DNA of 64,000 nucleotides, from contig NZ_NFLT01000002.1 of NCBI RefSeq assembly GCF_002161055.1, forward strand, positions 186,001-250,000, given 5' to 3'. Shown piece by piece: positions 1 to 64,000 of this stretch. This DNA is from Tyzzerella sp. An114 (GTDB taxonomy: Bacteria > Bacillota > Clostridia > Lachnospirales > Anaerotignaceae). The translations under genes and the position numbers were made by a program. Position 1 is the first letter of the stretch; each line of letters opens with the position of its first letter. The notes beneath the pieces are model-generated. The model was not told the DNA's origin and searched no databases. It worked only from the letters and a program-made list of their open reading frames with translations.

Positions 1-1452
1 CTTTCATCAGCCGGACTTCCTGCCGCCATATCGAAAATGGTTTCAGAGAGAATAGCTGTAAAAGAGTATAGAAATGCCCATAAAGTATTTAAAGTGTCAA
101 TGCTTGTTTCAGGACTAATGGGATTTGTATTTATGGTAGGGCTGTATGTATTTGCAGAGCCTATATCAAAGCTCATTGATGCAGAAGATAGTTACTGGTG
201 TATGGTTTCTCTTGCACCTACTCTGTTTATAGTTGCAATAATGTCTGTTTACAGAGGATATTTTCAAGGTATGAACACAATGGTTCCAACTTCTATATCA
301 CAGATAGTTGAACAGATATTTAATGCAGTTTTCAGTGTTTATCTTGCCTATGTTTTTCTTGGAATAGGAGTTCCTAAAGGTAGCAAAAATATAGTTCTTG
401 GTGCTGCCGGAGGTACTGCTGGAACTGGTGTAGGTGCTCTTGCAGGTCTTATCATAATGATTATTGCATATATGCTGATTAGACCACGTATAAAAAGACG
501 AATTAAAAGAGAAGGGCATAAACATAGAGTAGATACAAACGGATACATTGTAAAAATGCTTTTAAGAACTGCTATACCGATTATAGCCGGAACTGCAGTT
601 TTTAGTATAACAAATCTTGCAGATATGGTTATGGTTATGGGAAGACTTAAAGTTGCAGGATTTTCATATGATGAGTCACTTATTCTTTATGGTCAGTTAT
701 CAGGTAAATATGTTACTTTGACAACTTTACCAGTATCAATAACAACAGCAATGGCTACTGCTACAATACCTAGTATAGCCGCTTCTGTAAGACTTAATGA
801 AAAAGAAAATGTAAAACGAAAAATGAGTTTAACATTTAGAATTGCAATGATACTTTCAATACCTGCTGCTGTGGGTATAGGTGTTTTGGGAGACCCTATA
901 ATAAGAATGCTTTTCCCAGATGCGGACAAAGGTGGAAATCTTCTTACAGTTGGTGCAATATCAATTATATTCCTTGCAATATGCCAGATGATAACAGGAA
1001 TACTTCAAGGAATAGGTCGTCTTGATGTACCTGTAAAGGGTGCTATTTTAGGTGCTATTGCTAAAATAATATTAAACTATTTCCTTATAGCTATACCGAG
1101 TGTAAACGTTCTCGGTGCTGTTATATCAACAACAGGATGTTATGCAGTAGCTTCGATTTATAATCTTGTTTCATTTGCTAGAATAACAAAAGTAAAACTT
1201 GATTATAAAGGTGGTATAATAAAACCTATGGCTGGCTCAATAGTTATGGGTATTGCTTGTTTTGGAGTTTATAGACTTTTAACTTATGTATCTATTGGAA
1301 ATACAATATCAACAATTATTTCAATAGTTATAAGCATATTGATATATGGTGTTGTAATGCTTTTTATAAAAGGTATTACAGAAGAAGACTTTGCTTATAT
1401 ACCTATGGGTGGACGAATTGTTAAAGTATTAAAAAGATATAATATGATATAA
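1..1452 (+). CDS. SpoVB/MurJ-like polysaccharide flippase, 5' truncated by window edge
   Basis: Multi-pass membrane protein of the MVF/polysaccharide-transport superfamily, which flips lipid-linked sugars across the cytoplasmic membrane; stage V sporulation protein B is the nearest familiar relative. The frame is open from base 1 (reading L-S-S-A-G-L-P-A-A-I-S-K before the first Met at 37), so the true start is outside the window. The segment PAAISKMVSERIAVKEYRNA matches the conserved early region of SpoVB-type proteins, and about twelve hydrophobic segments follow. The gene ends just before a strong terminator at 1468. Family membership is firm. Whether it acts in spore cortex or in general envelope synthesis cannot be told. 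Confidence 0.85.
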   Translation, partial: LSSAGLPAAISKMVSERIAVKEYRNAHKVFKVSMLVSGLMGFVFMVGLYVFAEPISKLIDAEDSYWCMVSLAPTLFIVAIMSVYRGYFQGMNTMVPTSISQIVEQIFNAVFSVYLAYVFLGIGVPKGSKNIVLGAAGGTAGTGVGALAGLIIMIIAYMLIRPRIKRRIKREGHKHRVDTNGYIVKMLLRTAIPIIAGTAVFSITNLADMVMVMGRLKVAGFSYDESLILYGQLSGKYVTLTTLPVSITTAMATATIPSIAASVRLNEKENVKRKMSLTFRIAMILSIPAAVGIGVLGDPIIRMLFPDADKGGNLLTVGAISIIFLAICQMITGILQGIGRLDVPVKGAILGAIAKIILNYFLIAIPSVNVLGAVISTTGCYAVASIYNLVSFARITKVKLDYKGGIIKPMAGSIVMGIACFGVYRLLTYVSIGNTISTIISIVISILIYGVVMLFIKGITEEDFAYIPMGGRIVKVLKRYNMI

Positions 1453-1467
1453 AAACAAAATACAAAT

Positions 1468-1501
1468 AAAAAGCATCTCTATTTAAAAGAGATGCTTTTT
1501 T
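1468..1501 (+). terminator. Intrinsic terminator after flippase gene
   Basis: Perfect inverted repeat AAAGCATCTCT / AGAGATGCTTT with an A/T loop, followed by six T residues. It lies 16 bases after the flippase stop codon. Confidence 0.9.
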
Positions 1502-1539
1502 AGTTGAATAATAAATTATATATAAAATAGATAAAAATG

Positions 1540-1573
1540 AAATAACCCCATCTATAAAGAAGGGGTTATTTCA
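1540..1573 (-). terminator. Terminator of the MFS gene (convergent)
   Basis: Inverted repeat AAATAACCCC / GGGGTTATTT flanked by A/T runs on both sides. It lies 40 bases beyond the stop of the minus-strand transporter at 1613 and could work in both directions. Confidence 0.8.
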
Positions 1574-1612
1574 TGGTAAATATAGAGTAAGGTAAAAAAT
1601 TAAAATGAAAAA

Positions 1613-2863
1613 TTAGGAGTTTTGTGTATTTGCTGATCTATACTTTCTTGTAACTCTTGACAATACAAGTGAAACAACAACACAAAGTAATGCCATTACA
1701 ATAGCATAGATAAACATCATGTTATAACCTGTTTTGCCTGCATATGTATCAAGCCATCCACCTATCATTGTGTACATAAATACGTCAGGTGTATAACCAA
1801 GGCAAGAAACTATACCAGAAACACGTCCTGTAAGTTCAACAGGAATTCCAGCATCATCAATAACTGCGAAGTACTGGCTTCTTACTGCATATATGAATAA
1901 TAATCCAAATACAAAGTTAACTATAACTGCATTAACAAGACCTGCTTCTGCTGGAAGGAAGAGGAATAATGCAAATGAAGCTGCAAGAAGAAGTGCACCG
2001 CCAACAATAACTTTAATACGTGAACCAATTTTATCGGCAAGGAAACCACCGATAATACCACCAACACCCTGAAGGAGATAACGTACACCACCAAGAGAAG
2101 CACTTGCTGTTGGTGAAAGTCCATAAACATTAACTGCATATGTATTAATATAACCTATAATTCCGTAAAGACTGTATGCTGTGAAAACAACAGCTACAAG
2201 TAACCAAACACGAGGTATTTTTAATGCACCGAACATACCTTTTGCAACCTGTCCGATACTCTGTGTCTGAGTTTCTGTTTTTGTATCTTCAATGAAGAAC
2301 CAGTTTAAAATACCTATTATGATAACTGATATAGCACATACTCTTATTGCCATAGCTGTTCCAAGAATTTGGTCTGAATAGTGAGCATAAGCTGCTGTCA
2401 TACCAAAAACAAGAACTGCGTTAAGTATACCACGAAGACCTTCCTGTAATCCGAAAAGACGTCCCTGTTCTGAGCTATCACCAAGCATACGAGTTGCTTT
2501 GATACATGCTGACCAGTATGTTATGATTGTAGAAACACCCATAAGTACGAATATTACACGTGCAACATTGTATGCAGGGAATGTGGAGAACCAAAGTCCT
2601 AAAATACCAGTTACAAGGAATGAAAATGTAAGAAGTTTTCTTGCTGAGAATTTATCTGCAACGATACCACCTACAAAATATGAGAATGTTGCCATTGTAG
2701 CGTAACCTGATGAAAGCATACCCATCTGAGCATTTGTAAGTTGCATTGCTTCCTGAATTTGAACATAGAAAGTTTCTCTTATGTATGGAAGCTGATAGAT
2801 AATACCGGCACCAGCTGCAAGAAGAAGAAGCGTACCATACTTTTTAATAAAAGCCTTGTTCAT
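1613..2863 (-). CDS. MFS transporter (sugar-phosphate/organic-acid permease type)
   Basis: 416-residue transporter with twelve hydrophobic segments and MFS-type loops (G-G-I-V-A-D-K-F-S-A-R-K after segment 2; G-G-F-L-A-D-K-I-G-S-R after segment 8). It is an inner-membrane permease; the substrate is not evident. The ATG at 2863 follows a good GGAGG. It is transcribed alone from a promoter at 3013-3041 through a leader RNA of the same kind that precedes the FAD-oxidase/Etf operon and the SDR-kinase operon, so it probably imports the compound those operons catabolise. A second, related MFS gene lies just upstream on the same strand. Class call is firm; substrate is unknown. Confidence 0.85.
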   Translation of the reverse strand: MNKAFIKKYGTLLLLAAGAGIIYQLPYIRETFYVQIQEAMQLTNAQMGMLSSGYATMATFSYFVGGIVADKFSARKLLTFSFLVTGILGLWFSTFPAYNVARVIFVLMGVSTIITYWSACIKATRMLGDSSEQGRLFGLQEGLRGILNAVLVFGMTAAYAHYSDQILGTAMAIRVCAISVIIIGILNWFFIEDTKTETQTQSIGQVAKGMFGALKIPRVWLLVAVVFTAYSLYGIIGYINTYAVNVYGLSPTASASLGGVRYLLQGVGGIIGGFLADKIGSRIKVIVGGALLLAASFALFLFLPAEAGLVNAVIVNFVFGLLFIYAVRSQYFAVIDDAGIPVELTGRVSGIVSCLGYTPDVFMYTMIGGWLDTYAGKTGYNMMFIYAIVMALLCVVVSLVLSRVTRKYRSANTQNS

Positions 2864-2901
2864 TTTTATACCTCCATTTTATTTAATTGTAATGAGTTCG
2901 T

Positions 2902-3006
2902 GAACTGTTGCTGCAGTCAACAGTTCTTTTGTTTTGTGAGCATAAAAAAAGAGAAGCAAGGCTATTGATATCAATAGCGTTACTTCTCTCTACACTCTTG
3001 TAACTT
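2902..3006 (-). promoter_or_regulatory. Leader RNA A: terminator/antiterminator attenuator plus GCAG-loop hairpin
   Basis: On the minus strand the transcript should begin at about 3006, directly at GTTAC (3004-3000). It continues with AAGAG and GAGAGAA, then GTAAC, a perfect CTATTGATATCAATAG hairpin, TTGCTTCTC and a run of seven T. GTAAC can pair with the 5' GTTAC or take part in the terminator stem GAGAAG-TAAC / TTGC-TTCTC, so the two folds exclude each other. Further down, a 9-bp perfect stem GAACTGTTG / CAACAGTTC (2902-2926) carries the loop ACTGCAG. The same architecture recurs at 4590-4727 and 14964-15067. A GlpP-type protein encoded at 13404 is the likely antiterminator (inference). Confidence 0.7.
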
Positions 3007-3012
3007 GTAATC

Positions 3013-3041
3013 AGTATAGAATATAGTTAAAATAAAATCAA
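3013..3041 (-). promoter_or_regulatory. SigA-type promoter of leader A / MFS gene
   Basis: TTGATT (-35, 3036-3041) and TATACT (-10, 3013-3018) on the minus strand with a 17-bp spacer. Predicted start at about 3006, at the leader's conserved GTTAC. Confidence 0.7.
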
Positions 3042-3121
3042 CACTTTTTTTGAAAAAATAAAAAATATGTTTAAAACTGATAAAAAATATACTTGATAAT
3101 TATACAAAACATACAATGAAT

Positions 3122-4339
3122 TTATTGTGATTTGTATTTTCTTTTGATAAGTAATGATGATGCTATTAAACCTATAAGAGATATAACAGCTGACATAACA
3201 AATACTATACTATAACCATATGTTTTGCAATTATCTAATATCCAACCACTCAATGAAAAATAAAATACATCAGGAGAATATGCCACAAAAGATATATAGC
3301 TTATTGCTACACCATAAAGTTTTCTTGATATTCCAGTTTCATCTATTGTAATTAGAGCCATACTTTTTCCACCATAAGCAAAAAAACATATCATTATTGA
3401 ACATATTATGGTCATTATAGGGTTTCTTGGAAAAATGAATACCATTATAAAAATAGTTGCTATATATAATATAAAAGATATTCTCATAAGTTTTGCTGAT
3501 GATTGAAGTTTATCTGTTATTGAACCGGCAATAGGTGCTGCTATTATTATAATAAGATACATTCTTACAACTGATATTGTGTTTAAAACATAATCTGGAA
3601 GATTAAAGTTATATGAAAGATATGGAAGGATGTATGTAAAATTTGCAACAGCTACATAATTTGCAAAAACTACTATTATAGTTAAAAATATATTTTTGTT
3701 TTTTACAACTGCCATTATTTGTTTTTTATCAAATTTTTTGCCTTCATCTTTTTCAGTATCTTTTATATCTTTTAAAGTTATAATTGAAAATATTGCAGAA
3801 ATAAATGTTAATATACCGTAAAATAAAAATAGAAATCTTATTTGGCTTTCAGAATTATTCATTAATGATATTATTTTAAAACCTATTATTGAAAATATAC
3901 TTCCAAAAATACTATTCATAAAAAAGAATGTGCTAAAAACTTTACCTTGATTTTCAGGATTGCCTGTATTATGAAGTATACTTAAATAAGCAGGATAAAA
4001 TGTTGCTCCAACGGTAAAACCTGCAATTCCAAACATTAATAGTATTAATGTATATGATGGCAAGCTTGCAAGAAACAGTGAAACAAATGAAGTTATCATC
4101 AAAGGAATATATATAAGTTTTTTAGATTGAAATTTCTTTAAAAAGAAAGCTCCGCAAAGATAAGAGAACATAGCCAGTATACCATACATACTATATATTC
4201 TACCTAGTTGATAATGGGTAAGATGTAATCCCTCAATCATTGTGGAATAATAAAGAGCTTTCATTACATAAAGATTATATATAAGATTATATCCTGCTGC
4301 TATTGATGTAATTACAAGCTTGTCTTTATGCTTTATCAA
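3122..4339 (-). CDS. MFS transporter, second copy
   Basis: 405-residue twelve-segment MFS permease, clearly related to the neighbour at 1613-2863: both have the early pattern G-x-x-Y-x-M-x-x-x-x-x-F-S-Y in segment 2 and Y-x-P-D-V-F-x-Y near segment 11. I take TTG at 4339 as the start because AAGGAGG lies nine bases upstream and no ATG fits. Substrate is not recognisable. Its 5' region has its own promoter and a terminator-like hairpin at 4362-4402, so it is probably also controlled by attenuation. Paralogy with the neighbour suggests either two related substrates or import and export of substrate and product. Confidence 0.82.
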   Translation of the reverse strand: MIKHKDKLVITSIAAGYNLIYNLYVMKALYYSTMIEGLHLTHYQLGRIYSMYGILAMFSYLCGAFFLKKFQSKKLIYIPLMITSFVSLFLASLPSYTLILLMFGIAGFTVGATFYPAYLSILHNTGNPENQGKVFSTFFFMNSIFGSIFSIIGFKIISLMNNSESQIRFLFLFYGILTFISAIFSIITLKDIKDTEKDEGKKFDKKQIMAVVKNKNIFLTIIVVFANYVAVANFTYILPYLSYNFNLPDYVLNTISVVRMYLIIIIAAPIAGSITDKLQSSAKLMRISFILYIATIFIMVFIFPRNPIMTIICSIMICFFAYGGKSMALITIDETGISRKLYGVAISYISFVAYSPDVFYFSLSGWILDNCKTYGYSIVFVMSAVISLIGLIASSLLIKRKYKSQ

Positions 4340-4361
4340 TTTAATACACCTCCTTAAAAAT

Positions 4362-4490
4362 AAAAAAAGAGTAATTTACATATATATGCAAACTACTCTT
4401 TTAACTCTAAAAGCTCTTAAGATAGCAAATAGCAATTTCTATATTTATAATGTTAAGTATATGATAATTTACTGCAATATTTAAAGTCAA
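4362..4490 (-). promoter_or_regulatory. Promoter and attenuator-like leader D of the second MFS gene
   Basis: Minus strand: TTGACT (4485-4490), 18-bp spacer, TATCAT (4461-4466). A leader of about 100 bases then ends in an inverted repeat AAAGAGTA / TACTCTTT (4362-4402) followed by a T run, only about 20 bases before the start codon. It shares the AAGAG/TAGAG flavour of leaders A-C. It lacks their GTTAC/GTAAC pair and the GCAG hairpin, so I treat it as a divergent relative or an unrelated attenuator. Confidence 0.5.
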
Positions 4491-4560
4491 TAATTAATAT
4501 AAAATTTACATTTGAAAAAGTGCACAAAAAATATGCTTAATAAATATAAAAAATATACAA

Positions 4561-4589
4561 TTGACAATAAACCAATAAAGTTTTATACT
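4561..4589 (+). promoter_or_regulatory. SigA-type promoter of the FAD-oxidase/Etf operon
   Basis: TTGACA (4561-4566), 17-bp spacer, TATACT (4584-4589). Start predicted near 4596, immediately before the leader's GTTAC at 4598-4602. Confidence 0.8.
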
Positions 4590-4727
4590 GTAACCAAGTT
4601 ACCGAAAGAGATTTGAGAGAAAAGTAACTGAGTGTGGAAATATAATCCACATTTAGTGTTGCTTTTCTCTTTTTTTATGTGTAATCATAGATATAAATTG
4701 TGCGCAGGTTTAAACTTGATTACACAT
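4590..4727 (+). promoter_or_regulatory. Leader RNA B: attenuator plus GTGCGCAG hairpin
   Basis: Contains GTTAC (4598-4602), AAAGAG, GAGAGAAAA, GTAAC (4624-4628), an inner TGTGG/CCACA hairpin, TTGCTTTTCTC and seven T (to 4676). The terminator stem GAGAAAAGTAAC / GTTGCTTTTCTC competes with GTTAC:GTAAC pairing. Downstream, ATGTGTAATCA (4677-4687) pairs with TGATTACACAT (4717-4727) and encloses GTGCGCAG (4700-4707). Exactly the same octamer lies in the matching hairpin of leader C. It precedes the FAD-oxidase start by 66 bases. Confidence 0.75.
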
Positions 4728-4793
4728 AACCTTTTGGTCGTGTCAATTATAAATTAATAATAATATTAATATAATGCATAGGAGGAAACGATT

Positions 4794-6248
4794 ATGGCAG
4801 CAATTATTTCAAGAGATAAGATAGTAGAAGGATTAGTAAACATTCTTGGTAAAGAAAACGTTATAACAGACGAAAAAGTATTAAAAGACAGCAGCATTGA
4901 CCGTTACAGAAAATATGAGCAGGTTATGGAAGTTTATACACAGCCAATTCCAGCTGCAGTAGTATATGTTCACAGTGCTGAAGAAGTTTCAGAAGTATTA
5001 AAATTCGCTAACGAAAATCAGATTAACGTAGTTCCAAGAACAGGACATTCAGCTATCGAGGGCGGACTTGAAACAGCATTAGAGGACTCAATCGTTATTG
5101 ATGGTTCTACAATGAACAAAGTTATCAAAGTTGACAAATATAACATGCAGGTAACATGCCAGTGTGGTGTTCCTCTTCAGGACCTTGACGATATGTTAAG
5201 AGAACAGGGATATACAACAGGACATTCTCCACAGTCAAAACCACTTGCTCAGATGGGTGGACTTGTAGCTACAAGAAGTATCGGACAGTTCTCAACACTC
5301 TATGGTGGAATTGAAGATATGATCGTTGGACTTGAAGCTGTATTCCCAAATGGTAAAATCTGCAAAATCAAAAACATCCCAAGAAGAGCAGCTGGTCCAG
5401 ACATCAGACACATCATCTGTGGTAATGAAGGTGCTATCTGCTTTATAACAGAAGTTACAGTTAAAATATTCAAATATCAGCCAGAAAACAACCGTTTCGT
5501 AGGATACAAATTAGATGACATGAAATTAGGTTTCGATTGCTTACGTGAAGTAATGGTAGCTGGATACAAACCATCAATCGCTCGTCTTTACGATGCAGCT
5601 GACGCAGCTATGCACTTCAGCAGCTGGCTTGAAGAAGGAAAATCAGTATTAATTTGGATGGCAGAAGGTCCTGCTGGTGTTACAGAAGCTACTGAAAAAG
5701 GTATCAAAGAATTAATGTCAGCTCATCCAGAATTAGAGCCAGTTGACCCTAAGATACTTGAAAAATGGTTCGCTGGATTAAACTGGGGTCCAGAACAGAT
5801 TGCTGAGGAAAGAGAAGAAATCAAAGCTACAAAGAATATCGGTATCACAACAGAAGTTTCAGGATGCTGGGATTGCATTTATGAAATCTACAAAACAGCT
5901 TGTGACAGAATAATGGAAGAAGTTCCAGACATGACATTAATGGGAGGACATTCTTCACACAGTTACATAAATGGTACAAACATGTACTTCGTATACTACT
6001 ACAATGTAGTTGATTGTCCACCAGAAGAAGAAATCAATAAATATCATGACAGAATTAACCAGATTATCTGCGAGCAGGTTCTTAAATATGGCGGATCAAT
6101 AGTTCACCACCACGGTCTTGGTAAAGCAAGAGCTAAATATGTTCACGAAGAATACGGTTCATCATTCTATATGTTAGACACATTAAAGAAAGCATTTGAC
6201 CCTAACGGAATTATGAATATGGGAACATTAATCCCACTTAGAAAGTAA
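4794..6248 (+). CDS. FAD-linked oxidase (GlcD/LctD-type 2-hydroxyacid dehydrogenase), copy 1
   Basis: 484-residue cytosolic flavoprotein with an N-terminal PCMH-type FAD domain (roughly residues 45-235; P-R-T-G-H-S-A-I-E-G-G near 80-90, G-G-L-V-A-T-R-S-I-G-Q near 155-165) and a C-terminal FAD-oxidase domain with the HHHGLG segment near 440. Such enzymes oxidise hydroxy acids (lactate, glycolate and relatives). The adjacent EtfB and EtfA genes mean the electrons go to an electron-transfer flavoprotein, as in anaerobic LctBCD complexes. Start ATG at 4794 follows AGGAGG. Codon use is rich in C-ending codons compared with the next genes, suggesting high expression. Substrate is not determined. 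Confidence 0.85.
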   Translation: MAAIISRDKIVEGLVNILGKENVITDEKVLKDSSIDRYRKYEQVMEVYTQPIPAAVVYVHSAEEVSEVLKFANENQINVVPRTGHSAIEGGLETALEDSIVIDGSTMNKVIKVDKYNMQVTCQCGVPLQDLDDMLREQGYTTGHSPQSKPLAQMGGLVATRSIGQFSTLYGGIEDMIVGLEAVFPNGKICKIKNIPRRAAGPDIRHIICGNEGAICFITEVTVKIFKYQPENNRFVGYKLDDMKLGFDCLREVMVAGYKPSIARLYDAADAAMHFSSWLEEGKSVLIWMAEGPAGVTEATEKGIKELMSAHPELEPVDPKILEKWFAGLNWGPEQIAEEREEIKATKNIGITTEVSGCWDCIYEIYKTACDRIMEEVPDMTLMGGHSSHSYINGTNMYFVYYYNVVDCPPEEEINKYHDRINQIICEQVLKYGGSIVHHHGLGKARAKYVHEEYGSSFYMLDTLKKAFDPNGIMNMGTLIPLRK

Positions 6249-7064
6249 TTGAATATACTTGGGTGCTTTAAAATAGTTCCTGACCTTGATATGCTTCCGG
6301 AAGATGACTGGGTCTATGATGAAAACTTTTACATAGATGTAAAGTATGTCAAAAATATGTGGAACTGTTTTGATGAAAGTGCTTTGGAAATGATGTTAAA
6401 GCTTTCTGATTTATCAGAAGGCTTTAACGTGCTGTTTAGATTTGAAGCACTTACAATAGGCAATGAAAAATGCGATTCCTACCTTAGAACTCTTTATGCT
6501 CTTGGGTATGGAAAAGCCGTTAGAGTTGAATGTAATGATGACCTTAGGTTCAGACCTGAATTAGTCGCAAGGTCTGTTGCCGGATACGTGAACAAAACAG
6601 GCGACAAAGATGTTATTGTTATGGGACGTCAGACTTCTGACGGTAATAATGAAAAAACACCTCTTATTCTTGCTGAATATCTCGGCTGGCCATGTATAAC
6701 AAATGTTATGAAAATGGAACCTTTTGATGATAATCACATAAAAGTAATAAGTGAGATTGACGAAGGTATATTGACACAAGTTGTAAAAACTCCTTGTGTA
6801 ATTTCTGTTGGAAATGTTGCGGAATCTTATTTAAGAGTTCCTACACTTAAAGACAGAATGAAACTTGGAAAACAACCAATAGAAATTTATAAGCCTGAAG
6901 ATTTAGGAGTAACTGATGAATTAGGACAAGCTACTGTTGAAATATGTGGTCTTGAAAAACCAGATAACGGTAGAGAAGGAATAATAATAGAAGGAAGTAC
7001 TCCGGCTGAAAAGGCTTTAAAACTTTATAATGAATATCTGAAAGAGAGGCTTGAAAAATTATGA
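6249..7064 (+). CDS. etfB: Electron transfer flavoprotein beta subunit, copy 1
   Basis: 271-residue EtfB-like protein. It pairs with EtfA to carry electrons from the upstream FAD oxidase to ferredoxin, NAD or quinone-type acceptors. The internal G-R-Q-T-S-D-G-N-N signature near residue 120 is the Etf beta nucleotide-binding stretch. The gene begins with TTG at 6249 directly after the previous stop, so translation is coupled. It overlaps the etfA start by four bases (ATGA). It differs considerably from the second EtfB at 9425, with an N-terminal insert around D-W-V-Y-D-E-N-F-Y instead of the usual loop, which suggests specialised pairing with its own oxidase. Confidence 0.82.
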   Translation: MNILGCFKIVPDLDMLPEDDWVYDENFYIDVKYVKNMWNCFDESALEMMLKLSDLSEGFNVLFRFEALTIGNEKCDSYLRTLYALGYGKAVRVECNDDLRFRPELVARSVAGYVNKTGDKDVIVMGRQTSDGNNEKTPLILAEYLGWPCITNVMKMEPFDDNHIKVISEIDEGILTQVVKTPCVISVGNVAESYLRVPTLKDRMKLGKQPIEIYKPEDLGVTDELGQATVEICGLEKPDNGREGIIIEGSTPAEKALKLYNEYLKERLEKL

Positions 7065-8005
7065 GATATCATGTATTTTTAAACGGATTTTCTGATGAAT
7101 TTGAAAAGCAATCTCTTGAAGTTTTAGGATTTATAAAAGAATGTTGCAGTGATATAGAAGAAGGAAAAACAATTATTGCTTGTAGAGAAAACAGTGATTT
7201 TGAAAAACTTTCAGTTTATGCACCTACAAATGATGTTGTTTTCATTACCTCTGATAGATATATACCGGAAAACATTTTAAATTCCTGTGAAAAATATATT
7301 GATGATGAGGCAATTCATATATATGGTTTTGATAATTTTTCTTCTGAAAACTCTGTGAGAATGTCTGTCCGAAAAAATGGAAGTTCTCTTGTGGGCGTAA
7401 GAAATATGAGTCTTTCAGATGATTGTATTTTTGGTAAAAAAATGATTTATTCAAATCATATGGAAGCAACATTCAAATTGAAAAAATCTCCTTATTTTAT
7501 TTCTCTGGCAAAAGGAATTTTTGAGGGACAGATTACAGAGGGAAATAATAAGAATATATTTATTGAGCAATGCATTTTAAATACATCAGATGAAAATGAT
7601 GTTTTATATTATAATATAGAAAAAGAAGACAAAAAAGAAGGACCGGAAAATGCAAAACTTCTTGTTGTTGCAGGTAGAGGGGCGAAAGATAAAGCATCTG
7701 TTGAGAAACTTGAAGAATTTGCTGAAAGTATGGGCGGAAAACTTGGCGTAAGTAGACCGGTTGCCATGAGTGCTTGGGCTCCTATGGATAAACTTGTTGG
7801 AGTTTCAGGTATAATGGCAAAACCTAAAATATGTATTACTGCCGGAGTTTCAGGTTCTGCTGCTTTTTATGCCGGAATAGAAAAAAGCGATTTTATAGTT
7901 TCTATAAATACAGATGAAAAATCTGCTATAATAAAGAAATCGAATGTTGCTGTCGTTGATGATTTTAAAGCAATTGTTGAAGAACTCAAAAAATATATTA
8001 AATGA
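7061..8005 (+). CDS. etfA: Electron transfer flavoprotein alpha subunit, copy 1
   Basis: 314-residue EtfA-like protein. The C-terminal FAD-binding domain is clear: L-L-V-V-A-G-R-G-A-K-D-K near 205-215, L-G-V-S-R-P-V near 230-240, and the G-V-S-G-S-A-A-F-Y-A-G-I loop near 265-275. The N-terminal third is divergent. It starts in an ATGA overlap with etfB and ends 16 bases before the next start, in a tightly coupled operon. Expected role: with EtfB, electron acceptor for the flavin oxidase encoded at 4794. Confidence 0.82.
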   Translation: MRYHVFLNGFSDEFEKQSLEVLGFIKECCSDIEEGKTIIACRENSDFEKLSVYAPTNDVVFITSDRYIPENILNSCEKYIDDEAIHIYGFDNFSSENSVRMSVRKNGSSLVGVRNMSLSDDCIFGKKMIYSNHMEATFKLKKSPYFISLAKGIFEGQITEGNNKNIFIEQCILNTSDENDVLYYNIEKEDKKEGPENAKLLVVAGRGAKDKASVEKLEEFAESMGGKLGVSRPVAMSAWAPMDKLVGVSGIMAKPKICITAGVSGSAAFYAGIEKSDFIVSINTDEKSAIIKKSNVAVVDDFKAIVEELKKYIK

Positions 8006-8021
8006 GGAAGGTGTGGTCATA

Positions 8022-9428
8022 GTGGCTGAAAAAAGTGGACTTATATTTCCAATGAGTGATAAGTATGAGGAGTATCTAATAGATGAGTCGAAATTTACAG
8101 GAAATGCGGAAAGTATATCATTTCCAAAAAATGAAGAAGAAATAATTGAGATACTCAAAGAAATGAAAGAAAAAGGTACACCTGTTACAATTCAAGGAGG
8201 AAAAACTGGAATTGTAGGTTCTGCTGTGCCTTTAGGTGGTCATATAATGAACCTTTCTTACATGAACAGTGTAAAAGGTTATGAAATACTTGATGATGAA
8301 ACTGGTCTTATAACAGTTGAGCCTGGCATAAATCTTATAGACCTTAAAAAGGAAATACTTAGAATTTTTAAGGAAAAAGCACTTTTTTGGCCACCTGAAC
8401 CAACCGAAACATCAGCTACTGTTGGTGGAATATGTGCCACTAATGCTCAAGGAATAAGTGGTTTTGTTTACGGAAATGTACAAAAATATATTAAATCGTT
8501 GAGGTTAGTTAGTTCTAATGGTATAATTAATATAATTTCTGACAACGATAACCCTGAATTTTTTGACAAAGTGATGGGAAAAGAAGGAATTACAGGTATA
8601 ATAAGCGAAGTAACTTTAAAACTTATTAAAAAGCCACAAGAAGTTTGGGGTATAAGTTTCTTTTTTGAGACTGAAGAGGATGCTGGTAATTTTACAGATG
8701 CTATTAAAAATAATATACCAAAATCAGATACTGCTTTTATAGGAGCTTTTGAATATATTGATAGAAATTCTATAAACCTTATTGAAAAAAGAAAAGCGGA
8801 TATGGCAAAGATAAAAGAATTGCCTGATATAGACAGCAATTTTGCCGGAATGTGTTATATTGAAATACATGGTGATGATGAGGGAATAGAAGAAATAGCA
8901 GGAGAACTTATGGAAACTGCTGTTATGTATAATAGTGACCCAGATATTGCTTGGGCTGTTTCAGGAGAGACAGAGGTGGAAAAAACAAGGGCTTTTCGTC
9001 ATGCTGCACCGGAAACAGCAAATCTTTTCATTGAAGAAAAAAGACGTGATGATAAGAGAATTACAAAATTGGGAACAGATATGTCAATAGATGATGAAAG
9101 TTTTTCTCAAATTTTAAAAGAATATAGAAGTAGTCTTGAAAGTTCAGGTCTTAAAGGTTGTGTTTTTGGTCATGGCCTTGAAAATCATCTTCATGTAAAT
9201 ATTTTGCCTGAAAACTATGATGAATATGTTAAAGGTGTAGAGCTTATAAGAAAATGGGCTTCTGATTATAAGAGTAAAAAAGGTAAAATAATATGTGAAC
9301 ATGGAATAGGAAAGCTTAAAAAACAGATACTTTCAGATTTACTTCCAAAAGATTATATTGATGAGTGTAAAGCTCTCAAAGATGAATTTGATAAAGATAT
9401 GATATTGAATAGAGGTAATATTTTATGA
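8022..9428 (+). CDS. FAD-linked oxidase (GlcD/LctD-type), copy 2
   Basis: 468-residue flavoprotein of the same superfamily as the gene at 4794 but only distantly similar to it. FAD domain motifs: G-G-K-T-G-I-V-G-S-A-V-P near 60-70 and A-T-V-G-G-I-C-A-T-N-A-Q-G near 130-142. The C-terminal domain contains F-G-H-G-L-E-N-H-L-H-V (metal/substrate His) and C-E-H-G-I-G-K. I choose GTG at 8022 because GAGGAAGG lies about ten bases upstream; longer readings overlap etfA deeply. It is followed by its own EtfB and EtfA, so the operon carries two complete oxidase-Etf triplets. Probable D-lactate/glycolate-type oxidoreductase; substrate is unknown. Confidence 0.83.
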   Translation: MAEKSGLIFPMSDKYEEYLIDESKFTGNAESISFPKNEEEIIEILKEMKEKGTPVTIQGGKTGIVGSAVPLGGHIMNLSYMNSVKGYEILDDETGLITVEPGINLIDLKKEILRIFKEKALFWPPEPTETSATVGGICATNAQGISGFVYGNVQKYIKSLRLVSSNGIINIISDNDNPEFFDKVMGKEGITGIISEVTLKLIKKPQEVWGISFFFETEEDAGNFTDAIKNNIPKSDTAFIGAFEYIDRNSINLIEKRKADMAKIKELPDIDSNFAGMCYIEIHGDDEGIEEIAGELMETAVMYNSDPDIAWAVSGETEVEKTRAFRHAAPETANLFIEEKRRDDKRITKLGTDMSIDDESFSQILKEYRSSLESSGLKGCVFGHGLENHLHVNILPENYDEYVKGVELIRKWASDYKSKKGKIICEHGIGKLKKQILSDLLPKDYIDECKALKDEFDKDMILNRGNIL

Positions 9429-10225
9429 GAATAGCAGTTTTTATGAAACAAGTTCCGGCATATTCTCAAGGAAATATGGACGAAAAAACAGGTGTTATAA
9501 TAAGAACAGGACTTCCTTCTATTGTCAATGTTTATGATTTGGCAGCTTTAGAAACTGCTTTGAGAATAAAAGAAAAAATAGGCGGGGAAGTAGTTGTTTT
9601 TACAATGGGACCTGATAAAGCTGAAGATGTAATCCGTGATGCTTTCGCAATGGGAGCAGATGACGGATATTTGATATGTGATAGAGCTTTTGCTGGTGCT
9701 GATGTTCTTGCAACATCATACACTTTGACACAAGCATTAAAATCAACAGGGAATTTTGACATTATATTATGCGGCAAGCAAACCACTGACGGAGATACTG
9801 CTCAGGTGAGCGGTGCTGTTGCAAAATGGATGAACATACCACATATGAACTGGATAAATGAGCTTTTAGAGATTACGGAGAGAGACATACAGGTCAAATG
9901 CCAGTTAGATGGAAGGCTGTCTGTAATACAGGCAGCCTATCCTTGTCTTTTATCTGTTGAAAAGTCCATATTCACTCCGAGAATGCCTTCTTTAAAACTT
10001 AAAATGGCAAGCAGAAAAAAAGAGATTAAGAGAATAACTCTTGAAAATCTTTCTGATAAAGATGAAAACAATTATGGTCTCAAAGGTTCTGCTACAAGAG
10101 TAAGAAAAATTTTCCCTCCTGAAAGAACAGCAAAGAGAGATGTTGTTACAAAGGACGGAAAAGAGGCTTCACAATATATTTTAAAAATATTAAATAATCT
10201 TGATACTTGTGAGGAGGGTGAATAA
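9425..10225 (+). CDS. etfB: Electron transfer flavoprotein beta subunit, copy 2
   Basis: 266-residue EtfB with canonical features: start M-R-I-A-V-F-M-K-Q-V-P, Y-D-L-A-A-L-E-T-A-L near residue 40, and the signature G-K-Q-T-T-D-G-D-T-A-Q-V near 118-129. It overlaps the preceding oxidase stop by four bases (ATGA) and is followed two bases later by etfA. This copy is closer to bifurcating-type Etf beta subunits than the copy at 6249 (judged only from the classical N-terminus). Function: electron carrier for the oxidase at 8022. Confidence 0.88.
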   Translation: MRIAVFMKQVPAYSQGNMDEKTGVIIRTGLPSIVNVYDLAALETALRIKEKIGGEVVVFTMGPDKAEDVIRDAFAMGADDGYLICDRAFAGADVLATSYTLTQALKSTGNFDIILCGKQTTDGDTAQVSGAVAKWMNIPHMNWINELLEITERDIQVKCQLDGRLSVIQAAYPCLLSVEKSIFTPRMPSLKLKMASRKKEIKRITLENLSDKDENNYGLKGSATRVRKIFPPERTAKRDVVTKDGKEASQYILKILNNLDTCEEGE

Positions 10226-10227
10226 TA

Positions 10228-11220
10228 ATGAATATTTCAGAAAAAGTACATTCCTCCAGTGGTATATTGGTTTATTTTGAAATTTTTAAAAATGAAATTC
10301 GTCCTGTAAGTTTTGAACTTTTAGGTGAGGCATACAGACTTTCAAAAAAATCAAATGAAGCTGTTCATATTGTTGCTGTGGGAAAAGATATTGATTTTGT
10401 GAGAGAAAAAATTAAAGGATTTCCCGTAAAATCAGCTTATTTATATGAGACAGATAAATTTTTTCAGCCTGATATATATGAGAAGGCTTTGGAGGATTGT
10501 ATAGACAAACTTAATCCTTCAATTGTACTTATAGGAGGAACAGCAGAAGGTAGAGCACTTGCTCCAAGACTTGCTGTTAATTATAGAACAGGACTTACAG
10601 CAGATTGTACAGAACTTGATATTGATGAAAATGGCAATCTTTTGCAAATTAGACCGGCTTTTGGCGGAAATATAATGGCTAAAATAGTTACAGAAAATAC
10701 AAGACCACAGTTTGCTACTGTTCGTGAAAAGGTTATGCAGCCTGTAAAACCTGATTTTGTTGAAAATACTGATTTCCTTGTTCAAAATCTTGATGTTGAA
10801 GAGAGCAGTATGAAGATTTTGAATATAGAAGATACTGCTGAAGAAGATAGTATTGTAAATCAGAATATACTTGTTGTTGCAGGAAGAGGAGTTAAAAAGA
10901 AAGAAGATTTGGATATGCTTAGAGAGCTTGCAGAGCTTCTTGGAGGAAAACTTGCCTCAAGTCGTGCCCTTGTAGAGAAAGGTTGGATGACCCATAAAGA
11001 GCAGATAGGACTTTCGGGAAATACTGTTTGTCCTAAATGTATGATAACTTTTGGGGTTTCTGGTACGGTTCAGTTTATGGCCGGAATGAAAACAACTCCT
11101 AACATAATTGCTGTAAATTCTGACCCTAATGCAAGAATTTTTGAAATTGCACATTATCCTATATGTGCTGACTTGTATGATGTTGTGCCAGAACTTATTA
11201 AAAGCCTTAAAGGCTTATAA
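10228..11220 (+). CDS. etfA: Electron transfer flavoprotein alpha subunit, copy 2
   Basis: 330-residue EtfA. The FAD domain shows V-V-A-G-R-G-V-K-K-K-E-D-L near 215-227, L-A-S-S-R-A-L-V-E-K-G-W near 245 and I-T-F-G-V-S-G-T-V-Q-F near 272-282, with a terminal N-S-D-P-N-A-R-I-F-E-I-A-H-Y region, all typical. Start ATG at 10228 follows GAGGAGGG. It forms the second oxidase-EtfB-EtfA triplet of this operon. Confidence 0.88.
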   Translation: MNISEKVHSSSGILVYFEIFKNEIRPVSFELLGEAYRLSKKSNEAVHIVAVGKDIDFVREKIKGFPVKSAYLYETDKFFQPDIYEKALEDCIDKLNPSIVLIGGTAEGRALAPRLAVNYRTGLTADCTELDIDENGNLLQIRPAFGGNIMAKIVTENTRPQFATVREKVMQPVKPDFVENTDFLVQNLDVEESSMKILNIEDTAEEDSIVNQNILVVAGRGVKKKEDLDMLRELAELLGGKLASSRALVEKGWMTHKEQIGLSGNTVCPKCMITFGVSGTVQFMAGMKTTPNIIAVNSDPNARIFEIAHYPICADLYDVVPELIKSLKGL

Positions 11221-11249
11221 TTTTTTAATATTAAAAAAGGAGTAAAGCA

Positions 11250-11771
11250 ATGCTTCATTTTGAATATTCCTTAAAAAGCCCACAGATAGAGGAAAGTCTT
11301 CTGTGTTTAAATTGGAAAAGAGAAGGGCTTTTTAAGAGGTTAAATATTTATATTATGACAGTGTTGGGTATACTTTTACTATTTTTCTATATTAGAAATC
11401 CAGGATATATTGTTATTGGCTTTGTATTGGTCATTTTAATTCTTTCCATGTTTTTTATATTGTACATACCGGGTTTTTTGAGAAAAAGGAAAGCCATAAA
11501 AATAGCTTCTGAAAGAGGTATATATAAAATATGGCTTAATGAAAAAGGAATAACTTTCGGTGATGAACGAAAGTTTGTAAGCTTTTCGGATAATAAAGTT
11601 ATTTTTTTAGAGTCAGAAAACATCTATACAATAAAATGTGGTTATGATGTTTTCTGTATCCCTAAAAATATATTTAATAATTCCGATAAAGAGCGTTTTA
11701 TCTCTATTATGGATAAAAATAATATCCATAAAATCAAGATAAAAACAGGAAGGGAGGCAAACAATGGATAA
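11250..11771 (+). CDS. YcxB-like membrane protein
   Basis: 173-residue protein with two adjacent membrane helices (about residues 33-78) followed by a short soluble domain (I-W-L-N-E-K-G-I-T-F-G, then V-F-C-I-P-K-N-I-F near 140) that resembles the YcxB-type C-terminal domain. Function of the family is unknown. ATG at 11250 follows AAAGGAG. It overlaps the BCCT transporter start by eight bases, so it is part of the operon and may serve the transporter (inference only). Confidence 0.6.
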   Translation: MLHFEYSLKSPQIEESLLCLNWKREGLFKRLNIYIMTVLGILLLFFYIRNPGYIVIGFVLVILILSMFFILYIPGFLRKRKAIKIASERGIYKIWLNEKGITFGDERKFVSFSDNKVIFLESENIYTIKCGYDVFCIPKNIFNNSDKERFISIMDKNNIHKIKIKTGREANNG

Positions 11772-13369
11772 ATTTTCTAATGAGAAAACAATAGATTTGT
11801 CAGTAAAATGGGTGGTTTTTTTACCTCCTTGGATATTACTTGTTGCCATGGTTGCAGTTAGCCTTGTAAATGGAGACCTTTTCCTTTCAAGCCTTAATGC
11901 TGTTACAAGCTGGATACTTGATAATTTTGCATGGCTTTTTAATGCAACTGTTATATTTTGTATATTTACAGTTATTGCTGTATATATATCACCTCTTGGT
12001 AGAGTGCGTATAGGTGGCAGAAAAATGCGTCCTATAATGTCTTTTACAAATCATTACATGGATAACTCTCTGTACAACTGTTGCTGCAGGGATTCTTTTC
12101 TGGGCTTGTGCAGAACCTATGTATCATTTGTATGCACCAGCAAAGTTTTCAGGTGCAGAACCGGGAAGTCTTGAGGCAGCATTTTTTGCTATGAAAACAA
12201 TGCTTCTTGAATGGACTTGGTCTCCTTATGCTATTTATACTGTTGCAACTCTTACTTTTGCTTTCGTTTTCTATAATATGAAAGCTAAGTATTCAATAGG
12301 CTCTGCTCTTATACCTCTTTTTGGAGAAAAGGTTACAAAGTATAATACAATTATAGACGTTGTATGTCTTTTTGCTCTTGTTGCAGGTATGGCAGCGTCT
12401 CTTGGAACAGGTACACTTACAATAGGTGGAGGAATTGAAAGAGTATTTGGCATAAAGAGTGCACCGTTATCTTGGGGTGTTATAATAACTGTAATTGTTA
12501 TAACATTTGTTATATCAAGTATTTCAGGTGTAATGAAGGGTATTAGAATACTTTCAGATATAAATGCAAAGGTTTATATGGTACTTTTAGTATTCCTTCT
12601 TATATTTGGACCTACTGCTTTTATGCTTAATTTTACAATGGAATCTCTTGGAGCTTACATATCAGACTTCTTTAGAATGAGTCTTTATACAGGTGAAATA
12701 ATGGGTGACTCATGGGCAAAGAGTTGGCCTATATTCTACTGGTGTAACTGGCTTGCATGGACTCCTATAACAGCTGTATTTTTAGGTAAAATACTTAGAG
12801 GATATACAATAAGAGAAGCTATAATTTGTAACTTTGTTATACCTTCAGTTTTTGCTACAATATGGATGGGACTTTTCTCAACAGCAGCTATATATTATGA
12901 ACTTAACGGATTTGGTTTCTATGACATTATGCTTCAGAAAGGCTCTGAGTCTGTTGTATATGCTGTTTTTGACCAGCTTCCTCTTGCTATAATAGTAATA
13001 CCATTTTATCTTTTTATTGTATTTATTTCATTTGTTACTGCATCTGACTCAAATACTAATGCTATGGCTGGACTTTGTACAGAAGGCATTACACAGGAAG
13101 AACAAGAGTCTCCTGCATGGCTTAAAGCTGTATGGGGAGTATCTATTGCTCTTATGACATGGATACTTATAAGTTTTGCTGGAATTGACGGAATAAAAGC
13201 GGCTTCAAATCTTGGCGGCTTCCCTAATATGTTCCTTGTAATATGTATGGCTGCGGGACTTTTGAAAATAGCTAAAAACCCTCGAAAGTATTACCAATAT
13301 AAAGAGGATTATGACGAAAAAGGTAATCCTATAAAATCAGAGCGTTTACCTATTGAGGAGACAGAATAA
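11764..13369 (+). pseudogene. BCCT-family transporter, split by a +1 frameshift
   Basis: Betaine/carnitine/choline-type secondary transporter, about 534 residues if repaired. The first frame (from ATG 11764) has two membrane helices and ends prematurely at 12174. The second frame carries the rest to 13369, including G-I-L-F-W-A-C-A-E-P-M-Y-H and the tryptophan-rich Y-W-C-N-W-L-A-W-T-P signature of BCCT carriers. Removing one A at about 12058 joins ...S-F-T-N-H-Y to W-I-T-L-C-T-T and restores the family pattern. It is either a real inactivating insertion or a sequencing error; the remainder of the gene is clean. In its operon it would import a zwitterionic substrate for the Etf-linked oxidases (inference). 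Confidence 0.75.
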
Positions 13370-13403
13370 GAGCTCTTCTAAAAACAGGAGGATATTAAAT
13401 AAT

Positions 13404-13979
13404 ATGGCAATGACAATAAAACATTTTATGGAATCAACAGATATATGTCCGGTTATACCTGCTATAAAAGGCGATGAATGGATTGAACCAGCAAAAAATT
13501 CTGATTCAGATATTGTGTATATACTTTATGGTGATATATGCAATATTGCAGATATAGTTGATGAGCTTAAAGAAGCTGGAAAAAAGGTTATAGTACATAT
13601 AGACCTTATTGTTGGACTTTCTCCAAAAGAAATAAGTGTTGATTTTATAAAAAAATATACCAAAGCCGATGGTATTATAAGTATGAAACCGTCACTCATA
13701 AAACATGCCAATGAAGTTGGTCTTTTTACAATACAAAGATTTTTTATGATGGACGTTATGACATATAGAAATATAGAAAAACATGTAAAAGCAAGTAACC
13801 CTGATGTTGTTGAATTTATGCCTGCCGGTCTTACAAAGGTAATACATTACCTTATGGAAGGTATAGAAAAGCCTGTTGTTGCAAGTGGTCTTATATTGGA
13901 TAAAGAAGATATAATGGGAGCTTTAAAAACAGGTGCTGTGGCTGTTTCAACAACAAAAATAGAACTTTGGGACTGCTGA
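13404..13979 (+). CDS. GlpP-family transcription antiterminator
   Basis: 191-residue protein of the glycerol-uptake-operon antiterminator (GlpP) family: a TIM-barrel-like soluble protein with C-P-V-I-P-A-I-K near residue 14, H-I-D-L-I-V-G-L-S near 74, D-G-I-I-S-M-K-P-S near 95, M-P-A-G-L-T near 137 and V-A-S-G-L-I-L near 155. In Bacillus subtilis GlpP binds the leader of glp mRNAs when glycerol-3-phosphate is present and prevents termination. Here it sits among catabolic genes, not glpF/glpK. Three leaders with identical attenuator architecture lie within 12 kb (2902-3006, 4590-4727, 14964-15067). It is the natural candidate to control them, and the ligand may be another phosphorylated compound. 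I choose ATG at 13404, preceded by AGGAGG. Confidence 0.8.
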   Translation: MAMTIKHFMESTDICPVIPAIKGDEWIEPAKNSDSDIVYILYGDICNIADIVDELKEAGKKVIVHIDLIVGLSPKEISVDFIKKYTKADGIISMKPSLIKHANEVGLFTIQRFFMMDVMTYRNIEKHVKASNPDVVEFMPAGLTKVIHYLMEGIEKPVVASGLILDKEDIMGALKTGAVAVSTTKIELWDC

Positions 13980-14011
13980 TTTTATTATATTTATTTTTAA
14001 GGTGAGATTTT

Positions 14012-14896
14012 ATGAGAGCAAATCTTCAGTGTTATTACTGCTGTATCAGAAAAATAGAAGGTCTTCTTAATCAATATAATGTTTCTGATACTGATAGTAT
14101 AGAGATAATAAAAGATGTTTTTAAAATAATGTCTGAATGTGATGACAATATCAGTGCGCCTGTCTTAATGAATAAGACAATGCTTGTTCTTGAAAATAAA
14201 TTAGGTGTTACAGATACATATAAAGACGCTAAAGAGAAGTATAATAAACTTCTTATTGAAAGAGAAGATGAGTTTTTTAACATAGTTATGAACTCTGATA
14301 ATATTTTTGAGTCAGCTGTAAAATGTGCCATAACAGGAAACTATATAGATTTTGGTGCAATGGACACTGTTGACGAAGGAAAATTAAATGAACTCCTTGA
14401 AAAGAGAGAAGAAATAAAGCTTTCATCTGATGAGCTTTCAAATTTGAAGGATGATATTGAAAAGGGCAAAAACCTTCTTTATATTACCGACAATGCCGGT
14501 GAAATTGTTTTGGATAAGGTTTTTATAAGAGTTCTTAAAAAATTGTATCCACATTTGAATATAAAGGTTATGGTTAGAGGTGTGCCAACACTTAATGATG
14601 CAACAATAAAAGATGCGTTAGAAATATGTATGAATGATTTTGCACAGGTTATTTCAAATGGTACATCTATACCTGGAACACAGATTGAAGTCCTTTCAGA
14701 TGAGGCTAAAAAAGCTGTTTATGAAGCTGATTTATGTATTGCAAAAGGACAGGGTAACTTTGAAACATTAAGAGGTTCAGGAATTAATGTGTATTATATG
14801 TTCCTCTGTAAGTGTGATTTGTTTGTTAAAAAATTTGGAGTTGAGAGATTTACACCAGTTTTGGCAAATGAAAAAAGAATTGTGCAATATGCATAA
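14012..14896 (+). CDS. DUF89/ARMT1-like metal-dependent phosphatase
   Basis: 294-residue protein with an N-terminal C-Y-Y-C-C-I-R-K motif (residues 7-14), the metal-site segment I-T-D-N-A-G-E-I-V-L-D near 153-163, and I-A-K-G-Q-G-N-F-E-T-L near 245-255. These are hallmarks of DUF89 damage-control phosphatases, which hydrolyse reactive or misphosphorylated sugar phosphates and nucleotides. As the last gene before promoter C it closes the Etf operon. A phosphatase here fits a pathway that makes a phosphorylated intermediate (kinase at 15965) and may need to dispose of by-products. SurE at 17437 could have the same job. Confidence 0.78.
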   Translation: MRANLQCYYCCIRKIEGLLNQYNVSDTDSIEIIKDVFKIMSECDDNISAPVLMNKTMLVLENKLGVTDTYKDAKEKYNKLLIEREDEFFNIVMNSDNIFESAVKCAITGNYIDFGAMDTVDEGKLNELLEKREEIKLSSDELSNLKDDIEKGKNLLYITDNAGEIVLDKVFIRVLKKLYPHLNIKVMVRGVPTLNDATIKDALEICMNDFAQVISNGTSIPGTQIEVLSDEAKKAVYEADLCIAKGQGNFETLRGSGINVYYMFLCKCDLFVKKFGVERFTPVLANEKRIVQYA

Positions 14897-14929
14897 AAAT
14901 TTTGATATTTATTTGAGTATTTAGTATTA

Positions 14930-14958
14930 TTGACAATGTGATACAGTAGGCTTATAAT
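14930..14958 (+). promoter_or_regulatory. SigA-type promoter of the SDR-kinase-surE operon
   Basis: Consensus TTGACA (14930-14935), 17-bp spacer, TATAAT (14953-14958). Start predicted near 14965, at the leader's GTTAC (14966-14970). Confidence 0.85.
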
Positions 14959-14963
14959 AAAGT

Positions 14964-15067
14964 CAGTTACTAAAGAGTACGAGAGAGAGTAACTTCTATC
15001 TAATATTGCATAGATGGAAGTTGCTCTTTTTTTGTCCAATTTTGTATGGTGCGCAGATACAAATTGG
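14964..15067 (+). promoter_or_regulatory. Leader RNA C: attenuator plus GTGCGCAG hairpin
   Basis: AGTTACT near the 5' end is exactly complementary to AGTAACT 17 bases later (antiterminator). The second copy also starts the long terminator stem AGTAACTTCTATCTA / TAGATGGAAGTTGCT, followed by seven T. Between them lie AAAGAG and GAGAGAG as in leaders A and B. The second hairpin pairs CCAATTTTGTAT (15036-15047) with ATACAAATTGG (15057-15067) and holds GTGCGCAG (15049-15056) in its loop, identical to leader B. Confidence 0.78.
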
Positions 15068-15139
15068 AGTTTGAGTCCTCTTTAATACATCTTTAAAACT
15101 TTAAAAAATATAATTTTCGAGATTACGGAGGTATTTACA

Positions 15140-15925
15140 ATGAGCTACAATATTAATGATTTTTCACTTGATTTCTTTAACTTAAAAGGTAAAAACGCAA
15201 TAGTAACAGGCGGAAACAGCGGATTAGGACAGGCTTTCGCTCTTGCTCTTGCAAAAGCAGGTGCAAACATTTTTACATTCGCTTTTGTAGATGATGACGG
15301 AACAACAAAAAAATTAATCGAAGACTGTGGTGTTAAATACACATTCATGCAGGGAGACCTTACAGAAGATGGTATGTGCGATAAAATCGCTGAAAAATGT
15401 GTTGAAACATACGGAAGCATTGATATACTTGTAAACTGTGCTGGTATCTGTAAAATAGCTGACGTTCTTGAGTTCGGAAGAAAAGAATGGGACCCAATGA
15501 TAGCTATCAACCTTACAGGAGCATTTGATTTAAGCCATGCAGTTGCTAAATATATGATTCCACAGAGAAGTGGTAAAATCATCAACATTTGTTCATTATT
15601 CTCATTCCTTGGTGGACTTGGCTCACCTGCATACGCTGCAATGAAAGCTGGTTTAATGGGACTTACAAAAGCTTATGCTGATGAATTAGGAAAATACGGA
15701 ATTACAGTAAACGGTATCGCTCCAGGATACTTCCAGACAAGCATGACAACAGGAACAGGTAGTGCAAACGATGAAAAATTCATCAAAATCAAAGAGCATA
15801 TTCCAGCTGACCGTTGGGGAGAAAGACAGGACCTTATGGGAACAATGGTATTCCTTGCAAGCCACGCTTCAGACTATGTAAATGGTACACTTGTTGTTGT
15901 TGATGGTGGATACTTAGTAAGATAA
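15140..15925 (+). CDS. Short-chain dehydrogenase/reductase (sugar-acid or polyol type)
   Basis: 261-residue NAD(P)-dependent oxidoreductase. Rossmann motif T-G-G-N-S-G-L-G-Q near residues 23-31, N-C-A-G near 99-102, the catalytic Ser near 150 in I-C-S-L-F-S, and Y-x-x-x-K (Y-A-A-M-K, near 164-168). Overall layout resembles KduD/IdnO-like dehydrogenases that act on ketoses and sugar acids. First gene of a three-gene operon with an FGGY kinase and SurE behind leader C. A route oxidation/reduction -> phosphorylation -> cleavage is implied, but the substrate is not identified. Codon use points to strong expression. Confidence 0.85.
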   Translation: MSYNINDFSLDFFNLKGKNAIVTGGNSGLGQAFALALAKAGANIFTFAFVDDDGTTKKLIEDCGVKYTFMQGDLTEDGMCDKIAEKCVETYGSIDILVNCAGICKIADVLEFGRKEWDPMIAINLTGAFDLSHAVAKYMIPQRSGKIINICSLFSFLGGLGSPAYAAMKAGLMGLTKAYADELGKYGITVNGIAPGYFQTSMTTGTGSANDEKFIKIKEHIPADRWGERQDLMGTMVFLASHASDYVNGTLVVVDGGYLVR

Positions 15926-15964
15926 TTTCCTTAAAAAATATTTCGAAATCAGGAGATGAAACAA

Positions 15965-17395
15965 ATGAGCAAAAAATATATCATCGGTGTTGATGAAGGT
16001 TCTCAGAGTGCTAAAATAATAATTTTTGACCTTGAAGGAAACATAGTATGTGAAGGTAAAGAGCCTTTAAGACCTTATGATTTACCTGAACCAGGAATAG
16101 TTGAACATCCTGACGATGACTGGTGGGACGCTATATGTGTTGCCGGTAAAAAATGTATGGCAAACTTTAAGGGAAATGTTGAAGACATACTTGGTATTGG
16201 TTTATGTACAATACGTTTCTGTCGTGCATACTTAAAAGAAGATGGAACACTTGCACAGCCTGCTATGAGCTGGATGGACGTTAGAGTTTCAAAACCTTAT
16301 GAACACACAAATCCAGAAGTAAGATATGTTACAACTTCATCAGGATATATTACACACCGTTTTACAGGTGAATTTAAAGATACAGCAGCAAACTATCAGG
16401 GAATGTGGCCAATGGATACAGATAAATGGGAATGGCTTCCAGATGGCGAACAGTTTGATTACTACGGAATTCCAAGAGAAATGCTCTTTGACCTTGTAAT
16501 GCCTGGTGATATACTTGGCTATGTCACAGAAGAAGCTGCAAAAGCAACAGGTTTCCCTAAAGGTCTTCCAGTTGTAGCTACATCAAATGACAAAGCTGTT
16601 GAAGGTCTTGGAGTTGGTTGTACAGGTAAAACAACAGCTTGTGTTTCTTTAGGAACATACATAGCTGCTATGATGCAGGGAACAGAAAATCCAAAGAATA
16701 CAGTTAACTTCTGGTCAAACTTCGCATCAACACCACATAACTACTTATATGAAAGTAATGGTATCCGTAGAGGTATGTGGACAGTAAGTTGGTTTAAAAA
16801 TGTACTTGGAAAGAGCTATGAACACATGGCTTTAGATGAGGGAATGTCAGCAGAAGAAATGTTAAGTGTTGAAGCTGAGAGCGTTCCAGCTGGTTGTGAT
16901 GGTCTTATGACAGTTCTTGACTGGCTTGCTCCAACAGATGCCCTTTACAAAAAAGGTATTATGATAGGTTTTGACGGAAGACATGGCAGAGCTCATATGT
17001 ATCGTTCAATACTTGAAGCTATTGCTCTTACAATGAAAAACCGTGTTGATGAAATGTGTGAAGAACTTGGTGTTACACTTGACAATATCATCATCACAGG
17101 TGGTGGTTCTAACAGTGATTTATTCATGCAGATTTTTGCTGATGTATTCGGTATACCTGCAAAACGTAATGTTGTAAATGGTGCTGCTGGTGTTGGTGCT
17201 GCAATATGTGCAGCTGTTGCAGTAGGAGCATACAAGACATTCGATGAAGCTGTTGAAAAAATGGTTAAAGTTAAAGATGTATTTGAGCCTAACAAAGAGA
17301 ACGTTGAGCTTTATGCTAAGATGTGTCCTATTTATAAAGACATAACAAATCATACAGATGCAGTTCTCAAAAAGACATATGAAATATTCAAATAA
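15965..17395 (+). CDS. FGGY-family carbohydrate kinase
   Basis: 476-residue sugar kinase with the N-terminal phosphate-1 loop G-V-D-E-G-S-Q-S-A-K near residues 8-17, an adenosine region with I-I-T-G-G-G-S-N-S-D near 375-385, and G-A-A-G-V-G-A-A near 405. FGGY kinases phosphorylate pentuloses, polyols or glycerol. The sequence is not close enough to GlpK or XylB motifs to name a substrate. ATG at 15965 is preferred over 15956 because AGGAG then lies nine bases upstream. It works with the SDR at 15140. A phosphorylated product could be the ligand of the GlpP-type antiterminator (inference). Confidence 0.83.
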   Translation: MSKKYIIGVDEGSQSAKIIIFDLEGNIVCEGKEPLRPYDLPEPGIVEHPDDDWWDAICVAGKKCMANFKGNVEDILGIGLCTIRFCRAYLKEDGTLAQPAMSWMDVRVSKPYEHTNPEVRYVTTSSGYITHRFTGEFKDTAANYQGMWPMDTDKWEWLPDGEQFDYYGIPREMLFDLVMPGDILGYVTEEAAKATGFPKGLPVVATSNDKAVEGLGVGCTGKTTACVSLGTYIAAMMQGTENPKNTVNFWSNFASTPHNYLYESNGIRRGMWTVSWFKNVLGKSYEHMALDEGMSAEEMLSVEAESVPAGCDGLMTVLDWLAPTDALYKKGIMIGFDGRHGRAHMYRSILEAIALTMKNRVDEMCEELGVTLDNIIITGGGSNSDLFMQIFADVFGIPAKRNVVNGAAGVGAAICAAVAVGAYKTFDEAVEKMVKVKDVFEPNKENVELYAKMCPIYKDITNHTDAVLKKTYEIFK

Positions 17396-17436
17396 TTAAA
17401 ATAAATTAAAGGTTTTCGGAAAGAAAGGTGAACAAC

Positions 17437-18249
17437 ATGCGACCTTTGATACTTGTTACAAATGACGATGGTATAAATTCCCCTGGGCTTATTGCGGCCG
17501 TTGAAGCAGTATTTGACTTGGGAGATGTGCTTGTATCAGCTCCTCATACTCAACAAACTGGTATGGGGAGAGCTTTCCCACGAACTAATGAAGTCGGAAT
17601 AATTGACGAAACTCCTTTGAAAATAAACGACACAATTATAAAGGGATACGGGGTTCATGGTTCACCTGCTTTTTCTGTTGCTCATGGTATACTTGAGTTG
17701 GCAGACCGAAAACCTGATTTATGTATAAGCGGAATAAATTATGGAGAAAATGTTGGACTTTCAGTTACTTGTAGTGGAACTTTAGGAGCTACATTTGAGG
17801 CTGATAGTCATGGTATACCTAGTATAGCTGTTTCAATACAGGCAGATTTAAGTGTTCAGCGTACAAATGAATATATAAATGCTGATTGGTCAGCTGCTAA
17901 AAAGGTGCTTAGAACATTTGCAAAAAAAATATTAAATGAGGGTATGCCTGAAAATGTCAATATATATAATATAAATGTTCCTGCATGTCCTAAAAATTCA
18001 AATGAATTTAGATTTACAATGCAGAGTAGACAGAATTATTTTGAGTTTGTAAAACCTACAAAGAGGGATTTGAATAAGCCTTATGCTCTTAAATCTAGAC
18101 TTTTTGTAGATGTGGAAAGACTTGAAAGAAATAGCGATATATATGCATTGTATATTGACCAGACAACATCAGTAACTCCAATTAATACAAACATGTCTGC
18201 TATTACAAGAGAAGTTGAAAATTATGTTATGGGAACAGCCTCTATTTAA
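17437..18249 (+). CDS. surE: SurE-like 5'-nucleotidase / phosphatase
   Basis: 270-residue member of the SurE family. Metal-binding N-terminus L-V-T-N-D-D-G-I-N-S-P-G, the S-A-P-H-T-Q-Q-T-G-M segment near 39, and S-G-I-N-Y-G-E-N-V near 100 with S-G-T-L-G-A-T near 115 define the family. SurE hydrolyses nucleoside monophosphates and other phosphoesters. Its usual partners (pcm, rpoS) are absent, and it is the third gene of the SDR-kinase operon, which suggests recruitment to a sugar pathway. ATG at 17437 has AAAGG eight bases upstream. Confidence 0.85.
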   Translation: MRPLILVTNDDGINSPGLIAAVEAVFDLGDVLVSAPHTQQTGMGRAFPRTNEVGIIDETPLKINDTIIKGYGVHGSPAFSVAHGILELADRKPDLCISGINYGENVGLSVTCSGTLGATFEADSHGIPSIAVSIQADLSVQRTNEYINADWSAAKKVLRTFAKKILNEGMPENVNIYNINVPACPKNSNEFRFTMQSRQNYFEFVKPTKRDLNKPYALKSRLFVDVERLERNSDIYALYIDQTTSVTPINTNMSAITREVENYVMGTASI

Positions 18250-18264
18250 GAGGTTGTTTTTTTT
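18236..18264 (+). terminator. Terminator overlapping the surE stop
   Basis: AACAGCCTCT / AGAGGTTGTT stem enclosing the surE stop codon, followed by a run of T. Confidence 0.8.
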
Positions 18265-18266
18265 AT

Positions 18267-18305
18267 GTATAAAAAAAGCTGTGAATTTTAATTTCACAGC
18301 TTTTA
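18267..18305 (-). terminator. Terminator of the MATE gene
   Basis: AAAAGCTGTGAA / TTCACAGCTTTT stem with A/T flanks. Likely bidirectional, between convergent surE and MATE genes. Confidence 0.85.
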
Positions 18306-18310
18306 TATTT

Positions 18311-19696
18311 TTAATTTTCAGCTTGAGCTTTCTTTTCCATTTTTAACTCAAGAGGGAATTTTTTCTGTTTTATAATATAGTATATTATAAATAATATTGC
18401 TGTTATTGCCCATGATATAGGGAAACTGTAAAGTATTGATTCAACAGTGTTATATTTTGGAACAACCACAATAAGCCATACAATTCTTAATACACATACA
18501 CCCATACAAGTGAGAACCATTGGAACTATAACATTTCCTATACCTCTTAATGCTCCTGATAAAATTTCAATAGGCACATATATTATATATGCAGGAGCAA
18601 GAACCATAAGCATTTTAAATCCTATATCAATTACTGTCTTATCTGTTGTAAATAATCCAAAAACAAATTTAGCTGAAAGAACAAATATTATACTGAGTAA
18701 AAGAGTTGTTACAAGAGTCATTCCAAGACAAATTTTTGTGCTTTTTCGTACCCTATCAAATTTTAATGCTCCATAATTCTGTCCTATAAATGTTGTAACA
18801 GCTATACCAAAAGCACTTATTATCATCCAGTTAAAAGCATCCAGTTTTCCAAGAACTGTCCATGCAGCAACAGTGTCTGTTCCCAACTGGTTTAATGATG
18901 ACTGTATAAACATATTTGCTATATTATACATTGTTGTCTGGAACCCTGATGGTATTCCTATAAAAAGTATTGAATAGAATGAAACAGTGTTAAATCTTAT
19001 TCTTCTTAATTTAAGTCTGTATATATCTGTTGAACGCATAAGAGTTATTGTAACAAGAATTGCACTTACTGCCTGAGCAATGAGTGTTGCAAAGGCTACT
19101 CCTAAAACTCCCATGTCAAATACTACAACAAATACAACGTCAAGTACTATGTTTATTACACAACATACAATAAGAAAATAAAGAGGGTGTTTTGAGTCTC
19201 CCACAGCTCTTAAAATACCGGAACCCATATTATATATAAATACAAATATTATACCGGCAAAATATACCCTTAAATATAAAATTGATGTATCAAGAATACT
19301 TTCTTGTGTTTTCATAAGTTTGAGAAGAAAAGGAACAAATATAAATCCTAAAACACTTATTATTATACTTCCTACAATAGCTATTGCAAAGGCTGTATGA
19401 AGGGTTTTATTTAAACTTCCACGACTTCTCGCTCCATAGTGTTGAGCTATTATTACTGTTGCACCTGATGAAAGACCTACAAAAAATCCAACAATAAGAT
19501 TTACAATCTGGTTTGCCGAACCTCCGACAGCGGCAAGAGCTTCTTTTCCTACAAATTGTCCTACAACAATTGTGTCTGCTGTATTATACAGCTGTTGAAA
19601 AAACGTTCCAAGTACAATTGGGAAAAAGAATATAAGAAGTTGTTTCCATATTATACCTTCAGTTATGCTGTTTTTTGATGTGCTACCCTGAGCCAT
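18311..19696 (-). CDS. MATE-family multidrug/metabolite exporter
   Basis: 461-residue, twelve-helix inner-membrane antiporter. The N-terminal region P-I-V-L-G-T-F-F-Q-Q-L-Y-N-T-A-D and V-G-Q-F-V-G-K-E-A-L-A-A-V-G-G are the classical MATE opening, repeated in diverged form in the second half. Exports cationic compounds or drugs in exchange for Na+ or H+. ATG at 19696 is preceded by GGAGG. It stands alone with its own terminator and need not belong to the catabolic cluster. Confidence 0.88.
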   Translation of the reverse strand: MAQGSTSKNSITEGIIWKQLLIFFFPIVLGTFFQQLYNTADTIVVGQFVGKEALAAVGGSANQIVNLIVGFFVGLSSGATVIIAQHYGARSRGSLNKTLHTAFAIAIVGSIIISVLGFIFVPFLLKLMKTQESILDTSILYLRVYFAGIIFVFIYNMGSGILRAVGDSKHPLYFLIVCCVINIVLDVVFVVVFDMGVLGVAFATLIAQAVSAILVTITLMRSTDIYRLKLRRIRFNTVSFYSILFIGIPSGFQTTMYNIANMFIQSSLNQLGTDTVAAWTVLGKLDAFNWMIISAFGIAVTTFIGQNYGALKFDRVRKSTKICLGMTLVTTLLLSIIFVLSAKFVFGLFTTDKTVIDIGFKMLMVLAPAYIIYVPIEILSGALRGIGNVIVPMVLTCMGVCVLRIVWLIVVVPKYNTVESILYSFPISWAITAILFIIYYIIKQKKFPLELKMEKKAQAEN

Positions 19697-20023
19697 TGGA
19701 TTTGACCTCCATAAATTGATTTTAGCTTTAATTTTTCTAAGTTTTTTACAGCATACAATATAAGTATGATATGAAAATAATATGAAAAAAACATAAAAAA
19801 ATCAATATAATTCTTTAATAATAAAAATTAATTTTAAAAGAATATATTATATAAAACATATATATTTAGTAGGAGTATGTATGTATAAATTTTATAATTA
19901 AAGGTCTTTAATTTTAATATTTTTAAATATATAAAATTACTGTAAAAATATAGTATTTTTTAATCATATAAAAGGTATATATATTTTTTTTATGTCAATA
20001 ATTACTTTTAAAGGAGTGATTTT
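19697..20023. other. Intergenic region between divergent genes
   Basis: 327 AT-rich bases separating the divergent MATE and BofC-like genes. I see the ribosome-binding sites at both edges (AAAGGAG before 20024) but no convincing consensus promoter, hairpin or open frame in between. Confidence 0.5.
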
Positions 20024-20680
20024 ATGGCAGAAAGGAAAATATTATATATAATAGCATCTGTATGTATTTTAAGTGGTGTTTTGTGTTTTGGTACAGCTTT
20101 TTATGTTTACAGAAATAGCAGTATAAACAATGATGTTCAAAATAATAAAGCTGAAAGTGTATATCAAAGTGAAAATCAAGAACAAATTGAAGAAGTTACT
20201 GAAAATACTGATGATAATACAGTAAAAACAGAAAATGTTGATAATACAGAAGACCATTTGCAAATGGTTATTGCTGATAATACAATAACAGAGTCAACAA
20301 AAATGGTATATCAATATTATTATAAAAATGAAGGTGTTATGGAGGAAAGTGAGGAGGTTCCACCATATTTTTTATTAGGTTTTGATTTTAATGATATGCT
20401 TGAATATTATCCAGATTGGCAAATAGTTTCTTTCTCATCAAAAGAAGTTGTTATGAGAAAAATAGTTGAGGAGAAAAATGAAGAAAGTTTTATAGTTACA
20501 CAGAAAGATGGATATATTGCTGTATATTATGAAGATAAAGATGAGGGAAGAACTTTATATGAAATAACAGAGACTCCTATTTCAACTTTAACCCATGAGG
20601 AACAAGTTAGAATTAATGATGGTATAATTGTAAAAAGTGAGTATGAACTTGCAAAAATTCTTGCGGAATATAATAGTTAA
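20024..20680 (+). CDS. Membrane-anchored BofC C-terminal-domain-like protein
   Basis: 218 residues. One N-terminal membrane helix (about 7-29) is followed by an acidic N/E-rich linker (30-85) and a C-terminal domain with Q-K-D-G-Y-I-A-V-Y-Y-E-D near 165 and I-S-T-L-T-H-E-E-Q near 188, ending S-E-Y-E-L-A-K-I-L. That last domain resembles the C-terminal domain of BofC, an intercompartmental checkpoint protein in sigma-K activation, but the N-terminal BofC domain is missing. In Clostridia such proteins are common and may act in envelope or spore signalling. Domain assignment is from pattern recognition only. Confidence 0.55.
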   Translation: MAERKILYIIASVCILSGVLCFGTAFYVYRNSSINNDVQNNKAESVYQSENQEQIEEVTENTDDNTVKTENVDNTEDHLQMVIADNTITESTKMVYQYYYKNEGVMEESEEVPPYFLLGFDFNDMLEYYPDWQIVSFSSKEVVMRKIVEEKNEESFIVTQKDGYIAVYYEDKDEGRTLYEITETPISTLTHEEQVRINDGIIVKSEYELAKILAEYNS

Positions 20681-20751
20681 TATCTATTTATAATATAAAA
20701 TCATTTATTTTGTATTATTTGATAAACAATATAAAATTTTAATATTTTATG

Positions 20752-20780
20752 TAGACATAATATAAGTATTTTGATATAAT
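20752..20780 (+). promoter_or_regulatory. Promoter of the candidate small RNA
   Basis: TAGACA (20752-20757), 17-bp spacer, TATAAT (20775-20780), pointing into a region without an open frame that ends in a terminator. Confidence 0.7.
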
Positions 20781-20786
20781 AACAAT

Positions 20787-20892
20787 GTGAAAACTCCCCA
20801 ATATTTTCACAATGTAGCTTTTAAAGCTGCAATCCCAATAAGAAATACCTTCTCTTTGTGGAAAAAGGTCAACATCGGCAGTTGGCCTTTTT
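20787..20892 (+). ncRNA. Candidate small RNA, about 106 nt, upstream of zapA
   Basis: Bounded by a strong promoter and an intrinsic terminator (GGTCAAC / GTTGGCC, then six T). Two further hairpins can be drawn: GTGAAAA / TTTTCAC with the loop CTCCCCAATA, and GTAGCTTT / AAAGCTGC. No start codon with a ribosome site is present. C-rich loops (CTCCCC, CAATCCCAATA) could pair with ribosome-binding sites. The zapA-adjacent position recalls 6S RNA in E. coli, but the length is too short for a normal 6S RNA. Not recognised as a named family. Confidence 0.5.
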
Positions 20893-20984
20893 TCATTTGT
20901 AAAAATTTTTTAAAATAGTTTTAACTGGTGAGGGTTTTATGATATAATACAATAGGTAAATTCGGTACAGAAGGAACGGTGTTT

Positions 20985-21932
20985 ATGAAAAATAAAGTTC
21001 AAGTGACTATTGAAGGTAAGACTTTTTCCCTTGCTGGCGAAGAGTCAGAAATATATATAAAACAAGTTGCAAATTATATAAATGATAAGTTTTCTGAAAT
21101 AAGAAAACGTGAGGAAGCTAAAGGCGTAAGCAGTAATATGATTTCTGTTCTCACAGCTATAAATATAGCAGATGATTATTTTAAGGAAATGGAAAAAAAT
21201 GTCGTTCTTATGGAGCTTAATGAACAGCTTAAACTTTCACAAAATTTATCATTATCAGAAGAACAGATTAAAAATCTTGAGGATAATGTTAAAAGTTTAC
21301 AGTCTGAAAATGATGATTTGAGAGTTTTAAAAGAAAATCTTGAAAAAGAGATTATAGGTGTTAAAGCTGAAAAATCAGCTCTCGAAAGAGAGTTAGAAAA
21401 GCTTAGAACTGAAAAATCAAATCTTTTGGGAAATATTGAGGTTTTAAAAGCTGAAAAATCTAAATCTTTTAAAGATATTGAAACTTTAAAAAATGAAAAT
21501 GAAAATTATAAAAAAGAACTTTCAAAATCTAATGATATAAATAGTAGTCTCCAAAAAGAAATTTATATAATGAAATCTGAAAATGAAAATATACAGAAAA
21601 AACTTGGACAGGCTAACACAGATAAAATTGATTTGGAAAAACAATTTGACGATATTAAAAAGGTAAATGAAAATTTACAAAGTGAATTTGACATAATAAA
21701 AGAAGATAAAGAAAATATTTCAAAAGATTTTGATGATATTAAAATTGTTAAAGAAAAACTTGAAAAAGAATTTGAAACTGTAAAAACAGGTAGGGAATAT
21801 ATTGAAAAAGAGCTTGGAGTTGTTAAAACAGAAAAAGAAGCCCTTGAAAAAGAGATTGAGCGATTGAAAAAAGAAAATGCTCAACTTGAAAGTGACTTGG
21901 AAGAATTTCTTCTTGCACCTGCCGACAAATAA
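20985..21932 (+). CDS. zapA: Cell-division protein ZapA with a long coiled-coil extension
   Basis: About 315 residues. The first ~80 are ZapA-like (V-Q-V-T-I-E-G-K-T-F-S-L-A-G-E-E, then A-N-Y-I-N-D-K-F, and T-A-I-N-I-A-D-D-Y-F near 63-72). ZapA promotes FtsZ bundling at the septum. Usual ZapA proteins are 85-130 residues. Here residues 85-300 form a Lys/Glu-rich heptad coiled coil with repeated L-E-K-E and L-K-x-E-K/N-E units, ending in a short acidic tail. I prefer ATG at 20985 to GTG at 20979 because of spacing from AAGGA. A TATAAT at about 20942 may supply its promoter. Confidence 0.75.
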   Translation: MKNKVQVTIEGKTFSLAGEESEIYIKQVANYINDKFSEIRKREEAKGVSSNMISVLTAINIADDYFKEMEKNVVLMELNEQLKLSQNLSLSEEQIKNLEDNVKSLQSENDDLRVLKENLEKEIIGVKAEKSALERELEKLRTEKSNLLGNIEVLKAEKSKSFKDIETLKNENENYKKELSKSNDINSSLQKEIYIMKSENENIQKKLGQANTDKIDLEKQFDDIKKVNENLQSEFDIIKEDKENISKDFDDIKIVKEKLEKEFETVKTGREYIEKELGVVKTEKEALEKEIERLKKENAQLESDLEEFLLAPADK

Positions 21933-21966
21933 ATACATAATATAATTAAAATTTAATAAGTATTAT

Positions 21967-21994
21967 AAAAATAGCAGATTACTGCTATTTTTTT
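21967..21994 (+). terminator. Terminator after zapA
   Basis: AAAATAGCAG / CTGCTATTTT stem with an ATTA loop and a following T run. It separates zapA from the U32 peptidase gene, though weak read-through is possible. Confidence 0.8.
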
Positions 21995-22013
21995 GTATGA
22001 AGGGAGAATTGAT

Positions 22014-24437
22014 ATGATTAAAAACAATCCGCCGGAACTTTTATCTCCAGTAGGTTCAATGGAAAGCCTTTGTGCAGCTGTAAATAATGGCTGTGATGCT
22101 GTATATCTTGGTGGAAAGTCTTTCAGTGCAAGACAGTATGCTAATAATTTTGGTATAAATGAGCTTGATGAAGTTTGCAATTATTGTCATCTTAGAGGTG
22201 TAAAGGTATATATAACTGTAAATACTATTTATAAAGATGAGGAAATAAACGAGTTTTTAAAATTTATAGATGAACTTTATAAAATGGGTGTTGATGCTCT
22301 TATAATGCAAGATTTAGGAGCTGCTAAACTTGTAAAAGAACATTATCCTGATTTTCCTCTCCATGCAAGTACACAGCTTACAACAAATTCCCTTGAAGAT
22401 GTCAAATATTTATATGAAATGGGATTTTCAAAAGTTGTTTTAAGTCGTGAGCTTTCTCTTACCGAGATAAAAAATATAACATCAAATACAGATGTTGAGA
22501 TTGAAACTTTTGTCCATGGTGCTTTGTGTGTTTCCTATTCTGGTCAGTGTATAATGAGTAGTATGCTTGGAGGAAGAAGTGGAAATAGGGGAAGATGTGC
22601 TCAGACTTGCCGCTTACCTTATACTCTATATAATGAATACGATAAAATAAAAGAAGGTCATCTCCTCTGTCCTAAAGATATTGAAACAATAACAATACTT
22701 CCTAAACTTATAGAAGCTGGAATAAGCTCATTTAAAATTGAAGGAAGAATGAAAAGTCCTGAGTATGTTGCTGGTGTAACAAAGGTTTACAGAAAATATA
22801 TTGATATGTATATTAATGAGCCTGATAATTATGCTGTTGATGATGCTGATATGAAAATACTCTTACAGCTTTTTAATAGAGGCGGTTTTACAGAAGGATA
22901 TTATGAAACTCATTCTGGAAGTGATATGATGAGTATTGAAAGACCTAAAACTTGGGGACTTAAAACAGGTTTTGTTGACTCATATAACCCTAAGATAGGC
23001 AGAGTTACAATAAGAACAAGAGAACCTCTTGTGCCGGGAGACGGTATTGAAATTTGGACAGACTCTGAACCTCATGTAGGAAGTAATATAAATAAAAAAT
23101 CTAAAGCTGGAGAAGTTATAAGTCTTTCAATAGAGGGAGACATAAGCAAAAATAATGTTGTTTATAAAACTCATGATAAACTCCTTGAGGACACTCTCCG
23201 TGCTACATGGGAGAAAGATAGAAGAAAAAAAGAAATATATGGAGAGTTTACAGCTAGAAAAGGTGAGGAAATGACTTTAAAACTTTGGGATAATTCCGGT
23301 TCTCTTGCCTTTGTGAAAGGTGCTGTTGTTGAAAAGGCTCAAAATCAGCCTATGACAGAGGATAAACTTAAAAAACAGCTTTCTAAAATGGGTGCTACAC
23401 CATTTTCTCTTGGATATATTTCTATAAATGCTGATGATGATATATATGTTGGAATAAGTGATTTGAATGAAATAAGACGTAAAGCAACAGAAATGCTTTC
23501 TGAAAATATAATTAAAAAGACAAAACGTGTTCCAACACCTAGCGAAAAATTTAAGTCAAACAGAAATAGAATTATGAGAACAAAGAAAATAACTGTTCTT
23601 GTAAATGATATAATGCAGTTTGATGTTGTCACAAGAAATAGAAATGTTGACACTGTATATTTTGAACTTACAGACTCTTTTGAAAAAAATATTGATAAAT
23701 GTATAGAGAGATGTAAAAAAACAGGTGTGAAGTTATTTGCAGCCTTACCTCGTATATATAGAATGAACACAGGAAATATGTTTGGTGAATTTATTGATAA
23801 ACTTAAAAATAGTGATATTGACGGTTTCCTTGTACGCTCATTAGGTGAATATAGCATAGTTGAAAATAGTGGCAAAAAAATCGCTGTTGATTATAGTATG
23901 AATGTTTTTAATAGTGAAGCTGTCAGATATTGGAACAGTAAAAATGTTGATAGAATATGTATATCTCCTGAGCTTAACATAAAGGAAATAAACAATATTG
24001 CAGATGAAAACTGTGAAATGTTAGGATATGGATATATCCCTCTTATGACAACACACCAGTGTCCAATAGGTTCTTTTGATGGTGATAAAAAAGCTGGAAT
24101 GTACTGTTCAAAGAGATATAATAAAGATTTATATTTCTTGAAAGACAGAAAAGGAATGAAATTCCCTCTTATGCCTGATTGTAAACAGTGTGTTTGTCAG
24201 ATATTAAACGGAAAACCTCTCTTTACATTAAAATTTTATGATGAGGTTGCAGAGACTTCAACAGGCTATATAAGACTTTTATTTACAAAAGAAGGCCCTA
24301 AAAAAACAGAGCGTATACTTAATGCTTATTGTGATGTTGTTCTTGGAAGAAATATTTCTCCTGAAACAAAAATATTACTTTCAGAGATGAGCGAAAAGGG
24401 AAGTACAAAAGGTCATTTCTTTAGAGGGGTTGAGTAA
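22014..24437 (+). CDS. U32-family protein with C-terminal extension (tRNA/rRNA hydroxylase TrhP/RlhA type)
   Basis: 807 residues. The N-terminal U32 domain starts N-P-P-E-L-L-S-P-V-G-S and contains E-T-F-V-H-G-A-L-C-V-S-Y-S-G-Q-C near 160-175 and R-G-R-C-A-Q-T-C-R near 190. The long C-terminal half corresponds to the DUF3656 type seen in the larger family members. U32 'peptidases' such as TrhP and RlhA act in prephenate-dependent hydroxylation of RNA uridine/cytidine rather than proteolysis. The four Cys of M-Y-C-S-K-R-Y plus C-K-Q-C-V-C-Q near 690-725 could bind an iron-sulfur cluster. ATG at 22014 follows GGGAG. Confidence 0.8.
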   Translation: MIKNNPPELLSPVGSMESLCAAVNNGCDAVYLGGKSFSARQYANNFGINELDEVCNYCHLRGVKVYITVNTIYKDEEINEFLKFIDELYKMGVDALIMQDLGAAKLVKEHYPDFPLHASTQLTTNSLEDVKYLYEMGFSKVVLSRELSLTEIKNITSNTDVEIETFVHGALCVSYSGQCIMSSMLGGRSGNRGRCAQTCRLPYTLYNEYDKIKEGHLLCPKDIETITILPKLIEAGISSFKIEGRMKSPEYVAGVTKVYRKYIDMYINEPDNYAVDDADMKILLQLFNRGGFTEGYYETHSGSDMMSIERPKTWGLKTGFVDSYNPKIGRVTIRTREPLVPGDGIEIWTDSEPHVGSNINKKSKAGEVISLSIEGDISKNNVVYKTHDKLLEDTLRATWEKDRRKKEIYGEFTARKGEEMTLKLWDNSGSLAFVKGAVVEKAQNQPMTEDKLKKQLSKMGATPFSLGYISINADDDIYVGISDLNEIRRKATEMLSENIIKKTKRVPTPSEKFKSNRNRIMRTKKITVLVNDIMQFDVVTRNRNVDTVYFELTDSFEKNIDKCIERCKKTGVKLFAALPRIYRMNTGNMFGEFIDKLKNSDIDGFLVRSLGEYSIVENSGKKIAVDYSMNVFNSEAVRYWNSKNVDRICISPELNIKEINNIADENCEMLGYGYIPLMTTHQCPIGSFDGDKKAGMYCSKRYNKDLYFLKDRKGMKFPLMPDCKQCVCQILNGKPLFTLKFYDEVAETSTGYIRLLFTKEGPKKTERILNAYCDVVLGRNISPETKILLSEMSEKGSTKGHFFRGVE

Positions 24438-24474
24438 GCATTAAGACTTCTGCTCGGAAACAGAGGTATTTATT

Positions 24475-25818
24475 ATGTTTGAATTAGTTTTATTGTTTAG
24501 CAGGTATCTTTTTGCATTTTATATTATATTTTACCTGTGGCAAGGTGTTGTATATGTTGCAGAGGAACAGGGATATTATATAGGAAATCCCTATTATGCT
24601 GTGTCTATACAACGTATAATAATAATATTCTTCCATATAACAGCATACCTTATACTGGCATATATTCCGGGAGAATTCTTTTTCAATATTAGGTATCTTT
24701 TGGTAGGTGCTGGAGGACTACTTTTTATAATAATTGCTTTGAGTGTCACTCGTAAAGTTTATAAAAAAAGTTGTCCTCTTATATGGAACAGTATGATATT
24801 TTTGCTTGATATAGGAATGGTTATGCTTCAAAGACTTAAACCAGAATTGGCAGAAAAACAGCTTGTTTGGATGACATTTGGTGTTTGTATAATGTTGCTT
24901 ATACCTCTTATACTCAAACTCATACCAAGATTTGAAATGTTTGAGAAACTTTATATTATAGTAAGTTATATTCTTATACTTTCGACTATTGTTTTTGGTG
25001 ATGAGGAGTTTGGTTCTGTAAACTGGCTTACAATAGGAAAAATAAGTTTTCAGCCTTCAGAGATAGTAAAATTCCTATTTATATTCTATCTGGCATCAGT
25101 ATTTAGAAAACGTATTGAGCTTAAACAGCTTATAGTTACAGGTTCTTTAAGTGCTGGTATAGTATTTTTGCTTGTAATGCAGAAAGATTTGGGAGGAGCT
25201 TTAATATTTTTCCTTACATATATGGCTATGTTATATATTGCAACATCAAATGCAATTTTGTTTTTCAGCGGAATGGGTGCTGCTTCTATTGCGGCAGTTA
25301 TTGCCTATAACCTTTTTAGTCATGTTAGAGTTAGAGTTGCAGCTTGGAAAAATCCTTGGTCAGATGTTGAGGGTGGAGGTTATCAGATTGTTCAATCTCT
25401 TTTTGCCATATCAACATGGGGACTTTTTGGAAGTGGATTGACAAAGGGTATGCCTCAAAGTATACCTGTTGTTGAGAGAGACTTTATATTTTCGGCAATA
25501 TGTGAGGAATTTGGAACTATATTTGCTATGGGCATTGTTTGTATATTTATAATGATATTTTTTAGAGGTATAAAAATAGCATTGAGATGTGAAAGAAGAT
25601 ATTACAGTCTTCTTGCAGTAGGTATAACAACAATGTTTGCTTTTCAGTCTTTTATAATAATAGGTGGTGTTATAAAACTTATTCCTATGACAGGAGTGAC
25701 ATTGCCTTTTGTAAATTATGGTGGTAGTTCTGTTATTGTAAGTATAATGATGATAGGACTTCTCCAATGGATAGAGTCATATTATGAAATACGAAGTGAA
25801 GGGAGCAGTGATTACTGA
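24475..25818 (+). CDS. FtsW/RodA/SpoVE-family peptidoglycan polymerase
   Basis: 447-residue SEDS protein with about ten membrane segments. It polymerises lipid II outside the membrane. Visible motifs: Q-P-S-E-I-V-K (near 198), K-D-L-G-G-A-L-I-F-F (near 235) and V-N-Y-G-G-S-S near the C-terminus. Its stop overlaps the start of the class B PBP that follows (TGATG), the standard SEDS-bPBP pairing. No FtsZ-cluster genes are nearby, so this may be an elongation or sporulation pair rather than the main FtsW-FtsI. Confidence 0.88.
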   Translation: MFELVLLFSRYLFAFYIIFYLWQGVVYVAEEQGYYIGNPYYAVSIQRIIIIFFHITAYLILAYIPGEFFFNIRYLLVGAGGLLFIIIALSVTRKVYKKSCPLIWNSMIFLLDIGMVMLQRLKPELAEKQLVWMTFGVCIMLLIPLILKLIPRFEMFEKLYIIVSYILILSTIVFGDEEFGSVNWLTIGKISFQPSEIVKFLFIFYLASVFRKRIELKQLIVTGSLSAGIVFLLVMQKDLGGALIFFLTYMAMLYIATSNAILFFSGMGAASIAAVIAYNLFSHVRVRVAAWKNPWSDVEGGGYQIVQSLFAISTWGLFGSGLTKGMPQSIPVVERDFIFSAICEEFGTIFAMGIVCIFIMIFFRGIKIALRCERRYYSLLAVGITTMFAFQSFIIIGGVIKLIPMTGVTLPFVNYGGSSVIVSIMMIGLLQWIESYYEIRSEGSSDY

Positions 25819-27209
25819 TGAAAAGCAGTATTAAAAAAATATTCTGGCTTATATCACTTATGTTTTTTCTTATAATAATATGGCTTGGAAAACTCACTAT
25901 ATTTGACAGAGATGAGCTTATAACAAATCCTTATAATCCAAGACTTCAATATTCAGATACTTCAATTAAGAGAGGAAATATAAAGGATATAAACGGAGAA
26001 ATAATAGCTGAAAGCGAATATACAGAAAATGGATATGTTAGAAATTATCCTCGTTCAAGAATGGCAGCCCATGTTACAGGATATTCATCTATGGGGAAAA
26101 CGGGTGTTGAAGCTGCTGAAAATTTTGAACTTGAAAATATACACAATGAAGTTGTTCAAAGAATATCAAATGCTTTTAAGGGAACTGAAGTTAAGGGGAA
26201 TGATGTTGTATTAACTGTTGATATGGAAATACAATCCCTTGCAGGAGACCTTTTGGGAGACCAAAAGGGAGCTGTTGTCGTTATGGAACCTTCAACAGGA
26301 AGAATTATTGCCATGCAGGCTTATCCTGATTTTAATCCTAATACTGTTGATGAAAATTGGAATGAACTTAAAAATTCGGAGGAAAGTCCACTTATAAACA
26401 GAACAACTCAAGGTCTTTATCCTCCCGGTTCAACATTTAAGATAGTAACAGCTCTTGCAGCTATGGAATATCTTGAAGATTGGGAGACATTTACTGTTGA
26501 ATGTACAGGTGAAGCAGAGTTTGAGGATAAAGTTATCCACTGTTATAATAATAAGGCTCATGGTACAGTTGATATGCATGAGGCTATGGCAGAGTCTTGT
26601 AATTGCTATTTTGCAGAAATAGGAAAACGCATAGGCGGAGAAAATTTAAGAAAAGTTGCTGACAGACTTATGGTAAATTCATCTTTAGGTTTTGAATTGC
26701 CTTCAAGTCAAAGCTCTGTTGTTATAGATAAAAATAGCTCTGAAAGTGAGCTTGTTGAAACTGCCATAGGACAGGGAAAGACTGTTGTAACTCCAATATA
26801 TATGGCAAGTCTTGTTTCTTCTGTGGCAAATGGTGGAATTATGAAAAAACCTTATATAGTTGACCATATAGAATACCCTAACGGAAAAACATCAGAAACA
26901 ATAATTCCTGAAACAATAGGTGAGATAATGACCTATGATGAAGCTAAAAAGCTTAATGATATGATGATTTCTGTTGTAAATGAGGGAACAGGAACAGCAG
27001 CAGCCCTTAAAGGCTATCAAGCAGCAGGAAAAACAGGAACAGCAGAAAATTCTAAGGGTATAGACCATTCTTGGTTTGTTGGCTATGCACCGGCAGATAA
27101 TCCAGAAGTTGCTGTGGCTGTTATTTTAGAAAATTCAGGAAATAATAAAAAAGCTGCTCCGATAGCTGGAAAACTTATGCAGGCTGTTTTAGATAAAAAT
27201 TGGAATTAA
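25818..27209 (+). CDS. Class B penicillin-binding protein (PbpA/FtsI-like transpeptidase)
   Basis: 463 residues. One N-terminal membrane anchor (about 7-24), a short dimerisation region, and a transpeptidase domain with active-site S-T-F-K (205-208), S-C-N (260-262) and K-T-G (405-407). It cross-links peptidoglycan made by the SEDS protein with which it is translationally coupled. It is shorter than divisome FtsI proteins and lacks PASTA domains. Confidence 0.9.
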   Translation: MKSSIKKIFWLISLMFFLIIIWLGKLTIFDRDELITNPYNPRLQYSDTSIKRGNIKDINGEIIAESEYTENGYVRNYPRSRMAAHVTGYSSMGKTGVEAAENFELENIHNEVVQRISNAFKGTEVKGNDVVLTVDMEIQSLAGDLLGDQKGAVVVMEPSTGRIIAMQAYPDFNPNTVDENWNELKNSEESPLINRTTQGLYPPGSTFKIVTALAAMEYLEDWETFTVECTGEAEFEDKVIHCYNNKAHGTVDMHEAMAESCNCYFAEIGKRIGGENLRKVADRLMVNSSLGFELPSSQSSVVIDKNSSESELVETAIGQGKTVVTPIYMASLVSSVANGGIMKKPYIVDHIEYPNGKTSETIIPETIGEIMTYDEAKKLNDMMISVVNEGTGTAAALKGYQAAGKTGTAENSKGIDHSWFVGYAPADNPEVAVAVILENSGNNKKAAPIAGKLMQAVLDKNWN

Positions 27210-27219
27210 TATAATATAT

Positions 27220-27265
27220 AAAAACGTTTATAACTATATAAAATTATAAACGTTTTTTATTTTTT
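27220..27265 (+). terminator. Terminator after the SEDS-PBP operon
   Basis: AAAACGTTTATAA / TTATAAACGTTTT stem followed by T-rich sequence. Confidence 0.85.
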
Positions 27266-27400
27266 GTATTAAAATGTCATGATTAATGTTTTTTGAAAAT
27301 AATGGTTAGTAATATTATCAACAAATCTTGAAATGATATAAAAAAAGCGTTATACTATTTGTTAATAGAAGAAAGAATATATATAGTCGGAGGTATTTAA

Positions 27401-27868
27401 GTGATAGAAGCAGTAAGTTGCGGCGGTGTCGTTATTTACAAATGGAAAATTCTGCTTCTTTATAAAAATCAAAACGGCAGATATATGGGCTGGGTATTGC
27501 CTAAGGGAACCGTTGAAGAAGGGGAGACATTTAAACAGACTGCTTTGCGTGAGGTCAAAGAGGAATCCGGAGCCACTGGTGAAATCATAAAGTATATAGG
27601 AAAAACTCAGTATTCATTTAAAGGAAGTGAGGATACTGTAAGTAAAACAGTGCACTGGTATCTTATGTCCGCTGATTCTTTTTACTGTAAACCTCAAAGC
27701 GAAGAATTTTTTGCAGATGCCGGATTTTATAAATTTCATGAGGCATATCATCTTTTGAAATTTAATGATGAGCGTCAGATGTTAAAAAAAGCATATCTGG
27801 AGTATTGTGATTTAAAAAGAAACAGAGAATTTTCAAGAAACAAAATTTTTAAAGGCTATGGTAATTAA
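27401..27868 (+). CDS. Nudix hydrolase
   Basis: 155 residues with a complete Nudix box beginning at G36 (G-T-V-E-E-G-E-T-F, R-E-V-K-E-E-S-G). Hydrolyses nucleoside diphosphates linked to another moiety; the substrate cannot be read from sequence. Start is GTG at 27401 after GGAGG. It is followed after 27 bases by a small membrane protein gene in the same direction. Confidence 0.85.
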   Translation: MIEAVSCGGVVIYKWKILLLYKNQNGRYMGWVLPKGTVEEGETFKQTALREVKEESGATGEIIKYIGKTQYSFKGSEDTVSKTVHWYLMSADSFYCKPQSEEFFADAGFYKFHEAYHLLKFNDERQMLKKAYLEYCDLKRNREFSRNKIFKGYGN

Positions 27869-27895
27869 TTTTTTAAAGCCGAAAGGAGAAAAATT

Positions 27896-28234
27896 ATGAA
27901 AAGATTTTTAGATGGTCCAAGTTCTATTGATGATTTAAAAAGAGCTGTAATCGATTTACAGAACAGAGAGGATAAAAGAGCTTTTTATCTTTTTATAGCT
28001 GTTGTTATTGGTCTTCTTGTTGCAACAACAGCTGGTGTTGTCTATCTTGTTAAAAAAAGTATGAGAGATGACTTTGAAGATGAGTGGGATGACGACTGGG
28101 ATGATGAGTTTGAATACGATGATGAAATAGAAGATGTGTGCGAGGACTGCGATGAAGACGACTGCGACGCATGCGGATGTGAATGTTGTACAGACAGCGA
28201 TTTCGATACTTCTGTTAAAGTTGAAAAACTCTGA
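27896..28234 (+). CDS. Small membrane protein with acidic, cysteine-rich tail
   Basis: 112 residues. An N-terminal soluble segment and one membrane helix (about 36-57) are followed by an extremely acidic stretch (D/E and W repeats, 62-90) and a tail with seven Cys in about 20 residues (C-E-D-C, then C-D-A-C-G-C-E-C-C). The Cys pattern looks metal-binding, possibly a metal chaperone or structural zinc site. The A/T-rich stop is followed by a terminator at 28243. No family is recognised. Confidence 0.65.
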   Translation: MKRFLDGPSSIDDLKRAVIDLQNREDKRAFYLFIAVVIGLLVATTAGVVYLVKKSMRDDFEDEWDDDWDDEFEYDDEIEDVCEDCDEDDCDACGCECCTDSDFDTSVKVEKL

Positions 28235-28242
28235 TAAAATCA

Positions 28243-28269
28243 GGCGGTTCTATTTGAACCGCTTTTTTT
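28243..28269 (+). terminator. Terminator after acidic membrane protein
   Basis: GGCGGTTC / GAACCGC stem, then seven T. Confidence 0.9.
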
Positions 28270-28374
28270 ATTATGTTAATATATAAGTTTTAAAATTAAC
28301 TGTTTATTCAATTTATATTTTATGATAAAATACATTTCGGTATAATATTTTTATTATTGGGGGAGGTAGTAGTT

Positions 28375-30483
28375 TTGGGAGCATCTATATCTGTAAAAAC
28401 ATTGGGTTATACAGAGAAACTTATGATTTACGCAAAAATTATTAATGAAAAACTTGATGTGAAGGCTATTTTCAGTGATGAAACAGAAAATTTCAGAACA
28501 CCTTCTGAACCTTCAAAATATGATTGTGTTACAATACGTATAAGAACAGCTAAAAATAATGCAGATAATGTTTATTTAATATATGATGATAAAAAAATAA
28601 AAATGGAACTTTGTGATACAAAGGGAGATTTTGACTATTTTAAAACTGTTGTAGCTCCGGAAAGTGAAGCTAAAACTTATTATTTTGAGATAGAAAAAAA
28701 TGGTTTAAGCATATATTATACAAAGCTTGGTGTCACAGATGATTTGAATAAAGAATGGCACTTTAAAATACTTAGAGATTTTAAGACACCTGATTGGGCA
28801 AAAGGTGCTGTCATGTATCAGATATATGTTGACAGATTTTATAATGGAGATAAGACAAACGATGTAAAAACAAATGAATATATATATCTTGGAAAACCTA
28901 CTAATTTTATAAGTGATTGGAATGCAAGGCCACAGGTTGAAGATATAAGAAATTTCTATGGTGGAGACTTGCAAGGTGTAATTGACAAACTTCCATATTT
29001 AAAGGATTTGGGAATTGAAGTTATATATTTTAATCCTATATTTGTATCACCAAGTAATCATAAATATGATATACAGGACTATGATTATGTAGACCCTCAC
29101 TATGGAAAGATTGTTAAAGACGGAGGAAGTCCTCTTGTTTTTGAAAAATTTAATAATAAACATGCAAGTATGTATGTTCAGAGAACAACAGACAAAGAAA
29201 ATCTTGAGGCTAGCAATAAACTTTTTGCTCATTTAATAGATGAAGCTCATAAAAATGGTATAAAAGTTATTATTGATGGTGTTTTCAATCACTGTGGCGC
29301 TTTTAATAAATGGCTTGATAGAGAAGGTTTCTATGGAAATACAGGAAAATATCCTTTGGGAGCATATAAAGACAAAAACAGCATATATCATAACTATTTT
29401 AAGTGGTATGATGAAAACTGGCCTAATAATGACTGTTATGACGGTTGGTGGGGATATGATAACCACCCTAAACTCAATTATGAAGCATCTAAAGACCTTT
29501 ATGACTATATAATGTATATAGGCAAGAAATGGGTTTCTCCTCCATATAATGCTGACGGTTGGAGACTTGATGTTGCTGCTGACTTAGGTTACAGTGAAGA
29601 TTTTAATCATAAATTCTGGAAAGATTTCAGAAAATCTGTAAAATCCGGAAACCCTAACGCTATAATTCTTGCTGAACATTATGGAGATGCTTCAAAATGG
29701 CTTCAGGGAGATGAATGGGACACTGTTATGAACTATGATGCATTTATGGAGCCTGTTTCATGGTTTTTAACAGGTATGGAAAAACACAGCGAAGATTTTA
29801 AGGGAGAACTTCTCTGTAATGCTGATGTTTTTGAAAATACAATGAAATATAATATGGCTAAACTTTCATATCAGTCTATATATACAGCTATGAATGAGCT
29901 TTCAAACCATGACCATTCTCGTTTCCTTACAAGAACAAATATGAATGTTGGAAGACTTCACACAAAGGGCAGTGAGGCTGCGGATATTGGTGTAAATGTT
30001 GGTATTATGAAAGAGGCTATTACAATGCAAATGACATGGCCAGGCTCACCTACAATATATTATGGTGATGAGGCCGGTGTGACAGGTTGGACTGACCCTG
30101 ATAACAGAAGAACTTATCCTTGGGGAAATGAAAATAAAGACCTTATAAATTACCATAGAGCTATTATAAATATAAGAAAAAACAGTGAAGTCCTCAAAAA
30201 AGGTTCTGTTAAAATTGTTTTAAAAGATTATGGCATTTTAGCTTATGGAAGATTTTATAAAGATGATGTTGTTCTTACTGTAATAAATAATACAAGCGAG
30301 GAAAAAGAAATTTCTGTTCCTGTAAAAAATATTGAAATAAAATGTAATGATACATTAAAAAGCCGTATAGTTTCATATGAAAATGGTTTTGATACAACTG
30401 AAAAAGAATATAAAGTTATAGGTGGAGTTGTAAAAGTTGTTGTTCCACCTTTTGGAAGTATAATTCTTGAGAAGGTAAATTGA
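28375..30483 (+). CDS. GH13 alpha-amylase/neopullulanase
   Basis: About 702 residues. An N-terminal beta-sandwich domain (roughly 1-125) is followed by a GH13 barrel: V-I-I-D-G-V-F-N-H (region I), G-W-R-L-D-V-A (region II, Asp nucleophile), I-L-A-E-H-Y-G (region III, general acid Glu) and L-S-N-H-D-H-S-R (region IV), plus a C-terminal beta domain. No signal peptide is apparent, so it probably degrades imported maltodextrins or glycogen in the cytosol. TTG at 28375 has GGGGGAGG upstream; ATG at 28423 is an alternative start with a poor ribosome site. Confidence 0.85.
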   Translation: MGASISVKTLGYTEKLMIYAKIINEKLDVKAIFSDETENFRTPSEPSKYDCVTIRIRTAKNNADNVYLIYDDKKIKMELCDTKGDFDYFKTVVAPESEAKTYYFEIEKNGLSIYYTKLGVTDDLNKEWHFKILRDFKTPDWAKGAVMYQIYVDRFYNGDKTNDVKTNEYIYLGKPTNFISDWNARPQVEDIRNFYGGDLQGVIDKLPYLKDLGIEVIYFNPIFVSPSNHKYDIQDYDYVDPHYGKIVKDGGSPLVFEKFNNKHASMYVQRTTDKENLEASNKLFAHLIDEAHKNGIKVIIDGVFNHCGAFNKWLDREGFYGNTGKYPLGAYKDKNSIYHNYFKWYDENWPNNDCYDGWWGYDNHPKLNYEASKDLYDYIMYIGKKWVSPPYNADGWRLDVAADLGYSEDFNHKFWKDFRKSVKSGNPNAIILAEHYGDASKWLQGDEWDTVMNYDAFMEPVSWFLTGMEKHSEDFKGELLCNADVFENTMKYNMAKLSYQSIYTAMNELSNHDHSRFLTRTNMNVGRLHTKGSEAADIGVNVGIMKEAITMQMTWPGSPTIYYGDEAGVTGWTDPDNRRTYPWGNENKDLINYHRAIINIRKNSEVLKKGSVKIVLKDYGILAYGRFYKDDVVLTVINNTSEEKEISVPVKNIEIKCNDTLKSRIVSYENGFDTTEKEYKVIGGVVKVVVPPFGSIILEKVN

Positions 30484-30487
30484 TTTT

Positions 30488-31150
30488 ATGGATATTAAAA
30501 TATTTTATGAAGATGAAAATATGATTGTTGCCCTTAAACCTGCCAAAGTTCCGTCTCAACCGGATAAAACAGGTGATATGGATTTTTTGACAGCATTAAA
30601 ACTTGAAAAGAACAATGAAAATATAGGTCTTATACACCGTCTTGATAGACCTGTTGGCGGTATTATGGTTTTTTCAAAAAATAAAAAAACAGAAACTCTT
30701 TTATCAAAGCTTATGGCTGAAAAAAATATAAAAAAGACTTATGTTGCTGTTGTATATGGAAAACCACCTGAAAAAGGTACTTTGAGGGATTATATTGTTA
30801 AAAATACAAGACTTAACATATCTACTATCGTAAATAGTAATGTAAAGGGTGCAAAAGAGGCTATTTTGTATTATGATAGAATTGCATTTTGTGAAGATAG
30901 TGAACTGGGGGTTGTTTCATTGGTTAAAATAAACCTTGAAACAGGTCGTCATCATCAGATAAGAGTCCAGTTTGCAAATGCAGGTTTTCCCCTTGTGGGA
31001 GATATGAAATATAATAAAGAAAGAAGAACAAGAAAAAGAGTTGATGTTGGTCTTTTTTCTGCGGGACTTTCATTTAAACCTTATAAAAACAAAGAAATTT
31101 TTGAATTTTTTGAAATGCCTGAAAGTTATCCTTTTAGTATTTTTAGTTAA
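30488..31150 (+). CDS. RluD-family pseudouridine synthase
   Basis: 220 residues. The catalytic motif H-R-L-D-R-P-V-G-G-I (near 56-65, with the active-site Asp) and G-R-H-H-Q-I-R-V-Q near 155 are those of the RsuA/RluA superfamily. No S4 domain is present, so it is of the short RluA/RluD-like type. It isomerises uridine in rRNA or tRNA; the target is not known. It begins four bases after the amylase stop. Confidence 0.87.
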   Translation: MDIKIFYEDENMIVALKPAKVPSQPDKTGDMDFLTALKLEKNNENIGLIHRLDRPVGGIMVFSKNKKTETLLSKLMAEKNIKKTYVAVVYGKPPEKGTLRDYIVKNTRLNISTIVNSNVKGAKEAILYYDRIAFCEDSELGVVSLVKINLETGRHHQIRVQFANAGFPLVGDMKYNKERRTRKRVDVGLFSAGLSFKPYKNKEIFEFFEMPESYPFSIFS

Positions 31151-31155
31151 ATTAA

Positions 31156-31188
31156 AAGACTGCTGATATTTTCGGCAGTCATTTTTTA
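31156..31188 (+). terminator. Terminator after pseudouridine synthase
   Basis: GACTGC...CGGCAGTC stem, then A and six T. Confidence 0.85.
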
Positions 31189-31243
31189 ATAATATTCAAT
31201 ATCTGTGATAATAATAAATAATAAAATATAAGGGAGGGATAAT

Positions 31244-33718
31244 ATGCTTGACAATTATACAAACAAGGCAAAAATTGCCCTTGAAAAGGCAGGAGAATGG
31301 GCAGAAAGTCTTTCCTGTGGTTACATAGGAACTGAACATATACTTTTAGGTCTTATGTCTGTTGAAGATTGTGTTGCTGCAAAAATATTGGAAGCCCATT
31401 CTGTAAAAAAAGATATTGTTATAAGAAAAATAAATGAAATGGTAACAGAGAGAGCTGATAATGGACAGTATGGGAATTATACTCCAAAGGCTAAGGATAT
31501 TTTAAAATCAGCAAATTTTGAGGCTGAAAGACTTGGTGAGAAAAAAACTGGTACAGAACATATTCTTATGGCAATATTAAACAGTCCATCAAGTATAGCT
31601 GCAAAGATAATAAATTCTATGGAGGACAGTTCTCAAAAAATTATAGAAGAAATTTATTATATGTTGGGAGTTGGTGAAGGTTCTACTAATGCTAAAGGAA
31701 TGAACCCTCATAGTATTGAGAGTAATGAAAAATCAAGCGATACACCAAGTTTAGATAAATACAGCAGAGATTTCACACAGGCTGCCAGAGATGATAAATT
31801 TGACCCTATATTTGGCAGAAATTATGAGATGGATAGAATTGTTCAAATTTTAAGTAGAAGAACAAAAAATAATCCTTGTCTTGTAGGTGAGCCAGGAGTT
31901 GGTAAAACTGCCATAGTTGAAGGGTTAGCGCAGAAAATAATTTCAAGTGATGTGCCTGATACTATTAAGGGAAAAAGACTTGTTTCTTTAGATATTTCTT
32001 CAATGGTTGCAGGCTCAAAATATAGAGGTGAGTTTGAGGAGAGAATAAAAAAAGTTATAGATGAAGTTCGTAAAAAAGGTGATATAATACTTTTCATTGA
32101 TGAAATTCATACTATAATAGGAGCTGGTGGTGCTGAAGGTGCTATTGATGCAGCTAATATTTTAAAACCTTATCTTGATAGAGGTGAGCTTCAGATTATA
32201 GGTGCAACAACAATGGAGGAATATAGAAAGTATATTGAAAAAGATGCAGCTCTTGAGAGAAGATTTAGCCCTATTGATGTTTCAGAACCTACAACTGATG
32301 AGGCTATTGTAATGCTTAGAGGTCTTAAAGGGAAATATGAAAATCATTATGGTATAACTATAACAGATAGGGCTGTTGTTTCTGCTGTAATGCTTTCTGA
32401 TAGATATGTTTCAGATAGAAGTCTTCCTGATAAAGCTATTGATTTGATTGATGAGGCTTCATCAAAAGTCAGACTTAAAACATTTACTCCACCTAAATAT
32501 ATTAAGGAACTTGAAAAAGAGCTTAATAAAATGGGAGAAGCAAAAATAATTGCCATAAGAGATGAGGACTTTGAAAAAGCGGCTAAAATAAAAGCTGATG
32601 AAAAAGAAGTCCGTGAAAAATTAGCTTCTAAACGTAAAGAGTGGGAAGATGAAAAAAATATTATGCAGACAACTGTCACAGAAGAAGATGTTGCAGATGT
32701 AATATCAGGTTGGACAGGAATACCTTTAAAAACTATACAACAGTCTGAAAGCGAAAGACTTATACACATGGAAGATATACTCCATAAACGTGTTGTAGGT
32801 CAGCATGAAGCTGTTACAGCTATTTCAAAGGCTGTCAGACGAGGTAGAGTTGGACTTAAAGACCCTCAAAGACCTATCGGTTCATTCCTTTTTCTTGGTC
32901 CTACTGGTGTTGGAAAAACAGAACTTTCAAAGGCTCTTTCAGAAGTTTTATTTGGAGATGAAGACGCTTTAATCCGTATAGATATGTCAGAATATATGGA
33001 GAAACACAGCGTTTCTAAAATGATAGGTTCACCTCCCGGATATGTGGGATATGACGAGGGTGGACAGTTAAGTGAAAAAGTAAGAAGAAAACCATATTCT
33101 GTTGTGCTTTTTGATGAGATAGAAAAGGCATCATCTGATGTGTTTAATATTCTTCTTCAAGTTCTTGATGATGGTCATATTACAGATGCTAAAGGTCGTA
33201 AAGTTGATTTTAAAAACACTGTAATAATAATGACATCAAATGCAGGTGCAAAAAATATTGTTGCTCCTAAAAAACTTGGATTTAAAACTGTTGATTCGGC
33301 TGAAAAAGATTATGAGGATATGAAGAAGAATGTTATGGACGAGGTTAAAAATATATTTAAACCTGAGTTCCTTAACAGAATTGATGATATAATAGTGTTC
33401 CATACATTAAGTAGAGAAAACATAAATGATATTGTAAGAATACTCACAAAGGGACTTATTAAACGTTCAAAAGACAGTATGGGAATAAACCTTGTATTTA
33501 CTCCTGAGGCAATAGATTTTATATCTGATGAAGGATATGACTCTGCTTATGGTGCAAGACCTTTAAAGAGAGCTATACAGACTAATATTGAAAATAAATT
33601 AGCTGAGGAGTATCTTAAAGGCAATTTGAACTTTGGAGACACAGTAAATGTGTGTGTTGAGAATAAAAGTATTGTGTTTAATATAGAAAACGATTTTGAC
33701 TCTGAAAAAGATATTTAA
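31244..33718 (+). CDS. clpC: ClpC-type AAA+ chaperone subunit
   Basis: 824 residues. Two N-terminal Clp repeats (about 1-145), D1 with Walker A G-E-P-G-V-G-K-T and Walker B L-F-I-D-E-I-H, a middle domain with UVR-like coiled coil (about 405-470), and D2 with G-P-T-G-V-G-K-T and V-L-F-D-E-I-E-K. It unfolds substrates for ClpP. The usual ctsR-mcsA-mcsB partners are not next to it; it stands alone with promoter region and terminator. Confidence 0.92.
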   Translation: MLDNYTNKAKIALEKAGEWAESLSCGYIGTEHILLGLMSVEDCVAAKILEAHSVKKDIVIRKINEMVTERADNGQYGNYTPKAKDILKSANFEAERLGEKKTGTEHILMAILNSPSSIAAKIINSMEDSSQKIIEEIYYMLGVGEGSTNAKGMNPHSIESNEKSSDTPSLDKYSRDFTQAARDDKFDPIFGRNYEMDRIVQILSRRTKNNPCLVGEPGVGKTAIVEGLAQKIISSDVPDTIKGKRLVSLDISSMVAGSKYRGEFEERIKKVIDEVRKKGDIILFIDEIHTIIGAGGAEGAIDAANILKPYLDRGELQIIGATTMEEYRKYIEKDAALERRFSPIDVSEPTTDEAIVMLRGLKGKYENHYGITITDRAVVSAVMLSDRYVSDRSLPDKAIDLIDEASSKVRLKTFTPPKYIKELEKELNKMGEAKIIAIRDEDFEKAAKIKADEKEVREKLASKRKEWEDEKNIMQTTVTEEDVADVISGWTGIPLKTIQQSESERLIHMEDILHKRVVGQHEAVTAISKAVRRGRVGLKDPQRPIGSFLFLGPTGVGKTELSKALSEVLFGDEDALIRIDMSEYMEKHSVSKMIGSPPGYVGYDEGGQLSEKVRRKPYSVVLFDEIEKASSDVFNILLQVLDDGHITDAKGRKVDFKNTVIIMTSNAGAKNIVAPKKLGFKTVDSAEKDYEDMKKNVMDEVKNIFKPEFLNRIDDIIVFHTLSRENINDIVRILTKGLIKRSKDSMGINLVFTPEAIDFISDEGYDSAYGARPLKRAIQTNIENKLAEEYLKGNLNFGDTVNVCVENKSIVFNIENDFDSEKDI

Positions 33719-33723
33719 AAATT

Positions 33724-33752
33724 TGTGCCTGTTTTATAAAAACAGGCATTTT
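33724..33752 (+). terminator. Terminator after clpC
   Basis: GCCTGTTTT / AAAACAGGC stem with an ATA loop, followed by ATTTT. Confidence 0.85.
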
Positions 33753-33878
33753 AAATGATTTTTACGGAAATATTAAAGAATTTTTACGGTTTATGTCCTA
33801 TAATCATTGAAGTATTGTTAATTAAACTGTTATAATAAAAACAGTAATAAAATATTTTAATGAAGAAAAGGTGATTGT

Positions 33879-34910
33879 GTGGGTAAAAATAACAAAATTA
33901 AATTTGCTGTAATTATTTTAATTTTTATTGTTGCCGTTATATGTGCTGTTGGAATTTTTAAAGGTAATAAAGTAGCTGATAATGGTGGTAAAGATGTTAT
34001 AATTACAGTTCCTTCCGGTTCTACAACTTCAGATATTGCCGATATATTAGAAGAAAATGGAGTTATATCAAACAGTTTTATGTTTAGAATTAAAAGTCGC
34101 ATTGATGGATATGATGGAAAATTTAAACAGGGAACATATTCTATAAATACAGGAAGTTCACAAGAAGAAATTATGGAGCTTTTAAGCAGTGGAGGAAATA
34201 TAACAGAGAAAAATAAAATAACTATACCAGAAGGATATACTGTTGCTGAGATAGGTCAGTATTTAGAGGAAAAAGGCATTGTCACAGCTGAGGATTTTAT
34301 AAATACATCAAATACGGCTCAGTTTGACTATGAGTTTGTAAAAAATATTCCTTCTGATAGAGAGTACAGACTTGAAGGTTATCTTTTCCCTGATACTTAT
34401 TATATAAGTGATAATGCTACATCAGAGGATATAATAAATAAAATGCTTTCAAGATTTAATGATTTCTATACTGATGAAAATATCAAAAAAGCTGAAAATT
34501 TAGGTCTTACATTTGATGAGGCTTTAACTGTTGCTTCTCTTGTGGAAGAAGAAATAGTTGTACCAGAAGAAAGACCTATTGCCGCTGGTGTAATATATAA
34601 CAGACTTGAAATTAATATGCCATTACAGATAGACTCAACAGTTCTTTATGCTATGGGAACAAAAAAAGAAAGGGTTACTTATGATGACCTTGAAACCGAC
34701 TCTCCATACAACACCTATAAAAATAATGGATTGCCAAAAGGACCTATTGCAAATCCGGGACAGGCTGCAATAGAGGCTGCTTTAAATCCAGATGACAATG
34801 ATTATATATACTATGTTTTAAAGGATAGAACAAGCGGAGAACATTACTATACAAATAATTATGATGATTTCCTTTCTGCAAAGGAAGCATACAAAGCACA
34901 GTTTAATTAA
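33879..34910 (+). CDS. mltG: MltG endolytic transglycosylase
   Basis: 343 residues. One N-terminal membrane helix (about 8-27), LysM-like region, then a YceG/MltG domain with L-E-G-Y-L-F-P-D-T-Y near 168, the catalytic segment A-S-L-V-E-E-E-I near 217, and L-Q-I-D-S-T-V-L-Y-A-M near 248. It cleaves nascent glycan strands at the membrane. GTG start at 33879 after AAAGGTG. It heads an operon with trmR and trhP, the same order as yrrL-yrrM-yrrN/O in Bacillus. Confidence 0.9.
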   Translation: MGKNNKIKFAVIILIFIVAVICAVGIFKGNKVADNGGKDVIITVPSGSTTSDIADILEENGVISNSFMFRIKSRIDGYDGKFKQGTYSINTGSSQEEIMELLSSGGNITEKNKITIPEGYTVAEIGQYLEEKGIVTAEDFINTSNTAQFDYEFVKNIPSDREYRLEGYLFPDTYYISDNATSEDIINKMLSRFNDFYTDENIKKAENLGLTFDEALTVASLVEEEIVVPEERPIAAGVIYNRLEINMPLQIDSTVLYAMGTKKERVTYDDLETDSPYNTYKNNGLPKGPIANPGQAAIEAALNPDDNDYIYYVLKDRTSGEHYYTNNYDDFLSAKEAYKAQFN

Positions 34911-34923
34911 GGGGAATATTTTT

Positions 34924-35616
34924 ATGAATTATGTAACAGATGATTACTTAAATATGTATCTTAGAACAGTACAGCCTAAATATAAAGGCACATTGGGAGA
35001 GATACAGGAGGAGGCAACAGAGGCTAATGTGCCTATAATACCTCATGAGACAGCTAGATTTTTAAGTGTTCTTCTTACACTTAAAAAACCTAAACATATA
35101 CTTGAAATAGGTACAGCCGTAGGCTTTTCATCAAGTCTTATGGCTCAATATATACCAGAAGATGGTACAATAACAACAATAGACCGTTTTGAAGTTATGC
35201 TTAAAGATGCAAGAGTTAACATTGAGAGAATGGGACTTACAGATACAATAAAAATTCTTGAGGGTGATGCGGCAGATATACTTCCAACTCTTGAAGGTCC
35301 TTATGATGTAATATTTATGGATGCTGCAAAGGGACAGTATGGAAATTTTCTTCCACACTGTATAAGACTTCTTCCTGTTGGTGGAATGCTTATAGTTGAT
35401 GATGTTTTACAGGGAGGAGATATTGCTCAGTCAAGATTTGAAGTTCCAAGACGACAGAGAACAATACATAAGAGAATGAGAAATTTCCTTTGGGATATTT
35501 CTCACAGTGATTTACTTGAGTCATCAATAATACCAATAGGTGACGGTGTGGCTTTATGTGTAAAAATTAAAGAAGGTCAATGGATAAAAGAGGGAGAAGA
35601 AGAAAACGATGATTAA
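34924..35616 (+). CDS. trmR: tRNA 5-hydroxyuridine O-methyltransferase TrmR-like
   Basis: 230-residue class I SAM-dependent O-methyltransferase: SAM loop L-E-I-G-T-A-V-G-F-S-S near 60-70, acidic residue in T-I-D-R-F-E near 87, and I-F-M-D-A-A-K-G-Q-Y near 135. Placed between mltG and a U32 gene exactly as B. subtilis YrrM (TrmR), which methylates 5-hydroxyuridine 34 of tRNA made by TrhP. ATG at 34924 follows GGGGAA. Its last codons overlap the next start by eight bases. Confidence 0.83.
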   Translation: MNYVTDDYLNMYLRTVQPKYKGTLGEIQEEATEANVPIIPHETARFLSVLLTLKKPKHILEIGTAVGFSSSLMAQYIPEDGTITTIDRFEVMLKDARVNIERMGLTDTIKILEGDAADILPTLEGPYDVIFMDAAKGQYGNFLPHCIRLLPVGGMLIVDDVLQGGDIAQSRFEVPRRQRTIHKRMRNFLWDISHSDLLESSIIPIGDGVALCVKIKEGQWIKEGEEENDD

Positions 35617-36853
35617 TAATAGAGTAAAACCTGAATTGCTTGCACCAGCAGGAGATTTGGAAAAACTTAAAATAGCGGTTCTTTATGGAGCTGACGCAGT
35701 ATATATTGGTGGTGAGGCTTACAGCCTTAGAGCTAAAGCTAAAAATTTTGATTATGAAACTATGAAAGAGGGTATAAAATTTGCCCATGACCATGGTGTA
35801 AAAGTTTATGTTACAGCAAATATTTATGCTCATAATAATGACTTTAACGGAATGGCAGAATATTTTAAAGAAGTTGAAAGTGCTGGAGCTGACGCTTTAC
35901 TTATTTCTGACTTAGGTGTTTTCTCTGTTGCAAAAGAAGCTGTTCCTAATATGGAACTTCACGTTTCAACTCAGGCTAACAATACTAACTATATGAGTGC
36001 TAATATGTGGTACAATCTTGGAGCAAAACGTGTTGTTGTTGCTAGAGAGCTTTCTTTAAAGGAGATTAAAGAGATAAGAGAAAAAATACCTGGTGATATG
36101 GAGATTGAAGCCTTTGTTCATGGTGCTATGTGTATTTCATATTCAGGAAGATGTCTTTTAAGTAACTATTTAAGTGGTAGAGATGCCAACAAAGGGGCTT
36201 GTGCTCATCCTTGTAGATGGAAATATTATCTTGTTGAGGAGACAAGAGAAGGTGAGTATATGCCTATTGAGGAGAATGAAAGAGGAACATATATATATAA
36301 CTCAAAAGACCTTTGTATGTTAAATCATATTCCTGACCTTGTTGAAAGTGGTGTTATTAGTTTTAAAATAGAAGGACGTATGAAAACACCTTTCTATGTA
36401 GGAACTGTAATAAAAGCATATAGAGAAGCTATTGATGACTATTTTGAAAGCCCTGAAAAATATGAAAGTAGAATACCTTATTATTTTGAAGAAATATCAA
36501 AGGCAAGTCATAGAGATTATACAACTGCTTTCTATTATGGCAAACCAGGAGGAAGCGAACAGGTTTATACAAACAATACTTATATAAGAAATTATGATTT
36601 TATAGGTATGGTTCAGGAAGATTATGATGAAGAAACTGGCTGTGCTATTGTTGAGCAGAGAAATAAATTTGAAGTTGGTGACGAAATAGAAGTTATGCCG
36701 ACAAAGGGTGAGTCATTTAAAATGATTGTTGAAAAAATGTGGAATGAAGATGGAGAGGAGATAACTTCAGCACCTCACCCACAGCAGATTTTAAAAGTTA
36801 AATTCCCACGTCCTGTTAAAAAATTTGATATGCTTAGAAAAGCTGTAAAATAA
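35609..36853 (+). CDS. U32-family tRNA hydroxylation protein TrhP-like
   Basis: 414-residue U32 protein: start R-V-K-P-E-L-L-A-P-A-G-D, E-A-F-V-H-G-A-M-C-I-S-Y-S-G-R-C near 167-181, G-A-C-A-H-P-C-R near 195, F-K-I-E-G-R-M-K near 250. In Bacillus the neighbours YrrN/YrrO (TrhP1/2) generate ho5U34 in tRNA for TrmR to methylate. Synteny with trmR supports that role. The window thus carries two U32 proteins (the other at 22014), of which this is the short form. Confidence 0.85.
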   Translation: MINNRVKPELLAPAGDLEKLKIAVLYGADAVYIGGEAYSLRAKAKNFDYETMKEGIKFAHDHGVKVYVTANIYAHNNDFNGMAEYFKEVESAGADALLISDLGVFSVAKEAVPNMELHVSTQANNTNYMSANMWYNLGAKRVVVARELSLKEIKEIREKIPGDMEIEAFVHGAMCISYSGRCLLSNYLSGRDANKGACAHPCRWKYYLVEETREGEYMPIEENERGTYIYNSKDLCMLNHIPDLVESGVISFKIEGRMKTPFYVGTVIKAYREAIDDYFESPEKYESRIPYYFEEISKASHRDYTTAFYYGKPGGSEQVYTNNTYIRNYDFIGMVQEDYDEETGCAIVEQRNKFEVGDEIEVMPTKGESFKMIVEKMWNEDGEEITSAPHPQQILKVKFPRPVKKFDMLRKAVK

Positions 36854-36870
36854 TATATAACTTAAAATAT

Positions 36871-36906
36871 AAAGCTGTATTTTTATACAGCTTTATATTT
36901 TTTGTT
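36871..36906 (+). terminator. Terminator after mltG-trmR-trhP operon
   Basis: AAAGCTGTAT / ATACAGCTTT stem followed by a T-rich run. Confidence 0.85.
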
Positions 36907-37038
36907 TTTGAAATTAAATATATTCACTATATTTATAGTAAATATGCACATTAATTGACAAAAAATTATATTTAAAATATAATTGTAAAAACAGGGTTTT
37001 AAAAGCAAAAGGGACAATAAGGGAAAAGGAAGATAAAC

Positions 37039-37461
37039 ATGGAATTGACACAATGTATAAATTATTTACTTACAACAGCACAGCATGCCGTATTTCAGTA
37101 TCTTAGTATGAAGCTTTCAGAATATGATGTAACACCTTCACAGTATGGAGTTTTAAGCTGTTTATGGGATAGGGGATATGCCACACCAAAACAGATTTCT
37201 GAAATACTTTGTCTTGAAACATCAACAATTTCAGGGGTTCTTGATAGAATGCAGAAAAAGAAACTTATAGAGAGAGTTGTAAACAAAGAAGACAGACGTG
37301 AAGTTCGTGTTGTTATAACAAAAAAAGGTAAAATGTTAAAAGAACCTATTCAGGATATTATTGAAGATGTTAATAGAGAAGTTCTTAAAAACTTTACAGA
37401 AGAAGAAGTGGCAGTTTTAAAAGATAATTTAAGAGCTATTGCAGGGAGTAAATTTGCATAA
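37039..37461 (+). CDS. MarR-family transcriptional regulator
   Basis: 140-residue winged-helix repressor. It has the helix-turn-helix region near 45-70 (C-L-E-T-S-T-I-S-G-V-L-D-R-M) and the basic wing V-N-K-E-D-R-R-E-V-R-V near 80-92. Its ligand and targets are not evident; the neighbouring genes are a tRNA-modification operon and a convergent amidase. Confidence 0.85.
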   Translation: MELTQCINYLLTTAQHAVFQYLSMKLSEYDVTPSQYGVLSCLWDRGYATPKQISEILCLETSTISGVLDRMQKKKLIERVVNKEDRREVRVVITKKGKMLKEPIQDIIEDVNREVLKNFTEEEVAVLKDNLRAIAGSKFA

Positions 37462-37536
37462 AAGCTAAATGGTGTTACTCACACAGGAGTTTAAAGGGTT
37501 TTCCTGTGTGAGAATAAACTTCATTTAGCTTTTTTT
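37461..37536. terminator. Bidirectional terminator between marR-like and amidase genes
   Basis: Outer stem AAAGCTAAATG / CATTTAGCTTT enclosing a second stem CTCACACAGGA / TCCTGTGTGAG, with A and T runs on the two sides. Confidence 0.85.
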
Positions 37537-38076
37537 AGGTTCTACAAAAGGTATACCAAAATATTCAGTAAGGGCTCTTACAATAGTTTTTGCTATTTTA
37601 TCAATATTTTCTTTTATAAATTTTTCGTCTTCTGGATTGTCATGATATGCTATTTCTATTAATACTGCTGGTGCAACTGTTCTTCTAAGTTCTCTTAAAG
37701 TGTTTGTTGGTACAGCTTTTACATCTTCTGGGTTTGGATATATATCTTTAAAATTTTCTGCTAATATATCAGCAAAAAATTCTCCAGGAACACTGGTGTA
37801 CCAATAATACACATCTGTTCCACGAAGTTTCCCAGCAAGACTTTCCGGTGAGGCATTTGAATGTAGGGCAAGATGAAGGTCATAGTTATCGCTGTTAGAC
37901 TCATTTATAACCTCCGTCAAAGTCATGTCAGGTCTGTTTCTTGTGTATTCAATTCCACTTGCCTCTAAATATGGTATCATAGCATCAGCTACAAGGTTCA
38001 TGTACTCTTCCTCACTGCCTCCACTTAGATATTTATTAAATTCTTGTAATGAAGGACTTAAATATATTTTTGGCAT
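37525..38076 (-). CDS. N-acetylmuramoyl-L-alanine amidase (Amidase_3)
   Basis: 183 residues comprising just the catalytic domain: L-S-P-S-L-Q at the start (where zinc His normally lies in V-D-P-G-H-G, here changed), L-H-L-A-L-H-S-N-A near 75 with the metal His, and V-L-I-E-I-A-Y-H-D-N near 148 with the catalytic Glu. No signal peptide. In Bacillus, similar leaderless amidases (CwlC, CwlH) are made in the mother cell under sigma-K and lyse it to free the spore. Its position next to sigK is suggestive only. Confidence 0.8.
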   Translation of the reverse strand: MPKIYLSPSLQEFNKYLSGGSEEEYMNLVADAMIPYLEASGIEYTRNRPDMTLTEVINESNSDNYDLHLALHSNASPESLAGKLRGTDVYYWYTSVPGEFFADILAENFKDIYPNPEDVKAVPTNTLRELRRTVAPAVLIEIAYHDNPEDEKFIKENIDKIAKTIVRALTEYFGIPFVEPKKS

Positions 38077-38173
38077 ATTATAGACCTCTTTTAAGTATGA
38101 TTTAAAATATAATATGATTTAAAATTTATTTTGTTTCCTCATTGTTTAAATATTTTTTAAAATTTTAATATAT

Positions 38174-38201
38174 CATATTTTTGTTTTATATCTAATATAA
38201 T
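38174..38201 (+). promoter_or_regulatory. Possible sigma-E-type promoter of sigK
   Basis: CATATT (38174-38179) and AATATAAT (38194-38201) separated by 14 bases resemble the sigma-E pattern (-35 around CATATT, -10 CATACAAT). The embedded TATAAT could also serve SigA. A ribosome site GGAGG lies before ATG 38264. Confidence 0.4.
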
Positions 38202-38263
38202 ATTAATCAAGGCGGATTATATAAAGCAGGTTTGTGCTACATAATTTGTTATGGAGGTTTTTT

Positions 38264-38578
38264 ATGCTTGCTTTCTTGAATTTTTATTATATGTTCGCCT
38301 ATGTTTCAGGAAGAAATTTATTTGATAAACCTTTAAATCCAAAGGAAGAAAAATATTATATAGAGGAATACGAAAAAGGAAGCGTTGAGGCTAAAAATAT
38401 TCTTATAGAAAAAAACCTTAGACTTGTGGCACATATAGCTAAAAAATATTCTTCTAACTGTCGTGATAGTGAAGATTTGATTTCAATAGGCACAATAGGT
38501 CTTATAAAAGCTGTATCATCATACAATAGCGGTAAAAATGTTAAACTTGCAACCTATGCTGCAAAGTGTATTGATAAT
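38264..38578 (+). CDS. sigK: sigK 5' part (interrupted by the element)
   Basis: Encodes the first 105 residues of the late mother-cell sigma factor. A 12-residue hydrophobic leader, possibly a short pro-sequence, is followed by Y-V-S-G-R-N-L-F-D-K-P-L, the start of region 2, and the core N-L-R-L-V-A-H-I-A-K-K-Y, D-L-I-S-I-G-T-I-G-L-I-K and L-A-T-Y-A-A-K-C-I-D-N. ATG 38264 follows GGAGG. After Asn (AAT at 38576) the reading frame enters foreign DNA and ends at 38710 after 44 unrelated residues. The missing half lies 19.5 kb away at 58107-58461 in the same orientation. Joining at the shared AATG gives C-I-D-N-E-I-L-M-Y-L-R, the normal sigma-K sequence. Confidence 0.93.
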
Positions 38579-38601
38579 GCTATCCTCTCACAGATGCGTT
38601 T
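38554..38601. other. attL of the sigK element
   Basis: Left junction. Host half-site GTGTATTGAT is followed by the crossover dinucleotide AA (38576-38577), then a 24-base element arm from 38578, TGCTATCCTC...ATGCGTTT. The first 10 bases are the exact reverse complement of the right-end arm. Confidence 0.88.
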
Positions 38602-39198
38602 ATGGTTCCAAACCAGTACCCCCATAGCAGAAAAGAACCCAAATGGCGTATTCTGGCACAGGTTTTCGAGAATACATACATCCTTTGTTCCACTTCGGAA
38701 GGCTATGTGAGGTATGCACCGATGTATATCCATAGTTTCCGACTGATAGCCCCTCGTAAGCTCTTGGAAGCCCAGTTATTCAATCAGCAGTATCAGAATT
38801 ATGAAGATATACCGAATGTGCAGGATAGACTTCGCTGGTGCCGTCATCACATGGGGCTGATGCAGAAAGAAGTTGCCGAGCTAATTGGCATAACCAGAGG
38901 TCATTACATAGATTTTGAAGTGGGTTGTGTAGATCACTATCCGAAAGAAATCGTGGACAAGCTGGCAGAACTCTATCAAGTTCCGGTAGATGACCTTTTA
39001 GATGATTACAATCGCTTCTTATATAAAGGGCAAGGGAAAATGATACGAGAATATCGTGAAAGCCTTGGGTTGAAGAAAAAGCAGTTTGCCCGGTTGATAA
39101 AACTTGATCCGGGAACACTCAGGTGCTGGGAGAATGATGAAAAGCAAATGTTCAAGGTTTCTTGGGAGAAATATTTCAAAGACATCATAAAGGTATAG
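38602..39198 (+). CDS. Double helix-turn-helix (XRE-type) regulator at the element's left end
   Basis: Up to 198 residues. Two HTH units are visible: W-C-R-H-H-M-G-L-M-Q-K-E-V-A-E-L-I-G-I-T (about 78-97) and Y-R-E-S-L-G-L-K-K-K-Q-F-A-R-L-I (about 150-165), each preceding a D/E-rich helix. Probable control protein of the element. The start is uncertain: no ribosome site precedes ATG 38602, and a shorter start near 38708 (GTG) or 38720 (ATG) is possible. The frame is open leftwards to the att core at 38578. In the excised circle it is continuous with the recombinase frame, making an 815-codon joint reading frame. Confidence 0.65.
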   Translation: MVPNQYPHSRKEPKWRILAQVFENTYILCSTSEGYVRYAPMYIHSFRLIAPRKLLEAQLFNQQYQNYEDIPNVQDRLRWCRHHMGLMQKEVAELIGITRGHYIDFEVGCVDHYPKEIVDKLAELYQVPVDDLLDDYNRFLYKGQGKMIREYRESLGLKKKQFARLIKLDPGTLRCWENDEKQMFKVSWEKYFKDIIKV

Positions 39199-39200
39199 AA

Positions 39201-39246
39201 AAAAGCAGGTGTTCAAACTTACAGAGTTTGCGCACCTGCTTTCTCT
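39201..39246. terminator. Terminator after the HTH gene
   Basis: AAAGCAGGTG / CACCTGCTTT stem with a 21-base loop and a following TCT-rich run. It overlaps the end of the minus-strand small gene. Confidence 0.65.
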
Positions 39247-39443
39247 ATGGATGCGGATTTGATAACCGCATCCAATAGCTGTACCTTCTGTTCGGAAGGA
39301 CAATTCAGTTTTTTAATATGCTGATTGACCATATCTGCGTGGACACCGGCAACACGTTCTGCCAATTCACGCTGACCTTCTATGGTTTTTGGATAATGGA
39401 CAATTACATTGATTGGAGCACTCTTTCTTGCGATACCACGCAC
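39219..39443 (-). CDS. Small conserved mobile-element protein
   Basis: 74 residues with R-K-S-A-P-I-N-V-I-V-H-Y-P-K-T near the N-terminus and H-A-D-M-V-N-Q-H-I-K-K-L in the middle. I recognise this type as a recurrent small protein of unknown function in Clostridia mobilizable and conjugative elements. GTG at 39443 has GAGGGAG immediately upstream (tight spacing). Not assigned a role. Confidence 0.55.
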   Translation of the reverse strand: MRGIARKSAPINVIVHYPKTIEGQRELAERVAGVHADMVNQHIKKLNCPSEQKVQLLDAVIKSASIEKAGAQTL

Positions 39444-39514
39444 CTCCCTCGGTATTTCAGTCTATGAGAGAGAAGTTGTCCGCTATTCCCAACTTATAGT
39501 GCCTGTTTTCCTGC

Positions 39515-39542
39515 TTCAAAAGATGGCATTTTCTGCTATAAT
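39515..39542 (+). promoter_or_regulatory. Extended -10 promoter of the STAND cassette
   Basis: TGCTATAAT at 39534-39542 is an extended -10 element; a weak -35 TTCAAA lies 16 bases upstream. It lies outside (upstream of) the left TTGAG repeat, so transcription enters the cassette through the repeat. Confidence 0.6.
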
Positions 39543-39604
39543 ATTGTTGGGGTACTGCGTAACTTCTTTTGTGGTATCATCTTATCAAGAATCTTTCAAA
39601 GGTT

Positions 39605-39633
39605 CATTGAGCGCCGATTGAGCGCAAATTGAC
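39605..39633 (+). repeat. Left cassette-boundary repeat (three phased TTGAG units)
   Basis: Three TTGA(G/C) units start at 39607, 39618 and 39629, exactly 11 bases apart. The 29-base block is repeated in inverted orientation at 43210-43239 with 24 of 29 positions identical. It lies between the promoter at 39537 and the ribosome site of the STAND gene. Confidence 0.8.
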
Positions 39634-39657
39634 TATTTTCAGGAAGGAGGGCTGGCT

Positions 39658-41970
39658 ATGGAATATTTAGATTTCAGTTCAGTCATTACCACCATTCGTA
39701 AATATATCAGTGATGCTCATAACATGAATCAGATTGATATGATGTATCAGTTGTTTGTCAGTTTCTTAAACTCGGAAGAATCAAAAGACTTTGATTTTGA
39801 TAATGGTTTGGTCTGCCGTTGGTTTAATGGTCAGGCAAAAATCAGCCCTCGCATCACCGGATATTATATGAACAATCACAAACGTAATCTCCTTGCAGCG
39901 GATATGCACAGGAATGTACTTCCGTTGATGTATGACGGTGCTATGGCGGTGCAGGAAGTCTATAATATTCTGGTGCAGGATACAACTATATCCGATAAAG
40001 CCAAGGAGCAGCTTCTCCAGAATTATCCTTGTGAAACAGAAAAGGATGAAGCAAGATTCCTTACTGCTGCATTGTGCTTTGGCATGGAACGTTCCTTTGT
40101 GAAGCGTGACTCCAATACCAAGCAGCTGTTGTCTGCAGGAACCCTTTCGCCTGTCGTGAAAGACTTTGTATATGATGGTGGGGTTCCTAAGCCTTGCCGT
40201 CATTTCTGTGGACGAGACGATGAACTTGCCACACTGCATCATTTGCTGTGCGACCACGGAAAAGTTTTTCTCCAGGGCATTGCCGGCATTGGAAAAAGTG
40301 AACTGGCGAAAGCCTATGCGAAACAGCACAACAAAGAATATACCAATATTCTCTACCTTGCTTACACCGGAGATCTGAAGCAGGATATTATTGATATGGA
40401 TTTTGCAGATGATCTGCCAAATGACGATGATGAAGAACGCTTTCGCAAACACAACCGTTTTCTGCGCACTTTAAAAGATGATACGTTGTTTATTATTGAT
40501 AATTTCAATGTTACCGCTACGCAGGATGGATTGCTGTCGGTTGTGATGAAATATCGTTGCCGTATTTTGTTTACCACACGCAGCCGTTTTAACAATTATA
40601 CTTCCATGACTCTGGAAGAGATTTCAGATACCGAAGCGTTAGTTGGTTTGATGGGCTGCTTCTACTCCGAAGCAGAAAAATACCGACCTGTTTTGGAACA
40701 AATCATCCAAACTGTTCACAGTCATACTTTGGCGGTAGAAATGTCAGCCCGTTTGTTGGAATCCGGAATTATGGAGCCGATGCTCTTGTTAAATAAGTTG
40801 AAAGAAGAAAAAGTTGCTCTGGATGCCACCGATACGATTGGCATTACCAAGGATGGAAAAAGTCAAAAGGCAACCTACTATCATCATATCCGCACCTTGT
40901 TTTCTCTGTACCATTTATCAGATACCGAAACAGAGGTTATGAGAAGTCTTTCCTTGCTTCCGGTTACCGGTATCAGCGGCAGGTTGTTTGCTCATTGGCT
41001 GAAATTGCGTGACATGAATACAGTTAATGATTTGATTGAAAAAGGCTTTGTGCAGGCAATGGAAGGTCATGTAATTGCTTTACATCCGATGGTGCAGGAA
41101 GTGGCAGTTGAAGAAATCAAGCCGTCCGTTACTACTTGCCGTACTTTACTTAATAGCTTACAGCAGATTTGCCTGCGTAACGGAGAAGAAGTTTCCTATT
41201 ATAAGCAGTTGTTCCAGACCATTGAAACCATTATCAATCTGATTGATAACGATGATATGCCATTTTATCTGAGCTTTGCGGAGGATGTGTTCCCGTATAT
41301 GGAAAAATTTCATTATGTTCAGGGAATGGAGCTAGTGCTGAAGCATCTTACGGAACTTCTGAAGGATGATGCAGTTGGTTCAATATCGGATCGTGCCTTA
41401 CTGATGGACTACCGTGCGTGTTGTGAAAAGAAACCAGATAAAGCAATCAAGCTGGAAAAGGATGCTATTGCCATGCTTACCGAGATTAATTCGGATAACG
41501 CACTTCTGGCTGCTAACCTCCATGCCAATCTTGGTAGTATGTATCGTCAGTCTGGAAAGCATGAACTGGCAAAGCAGCATATGGAGCAAGGAATCCAACT
41601 GCTGGAGCAGTTCGGACTTGTGCCTTATCATGACAGCATCCCTCAGATTACGAACTATGCGGTATTGCTTACTGAAATGGGACAACCGGATATGGGACTT
41701 TCTGCTTTAAGAAAATTGTCCCGTGTAATCCGTGAGTATAATTCAGATCAGACCATCGATTATGCCACTGTTCAGGAAGCGCTGGGAAATATCTGCCTGA
41801 CCATCGGAGAAGTTCAGCAAGCAACCACACATTTTCAGAAAGCTATGACAGTCTATGAAATAGTGTTTGAAGCGGAGCCGGAAATGATAGAAGCGAAGAA
41901 ACAAGCATTGCTTGGAACTTATGCGCAGGCAGGAGTTTATTTGGCACAACAGTTGTTAGAGAAAAAATGA
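39658..41970 (+). CDS. STAND NTPase with TPR sensor domain (NB-ARC type)
   Basis: 770 residues. An N-terminal helical effector/adaptor region of about 170 residues (not recognised) is followed by an NTPase core with Walker A G-I-A-G-I-G-K-S (207-214), Walker B L-F-I-I-D (277-281) and sensor L-F-T-T-R-S-R near 302. Then come winged-helix/linker helices (S-H-T-L-A-V-E-M-S-A-R near 360) and C-terminal TPR-like repeats (about 600-765). STAND proteins are ligand-triggered switches, used as antiphage sensors and as transcription regulators. Start ATG after GGAAGGAGG. Translation is nearly coupled to the next gene (13-base gap). It sits in an accessory slot of the element bounded by inverted repeats, which suggests a defence or stability cassette (inference). 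Confidence 0.75.
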   Translation: MEYLDFSSVITTIRKYISDAHNMNQIDMMYQLFVSFLNSEESKDFDFDNGLVCRWFNGQAKISPRITGYYMNNHKRNLLAADMHRNVLPLMYDGAMAVQEVYNILVQDTTISDKAKEQLLQNYPCETEKDEARFLTAALCFGMERSFVKRDSNTKQLLSAGTLSPVVKDFVYDGGVPKPCRHFCGRDDELATLHHLLCDHGKVFLQGIAGIGKSELAKAYAKQHNKEYTNILYLAYTGDLKQDIIDMDFADDLPNDDDEERFRKHNRFLRTLKDDTLFIIDNFNVTATQDGLLSVVMKYRCRILFTTRSRFNNYTSMTLEEISDTEALVGLMGCFYSEAEKYRPVLEQIIQTVHSHTLAVEMSARLLESGIMEPMLLLNKLKEEKVALDATDTIGITKDGKSQKATYYHHIRTLFSLYHLSDTETEVMRSLSLLPVTGISGRLFAHWLKLRDMNTVNDLIEKGFVQAMEGHVIALHPMVQEVAVEEIKPSVTTCRTLLNSLQQICLRNGEEVSYYKQLFQTIETIINLIDNDDMPFYLSFAEDVFPYMEKFHYVQGMELVLKHLTELLKDDAVGSISDRALLMDYRACCEKKPDKAIKLEKDAIAMLTEINSDNALLAANLHANLGSMYRQSGKHELAKQHMEQGIQLLEQFGLVPYHDSIPQITNYAVLLTEMGQPDMGLSALRKLSRVIREYNSDQTIDYATVQEALGNICLTIGEVQQATTHFQKAMTVYEIVFEAEPEMIEAKKQALLGTYAQAGVYLAQQLLEKK

Positions 41971-41983
41971 ATTGAGGATAGTT

Positions 41984-43165
41984 ATGGAACCGGAACTTTT
42001 TCTTTTGGAAATGGCAGAGTCAGAAGAATGCAACAAAATAATGTATAAACGATTAGCGATTCATAAGTATATTGGACTCTATTATGCAATGAAACGTGAA
42101 CGAGGCGTTATTGATCCGTTCATGATTCCATTTAGAGATTTCGTAAAAACGAAAATAGCAGAGAATGGAATTGACATAGATGAGCTGATGAAATATATGA
42201 TTGAGAATGATCAATCGAATTGTGCTTTATTCGCTGCTACTACTATGTTTAAACCAAAGAAAGAATTATCTTCAGATGCTTATTACAACGCCATTGCAAA
42301 ATACAAAATAATAACGCCATTTGTTGATGATATAGATATGAATAAGGTTGCGTTAATTGTTGTTTCTTTTGTTTTTGATAATTTATATCCCAGCAAGATT
42401 GATATTACTGACGTTGTCGGCAAAGAAGAATTTGCTTATCCAATCAATCAATATGGATTGACAAAGGTAAATGGGGCTATCTTCAAAAAAGATGGTTTGA
42501 TTTTTGATGGTAAAGGATATTTCTATAACTATTTTACGAATAAAACTATGCTTGATCCTTTTGATACCATGGTTGGGTTTGCAAGAATAATTCATGATGA
42601 TACATCGGATTGTGATATTTTGTATCGTTTGGATGAAAGACTGGCTATGCCGGCTGCTGAGTATTATGACTATACAGGAGTAGCATTTGAAAAATTCTAT
42701 GGTCCACAATTCAAATTTAATGGTAGTAGCCTAACTGGTACTAAAACAGTTATTGTTCATATTGATAGTGACACGATGGCAAAGCTTCTTATGGTTATAA
42801 AAAAAGGTGAGGATCAAAATACAAACGAAGAGTTTTGGCATATTGAAATCGAAGCATTGCCATATAAAGAAAACGGATCTGGTCATGTGATTACAACATT
42901 TTTGCATGGAATGTATTATCCTCGGAGAGAAGTTTTCACGCATATTGATTATACAAAGAATCAATATAGTGGAACAGACTATATTCAGAAATATGCTGAT
43001 AGCGTAGATGGAATGCCGATCGATCAATATACCGCTACCAGAGATTTGCATTATAAAATATGGTGTATCGAAAATGGTGAATTTTCACGTGATACTTGGT
43101 ATAAGTTGATGATTGTATCTTTGGGGACAAAATATCAAAAACTTCTTAATGAAATCTTATCTTAG
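41984..43165 (+). CDS. Unrecognised 393-residue partner of the STAND NTPase
   Basis: I do not recognise this family. The protein is soluble, without a signal peptide or membrane helix. The first 130 residues look helical. A beta-rich middle (I-F-K-K-D-G-L-I-F-D-G-K-G-Y-F-Y-N-Y-F near 170, then I-I-H-D-D-T) is followed by a C-terminal domain with H-V-I-T-T-F-L-H-G-M-Y-Y-P near 305. No nuclease, TIR or protease motif is evident. ATG at 41984 has GAGGA nine bases upstream. It is markedly more AT-rich than its neighbours in the element, which suggests separate acquisition. It lies in one transcription unit with the STAND gene, ending at a terminator just inside the right repeat. Effector, substrate or modulator roles are all possible. 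Confidence 0.6.
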   Translation: MEPELFLLEMAESEECNKIMYKRLAIHKYIGLYYAMKRERGVIDPFMIPFRDFVKTKIAENGIDIDELMKYMIENDQSNCALFAATTMFKPKKELSSDAYYNAIAKYKIITPFVDDIDMNKVALIVVSFVFDNLYPSKIDITDVVGKEEFAYPINQYGLTKVNGAIFKKDGLIFDGKGYFYNYFTNKTMLDPFDTMVGFARIIHDDTSDCDILYRLDERLAMPAAEYYDYTGVAFEKFYGPQFKFNGSSLTGTKTVIVHIDSDTMAKLLMVIKKGEDQNTNEEFWHIEIEALPYKENGSGHVITTFLHGMYYPRREVFTHIDYTKNQYSGTDYIQKYADSVDGMPIDQYTATRDLHYKIWCIENGEFSRDTWYKLMIVSLGTKYQKLLNEILS

Positions 43166-43172
43166 ATATGTA

Positions 43173-43209
43173 GCAGTCATGCACTATGGTGTGTGGCTGC
43201 TTTCTTTTT
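43173..43209 (+). terminator. Terminator of the STAND cassette
   Basis: GCAGTCATGCAC / GTGTGTGGCTGC stem (two G-U pairs), then TTTCTTTTT. It ends exactly at the right-hand repeat. Confidence 0.8.
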
Positions 43210-43239
43210 GCTCAATTTTCGCTCAATCCACACTCAATG
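43210..43239 (-). repeat. Right cassette-boundary repeat (inverted, three phased TTGAG units)
   Basis: On the minus strand TTGAG units lie 11 bases apart (CTCAA at 43211, 43222 and 43233 on the plus strand). Inverted partner of 39605-39633. Confidence 0.8.
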
Positions 43240-43344
43240 TGTTTTATGCCTTCTTTCAGTAGAATGAAATTGCAATAAAAACAGCACCAAATTAGAAAAA
43301 CTGGTGCCAATTCAAAGCAAATCTACTGAAAGGGGGCATTTTTT

Positions 43345-43383
43345 ATGAACGCAAACAAGCACAAGGAGGTACAGAGCAAATGA
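43345..43383 (+). CDS. 12-codon upstream ORF coupled to parM
   Basis: ATG 43345 has GGGGG upstream. The peptide M-N-A-N-K-H-K-E-V-Q-S-K ends in TGA overlapping the parM start (ATGA). It probably couples or adjusts parM translation; its own stretch contains the parM ribosome site AAGGAGG. Confidence 0.4.
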   Translation: MNANKHKEVQSK

Positions 43384-44297
43384 GAGAACTGAATAACATC
43401 AAAATCATTGCCGTGGATCATGGCTACGGCAACATCAAGACAGCAAACACAGTTACCCATACCGGAGTGGCAGCTTATGAAACCGAACCGATTTTTTCCG
43501 GAAACATTCTGGAATATGGCGGTATCTATTACCGCATCGGGGAAGGTCATAAGGAATTTATCGCAGATAAAGCCATGGACGAGGACTACTACATTTTGAC
43601 CCTTATGGCAGTTGCCAGAGAGTTGAATGTGTACGGCATCCGTGAAGCAGATGTTCATCTGGCTGCTAGGTTGCCGCTGACCTGGATTCGTAAACAGCGT
43701 GAAGATTTCCGAAACTATCTGCTCCGTAATAAGGATGTGGATTTCCGCTTCAACGGCAAAGACTACCATATCTGTTTTGTTGGATGCAGTCTGTTCCCGC
43801 AGGGATACCCTGCTATTGTCAGCCGTTTGGGAGATTTCAAAGGAACCAATCTTCTGGCAGACATCGGAAACGGTACCCTGAACATTTTGTATATCAATAA
43901 CAAAAAGGCTATAGAGAGCCGTTGTTGGACAGAAAAGTTCGGTGTCAATCAATGTATGATTGCCGCTAAGAATGCGGTACTGGACAGCTTCGGCGTGAAA
44001 ATCGAAGAATCTACCGTTGAGCAGGTGCTTCGTTTCGGAACTGCTGACATCAGCAAGCCGTATCTGGACTGTATTACTTCCGTAGCTAAACGTTATGTGG
44101 CTGATATTTTCGCTACACTTCGCCGCTATGAATACAATCCGGATCTGATGCGACTGTATATCGTTGGTGGTGGCGGCTGTCTGATTAAGCACTTCGGGTA
44201 GTATGATGAAAGCCGAGTGACCATTCTGGATGATATTTGTGCAACAGCCAAAGGTTATGAATATCTCGCCTTTGCCAGCCTTCGCAGGAAGGAGTAA
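43380..44297 (+). pseudogene. ParM/StbA-type plasmid segregation ATPase with in-frame TAG
   Basis: Actin-like ATPase that pushes plasmid copies apart. The N-terminal V-D-H-G-Y-G-N-I-K-T (phosphate 1), A-D-I-G-N-G-T-L-N near 160 (phosphate 2) and I-V-G-G-G-G-C near 262 are actin-fold motifs. The frame runs 273 codons to TAG at 44199-44201. It would continue without interruption for 31 more codons (Y-D-E-S-R-V-T-I-L-D-D-I ... R-R-K-E) to TAA at 44295. The lost C-terminus contains a conserved helix, so the gene is probably damaged, unless the stop is read through. ParR follows three bases later. Confidence 0.78.
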
Positions 44298-44300
44298 CCC

Positions 44301-44672
44301 ATGATCGAGAATATCCGCAGCACAAATCTACGTTTCAATTTGGAAAAGGACACCCAGAAACGAGCATGGCAGTATCTTCAGACTATGGACAAGCAACAAT
44401 TCAAATCCTACAGCAATGTGATTGCCGTAGCTCTGGTGGAATATTTTGACCGCTATTATCGCAGTCAGGATGATCCTTACTTTGAAACCAGAGAACGAGA
44501 AGAGCGATTTGTAAATCAGATTATTTCCTCTGTAGAAAGTGCTATGGAGAGAACACTTCCGGTATTTCTGGCAGGCTGTATGGCTGGGCTGTCACAAGCA
44601 TCTCATAACACAACTTCAGTTGTTCAGCAGGAACCGGATGCAGAGCTGGATTGGGATTTTCTTGGAGAATAA
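44301..44672 (+). CDS. ParR-like centromere-binding partner
   Basis: 123 residues beginning I-R-S-T-N-L-R-F-N-L-E-K-D-T-Q-K-R-A-W, a ribbon-helix-helix-like opening, followed by helices and an acidic C-terminus (D-A-E-L-D-W-D-F-L). Small proteins with this layout follow ParM in plasmids and mobile elements and bind the centromere while recruiting ParM through the C-terminus. Identity is inferred from position and layout. Confidence 0.6.
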   Translation: MIENIRSTNLRFNLEKDTQKRAWQYLQTMDKQQFKSYSNVIAVALVEYFDRYYRSQDDPYFETREREERFVNQIISSVESAMERTLPVFLAGCMAGLSQASHNTTSVVQQEPDAELDWDFLGE

Positions 44673-44711
44673 ATTTTCTCCAAGCTGATCCTACAGAAGG
44701 GAGGTGAACAC

Positions 44712-45431
44712 ATGACACGATTTCTGACACAGGATAGTTCGATACCGCCGTATATGGCATTTCCAAGATTTTTATTGGACAAAGATGGACTGAATGAAAC
44801 TGCCAAAATTCTTTATACGATTTTGCTCGACCGAGCAAGGCTGTCACAGAAAAATGATGGGTGGACGGATGAAAAAGGTCATGTGTTCATTTTCTTTCCT
44901 ATCAAGAATCTGGCAGAAGCCATGCACAAAAGCGAAATGTCCATTAAAACTGCGCTGATGGCTCTGGAAAAAGAAAATCTGATTGTACGAAAACGTCAGG
45001 GCGCAGGTTTCCCAAACCGAATCTATGTCAAATATCCACCGGAGTATCTGACGCAGATGGACAGAAATCTTTCTGTAAGACAGACAGAAAACTGTCCTAC
45101 TGATGGAAAGCAAACTGTCTCTGTGACAGACAGAAAACTGTCCAGTAGTAATAAAGAGAAGAACAATATAAAAAGAATAAATTCAGAGAGTAAGGATAAT
45201 CGTACCGCCTATGGTTCCTATCGAAATGTTTTCCTGACCACGGAGGAACTGTCAGCTTTACAAAGCGAAGTACCCCACTATCAGGAATACATTGAAAAGC
45301 TGTCCAGATATATGGTATCCAGCGGAAAGCAATATGCCAACCATGCAGCTACCATACGAAGCTGGGCGTTACAAGACCATCCTGCTCCTGTCATACGAAC
45401 CTATGAATGTAAGGAGGACGAAAGCCTATGA
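44712..45431 (+). CDS. RepA_N-type replication initiator
   Basis: 239 residues. The N-terminal replication-initiator region reads F-P-R-F-L-L-D-K-D-G-L-N-E-T-A-K-I-L-Y-T-I-L-L-D-R-A, followed by a winged-helix with L-A-E-A-M-H-K-S-E-M-S-I-K-T-A-L. This is the RepA_N family of low-GC plasmids and Tn4451/ICE-type elements. A linker of about 50 polar residues leads to a small C-terminal domain. It allows the excised element to replicate. The start codon is an ATG after GGGAGG. It overlaps the next gene's ATG by four bases. Confidence 0.8.
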   Translation: MTRFLTQDSSIPPYMAFPRFLLDKDGLNETAKILYTILLDRARLSQKNDGWTDEKGHVFIFFPIKNLAEAMHKSEMSIKTALMALEKENLIVRKRQGAGFPNRIYVKYPPEYLTQMDRNLSVRQTENCPTDGKQTVSVTDRKLSSSNKEKNNIKRINSESKDNRTAYGSYRNVFLTTEELSALQSEVPHYQEYIEKLSRYMVSSGKQYANHAATIRSWALQDHPAPVIRTYECKEDESL

Positions 45432-46270
45432 AACCAATAGCAAATACCGTGGGCGATTTATTTCAGCCAAGAGAGCTGGCAAAGGATGAATATCTGAATG
45501 AAGCTGACGGACTGATCTATTGCTCCAAATGCCACACCCCCAGACAGCACTGAATTGAACTGAAGGAGCGAGTATTCCTCCCTACGGTTCGTTGCCGTTG
45601 TCAGCAGGAAGAATATGACAAAGAAGAAGCAGAACGTAAACATCAGGAATTTCTCATACAGGTGTCCCGACTTAGGGCAAACGGCTTGCAGGACAAATCT
45701 CTGCATGATTACAACTTCGCTAATGATAAAGGCTACAATCCGGAAATACAGAAAGCACATGATTATGTGACACATTGGGAGGAAATGAAAGCGAAGTCCT
45801 TGGGCCTGCTTCTCTGGGGAGATGTTGGAACTGGTAAATCTTTTTTCGCAGGGTGCATCGCAAATGCTCTGTTAGATAAAGGTATTCCGGTTCTGATGAC
45901 CAATTTCTCCAGAATCCTGAATACGCTGACCGGAATGTATTCCGATGATAGAAACCAGTTCATTGACAGCTTCAACAAATACAGTCTGCTGATTATTGAT
46001 GATTTGGGCATTGAGCGTAGCTCAGAATTTGCTTTGGAGCAGGTGTTCAATGTGATTGACAGCCGTTATCGAAGCAAGAAACCTTTGATTGTAACCACGA
46101 ATTTGACTTTGGATGAACTGAAGCATCCGAAAGATCTGGCAAGAGCCAGAATTTATGACCGAGTATTGGAGCGTTGTGTTCCTTTGAAAATCAACAATCA
46201 GAATATTCGAGAGCTGAACGCAGCCGCAAATATGCAGGAAGTACGAAAAATACTAAATTCCGGTACTTAA
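45428..46270 (+). pseudogene. DnaC/IstB-like helicase-loader ATPase with in-frame TGA
   Basis: AAA+ ATPase that normally loads the replicative helicase. Walker A G-D-V-G-T-G-K-S and Walker B L-L-I-I-D-D-L-G are intact. The frame opens at ATG 45428 (ATGA overlap with repA) but codon 42 is TGA (45551-45553) in the context Q-H-stop-I-E-L-K-E-R, where CGA (Arg) would fit. The remaining 239 codons are clean to 46270. GTG at 45662 could restart a shortened protein retaining the ATPase core but lacking the N-terminal Cys-rich region (C-S-K-C-H). A single C-to-T change is enough to explain the stop. Confidence 0.78.
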
Positions 46271-46409
46271 TTTTACAGTCGATGGTGCTGAACAATTCGC
46301 CAACCAGTACGCAGATAACCTTGGGATTACAAAGCGAATTGTATCTGCACCATCTACACCGGGTTACAGCACCACACCGATACCAGAAAGGAGATTTTAT
46401 GGCAAATAA
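46269..46409 (+). other. Possible coding relic without a start codon
   Basis: An open stretch after the DnaC-like stop reads N-F-T-V-D-G-A-E-Q-F-A-N-Q-Y-A-D-N-L-G-I-T-K, then R-I-V-S-A-P-S-T-P-G-Y-S. It looks protein-like and ends in TAA inside the DUF3847 gene. No start codon or ribosome site is present; it may be the end of an overlapping gene or a frameshifted tail. Confidence 0.25.
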
Positions 46410-46620
46410 CAGACCTATGACGACCGAAGATGAAAAGAAATTATTGCAGGCACAGCACAGAATGGAAGCGATTGAAGCCCGCAACCGCCAGAAAGAGCGA
46501 AAAGCAAGAACCAGACGATTGATCCAGATGGGAGCTGTATTGGAAAGTGTATTCCCGGAAGTTCAGACTATGGAGCTTGATGACGTGAAGATAGAACTGA
46601 AAAAGCGATTGAACGCATAA
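46399..46620 (+). CDS. DUF3847 protein
   Basis: 73 residues, highly charged and mostly helical: Q-A-Q-H-R-M-E-A-I-E-A-R-N-R-Q-K-E-R-K-A then R-L-I-Q-M-G-A-V-L-E-S-V-F-P. This matches the short DUF3847 proteins that stand just before MobA/L relaxase genes in Clostridia elements. Probably an accessory DNA-processing or relaxosome protein, though unproven. ATG at 46399 after AAAGGAG. Confidence 0.65.
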   Translation: MANNRPMTTEDEKKLLQAQHRMEAIEARNRQKERKARTRRLIQMGAVLESVFPEVQTMELDDVKIELKKRLNA

Positions 46621-46639
46621 TACTGGCAGCTTTGCTGCT

Positions 46640-46690
46640 ATCCCGAAGGGCGCACTTACTCACCACCCATAAAATGGGCGGTGGTATCCC
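46640..46690 (-). other. oriT, MOBQ/RSF1010-like core
   Basis: On the minus strand 46658-46647 reads TAAGTGCGCCCT, the conserved nick-region core of RSF1010/R1162-type (MOBQ) origins, where nicking occurs after TAAGTGCG. Next to it lies the inverted repeat ACCACCCAT / ATGGGCGGTGGT (46662-46685). The site lies upstream of a MobA/L relaxase, the enzyme class that uses this core. Confidence 0.75.
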
Positions 46691-46974
46691 CTTCGGGGTC
46701 GTGCGCTCTGCGAGGCTTTGCGGCTCCTATGGAGCCTTATGTACAATGTCACACTTTTTCAAATTGCTGTCATTGCCCACGCAGTTTCCACAAGTACAAT
46801 CGCTATAGCGTTTGTAAGTAAGGGTACAATTTGTACCCTACCTTGCGTCAACTGCCTGCGAAAACCTGCCACAGGCAGCTTTGTCGCAGAGATAGGCGCA
46901 GCATCCGACTGCACCTATTTTCTTTTTCATAAAAAGAAACAAAAATGTGCTGCGGCACAGGAAGGAGGAAAATA
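46691..46974. other. Non-coding region between oriT and the relaxase
   Basis: About 280 bases without a convincing gene. It contains short inverted repeats (GGGTACAA / TTGTACCC near 46825; AATCGCTATAGCGTTT near 46798) that could bind relaxosome proteins or regulate mob. The relaxase ribosome site GGAGGAAAATA closes it. Confidence 0.45.
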
Positions 46975-48690
46975 GTGAACTTTTTCCATTTGGAAACAAA
47001 AGTTGTGAGCCGTGGTGCAGGCCGTTCTGTCATAGCGGCTGCTGCTTACGCATCCTGCTCCCGACTCTACAACGATTACGATGGACTGACCCACGATTAC
47101 ACCCGAAAGCAAGGCTGTCTGTATAGCGAAGTCTTCCTGCCGCAGTATGCACCGGAAGAATGGAAAGACAGGCAAGTGCTATGGGAAGCGGTGGAGTCCG
47201 TAGAAAAAACAAAGGACAGCCGACTGGCAAGGGAGCTTGTAGTTGCTCTGCCATCGGATCTGTCCTTGGATGACTGGAAAGGTATGTTGGAGCGTTTTAT
47301 CCGAGAACAGGGAACAGATCTCGGTATGTGTGCGGATGTGAATATCCACGACCCGTACCCCCCGGGGCATAATCCACATAGCCATATTCTTTTCACCATG
47401 CGCCCCTTGGATGAACATGGCAAATGGCAGGCAAAGACCCAGAAAGAATACCTTTGCAAGCGTGGCTGCGAAGAACGTGGTTTTATCGCTGATGAGTTCA
47501 AAACTGCCAAAACACAAGGCTGGGAGAAACAATATATGTATCAGTTTGGGGAGAAAAAGGAGTATTTAACCCCATCTCAAGCTGAGAAAATTGAGGGATG
47601 TATAAGAACATCAAAGACACCTAAAAGTACCCGTTATGGGAGACAAAACCCTCTTACAGAGCTTTGGAACAGCGAAGAACAGATATTTGCGTGGCGTAAG
47701 AGTTGGGAAATGATTATCAATGAGGAACAGGAACGCCATGGTATTGCTGATCGTGTAGACTGCCGCAGCCATGCCGCCAGAGGACTGACCGAACAGCCCA
47801 CCGTACACGAAGGCTACCATGTAAGAAAACTGGAATCAATAGGAATTGTTTCTGACCGCTGTGAGCTGAACCGTCAAATCAAGGCAGACAATGCCCTGCT
47901 GCGAGAAGTGAAGGCATCTGTCAAGAAACTGATGGATGCAGTAAAAAATACCATTCCCTCCCTTGCTAAAGCAATGGAATCTCTGCGTGCGAAGATGATT
48001 ATTTTCTGTTATCAGCTTGGGTATATCCGCAAAGGCAAGAGCAGCATTTCCAGATATGTTGATGCCGCAGATCCTATCCTGGAGCGCTATGCGGAGTTGA
48101 AACAGGAAATCAGAGAAAAGAGCAGCGAGCAGAAATCCCTTCGCTCTGAAAAGAAAGGTACCTCCATTTTTTATGTCAAGAAGCAGATGGAGCTATCCCA
48201 GTGCATTACAGAGCTAACCGAAGATCTGGAAGAACTACGTTCTGAACGAACTATGCTTTTGAACCAGTTGGACTGTGCTGACGATAAGGAAGTAAAGAAA
48301 GTAAAAACCAGCGTGTCCACCATGAAAGATACACTGAAAAATCTGGAAGCCAAGGAGGTACAGTTCTCTGCCGAGCTGGATGCAGCACAGAGAGAATTTG
48401 CTTCACTACAGGAACAGGCGGCAGACTTTGATCCCATCGACCTGTACAATGCACGACGGGCTATCCGTCCCGAAATGGAGCAGGATGCTGTACACAAATT
48501 ACAGGAACGATATACCGACGAATATAGCTATACAACCGTGGTTGACGGAAGACGGGAGGTTTCCCTTATGCTGGACGAATACGCCGAGGGACAGAAAATT
48601 CAGCAACTGAAACAGGAGCAACAGCGCAAGTTCCAACAAGAACGCAGGCAGAACCACCCCCTAAAAAAACAGAAAGACAGAGAACGCTAA
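46975..48690 (+). CDS. MobA/MobL-family relaxase (MOBQ)
   Basis: 571 residues. The N-terminal relaxase domain starts F-F-H-L-E-T-K-V-V-S-R-G-A-G and contains catalytic tyrosines early (Y25, Y32, Y35 region) and the metal-binding histidine cluster H-N-P-H-S-H (132-137). A Glu/Lys-rich coiled coil fills the C-terminal half (about 370-500). It nicks the element at oriT and pilots the strand into a recipient using another element's conjugation channel. No T4SS genes are present, so the element is mobilizable, not conjugative. GTG at 46975 is chosen for its perfect GGAGG. Confidence 0.87.
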   Translation: MNFFHLETKVVSRGAGRSVIAAAAYASCSRLYNDYDGLTHDYTRKQGCLYSEVFLPQYAPEEWKDRQVLWEAVESVEKTKDSRLARELVVALPSDLSLDDWKGMLERFIREQGTDLGMCADVNIHDPYPPGHNPHSHILFTMRPLDEHGKWQAKTQKEYLCKRGCEERGFIADEFKTAKTQGWEKQYMYQFGEKKEYLTPSQAEKIEGCIRTSKTPKSTRYGRQNPLTELWNSEEQIFAWRKSWEMIINEEQERHGIADRVDCRSHAARGLTEQPTVHEGYHVRKLESIGIVSDRCELNRQIKADNALLREVKASVKKLMDAVKNTIPSLAKAMESLRAKMIIFCYQLGYIRKGKSSISRYVDAADPILERYAELKQEIREKSSEQKSLRSEKKGTSIFYVKKQMELSQCITELTEDLEELRSERTMLLNQLDCADDKEVKKVKTSVSTMKDTLKNLEAKEVQFSAELDAAQREFASLQEQAADFDPIDLYNARRAIRPEMEQDAVHKLQERYTDEYSYTTVVDGRREVSLMLDEYAEGQKIQQLKQEQQRKFQQERRQNHPLKKQKDRER

Positions 48691-48696
48691 CAAAAT

Positions 48697-48735
48697 CAGC
48701 GGGAGTGCATCGTAAAAATGCACTCCCGCTTTTTA
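48697..48735. terminator. Bidirectional terminator between relaxase and CorC gene
   Basis: AGCGGGAGTGCAT / ATGCACTCCCGCT stem with flanking A and T runs, between convergent genes. Confidence 0.9.
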
Positions 48736-48755
48736 ATTGTGTCACAGCAACGAAA

Positions 48756-50081
48756 TTATTCTGTGTCTGGTTCCAAAAGGGTCAACTTGCTAATCAAAGC
48801 ATTAGAAATCTGGTGGTTTTCGATATGAGTAATATGGATATGTAGCCCCTTGAAGTCCAGTTCGATATTCTGCTCCCCATCGTTAGGAATCATATCCAGC
48901 TCGCCAAATACAAGTCCGCTGAAAGTGTCCACATCCTCCATACCAATATCCACACCCAAAGCCCGTTCAATGTCATATAGTTCCACATTGCCGATGATAG
49001 CCCAGATATTTTCATCCATTTGCTCGACATGGGGTTCTGCTGCGGCTTCCTCAGCAGTGTCCTCACCTAAATCACCAACCAACTGTTCAATCAGGTCGTT
49101 TAATGTCACAATACCTTCAACACCGCCATATTCATCAAGCACGATGGCCATGATATTCCTGCTTTTTTTCATTTTGCGGAATAGGACATCTGCCTTAATA
49201 GTTTCGGGAACGAAAAAAGGAGCTTTGACAGCATTCTGCATCACACATTCTCGTCCTTTATCGTCTAAGCGGAAGTAATCCTTGGCATTCAGAATACCGA
49301 TAATGTTATCTGCGGAATCTCCGCAAACGGGATAAAGAGTATGACGGCTGTTATGGATGGTTTTGTTCCATTCTTCCATAGAATCTTCGACCCACAGCAT
49401 AGTAACATCTGTACGATGGACAGCAATTTCCCTTGCGGTCAGGTCGTCAAATTCAAAGACATTCTGGATGAATTCTTTTTCCTGCTCGTCAATAGCACCC
49501 TTTTCACTGCCAGCATCTACCATCATGCGAATTTCTTCCTCGCTGACCTGTTCGTCTGCTTCGTTAGGATCAATGCCCAGAAGTCGCAGAACAGCATCAG
49601 TAGAAGCAGATAGGAACCATACAATAGGCTTGAACACGATGGAGATGCTGCTAATTAAACCGGAAATGCCCAGTCCCAATGCTTCTGCTTTTTTCATCGC
49701 CACTCGCTTGGGAACCAGTTCGCCAAAGACCAGAGTAAAATAGGACAAAATCAAAGTGATCAAAACAACGGCGATGGTGTCCAGTGTAGCCCTGGGAACA
49801 GTAATCCCCAGATTAATTACCCAATCCACCAATGGCTCAGAGAAGTTATCCGCCGCAAATGCGGAACCCAGGAAGCCAGACAATGTGATTGCCACCTGAA
49901 TGGTTGCCAGAAACTTGGCAGGCTCTCTTGTCAGACGGAACAGGCGTTTTGCTCGTTTATCTCCTTGATCCGCCATCCTTTCCAATTTTGTTTCGTTTAT
50001 GGAAAGTACCGCAATCTCTGCACAAGCAAAAACTGCATTTAATGCAATCAATATAATCTGTAATAAAAACAATACTAACAT
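48756..50081 (-). CDS. HlyC/CorC (CNNM/MpfA-like) divalent-cation transporter
   Basis: 441 residues. A DUF21 membrane domain with about four helices (1-150; A-C-A-E-I-A-V-L-S-I-N-E-T-K-L at the N-terminus) is followed by a CBS pair (about 215-330; R-T-D-V-T-M-L and V-L-D-E-Y-G-G-V-E-G-I-V) and a CorC_HlyC C-terminal domain. Relatives such as MpfA export Mg2+ or move other divalent cations. ATG at 50081 follows AGAGG; a longer reading would run into the terminator upstream. Expression is governed by a consensus promoter, a 24-residue leader ORF and a terminator between them (50118-50313). Confidence 0.87.
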   Translation of the reverse strand: MLVLFLLQIILIALNAVFACAEIAVLSINETKLERMADQGDKRAKRLFRLTREPAKFLATIQVAITLSGFLGSAFAADNFSEPLVDWVINLGITVPRATLDTIAVVLITLILSYFTLVFGELVPKRVAMKKAEALGLGISGLISSISIVFKPIVWFLSASTDAVLRLLGIDPNEADEQVSEEEIRMMVDAGSEKGAIDEQEKEFIQNVFEFDDLTAREIAVHRTDVTMLWVEDSMEEWNKTIHNSRHTLYPVCGDSADNIIGILNAKDYFRLDDKGRECVMQNAVKAPFFVPETIKADVLFRKMKKSRNIMAIVLDEYGGVEGIVTLNDLIEQLVGDLGEDTAEEAAAEPHVEQMDENIWAIIGNVELYDIERALGVDIGMEDVDTFSGLVFGELDMIPNDGEQNIELDFKGLHIHITHIENHQISNALISKLTLLEPDTE

Positions 50082-50117
50082 TTTAACCTCTTTCTGCAAT
50101 AACAATATACTATCTTC

Positions 50118-50171
50118 AAAAAAGCAAAAGACACAGCCCATGCATGGATTCCAATGCACGGGTCGTGTCTT
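50118..50171 (-). terminator. Attenuator terminator in the CorC leader
   Basis: Minus-strand stem AAGACACGACCCGTGCAT / ATGCATGGGCTGTGTCTT (one internal mismatch, two G-U) with loop TGGAATCC, followed by TTGCTTTTTT. The first A's of the stem are the leader ORF's stop codon, so a ribosome finishing that ORF would cover the 5' arm. Confidence 0.85.
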
Positions 50172-50244
50172 AACTTCTATATCTGAACAAATAGATTTTG
50201 TAATTGCATCGGTTAGGGTCAGGACAACTGTCGCTTGTATCCAT
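50170..50244 (-). CDS. 24-residue MgtL-like leader peptide
   Basis: M-D-T-S-D-S-C-P-D-P-N-R-C-N-Y-K-I-Y-L-F-R-Y-R-S, too short for a normal gene. ATG at 50244 has AAGGTG 11 bases upstream and lies about 35 bases after the predicted transcription start. Asp/Pro codons at the front (C-P-D-P-N) and a basic L-F-R ending recall MgtL of enteric bacteria (start M-E-P-D-P, end K-L-F-R), whose translation through Asp/Pro codons senses low Mg2+. The stop TAA enters the terminator stem. The downstream gene is a CorC-type cation transporter. The resemblance may be convergent. Confidence 0.6.
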   Translation of the reverse strand: MDTSDSCPDPNRCNYKIYLFRYRS

Positions 50245-50284
50245 TTTGTGATTTCACCTTCTTTCCCACAATATAATGTTTTTT

Positions 50285-50313
50285 ATTATAGAATAGCTCT
50301 CTGGCTATGTCAA
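50285..50313 (-). promoter_or_regulatory. Consensus SigA promoter of the CorC leader
   Basis: TTGACA (50308-50313), 17-bp spacer, TATAAT (50285-50290) on the minus strand: a perfect match. It lies downstream of kdpE, so corC has its own transcript. Confidence 0.9.
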
Positions 50314-50366
50314 CAATAACTCCATCAACAAAGGGTAAGTAGAGATTTTTTAACTGTTTCTTAGCA

Positions 50367-51065
50367 TTATTCCACCTTCTGCATCCTATATCCAACGCCA
50401 ATATGAGTCTGGATGTATTGTGGAGCGCCAGGGGTTTTCTCCAGCTTTTTTCGCAGAGTTGCCATAAAAACACGCAGAGAACCAATGTCATTCTCCCAAC
50501 TGCTTCCCCATACATTTTGTAAAATAAAACGATGTGTCAATACCTTGCCTGTGTTTCGTGCAAGTAAACACAGCAGCTTATATTCCATTGCAGTCAGAGA
50601 CAGCTCATTGTCACCCAGATAAGCACAACCCACAGAATAGTCAATTCGAAGTGGACCGTTTTGATAGACCGCCTGTTCATTGCTCACATTTTGTATCAGC
50701 GCAAGGCGGCGCTGGGTAACACGCAGACGTGCCAGTAATTCTTCAACAGAGAACGGTTTTGTTAAATAATCATCTGCACCGGCATCCAGTGCATCAATTT
50801 TATCATTATCCTCAGCTCTTGCGCTGATAACAATGATTGGAACGTTTGACCAGCTACGGACACGGCGTATTACTTCCACTCCATCAATGTCTGGTAGTCC
50901 CAAATCCAGTAAAATTATGTCAGGATTATGAGAAGCTACTTCCATCACGGCTCCTTCACCGGTGCCTGATGTAATAAAGCGGTAATCATGTGCTCTTAAT
51001 GTTGTAGTTATCAGATTGCGTACCGGAGCATCATCCTCCACAACGAGGATTTGAAATTTCTTCAT
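50367..51065 (-). CDS. kdpE: KdpE-like response regulator
   Basis: 232 residues of OmpR/PhoB type. The receiver has the acidic pocket V-E-D-D (9-12), phospho-acceptor D54 (L-L-D-L-G-L-P-D) and K near 105; the winged helix is C-terminal (T-A-M-E-Y-K-L-L, then W-G-S-S-W-E-N-D-I). Its start overlaps kdpD by 35 bases. No kdpFABC genes exist nearby; the targets are presumably the co-transcribed trkH-trkA genes and perhaps corC. Confidence 0.87.
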   Translation of the reverse strand: MKKFQILVVEDDAPVRNLITTTLRAHDYRFITSGTGEGAVMEVASHNPDIILLDLGLPDIDGVEVIRRVRSWSNVPIIVISARAEDNDKIDALDAGADDYLTKPFSVEELLARLRVTQRRLALIQNVSNEQAVYQNGPLRIDYSVGCAYLGDNELSLTAMEYKLLCLLARNTGKVLTHRFILQNVWGSSWENDIGSLRVFMATLRKKLEKTPGAPQYIQTHIGVGYRMQKVE

Positions 51066-53028
51066 GTATTATTACCTCCTCCAGCGGAAGGGCAAAACGG
51101 AACACAGAACCATGCGGTAAATTGTCCGTAACATGGATTGATCCGCCATGTGCCTCCACAATAGCTTTGCAGAGGTACAGACCCAGCCCAAGACTGCGGC
51201 GATTATCCGCTATTTTATGTTCGCCGCTGTAAAATTTATCAAATATTTTTTCTTTTTCCACGTCGCTGATGCCCTTGCCGGTGTCAGCGATTTTGATTTC
51301 CGCCATCCCGTTCTTGCATTCAGCACTGATACTAATCAAGGTGTCCGAAGGTGTGTATTTCAGTGCATTGTCCACAAGATTGATGATGACCTGTACGATC
51401 AACTTTGCATCTACCCGTACCATCAGTAAATCATCCCCATAATTCACAGTGATGGAATGCTTTTTTGCATTGGGGCGGATATGCTGCATCGCTTCCTCGA
51501 TGATTTCAGAAACCAGCTCTGGAGAGGTCTTCAGCATCATGCGACCTTCTTCGATACGAGTAGAGTACAAAAGATTTTCCACCAGGTTGGTCAACCACAT
51601 GGAGTCATCGTAAATATCTGCATAAATCTGCTGTTTGGTTTCATCATCAAAGCTATGACTGTTGTGTAAAAGATTGCTTGCATTACCGGAAATCGTTGTC
51701 AGCGGAGTGCGTAAGTCATGGGAGATGGTTCGCAGCAGATTAGCTCTAAGTTGTTCACTCTCTGCCAGAATTGCTGCAGCTTCTTTTTCCCTGATATTCT
51801 TCTCATTTTCCAGTGCAAGCGCTGTTTCACCGAGAATAGACAAAAGGATGCCCTGCTCTGATGCATCCAAAGCACCTGCCATTGCATCAATTCCCACGAC
51901 ACCATATATTCGTTCATTGACACGAACAGCAAGATACAGATACTGTGCATCCGGGAAGTTCTTTGTTGTAGCTCCGGCATTATGATTGTTCTGAAGAACC
52001 CACTCTGCAATCGCAAGTTCTGTTTCTTCATCGTAAAATCGCTGTTCATCCGAAATGAAAAGTATCGGTTCAGATAATCGTCCACCTTCGTGGTCAAAAA
52101 TGACTATACTTCGTCCGAGCAGCTTGTTGATCTGCTGTCCGGCAGTTTGCAGAATGGCTAATTTGTTTTCTGCCTTAGACAAAAGCTGATCTGTATCAAA
52201 AAGTATCTTTGTTCGTTTGGCGATTTTCTCTGATTGTCGTGCCTGTTCTTTATATCGAATGGCAAATGTACCTGTGATGTACGCCGTTAAAAACATAACT
52301 ACGAATGTTACCGGATAACCGGTATCGTAAGCTGCGAGCGAGAATCGAGGTACTGTAAACAGATAATTAAAGATAAATACACTGGCTATGGATGAAATCA
52401 AGCTGTATATCTGATGGGATGTGGCAATAGACGTCAGCAACACACCAAGAATATACACCATGATAATATTTGCATCGGTAAAGCCTATCTCGTGAAACAA
52501 CAAACTGAGTAATGTTGCCGCAAACAGAATCAGAGCGCTCTTTACAGTGTTTTTTACGATTTGCTCGTGATGGTATTTCCTCGCCTTTTTGGGATGATAG
52601 GTCGTATCTGCTGCCTTATCTGGAATGATATGAATATCCAGCTCTGGTACATAGGACAACAGAAGTTGTGTTAATGTCGGCTTTCCAAACAGATGCTTTT
52701 GAGTAACGGAGCTTTGGCCCAAAACAATTCGAGTAATACTGGAGATGCGGGCAAACTCTGCGATTTGGTACGGAATATCGTCGCCATATACCGTTTCGAT
52801 AGTCGCTCCAAGCTGTTCAGCCAGCTTGCGGTTTTCCTCCAATCGCTTTTTATTTTCGTCGGTAGCCACTGCAAAATCCGGTGTTTCAACGAATAATGCT
52901 GTAAACTGACTGTCAAAGGCTTTTGCCATTCTTGCGGCGGTACGAATGATCTTTGCATTGGACGGTGCCGACGACAGACAGGCGAGGATATGATCCTGCT
53001 TGCTGTTAATGTTATTTAGTTTGTTCAT
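51031..53028 (-). CDS. kdpD: KdpD-like sensor kinase lacking the N-terminal KdpD domain
   Basis: 665 residues. UspA-like domain (about 11-137), four closely spaced membrane helices (about 160-258, DUF4118 type), a GAF-like region (about 285-405), HisKA with phospho-His H437 (T-I-S-H-D-L-R-T-P-L), and HATPase with N554 and G-x-G loops. The usual first ~200 residues of KdpD, with their own Walker A and c-di-AMP/ATP-binding role, are missing. ATG at 53028 follows GGAGGTGAGG. It should sense K+ or osmotic state and phosphorylate KdpE. Confidence 0.87.
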   Translation of the reverse strand: MNKLNNINSKQDHILACLSSAPSNAKIIRTAARMAKAFDSQFTALFVETPDFAVATDENKKRLEENRKLAEQLGATIETVYGDDIPYQIAEFARISSITRIVLGQSSVTQKHLFGKPTLTQLLLSYVPELDIHIIPDKAADTTYHPKKARKYHHEQIVKNTVKSALILFAATLLSLLFHEIGFTDANIIMVYILGVLLTSIATSHQIYSLISSIASVFIFNYLFTVPRFSLAAYDTGYPVTFVVMFLTAYITGTFAIRYKEQARQSEKIAKRTKILFDTDQLLSKAENKLAILQTAGQQINKLLGRSIVIFDHEGGRLSEPILFISDEQRFYDEETELAIAEWVLQNNHNAGATTKNFPDAQYLYLAVRVNERIYGVVGIDAMAGALDASEQGILLSILGETALALENEKNIREKEAAAILAESEQLRANLLRTISHDLRTPLTTISGNASNLLHNSHSFDDETKQQIYADIYDDSMWLTNLVENLLYSTRIEEGRMMLKTSPELVSEIIEEAMQHIRPNAKKHSITVNYGDDLLMVRVDAKLIVQVIINLVDNALKYTPSDTLISISAECKNGMAEIKIADTGKGISDVEKEKIFDKFYSGEHKIADNRRSLGLGLYLCKAIVEAHGGSIHVTDNLPHGSVFRFALPLEEVIIHEEISNPRCGG

Positions 53029-53101
53029 TATCCTCACCTCCAATTTTGTAATAGATTCTACCATACAAAAGTCCTGATTTCTACCTCGAAAATGTGAACA
53101 A

Positions 53102-53635
53102 TCAGTCTAAATAGTCAGCATATCCGCATTTTAGTCTACAATGTTCCATTTCCAATGCTGTAATTACTCGGTCACGATTTTTTGATTTCAAACTCTTTTT
53201 CCAAACAACACGAATCCATTTTTCCTCATCCAGATTTTCAACCGTTATACCAAGCGTGGTTACCAGCATCTTTGTCTTTTCGTATGGAATCAGAACAGAA
53301 GCATATTGTTGCCCCAAAGGTTCTGTGCTGTCATCTGCCAGAAGAAGAATGTCGATACGTTCATTTATCAGTTTATCTAAGAGACGATTGATTTGTCCAC
53401 TACTGAGAAAGAACTCAATATGGGGAGCAGATTCAGAACAGCTCTCTAATGCAGATGCAATGGAATTCAACAGCATCGGGGTTTCTGCTGCAATACAAAT
53501 CTTGCATTGGTTATTTCGGTTACCTTCGGCGATTAGGCGTTGGTTTTCTTCGATGAAATCTCCGAATCTTACTACAACATAGTATCCAAATGCAAAAGTT
53601 GCCAACAGAATTAGTATTAAAAACAGATCCTTCAT
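53102..53635 (-). CDS. Membrane-anchored protein of the kdp-trk operon, unknown function
   Basis: 177 residues: an N-terminal membrane helix (about 3-23), then a soluble alpha/beta domain from Q-C-K-I-C-I-A-A-E onwards. The latter has the rhythm of half a LysR-type substrate-binding domain (I-D-I-L-L-L-A-D-D near 95; V-L-I-P-Y-E-K-T-K-M-L-V). ATG 53635 follows AAGGAGG. It sits between trkA and kdpD with short gaps, so it is probably a subunit or modulator of the potassium module. I know no named family. Confidence 0.6.
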   Translation of the reverse strand: MKDLFLILILLATFAFGYYVVVRFGDFIEENQRLIAEGNRNNQCKICIAAETPMLLNSIASALESCSESAPHIEFFLSSGQINRLLDKLINERIDILLLADDSTEPLGQQYASVLIPYEKTKMLVTTLGITVENLDEEKWIRVVWKKSLKSKNRDRVITALEMEHCRLKCGYADYLD

Positions 53636-53673
53636 CAAGAACACCTCCTTAGCCTGATTTGAAAAAGGATTGA

Positions 53674-54321
53674 TTATATGCGGAAGCACTTGTGAACGGC
53701 TTTTTCCTGTCCTAACACAAGAATCGATTTATTTCGACCAAGCACGGTATCCGGCGTAATGCTCATATTTAATCTTCCGTTCTCACGGATACCAAGGATG
53801 TTGATGCCAAACTTTTTACGAATATCTAACTGTACAATGGTTTTTCCATTCCACTCAAGTGGGATTTCCAATTCAAAAATAGCGTATTCGTCATCCAGTT
53901 CAATGTACTCCAAGATATTCTCAGAGGAACAACGGATCGCTGTCCATGCAGCCAACTGCTTTTCAGGGTAGACCACTTCATCTGCGCCATTACGTAGCAG
54001 AAACTTTTCCTGTATCTCACGAGATGCACGGGCAATAACCTTTTTAGCGCCCAATTCTTTCAGAAGATAAGCGGTTTCCAAAGAGTTTTGGAAGTTATCT
54101 CCAATGGCAACAATACAGGAATCGTAATTGTCAATACCCAGAGAAGCAAGGAATTCTTCGTTGGTGCTGTCCCCAATCTGTGCATTGGTAACATAAGGAA
54201 GTAGCGCATTTACACGTTCCTCACTGGTATCTACTGCCATAACCTGATGTCCCATAGCGTGCAGTTTCATAGCAATAAACTTGCCAAATCGTCCAAGACC
54301 AATCAATAATACCGATTTCAT
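53674..54321 (-). CDS. trkA: TrkA/KtrA potassium-channel regulatory subunit
   Basis: 215 residues: RCK_N Rossmann domain (G-L-G-R-F-G-K-F near 7-14, V-D-T-S-E near 30, V-A-I-G-D-N near 72) and RCK_C domain (about 140-215). It binds nucleotides (NAD(H), ATP/ADP or c-di-AMP) and gates the TrkH/KtrB pore encoded 18 bases upstream. AAGGAGG before ATG 54321. Confidence 0.88.
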   Translation of the reverse strand: MKSVLLIGLGRFGKFIAMKLHAMGHQVMAVDTSEERVNALLPYVTNAQIGDSTNEEFLASLGIDNYDSCIVAIGDNFQNSLETAYLLKELGAKKVIARASREIQEKFLLRNGADEVVYPEKQLAAWTAIRCSSENILEYIELDDEYAIFELEIPLEWNGKTIVQLDIRKKFGINILGIRENGRLNMSITPDTVLGRNKSILVLGQEKAVHKCFRI

Positions 54322-54339
54322 AACAGAACCTCCTTGTTC

Positions 54340-55668
54340 TTAACCTACCGAGATTTTCTCGACAGGGAGTTTTGATAATGTGTTTTTTGTTGCCGGCAGT
54401 GTAGCGAAGATCAGCGTCAGCCCACCAACTCTGCCAATATACATCTGTGCAATCAGAATCAGTTTGCTTATAGCTCCAAGTTCCGGTGTGATACCCAGTG
54501 TCAAACCGACTGTGCCAATCGCCGATGCACTTTCATACAGGCAAGTTACAAGCGGAAGATTTTCCAGTTTACTGATTGCCATGCCACCAAGAAGAAATAA
54601 CGAAATATACATAAAGAACACCGTTGCCGCATTTTTTACGGTATCATCATCGATGCGTCGCCCGAAGAAACGGCCATTCTGACGTTTTTGAAAGACTGCC
54701 GCTGCGACAGATATCATTACTGCAAAGGTAGTAACTTTCATACCTCCTGCCGTAGAACCGGGCGCACCGCCAATGATCATCAACAATGATGTAATCATCT
54801 GTCCAGTTTCGCTCATTGCATTCAAGTCCACGGTGTTAAAGCCTGCTGTTCTCGGTGTAACCGCTTGGAACAAGGATCCCCAAAAGCGTTCTGCAAACGG
54901 AAGATGTGCCAGTTCAAAAAAGAAGAAGTAGACCGTTGGAATCAGTATCAATCCTGAGGTAACAGTAAGGATAACTTTGCTTTGCATACGGTATCGCTTT
55001 ATGTGGATGCCATTGGTGCAAATATCTCTCCAAGTCAAAAATCCAAGTCCGCCGATGATAATCAGTAGTATGATTGCCAGATTGATAATTGGATTCGCAG
55101 CATATCCCATCAAAGAATTGAACAGAATACCATCATTTACAATGTCAAAACCGGCATTACAGAAGGCTGAGATGGAGTGAAATACTGCCATCCAAAGACC
55201 TTCGCCAAATCCGTAATCCCCGATGAACACAGGAGCCATGATCGCTGCGCCCAAAAGCTCAATAATTACGATGCCTTTCAAGATGAAGCCAGTGAATCGG
55301 ACAATGCCGCCAACCTGCGGTGCGGAAATTGCATCCTGCATTGTGCTTCTTTGCATCAAGGAGATTTTCTTTCCTGCTGCCATTGTAATCGCAGCAGCTA
55401 CTGTGATAACGCCCATGCCGCCGATTTGAATTAACACAATAATGATTGCCTGCCCAAACGCTGTCCAATGTGCCGCCGTATCATAAACCACAAGTCCGGT
55501 CACACAAACCGCCGAAGTCGATGTCAGCAGACAATCCAGAAACGGTGTAATCTCTCCACTTTTACTGGATACCGGCAGCATCAGAAGCAGCGCACCCAAC
55601 AATATGACAGTGGCAAAACCGAGAATGATCATCTGTGAGGAGGATAATTTACGTTCCAGTTTTCCCAT
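54340..55668 (-). CDS. trkH: TrkH/KtrB potassium transporter pore subunit
   Basis: 442 residues with four repeats of the M1-P-M2 pore unit. Selectivity-filter segments include S-A-V-C-V-T-G-L, S-A-F-C-N-A-G-F, R-T-A-G-F-N-T and S-A-I-G-T-V-G-L. It takes up K+ with TrkA. ATG 55668 follows GGAGG. It leads a five-gene minus-strand operon (trkH, trkA, unknown, kdpD, kdpE). Confidence 0.88.
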   Translation of the reverse strand: MGKLERKLSSSQMIILGFATVILLGALLLMLPVSSKSGEITPFLDCLLTSTSAVCVTGLVVYDTAAHWTAFGQAIIIVLIQIGGMGVITVAAAITMAAGKKISLMQRSTMQDAISAPQVGGIVRFTGFILKGIVIIELLGAAIMAPVFIGDYGFGEGLWMAVFHSISAFCNAGFDIVNDGILFNSLMGYAANPIINLAIILLIIIGGLGFLTWRDICTNGIHIKRYRMQSKVILTVTSGLILIPTVYFFFFELAHLPFAERFWGSLFQAVTPRTAGFNTVDLNAMSETGQMITSLLMIIGGAPGSTAGGMKVTTFAVMISVAAAVFQKRQNGRFFGRRIDDDTVKNAATVFFMYISLFLLGGMAISKLENLPLVTCLYESASAIGTVGLTLGITPELGAISKLILIAQMYIGRVGGLTLIFATLPATKNTLSKLPVEKISVG

Positions 55669-55769
55669 CTCAACACCTCCAATGTTCGTTTTCTTAATTA
55701 TATTATTGCATTTCAACCATAAAATGGGCATTAGCATGCCAGTTTTGGCATTAAATTCGCATTAAGATA

Positions 55770-55811
55770 AAGACCATCACTGGTTCTCAAATAGAGAACC
55801 GTGATGGCCTT
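55770..55811 (-). terminator. Terminator after tnpV
   Basis: AAGGCCATCACGGTTCTC / GAGAACCAGTGATGGTCTT stem on the minus strand with a short AT loop. It isolates tnpV from the trkH operon and is near-symmetrical, so possibly bidirectional. Confidence 0.8.
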
Positions 55812-55816
55812 CATTT

Positions 55817-56191
55817 TTAACAATATATCAATTCATTTAAGACGATTTCTTCCGCAGCATTGCGGATATTATTACAAGCACCTACCCAACCCATCTGATC
55901 ACGAGCTTTTAATTCCTCATTTACGCCTTGCTGCTCCTGCATTTGTTGGATCAGCAGTTTCATTCTCTGATGAGCTGTATCATCAATGCTATTTAAGTGA
56001 GAAACCAGTTTACCTCCGAACAAAAGCTCTGTGTACAGCCAAGGACGATGCTCTTTTATGTAGGCTTTACGCATACGACCATACTTTCCATAGTGGGGTT
56101 CTTCATCAACCGGCAGTTCCAAATCCGGATAATACATTCCGTCTGCTCCCAATGTATATGTACCGCCCATTTCTTCAAACAATGATTTCAT
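55817..56191 (-). CDS. tnpV: TnpV-like transposon protein
   Basis: 124 residues with the TnpV look: Y-Y-P-D-L near 20, G-K-Y-G-R-M-R-K-A-Y-I-K-E-H-R near 35-49, and D-Q-M-G-W-V-G-A-C-N-N-I near 97-108. TnpV accompanies TnpX in Tn4451/Tn4453; its function is unsettled (excisionase-like or regulatory roles have been proposed). Divergent from the recombinase gene with 88 bases between the starts. Confidence 0.8.
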   Translation of the reverse strand: MKSLFEEMGGTYTLGADGMYYPDLELPVDEEPHYGKYGRMRKAYIKEHRPWLYTELLFGGKLVSHLNSIDDTAHQRMKLLIQQMQEQQGVNEELKARDQMGWVGACNNIRNAAEEIVLNELIYC

Positions 56192-56209
56192 CGAAATACC
56201 TCCAATCTG

Positions 56210-56238
56210 TTTACTTTATAGATACGCTATGTTATAAT
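56210..56238 (+). promoter_or_regulatory. Promoter of the recombinase gene
   Basis: TTTACT (56210-56215), 17-bp spacer, TATAAT (56233-56238). It looks like a vegetative promoter. No obvious sigma-E or sigma-K elements were found, which matters for how excision would be timed. Confidence 0.6.
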
Positions 56239-56279
56239 ACCACAAGACACATCACATATCAAGATAAGGAGGATATGAA

Positions 56280-58109
56280 ATGCGGAAAAATGGAGACATC
56301 ATAGCTATCTATTCCCGTAAGTCAAAATTTACCGGAAAAGGTGAAAGTATCGGCAATCAGGTAGAACTATGTAAAGAATATGTTCGTGTGCATTTTGGCG
56401 ATGCAGCAGTAGATAAAGTTGTGGTATATGAAGATGAGGGCTTTTCCGGTGGCAATCTGAATCGTCCGGATTTTAAGAAGATGATGGATGCTGCCAAGAA
56501 GCGTAAGTTCAAAGCTATCATAGTTTATCGTCTTGACCGTATCAGCCGTAATATAAGTGACTTTGCCAGCCTGATTGAAGAACTGGCTCGTCTGGATATT
56601 TCTTTTGTTTCTATTAAAGAGCAGTTTGACACAAGCACTCCTATGGGACGAGCTATGATGTATATCGCATCTGTTTTCTCTCAGCTGGAGCGTGAAACCA
56701 TTGCGGAGCGTATCCGTGACAATATGCACGAACTGGCAAAGACCGGTCGCTGGCTTGGTGGCACAACACCTACTGGCTATGCTTCCGAAGCAGTTAAGAG
56801 CATTACCATTGATGGTAAATCAAAGAAAGCCTGCAAGCTGAAACTAATTCCGGATGAAGCTGATATTGTCAGAATGATTTATGACTTGTATATAGAAACA
56901 GATTCACTGACATTGACAGAAGCAGCTTTGATCAAACAAGGTATCAAGACAAAGAACAACAATTACTTTACCCGATTTTCCATCAAAGCTATTTTGCAGA
57001 ATCCGGTTTATATGATTGCAGATGAAGATGCCTATAATTTCTTCATCCAGAACGACACAGACCTGTTCTCGGAGAAAGATGCCTTTGACAACAAGCACGG
57101 TATTATGGCTTACAATCGCACCGATCAGGAAAAAGGCAGAGCTACAAAATACCTGCCTGCAAGCGAGTGGATTGTATCTGTCGGCAAGCATCCGGGTTTG
57201 GTTCCAGGTAAAGTGTGGGTACAGATTCAAGAATCTTTAGAACGAAACAAATCCAAATCTTTCAGAAAACCACGCAGTAATGAAGCACTTCTGACTGGCT
57301 TGTTGTTCTGTAGCTGCGGTGAGCGTATGTATCCGAAAATGAGCAAGCGCAAAACTGCGGATGACAAAGTGATTTACACCTATGTTTGCAAAATGAAAGA
57401 ACGCAGTCAGCGTTCTGTATGCAACAGTAAAAATGCCAATGGCAATACACTGGATATGGCTGTAATCGAGCAGATTAAAATGCTTGCAGAGGACAAGGAT
57501 ACTTTCATTGCACAATTGGAACAGAGCCGCAGATTTTATACCGGTAATCGCATGGACTATGAACAGCGACTGGATGATCTGCGAAAGGAAAAGGCAGAGA
57601 CAGAGAAGAAAATCAATTCTCTGGTAGACTCCCTTGTGGATATGGGAGACAGCCCTGCCAAGGCTCATGTAACCAAACGAATTGAGCAGTTGAATGGAGA
57701 ATACCAGTCTCTTGGACAGCGTATTCAGGAACTGGAGGGGCTGACTTCACAGCACGCTCTCAGCGATATTGAATTTGATTTGCTTCGTCAGCTGCTGACG
57801 ATCTTCAAGGATGGTATTGATGAAATGACTGTCGAACAGAAACGTGCTGCCATTCGTACCATCGTACGTAAGGTGGTATGGGACGGTGTCAACGCTCATG
57901 TCATTCTGTTCGGTGTCAAAGATGATGAAATCGAATATCCGGAAATTGCTGCTGTTGCATCTGATAATAACGATGATGCTGATGGAACAGATGAATTAGT
58001 AAACTTCTCTGATGTCGATTATGATATTGACGATATGGAGGATGACTGCCTGGGAAAAACTAATCCCCTCAGTGCATCAAAAACGCATTGGGGGGAGGAT
58101 AGCAAATGA
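56280..58109 (+). CDS. tnpX: Large serine recombinase (TnpX/SpoIVCA-like), sigK element excisionase
   Basis: 609 residues. Catalytic resolvase domain 1-150 with Ser12 in I-Y-S-R-K-S, E-D-E-G-F-S-G-G near 51, and Y-R-L-D-R-I-S-R-N near 83. Then the recombinase domain (about 170-280), a zinc ribbon (C-S-C-G-E-R ... C-K-M ... C-N-S-K, about 345-385) and a coiled-coil region (about 420-490). It reads through the att core: its last codons AGC AAA use the element end and the stop TGA uses one host base (58109). ATG follows AGGAGG. It should join 38577 to 58107 to restore sigK and circularise the element. Shorter than Tn4451 TnpX. Confidence 0.9.
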   Translation: MRKNGDIIAIYSRKSKFTGKGESIGNQVELCKEYVRVHFGDAAVDKVVVYEDEGFSGGNLNRPDFKKMMDAAKKRKFKAIIVYRLDRISRNISDFASLIEELARLDISFVSIKEQFDTSTPMGRAMMYIASVFSQLERETIAERIRDNMHELAKTGRWLGGTTPTGYASEAVKSITIDGKSKKACKLKLIPDEADIVRMIYDLYIETDSLTLTEAALIKQGIKTKNNNYFTRFSIKAILQNPVYMIADEDAYNFFIQNDTDLFSEKDAFDNKHGIMAYNRTDQEKGRATKYLPASEWIVSVGKHPGLVPGKVWVQIQESLERNKSKSFRKPRSNEALLTGLLFCSCGERMYPKMSKRKTADDKVIYTYVCKMKERSQRSVCNSKNANGNTLDMAVIEQIKMLAEDKDTFIAQLEQSRRFYTGNRMDYEQRLDDLRKEKAETEKKINSLVDSLVDMGDSPAKAHVTKRIEQLNGEYQSLGQRIQELEGLTSQHALSDIEFDLLRQLLTIFKDGIDEMTVEQKRAAIRTIVRKVVWDGVNAHVILFGVKDDEIEYPEIAAVASDNNDDADGTDELVNFSDVDYDIDDMEDDCLGKTNPLSASKTHWGEDSK

Positions 58110-58130
58110 AATATTGATGTATCTTAGAGC
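58081..58130. other. attR of the sigK element
   Basis: Right junction: 24-base element arm AAACGCAT...AGGATAGCA (58081-58104), core AA (58105-58106), then sigK sequence TGAAATATTG. Joined to the left arm it forms an attP of 24+2+24 bases whose arms match at 17 outer and inner positions (AAACGCAT and AGGATAGCA). Confidence 0.88.
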
Positions 58131-58461
58131 TGGAAAAAAATACAGTTCTGATTTATATCTTGAAGAACCTATAGGTAGCGACAGTGACGGAAATGAAATA
58201 GTTATGATGGATATTATAAGTTCTAAACAGGAAGATATAGATGAAAAAATATATAAAAAGCAACAAATAGAAATACTTTTAAATAAACTTAATGATGTAC
58301 TTGAGGATAGGGAAAGAGATATATTGATAATGAGATACGGACTTTTTAATACGGATGAGATGACACAAATTGAGATAGCGGAAAAATTAAATATAAGTCG
58401 TTCTTATGTAAGCAGAATAGAGAAAAAAGCAGTTGAAAAACTTGGAAAATATTTTTATTAA
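58107..58461 (+). CDS. sigK: sigK 3' part
   Basis: Supplies the rest of region 2 and region 4 of sigma-K: E-I-L-M-Y-L-R-A-G-K-K, then P-I-G-S-D-S-D-G-N-E-I, L-E-D-R-E-R-D-I-L-I-M-R-Y-G-L and the -35 recognition helix T-Q-I-E-I-A-E-K-L-N-I-S-R-S-Y-V-S-R. In place it has no start of its own. Together with 38264-38578 it makes 222 codons. The joined protein lacks nothing compared with Bacillus sigma-K except a few residues at the C-terminus. Confidence 0.93.
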
Positions 58462-58463
58462 AT

Positions 58464-58498
58464 AAAAAACCTCCTAACTTTATTTTAGGAGGTTTTTA
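58464..58498. terminator. Bidirectional terminator between sigK and siderophore operon
   Basis: AAAAACCTCCTAA / TTAGGAGGTTTTT perfect stem with flanking A and T runs. Confidence 0.9.
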
Positions 58499-58502
58499 TA
58501 TA

Positions 58503-59468
58503 TTATTTTAATAATTCACTTTCTAAATCCTGTAACATAATATCTAAAGCAGTAATTCCACCTTCAGCAGTGTACCATACATCAGGATTTTTTAAATAAA
58601 TAATATTTCCATTTTTATAAGCATCAGTTTTCATTACAAGTTCGTTTTCAACAATTTCTTTTGCAAGTTTAGCTCCATCTGTTGCAATAGCAGCATCTTT
58701 ATCAAGAATAAAAATGTAGTCTGGGTTTAATTCAAGTACAAGTTCAAAAGATGATTCATTTCCATGAGTTGAAGTTTCTTCTTTATTTATGATACCTATA
58801 TTTTCATATCCTATTTCTTTTCCTATTATTGAGCATCTTCCGTCATTTCCAAGAATATTAAAACTTCCACTTGTAACCATACCTATAATGGCATTTTTAC
58901 CTTTTGCATTTTCTGCAAGTTTGTCTATACGATTTTGAAAATCTGCAAGTTTTTCTTCAACTTCATTTTCTTTTCCAAATATTGATGCAATAGTATTTGC
59001 GTTTTTTCTTATGCTTTCCATAGTGCCGATTTCAGTATCTATTGAAAGATATACAACAGGGGCAATCTGGCTTAATGCATCGTAAGACTCACTTAAACGA
59101 CCACCAATAAATATAATATCAGGTTCAACAGATGCAACAGCTTCCAAATCAGCTTCTTTTATTGTTCCTATGTTTTTTACATTTTCATCTGTTACATATT
59201 TTTGTAAATAGTCTAAAGATGTTTTTGCAGAACCAACAATTCTATCACCAAGACCTAAATTATCAATAATATCCATAGATGGCATATCAAGTATTGCTAC
59301 TCTCTGTGGATCAAAAGGAACTTCCAACTGAATTTCTTCTTTGTTTCCGTTTAATGATGTTATTGTAATTGTATCTTTTACTTCTGTTGTCTCCTGTGTT
59401 TTTGTGGCACAACCAACTAAGTTTGCTACAACTAACATTAATGCAAAAATTTTAGTGATTTTTTTCAT
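58503..59468 (-). CDS. Siderophore/heme-type substrate-binding lipoprotein
   Basis: 321 residues. Lipoprotein signal M-K-K-I-T-K-I-F-A-L-M-L-V-V-A-N with lipobox L-V-G-C, then a class III (FecCD-type) binding fold: V-A-I-L-D-M-P-S-M-D near 63, E-P-D-I-I-F-I-G-G-R near 114, and L-N-P-D-Y-I-F-I-L-D near 243. It resembles FatB/CeuE, which bind catecholate siderophore-iron. Last gene of a four-gene minus-strand operon. Confidence 0.87.
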   Translation of the reverse strand: MKKITKIFALMLVVANLVGCATKTQETTEVKDTITITSLNGNKEEIQLEVPFDPQRVAILDMPSMDIIDNLGLGDRIVGSAKTSLDYLQKYVTDENVKNIGTIKEADLEAVASVEPDIIFIGGRLSESYDALSQIAPVVYLSIDTEIGTMESIRKNANTIASIFGKENEVEEKLADFQNRIDKLAENAKGKNAIIGMVTSGSFNILGNDGRCSIIGKEIGYENIGIINKEETSTHGNESSFELVLELNPDYIFILDKDAAIATDGAKLAKEIVENELVMKTDAYKNGNIIYLKNPDVWYTAEGGITALDIMLQDLESELLK

Positions 59469-59482
59469 GATAATCCTCCAAA

Positions 59483-60235
59483 TTAATAGTAAATTGATAA
59501 TGGTTTTCCTTGTATTTCTAATATTTCAAAATCTACATTATATATTTCCGAAAGTGTCTCTTTGTTTATAACTTCTTTTACAGTTCCAAATTTTGCAATC
59601 TGTCCGTTTTTCATGGCACAAATATAATCAGAATAAAAAGCGGCGTAATTTATTTCATGAAGAACAAGTATAACTGTTTTTCCAAGTTCATCACATAATT
59701 TTCTTACAATTTTCATCATATTTGTAGCATGATAAATATCAAGATTGTTTGTAGGTTCATCAAGCATTACATATTCTGTGTTTTGAGCAATTACCATTGC
59801 AATATAAGCCCTTTGACGCTGTCCACCTGAAAGTTCATCTATAAAACGGTCTTCAAAATCATTTAATTCCATATAAGATATGGCTTTGTCAACCATTTTT
59901 TTGTCTTCCTCTGTAAGTCTGTTTCCGGAGTAGGGGAAACGACCGAAGGACACAAGCTCACGGACTGTAAGTTTCATTTGAACGTTGTTTGTTTGTGTCA
60001 ATATAGCAAGACGTTTTGAAAGTTCATTACTTTTATATTTTTTTATGTTTTTACCTTCAAAGTTTACAACACCTTCATCTTGAGCCATTAAACGTGAAAT
60101 TATATTTAAAACTGTTGACTTTCCAGCTCCATTAGGTCCAATCATTGATATTACAGATTTTTTAGGTATTTCAAAACTGACAGAGTTTAATACTTTTTTT
60201 CCGTCATAGTGTTTACTTAATTTTTCAATAATCAT
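59483..60235 (-). CDS. Siderophore ABC transporter ATP-binding protein
   Basis: 250 residues. Walker A G-P-N-G-A-G-K-S-T near 35-43, Q-loop, signature L-S-G-G-Q-R-Q-R near 134, Walker B Y-V-M-L-D-E-P-T near 153 and the switch His near 191. Energises uptake through the two permeases upstream. It starts one base after the previous stop. Confidence 0.92.
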   Translation of the reverse strand: MIIEKLSKHYDGKKVLNSVSFEIPKKSVISMIGPNGAGKSTVLNIISRLMAQDEGVVNFEGKNIKKYKSNELSKRLAILTQTNNVQMKLTVRELVSFGRFPYSGNRLTEEDKKMVDKAISYMELNDFEDRFIDELSGGQRQRAYIAMVIAQNTEYVMLDEPTNNLDIYHATNMMKIVRKLCDELGKTVILVLHEINYAAFYSDYICAMKNGQIAKFGTVKEVINKETLSEIYNVDFEILEIQGKPLSIYY

Positions 60236-60236
60236 T

Positions 60237-61220
60237 TTATACTCTCCTGTTTGTTAATAATAAATATAGGAAATATATTCCTCCTCCAACTGTTATAAAT
60301 ACACTTATAGGCATTGAATATGTATATACATGTTCAACTATAATTTGACCGCCTATTAAAACAATAATTCCAAATAGAGTAGAACCTAAAATTAAATGGG
60401 TGTGTCTGTATGTTTTAAATAATTGTCTTGATAAATTTGCAATTATAAGACCTAAAAATGATATTGGTCCTACCATAGCTGTTGCTATTGCTATACAAAG
60501 TGTAACACCTAAAAGAAGTTTTCTTATACATACATCATAGTCAACACCAAGGTTTATAGCTTGTGCTTTACCTAAAGTTATAACATCTAAAAGAGCTAAC
60601 TCTTTTCTTAAAGCATAGGCAAGTAATACAAGAAGAATGATTGAAAATATAATTATTTCAGTGTTTATATTGTTAAAACTTGCAACAAGACTTGAAAGTA
60701 AAGTGTCATATTCGTTAGGGTCCATAATTCTTGTCAATGTTGTCTGTATACTTGTGAATAATGATGTTAAAACTGTTCCTATCAAAAGTACATATAAAAC
60801 ATTGTGCTTTGTTTTTTTGAAAAGATAACTGTATATTGTTGTTGCAACAACAGCCATTAAAATTAAATCAAAGGCAAATGATAAATTTGAATTTGTTGCA
60901 ATTATACTTGCTGAACCTGCAAAAAATACAACTGCTGTATGTATTAATGAATATAGAGAGTTCATACCAAGTAAACATGGTGTTACAATTCTATTATTTA
61001 TTACTGACTGAAATATTATTGAAGCACCACCTATTGAAATGGACACAATAATCATAACAATCAGTTTTGGAAATCTTATTTTCATAGCAAATGAAAGTAA
61101 TCTTGAGTTTTCAAAATTTAAGTCTATTAACATGTATGTTATTACAGCTATAATTGCCATAAATGTTAATACTATAAATTTGTTTGTATTATTTCTTTTG
61201 GCTATTGACTGCATGAACAT
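60237..61220 (-). CDS. Siderophore ABC transporter permease 2 (FecCD family)
   Basis: 327 residues with about nine membrane helices and the FecCD-type G-P-I-S-F-L-G-L-I-I-A-N near 251 (the ATPase-contacting helix). ATG 61220 or the ATG two codons later (61214), which has the better distance from GGAGG. It overlaps the first permease gene by 19 bases. Confidence 0.87.
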   Translation of the reverse strand: MFMQSIAKRNNTNKFIVLTFMAIIAVITYMLIDLNFENSRLLSFAMKIRFPKLIVMIIVSISIGGASIIFQSVINNRIVTPCLLGMNSLYSLIHTAVVFFAGSASIIATNSNLSFAFDLILMAVVATTIYSYLFKKTKHNVLYVLLIGTVLTSLFTSIQTTLTRIMDPNEYDTLLSSLVASFNNINTEIIIFSIILLVLLAYALRKELALLDVITLGKAQAINLGVDYDVCIRKLLLGVTLCIAIATAMVGPISFLGLIIANLSRQLFKTYRHTHLILGSTLFGIIVLIGGQIIVEHVYTYSMPISVFITVGGGIYFLYLLLTNRRV

Positions 61221-62212
61221 TTACCTCCAATTTTTAATGCTATGGCTTTACGTCCATTGTTGAGACGATAGAACAGCATTATAATAAAAAGTATACTTCC
61301 AAGAACACCTATTATAAGTTCAATAGGAAGTTCATAAGGTAATATTATAACTCTGCCTATTATGTCGCATATTAGAACAAATAAAGCTCCAAAAAGGGCT
61401 GTATCAATCAATGTTCCTCTTATTTTGTCCCCTTTAAACATTGTGACAATGTTTGGAACAATAAGACCTATATAAGATATTGAACCTACAACTACTACAA
61501 TACTTCCTGTAATCATAGCGGATATTGCAAGACCACAAAACAATACTAAGTTATAATTTACACCTAAATTTTTTGAGAAATCTTTTCCCATACCAACTAT
61601 ATTAAAGTGATTTGAAAATATAAATGCTATTATTATAAGTGGTAAAACCATATATACTATTTCATATCTTCCACGAATAACTGAAGAAAAGTGACCTACA
61701 AGCCATGATGATAAAGCTTGAGTCATTTCGTATTTATAGGCAATATAGTTTGTTACTCCACCTATAATGTTGTTAAACATTATACCGACAAGGGGAACCA
61801 TTACAACATCTTTAAACTGTATTTTTTGAACGAAAGATACAAAAATTATTGTTCCTAGTATTGAAAATACAAAAGCAAATATTGCACGTGTCCATATTGT
61901 TGATGCTGGCATGAATAACAATGCTATTAATATTCCAAATTGAGCTGATGAAATTGTTGCACCTGTTGTGGGAGATACAAACTTATTCATACACAATTGT
62001 TGCATTATAAGACCGGCTACACTCATTCCAAATCCTGTACATAATATTGCTAAAAGTCTTGGAAGTCGTGATATAAAAAATAATTCAATTTGATATATAT
62101 CACCTGTCATAAGTGAAAAAATATCAATATCAATTACTCCGATAAATAGAGATATAAAGGACAAAACTATTAAAGTTATTGTTAAAATAATTGTTGAGTA
62201 GTATGTTTTGAT
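61202..62212 (-). CDS. Siderophore ABC transporter permease 1 (FecCD family), AUC at the start position
   Basis: 336 residues if read from 62212, with FecCD motifs G-S-I-S-Y-I-G-L-I-V-P-N near 240 and R-L-P-R-L-L near 50. The first in-frame usual start is TTG at 62164, which has no ribosome site and would delete most of the first membrane helix. A perfect AAAGGAG lies seven bases before an in-frame ATC (62212-62210), and the added 16 residues I-K-T-Y-Y-S-T-I-I-L-T-I-T-L-I-V complete the expected helix. So the gene either starts at AUC or has lost its ATG. It is the first gene of the operon, behind two DtxR-like palindromes. Confidence 0.8.
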   Translation of the reverse strand: MKTYYSTIILTITLIVLSFISLFIGVIDIDIFSLMTGDIYQIELFFISRLPRLLAILCTGFGMSVAGLIMQQLCMNKFVSPTTGATISSAQFGILIALLFMPASTIWTRAIFAFVFSILGTIIFVSFVQKIQFKDVVMVPLVGIMFNNIIGGVTNYIAYKYEMTQALSSWLVGHFSSVIRGRYEIVYMVLPLIIIAFIFSNHFNIVGMGKDFSKNLGVNYNLVLFCGLAISAMITGSIVVVVGSISYIGLIVPNIVTMFKGDKIRGTLIDTALFGALFVLICDIIGRVIILPYELPIELIIGVLGSILFIIMLFYRLNNGRKAIALKIGGKCSCSQ

Positions 62213-62230
62213 AAAAATTCTCCTTTCTTA

Positions 62231-62279
62231 GTTAGAATAAGCTAACTTCATCCCAATAAAAAAGTTAGCTTGCGCTATC
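62231..62279. promoter_or_regulatory. Two DtxR/IdeR-like operators before the siderophore operon
   Basis: GTTAG-N6-CTAAC at 62231-62246 is a perfect palindrome; GTTAG-N6-CTATC at 62264-62279 is a near copy 33 bases away. TTAG...CTAA half-sites are typical of DtxR-family iron regulators. They lie between the likely -35 and the first permease, where a bound repressor would block transcription. Confidence 0.65.
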
Positions 62280-62311
62280 TTCTGATATAGGTTATCAAAA
62301 AAATATTACTT

Positions 62312-62317
62312 TGTCAA
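62312..62317 (-). promoter_or_regulatory. -35 element of the siderophore operon promoter
   Basis: TTGACA on the minus strand. The -10 is less clear: TAACCT at 62289-62294 has a 17-bp spacer. Confidence 0.45.
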
Positions 62318-62509
62318 TTATTTTTTTATTATAAATTTTATTTTGTAACTGATATATATGTTAATTTGATTATTGTAAATATTTTTATGTAGTAAGTGAA
62401 GGTTATATTTTCATTAATTTTCAATTTTTATATTAATTTTATGTAAAAGTTAATGTTAACAGTTTTTGATTGAAATATATAAAATATATGTTTAAATTAT
62501 ATAATACAA
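62318..62509. other. AT-rich intergenic stretch
   Basis: About 190 very AT-rich bases between divergent operons. No open frame, terminator or clear operator seen apart from isolated TTAA-type tracts. Confidence 0.5.
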
Positions 62510-62628
62510 TCATAAACGCTCATAAAAAACGATTAAAAATAAATAAAACGCATATAATAATCATAAAACTATAAAATCAATCATAAATCATATAAAATAA
62601 TCATAAAAAACAGCAAATAATCATAAAA
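62510..62628 (+). promoter_or_regulatory. Array of TCATAAA repeats before ulaG, 20-bp phased
   Basis: TCATAAA occurs at 62510, 62520, 62561, 62581, 62601 and 62621, with an eroded copy at 62588. The last four are AATCATAAA at exact 20-base spacing, two helical turns. DeoR-family sugar regulators (for example UlaR) bind tandem short repeats of this style. The array ends just before the promoter at 62634. Confidence 0.7.
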
Positions 62629-62633
62629 ATGTA

Positions 62634-62662
62634 TTGAAAAAAATCAAAACGAATGTTAATAT
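62634..62662 (+). promoter_or_regulatory. Promoter of the ulaG operon
   Basis: TTGAAA (62634-62639), 17-bp spacer, extended -10 TGTTAATAT ending at 62662. About 84 bases before the ulaG start. Confidence 0.55.
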
Positions 62663-62745
62663 AGTATCACAAGGAAATAATAAATCATATAAAATGAATT
62701 ATATGATTGTTTAAAAATATTAAAAATTTTAGGAGGTTATACTGT

Positions 62746-63849
62746 ATGAGCAAAGTAAGCGAAATGACAAGAGAGAAATGGATTATGAGCACATTCCCAG
62801 AGTGGGGAACATGGTTAAACGAAGACATTGAAAATGAAGTCGTAAAACCAGGAACAGTAGCAATGTGGTGGTTAGGCTGTACAGGTATGTGGTTCAAAAC
62901 ACCTGGCGGATGTAATATCACTATCGACCTCTGGTGTGGTAACGGAAAAAGAACACATGGTGACGGACTTATGAAAGTTGGACATCAGATGGCAAATATG
63001 TGTGGTGCTAGAAAAATGCAGCCAAACTTAAGAGCTGTACCTTTCGTTATTGACCCATTTGCAATTAAACAGGTTGATGCTGTGCTTGCTACACATTATC
63101 ATCAGGATCATATGAGTGCAGAGTATGCTGCTCATGTTATTCAGAGCAACATGACAACAGTTGATGAGAACGGAAAAGAAATACCTGTACCATTTATCGG
63201 ACCTAAAAAATCAGTTGAAACATGGATTAGCTGGGGAGTACCTGCTGAACGTTGTATAACAGTAAAACCTGGTGATACAATTAAAATAAAAGATATTGAG
63301 ATAGTTGCTCTTGATTCTTTTGACAGAACTTGTATTGTTACAACAGACAAAACAGGTCCAGACAGAGAAGAATTAACAGGAATTTGCCCAACAGATATGG
63401 ATGACAAAGCTGTTAACTTCCTTATCAAAACACCAGGCGGAAACATTTATCACAGTGGTGACTCACACTACTCAATCTATTTTGCAAAACATGGTAAAGA
63501 TTATGATGTAGATGTTGCTTTCGGTTCATACGGTGAAAACCCAATCGGTATGCAGGATAAGATGACATCATGTGACATTTTAAGAATGGCCGAAGCATTA
63601 CAGTGTAAAGTTGTTATTCCTATCCACTATGATGTATGGACAAACTTTATGGCAGATGTAAATGAAATCAGAGTATTATATGATATGAAAAAAGACCGTC
63701 TTGATTACAAATTCCACCCATTCTTCTGGGAAGTTGGCGGAAAATATGTTTATCCAACAGATAAAGATAAAAGAGCTTATCATCATCAGAGAGGTTTTGA
63801 GGATTGCTTCGAAGCTCCACAGAACATTCCTTTCCGTTCTTGTTTATAA
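62746..63849 (+). CDS. ulaG: UlaG-like metallo-beta-lactamase-fold lactonase
   Basis: 367 residues. Metallo-beta-lactamase motif H-Y-H-Q-D-H at 117-122, N-I-Y-H-S-G-D-S-H near 245, and the long N-terminal extension typical of L-ascorbate-6-phosphate lactonases (UlaG). It opens the lactone ring of ascorbate-6-phosphate in the cytosol. The PTS IIA-like gene that follows fits an ascorbate-type sugar-acid PTS operon. ATG 62746 has AGGAGG upstream. C-ending codon preference suggests strong expression. Confidence 0.85.
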
Positions 63850-63882
63850 TATCTTTTGTAATTGTTTTAGGAGGGGTCAATT

Positions 63883-64000
63883 GTGTTAAGAGAGTTTGTT
63901 GAAAAGAAACATTATAAATTTGCCAAGGAAGCTCCTTCCTGGCAGGAAGCTGTGCGTATGAGCTGCGAGTCTATACTCGCAGACGGCACAATAGAGGAAG
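63883..64000 (+). CDS. PTS EIIA-like protein, 3' truncated by window edge
   Basis: Only 39 residues are in the window: L-R-E-F-V-E-K-K-H-Y-K-F-A, then S-W-Q-E-A-V-R-M-S-C-E-S-I-L, resembling the opening of EIIA proteins of the mannitol/fructose/ascorbate group. GTG at 63883 after GGAGGGG. It should phosphorylate the IIB subunit of a sugar-acid PTS; the rest lies outside. Confidence 0.6.
   Translation, partial: MLREFVEKKHYKFAKEAPSWQEAVRMSCESILADGTIEE

What the first reader, a model, noticed from the sequence alone, without database searches (positions are those of the whole stretch)
2902..15067. Three transcription units share one leader RNA with competing GTTAC/GTAAC/GTTGC pairings
Leaders A (minus, 2902-3006), B (4590-4727) and C (14964-15067) each begin at GTTAC, carry AAGAG and GAGAGA, then GTAAC, and end in a terminator with a TTGC arm and seven T. 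Stem cores are conserved while inner loops vary, and each starts a catabolic transcription unit. GTTAC:GTAAC and GTAAC:GTTGC exclude each other, so this is a built-in antitermination switch. It defines a regulon of MFS transporter, oxidase/Etf operon and SDR-kinase-SurE operon.
Basis: partly seen in the sequence, partly recalled or inferred. Interest (0 to 1): 0.85.

Follow-up and report, generated by a model that had tools for sequence, protein, structure and literature searches.

The report
GlpP-type RNA switches controlling three operons
Three operons of an unnamed Clostridia bacterium begin with the same small RNA switch, which is most likely opened by a relative of the glycerol regulator GlpP encoded in one of those operons, so an old glycerol switch seems to have been copied and re-aimed at another, still unidentified, nutrient.

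Summary
Leaders A, B and C share GTTAC / AAGAG / GAGAGA / GTAAC / TTGC-arm / T7 (3 matches, 0 in 100 shuffles). Leaders of ordinary glycerol (glp) operons share the plan: short complementary arms, a purine loop with two GAG blocks, a terminator that reuses the second arm. It appears more weakly in 40 same-phylum loci picked by their GlpP gene. No Rfam family reached its cut-off in the window. Best reading: GlpP-family antitermination by a paralogue that left glycerol and controls its own catabolic cassette. The genome has three GlpPs; the second cassette's leaders keep the plan with other arm letters. Gene content suggests a quaternary-ammonium, perhaps glyceryl-ether, substrate. Protein binding, ligand and termination are untested. 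Known mechanism; new regulon and RNA variant.

The parts
2979..3004 (-). Leader A antiterminator box: GTTAC-AAGAGTGTAGAGAGAA-GTAAC
2944..2991 (-). Leader A intrinsic terminator (reuses GTAAC; ends in 7 T)
   Evidence: box + terminator 2944-3004
3013..3041 (-). Promoter A, TTGATT-17-TATACT
   Evidence: located by string; consensus match by eye
2897..2931 (-). Second hairpin of leader A, loop ACTGCAG
1613..2863 (-). MFS transporter (MFSa), target of leader A
4362..4425 (-). Candidate fourth, diverged leader (arms CTAT...GTAG by eye, terminator, 7 T) before the second MFS gene
   Evidence: orthologs: G002 (L048) ACTAT/GTAGT, L056 AGAAC/GTTCT. One search did not list the window's own copy
3122..4339 (-). 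Second MFS transporter (MFSb)
4561..4589 (+). Promoter B, TTGACA-17-TATACT
4598..4628 (+). Leader B antiterminator box: GTTAC-CGAAAGAGATTTGAGAGAAAA-GTAAC
4615..4676 (+). Leader B intrinsic terminator
4687..4721 (+). Second hairpin of leader B, 9-nt loop TGTGCGCAG
4794..6248 (+). OX1: FAD oxidase nearest, among solved structures, to alkyl-DHAP synthase; HHHGLGK motif
6249..8005 (+). Etf beta (6249-7064) and EtfA (7061-8005)
   Evidence: for Etf beta; EtfA assigned by position, not searched against a family library
7944..9428 (+). OX2: GlcD-type FAD oxidase (ORF start uncertain)
9425..11220 (+). Second Etf pair
   Evidence: 9425-10225; 10228-11220 assigned by position
11764..13369 (+). BCCT betaine/choline/carnitine transporter, split over two frames in the window
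   Evidence: families searched for 12119-13369 only
13404..13979 (+). GlpP paralogue (G3P_antiterm), proposed regulator; ORF listed from 13353
14012..14896 (+). ARMT1-like (DUF89) damage-control phosphatase
14930..14958 (+). Promoter C, TTGACA-17-TATAAT
14966..14993 (+). Leader C antiterminator box: GTTAC-TAAAGAGTACGAGAGAGA-GTAAC
14981..15033 (+). Leader C intrinsic terminator
15036..15070 (+). Second hairpin of leader C, 9-nt loop GGTGCGCAG
15140..18249 (+). SDR dehydrogenase (15140-15925), FGGY kinase (15956-17395), SurE phosphatase (17428-18249): targets of leader C

Best explanation
The leaders are GlpP-type antiterminator RNAs for a paralogous, non-glycerol GlpP regulon. Transcription starts just before GTTAC. 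Without signal, GTAAC pairs with the downstream TTGC-containing arm, a strong intrinsic terminator forms and transcription stops before the genes. With signal, the GlpP paralogue encoded in unit B, loaded with a phosphorylated metabolite (most simply the product of the cassette's FGGY kinase, as G3P is for ordinary GlpP), binds the purine loop with its GAG blocks and holds GTTAC:GTAAC closed, so the terminator cannot form. All three units, including glpP itself, are then expressed (positive feedback). Shown here: the mutually exclusive pairings, their conservation with compensatory change, the link to a GlpP gene, and the same plan in ordinary glp leaders. Inferred: start site, protein binding, ligand and direction of control.
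For: GlpP is encoded in unit B (PF04309, 205.7 bits; relatives of solved structures 3kts and 1vkf). Cassette genes (at least OX1, MFS, SDR and FGGY) sit beside a GlpP in other Clostridia, one Bacillus and five Listeria, with boxes upstream of MFSa, OX1 and SDR in Clostridia, OX1 and SDR in Bacillus, OX1 in Listeria. Arms change together: GTTAC/GTAAC, GTTGC/GCGAC (Listeria, Bacillus), GCGTC/GACGA and GCGTT/GACGC (C45 paralogue), AGAAC/GTTCT (L056). Arms 1:2 pair 5/5 in 24 of 26 cassette and 25 of 26 other boxes, which were partly picked for pairing. A4, 49 boxes, same caveat: 93.3% of cells paired against 78.2% shuffled and 30.5-58.2% for slid partners; covariation 0.448 against 0.190 shuffled, 0 of 500 as high. 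Tests that do not select on pairing: terminators at GlpP-type genes have a competing upstream arm in 74% (n=134) against 46% with shuffled upstream sequence, other genes 47% against 44% (n=222); loop-first, flanks complementary in 54 of 119 target, 269 of 3327 genic and 36 of 411 other intergenic loops, and in held-out loci 13 of 40, 123 of 1219 (p 1.4e-4) and 18 of 176 (p 8.6e-4), or 13 of 27, 23 of 219 and 7 of 39 with another loop rule and 4-bp arms. Of five cassette genomes searched with PF04309, two (G145, G148) hold only the cassette GlpP. In five genomes model R1 gave 9 hits at E<=1: 8 at cassette leaders and 1 at the truncated second leader of G021. In B. subtilis GlpP with G3P disrupts leader terminators at the glpD, glpFK and glpT promoters, and induction is lost without glpP (PMC9604022, passages).
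Against: No binding, termination or expression data exist. Most cassette leaders keep the same GTTAC arms, so independent covariation within this leader family is limited (8 distinct arm pairs in 26 boxes). Model R1 did not generalise: 1 hit, E 4.6, in 40 held-out loci, and at E<=1 it missed known cassette leaders of its own five genomes. More than half of the held-out target loops lack complementary flanks by my rules. The own genome's ordinary glpP leader fits the box poorly (5-nt loop). G021 has an orthologous leader but no GlpP match (draft, 91% complete).
Confidence: 0.86

Rival explanations
1. A metabolite-binding riboswitch: the leader RNA itself senses a small molecule and chooses between antiterminator and terminator without protein.
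For: Two mutually exclusive pairings before a terminator, shared by catabolic units.
Against: The part before the terminator is only a 5-bp hairpin with a 16-21-nt purine loop, no multi-helix aptamer. It is worth -0.3 to -2.2 kcal/mol against -23.9 to -29.8 for the terminator. No Rfam family reaches its cut-off in the window. The element accompanies a GlpP gene and a like element occurs at ordinary glp operons.
Confidence: 0.05
2. Another RNA-binding antiterminator acts (BglG/LicT type or an ANTAR protein), and the nearby GlpP is coincidental.
For: A small hairpin overlapping a terminator resembles RAT/BglG systems (recalled); Rfam bglG-cis-reg matched leader C at 18.2 bits, far below its cut-off of 80.
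Against: GlpP is beside the cassette in Clostridia, Bacillus and Listeria, and a like box precedes glp genes. Genes for BglG-type or ANTAR proteins were not searched for, neither genome-wide nor in the cassettes.
Confidence: 0.05
3. The leaders are constitutive attenuators, or recent copies of one leader, with no regulation; the similarity is by descent only.
For: The three window leaders share exact arm letters.
Against: Inner loops and flanks differ while the box is kept. Conservation reaches Listeria and Bacillus with paired changes of the arms. The C45 cassette has the same plan with different letters.
Confidence: 0.04

Closest known systems
GlpP / glpD, glpFK and glpTQ leaders of Bacillus subtilis (G3P-dependent antitermination)
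   Same: PF04309 protein; leader between promoter and gene with an intrinsic terminator (PMC9604022, passages); at glp operons read here also short arms around a loop with two GAG blocks.
   Different: Targets are not glycerol genes; cassette GlpPs form two supported clades of their own; the letter after the last GAG is A in 23 of 26 cassette boxes but C or T in 18 of 26 others (post hoc); a second hairpin follows the terminator in the window. The B. subtilis leaders themselves were not read here.
BglG/LicT RAT antiterminators
   Same: Small protein-stabilised hairpin overlapping a terminator (recalled).
   Different: Protein family and RNA differ; Rfam bglG-cis-reg 18.2 bits against a cut-off of 80.
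Second GlpP cassette of the same genome (C45)
   Same: SDR, MFS, FGGY, OX1, Etf, GlpP, divergent BCCT; two leaders with the same plan.
   Different: Arms GCGTY/GACGM, loop AGATKC...; SDR to GlpP in one operon instead of separate units.

Membership tests
GlpP-dependent antiterminator leader | A GlpP (G3P_antiterm) protein encoded in the genome, ideally linked | tested here: met
GlpP-dependent antiterminator leader | Intrinsic terminator between promoter and first gene | tested here: met
   (by sequence and folding only)
GlpP-dependent antiterminator leader | Box shared with leaders of ordinary glp operons (not a published definition; derived here) | tested here: met
   against it, model R1 failed on held-out loci and the own genome's glpP leader fits poorly
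GlpP-dependent antiterminator leader | G3P (or other ligand) dependent binding and antitermination by GlpP | not testable with these tools
   Needs experiment
GlpP-dependent antiterminator leader | Targets in glycerol/G3P metabolism | tested here: not met
   MFS, FAD oxidase/Etf, SDR-FGGY-SurE; hence 'GlpP-type', a paralogous regulon. A glycerol-like substrate is not excluded
BglG/LicT RAT element | Match to the Rfam bglG-cis-reg model | tested here: not met
   18.2 bits for leader C, cut-off 80
Known riboswitch or other Rfam family | Match at gathering score | tested here: not met
   0 matches in the window; weak matches only in 14930-15145 and 2860-4800. glp leaders of other genomes were not run against Rfam

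The most novel reading that the evidence does not exclude
GlpP is a family of re-aimable RNA switches rather than a glycerol regulator only: duplicated GlpPs acquire private loop and arm codes and new ligands. In this cassette the ligand is a phosphorylated glyceryl ether of a quaternary ammonium compound, for example the headgroup of betaine lipids. It would be imported by BCCT or an OpuA-type system, phosphorylated by the FGGY kinase, oxidised by the SDR to a DHAP ether and split without oxygen by an enzyme related to alkyl-DHAP synthase. The second hairpin would be a separate RNA element acting on the read-through mRNA.
Probability: 0.15. Interest if true: 0.88.

Novelty: new variant of a known kind. 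Interest (0 to 1): 0.62.

Why it matters
[quoted passage not shown] A sequence definition of the GlpP box would help to predict its regulons, suggests that GlpP paralogues run non-glycerol pathways, and points to a genome with three GlpPs in which RNA-protein specificity could be dissected. The cassette is also a lead to a catabolic pathway for which the searches listed no matching title.

Tried and rejected
Model R1 (boxes) was expected to find glp leaders in held-out genomes; it gave one weak hit, probably because the arms vary freely. The loop-first and arm-competition tests were used instead. MAFFT of whole leaders misaligned leader C, so boxes were aligned alone. Whole-leader models were not built. 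I considered that leaders A-C are recent duplicates; rejected because of distant orthologs. I considered a GlpP position near the glycine-rich stretch at the C-terminal end (ASG for AGG): suggestive only (S in 14 of 19 cassette rows, 8 of 69 others). Whether the arms are read by the protein or only needed for pairing was not resolved. No structure prediction was made. Literature searches for the cassette and for betaine-lipid headgroup catabolism showed no matching title or abstract start in the listings (0, 8 of 8 and 12 of 133 papers shown); none of those papers was opened. One search (glyceryl ether cleavage, 10 of 124 shown) gave nothing usable.

The window itself was not. A4 holds 49 of 55 boxes (left out: L059_SDR, and the GLPP boxes of L077, L088, L117, L129 and L047), A5 44 of those 49 (left out: both L046, L078, L123, L070_orf); identical boxes from close relatives were not repeated. 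One search examined 52 of 55 boxes (5-nt arms only); its third-arm and terminator columns are crude because the first TTTT was taken as the T-run, so terminator energies are quoted. The second-hairpin alignments A6 (11) and A7 (5) were hand-picked from the 21 of 69 leaders with the loop motif. The 40 held-out stretches were picked by hand from the hit list, for spread over families and for long contigs.
Full report
What is there. The window holds three leaders with the same plan: 5' arm GTTAC, a purine loop with AAGAG and GAGAGA, a middle arm GTAAC, a variable stem-loop, a third arm with TTGC and seven T. The short pattern occurs three times and in none of 100 shuffles. Each box begins 8-9 nt after a -10 hexamer (consensus judged by eye). 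The leaders, second hairpin included, fold far better than shuffles (z -5.3 to -7.1). The 5'/middle-arm hairpin alone is worth -0.3 to -2.2 kcal/mol and the terminators -23.9 to -29.8, so the RNA alone should terminate.

The regulator is at hand. The ORF at 13353-13979 (start probably 13404) is a GlpP: PF04309, 205.7 bits, related to solved structures 3kts and 1vkf. It lies in unit B, so leader B would control its own regulator. The genome has three GlpPs: this one; one in an ordinary glp operon (C3: glpP, glpK, glpF, glpA); and one in a second cassette (C45: SDR, MFS, FGGY kinase, FAD oxidase, Etf, GlpP, with a divergent BCCT gene). Both C45 transcripts start with leaders of the same plan but other letters: GCGTC-AGATTCAAGGAGAAA-GACGA and GCGTT-AGATGCAGAGAAGAAA-GACGC, each followed by a terminator that reuses the middle arm.

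The leaders are conserved. One scan of genome contigs with a GlpP alignment kept the best 80 of 244 loci. Cassette genes (OX1, Etf, BCCT, SDR, FGGY, SurE, MFS) surround the GlpP in several Clostridia and in Bacillus sp. DNRA2; five Listeria have a smaller set (OX1, GlpP, MFS, SDR, FGGY). Boxes precede cassette genes in 19 of 20 cassette loci, the window included: MFSa, OX1 and SDR in most Clostridia, OX1 and SDR in Bacillus, OX1 in Listeria. The exception, L058, shows a cassette-type GlpP without other cassette genes. Arms in Listeria and Bacillus are GTTGC/GCGAC; before the second MFS gene in L056 they are AGAAC/GTTCT with a third arm AGAAC. In five genomes model R1 gave 9 hits at E<=1: 8 lie at cassette leaders and 1 at the second G021 leader, which runs into other sequence after GTAAC; other known cassette leaders of these genomes fell below that threshold. 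Of the five cassette genomes searched with PF04309, two, G145 and G148, have no other GlpP.

Ordinary glp leaders share the plan. Upstream of glpA, glpK and glpP in other loci stand boxes such as TTACC-AAGAGACATGAGCAA-GGTAA and TTTGC-AAGAGATTTTGAGCCAA-GCAAA with overlapping terminators. A scan for the complete plan gave 75 sites at score 26 or more against 2.5 in block-shuffled sequence; some of the 75 are second readings of one leader or lie inside genes. Because that scan requires pairing, I also ran tests that do not. Terminators at GlpP-type genes have a competing upstream arm in 74% of 134 cases against 46% with shuffled upstream sequence; at other genes 47% against 44% of 222. Choosing loops only by their GAG blocks, the flanks are complementary in 54 of 119 target leaders, 269 of 3327 genic and 36 of 411 other intergenic loops.

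Held-out test. PF04309 was searched in 199 genomes of the same phylum (unnamed; presumably Bacillota); 80 had a match over the cut-off. I took 40 stretches around GlpP genes, picked by hand before any leader was looked at. The complete-plan scan gave 14 sites at score 26 or more against 1.4 in shuffled sequence; 4 of the 14 lie inside ORFs and 5 stand directly before a recognised glp gene. Loop-first, 13 of 40 target loops had complementary flanks against 123 of 1219 genic (p 1.4e-4) and 18 of 176 other intergenic (p 8.6e-4); with another loop rule and 4-bp arms 13 of 27 against 23 of 219 (p 8e-6) and 7 of 39 (p 0.014). Typical boxes are TGGC-GGAGAACTGGAGA-GCCA and AGGT-GGAGAATTGGAGAAA-ACCT. 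Against this, model R1 found only one weak hit there, and more than half of the target loops fail the flank rules.

Covariation counted. On 49 aligned boxes 93.3% of cells pair, against 78.2% shuffled and 30.5-58.2% for slid partners; 39 cells are changed on both sides against 12.8; covariation 0.448 against 0.190, 0 of 500 shuffles as high. These rows were partly selected for pairing, so the figure is supportive, not independent.

Specificity. Cassette GlpPs fall in two supported clades, 12 clostridial rows (99/95) and 7 rows from Bacillus, Listeria and C45 (99/96; the C45 row has a long branch), and differ from other GlpPs at several positions (Y or W at 149 in 19 of 19 cassette rows, other residues in the 69 others). 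The letter after the last GAG of the loop is A in 23 of 26 cassette boxes and C or T in 18 of 26 others (post hoc, not corrected for kinship). This suggests that each GlpP reads its own loop.

A second RNA element. Between terminator and start codon, window leaders B and C and some relatives have a hairpin with a 9-nt loop N-GTG-YR-CAG; leader A and some relatives have one with loop ACTGCAG. The loop motif was seen in 21 of 69 leaders examined, 19 of 41 cassette and 2 of 28 others; none of the Listeria, Bacillus or C45 leaders has it. In 11 hand-picked copies of the first type 92.2% of stem cells pair (slid 30-57%), covariation 0.675 against 0.203; in 5 of the second 88.6% and 0.857 against 0.277. 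In the own genome model R2 hits only leaders B and C at E<=5 (150 of 2227 candidates scored); in 84 loci its 12 hits at E<=1 are its 11 training rows plus one before the L056 SDR gene. It would be present only in read-through mRNA. Function unknown; mRNA stability or translation control is a guess.

A candidate fourth leader. The second MFS gene (3122-4339, minus) has a terminator with possible arms CTAT/GTAG at 4362-4425 (by eye); the orthologs are clearer (G002 ACTAT/GTAGT; L056 AGAAC/GTTCT).

What the cassette may do. Among solved structures OX1 is nearest to alkyl-dihydroxyacetone-phosphate synthase (1.7e-44; glycolate oxidase 1.6e-29), and its HHHGLGK aligns with HHHGVGK there; HHHGxGK is in 18 of 18 OX1 proteins examined, one of them (L053) a duplicate. 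In L062 the BCCT position holds a glycine-betaine-type ABC transporter (OpuAC). The FGGY kinase is nearest to autoinducer-2 and glycerol kinases. Together this points to a quaternary ammonium compound with a glycerol-like part, phosphorylated and oxidised to a DHAP-like intermediate. This is inference, offered as the bold reading.

Known or new. GlpP antitermination at glp leaders is known in B. subtilis: three promoters with a GlpP binding site and a terminator in the 5' UTR, GlpP activated by G3P, induction lost without glpP (PMC9604022, passages). The 1996 and 1998 papers on the glpD leader were seen only as reference titles. [quoted passage not shown] Searches of the open library (4, 12, 15 and 0 papers listed) showed no paper on a GlpP box family or a non-glycerol GlpP regulon; most subscription journals are not held. 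Hence: known mechanism, new regulon and RNA variant.

Noticed in passing
window 4687-4721 (+), 15036-15070 (+), 2897-2931 (-): Covarying second hairpin downstream of each terminator, loops NGTGYRCAG or ACTGCAG; model R2 (first type) hit only cassette leaders in the own genome and 84 loci.
   Followed up: partly
window 4362-4425 (-): Possible diverged fourth leader of the same plan before a second MFS gene.
   Followed up: partly
L046 5330-5730 (G000 C45): Second GlpP cassette in the same genome with two divergent leaders of different arm letters.
   Followed up: yes
window 11764-13369 (+): The BCCT transporter gene is split over two reading frames here; in the same-genus genome G002 the BCCT match starts about 1.6 kb before GlpP in one frame. 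Sequencing error or real break not decided.
   Followed up: no
L062 7171-9905: OpuA-type glycine-betaine ABC transporter in the place of BCCT, hinting at the substrate.
   Followed up: partly
L059 12296-15469 (-): Two sulfatases beside BCCT next to a related cassette.
   Followed up: no
L049 1-140: A second leader in G021 runs into different, possibly mobile-element, sequence just after GTAAC.
   Followed up: no
window 4520-4533 (+), upstream of leader B, and orthologs: A GTGCACAAAAA-like word recurs upstream of the OX1 promoter in related loci (read); possible DNA operator.
   Followed up: no
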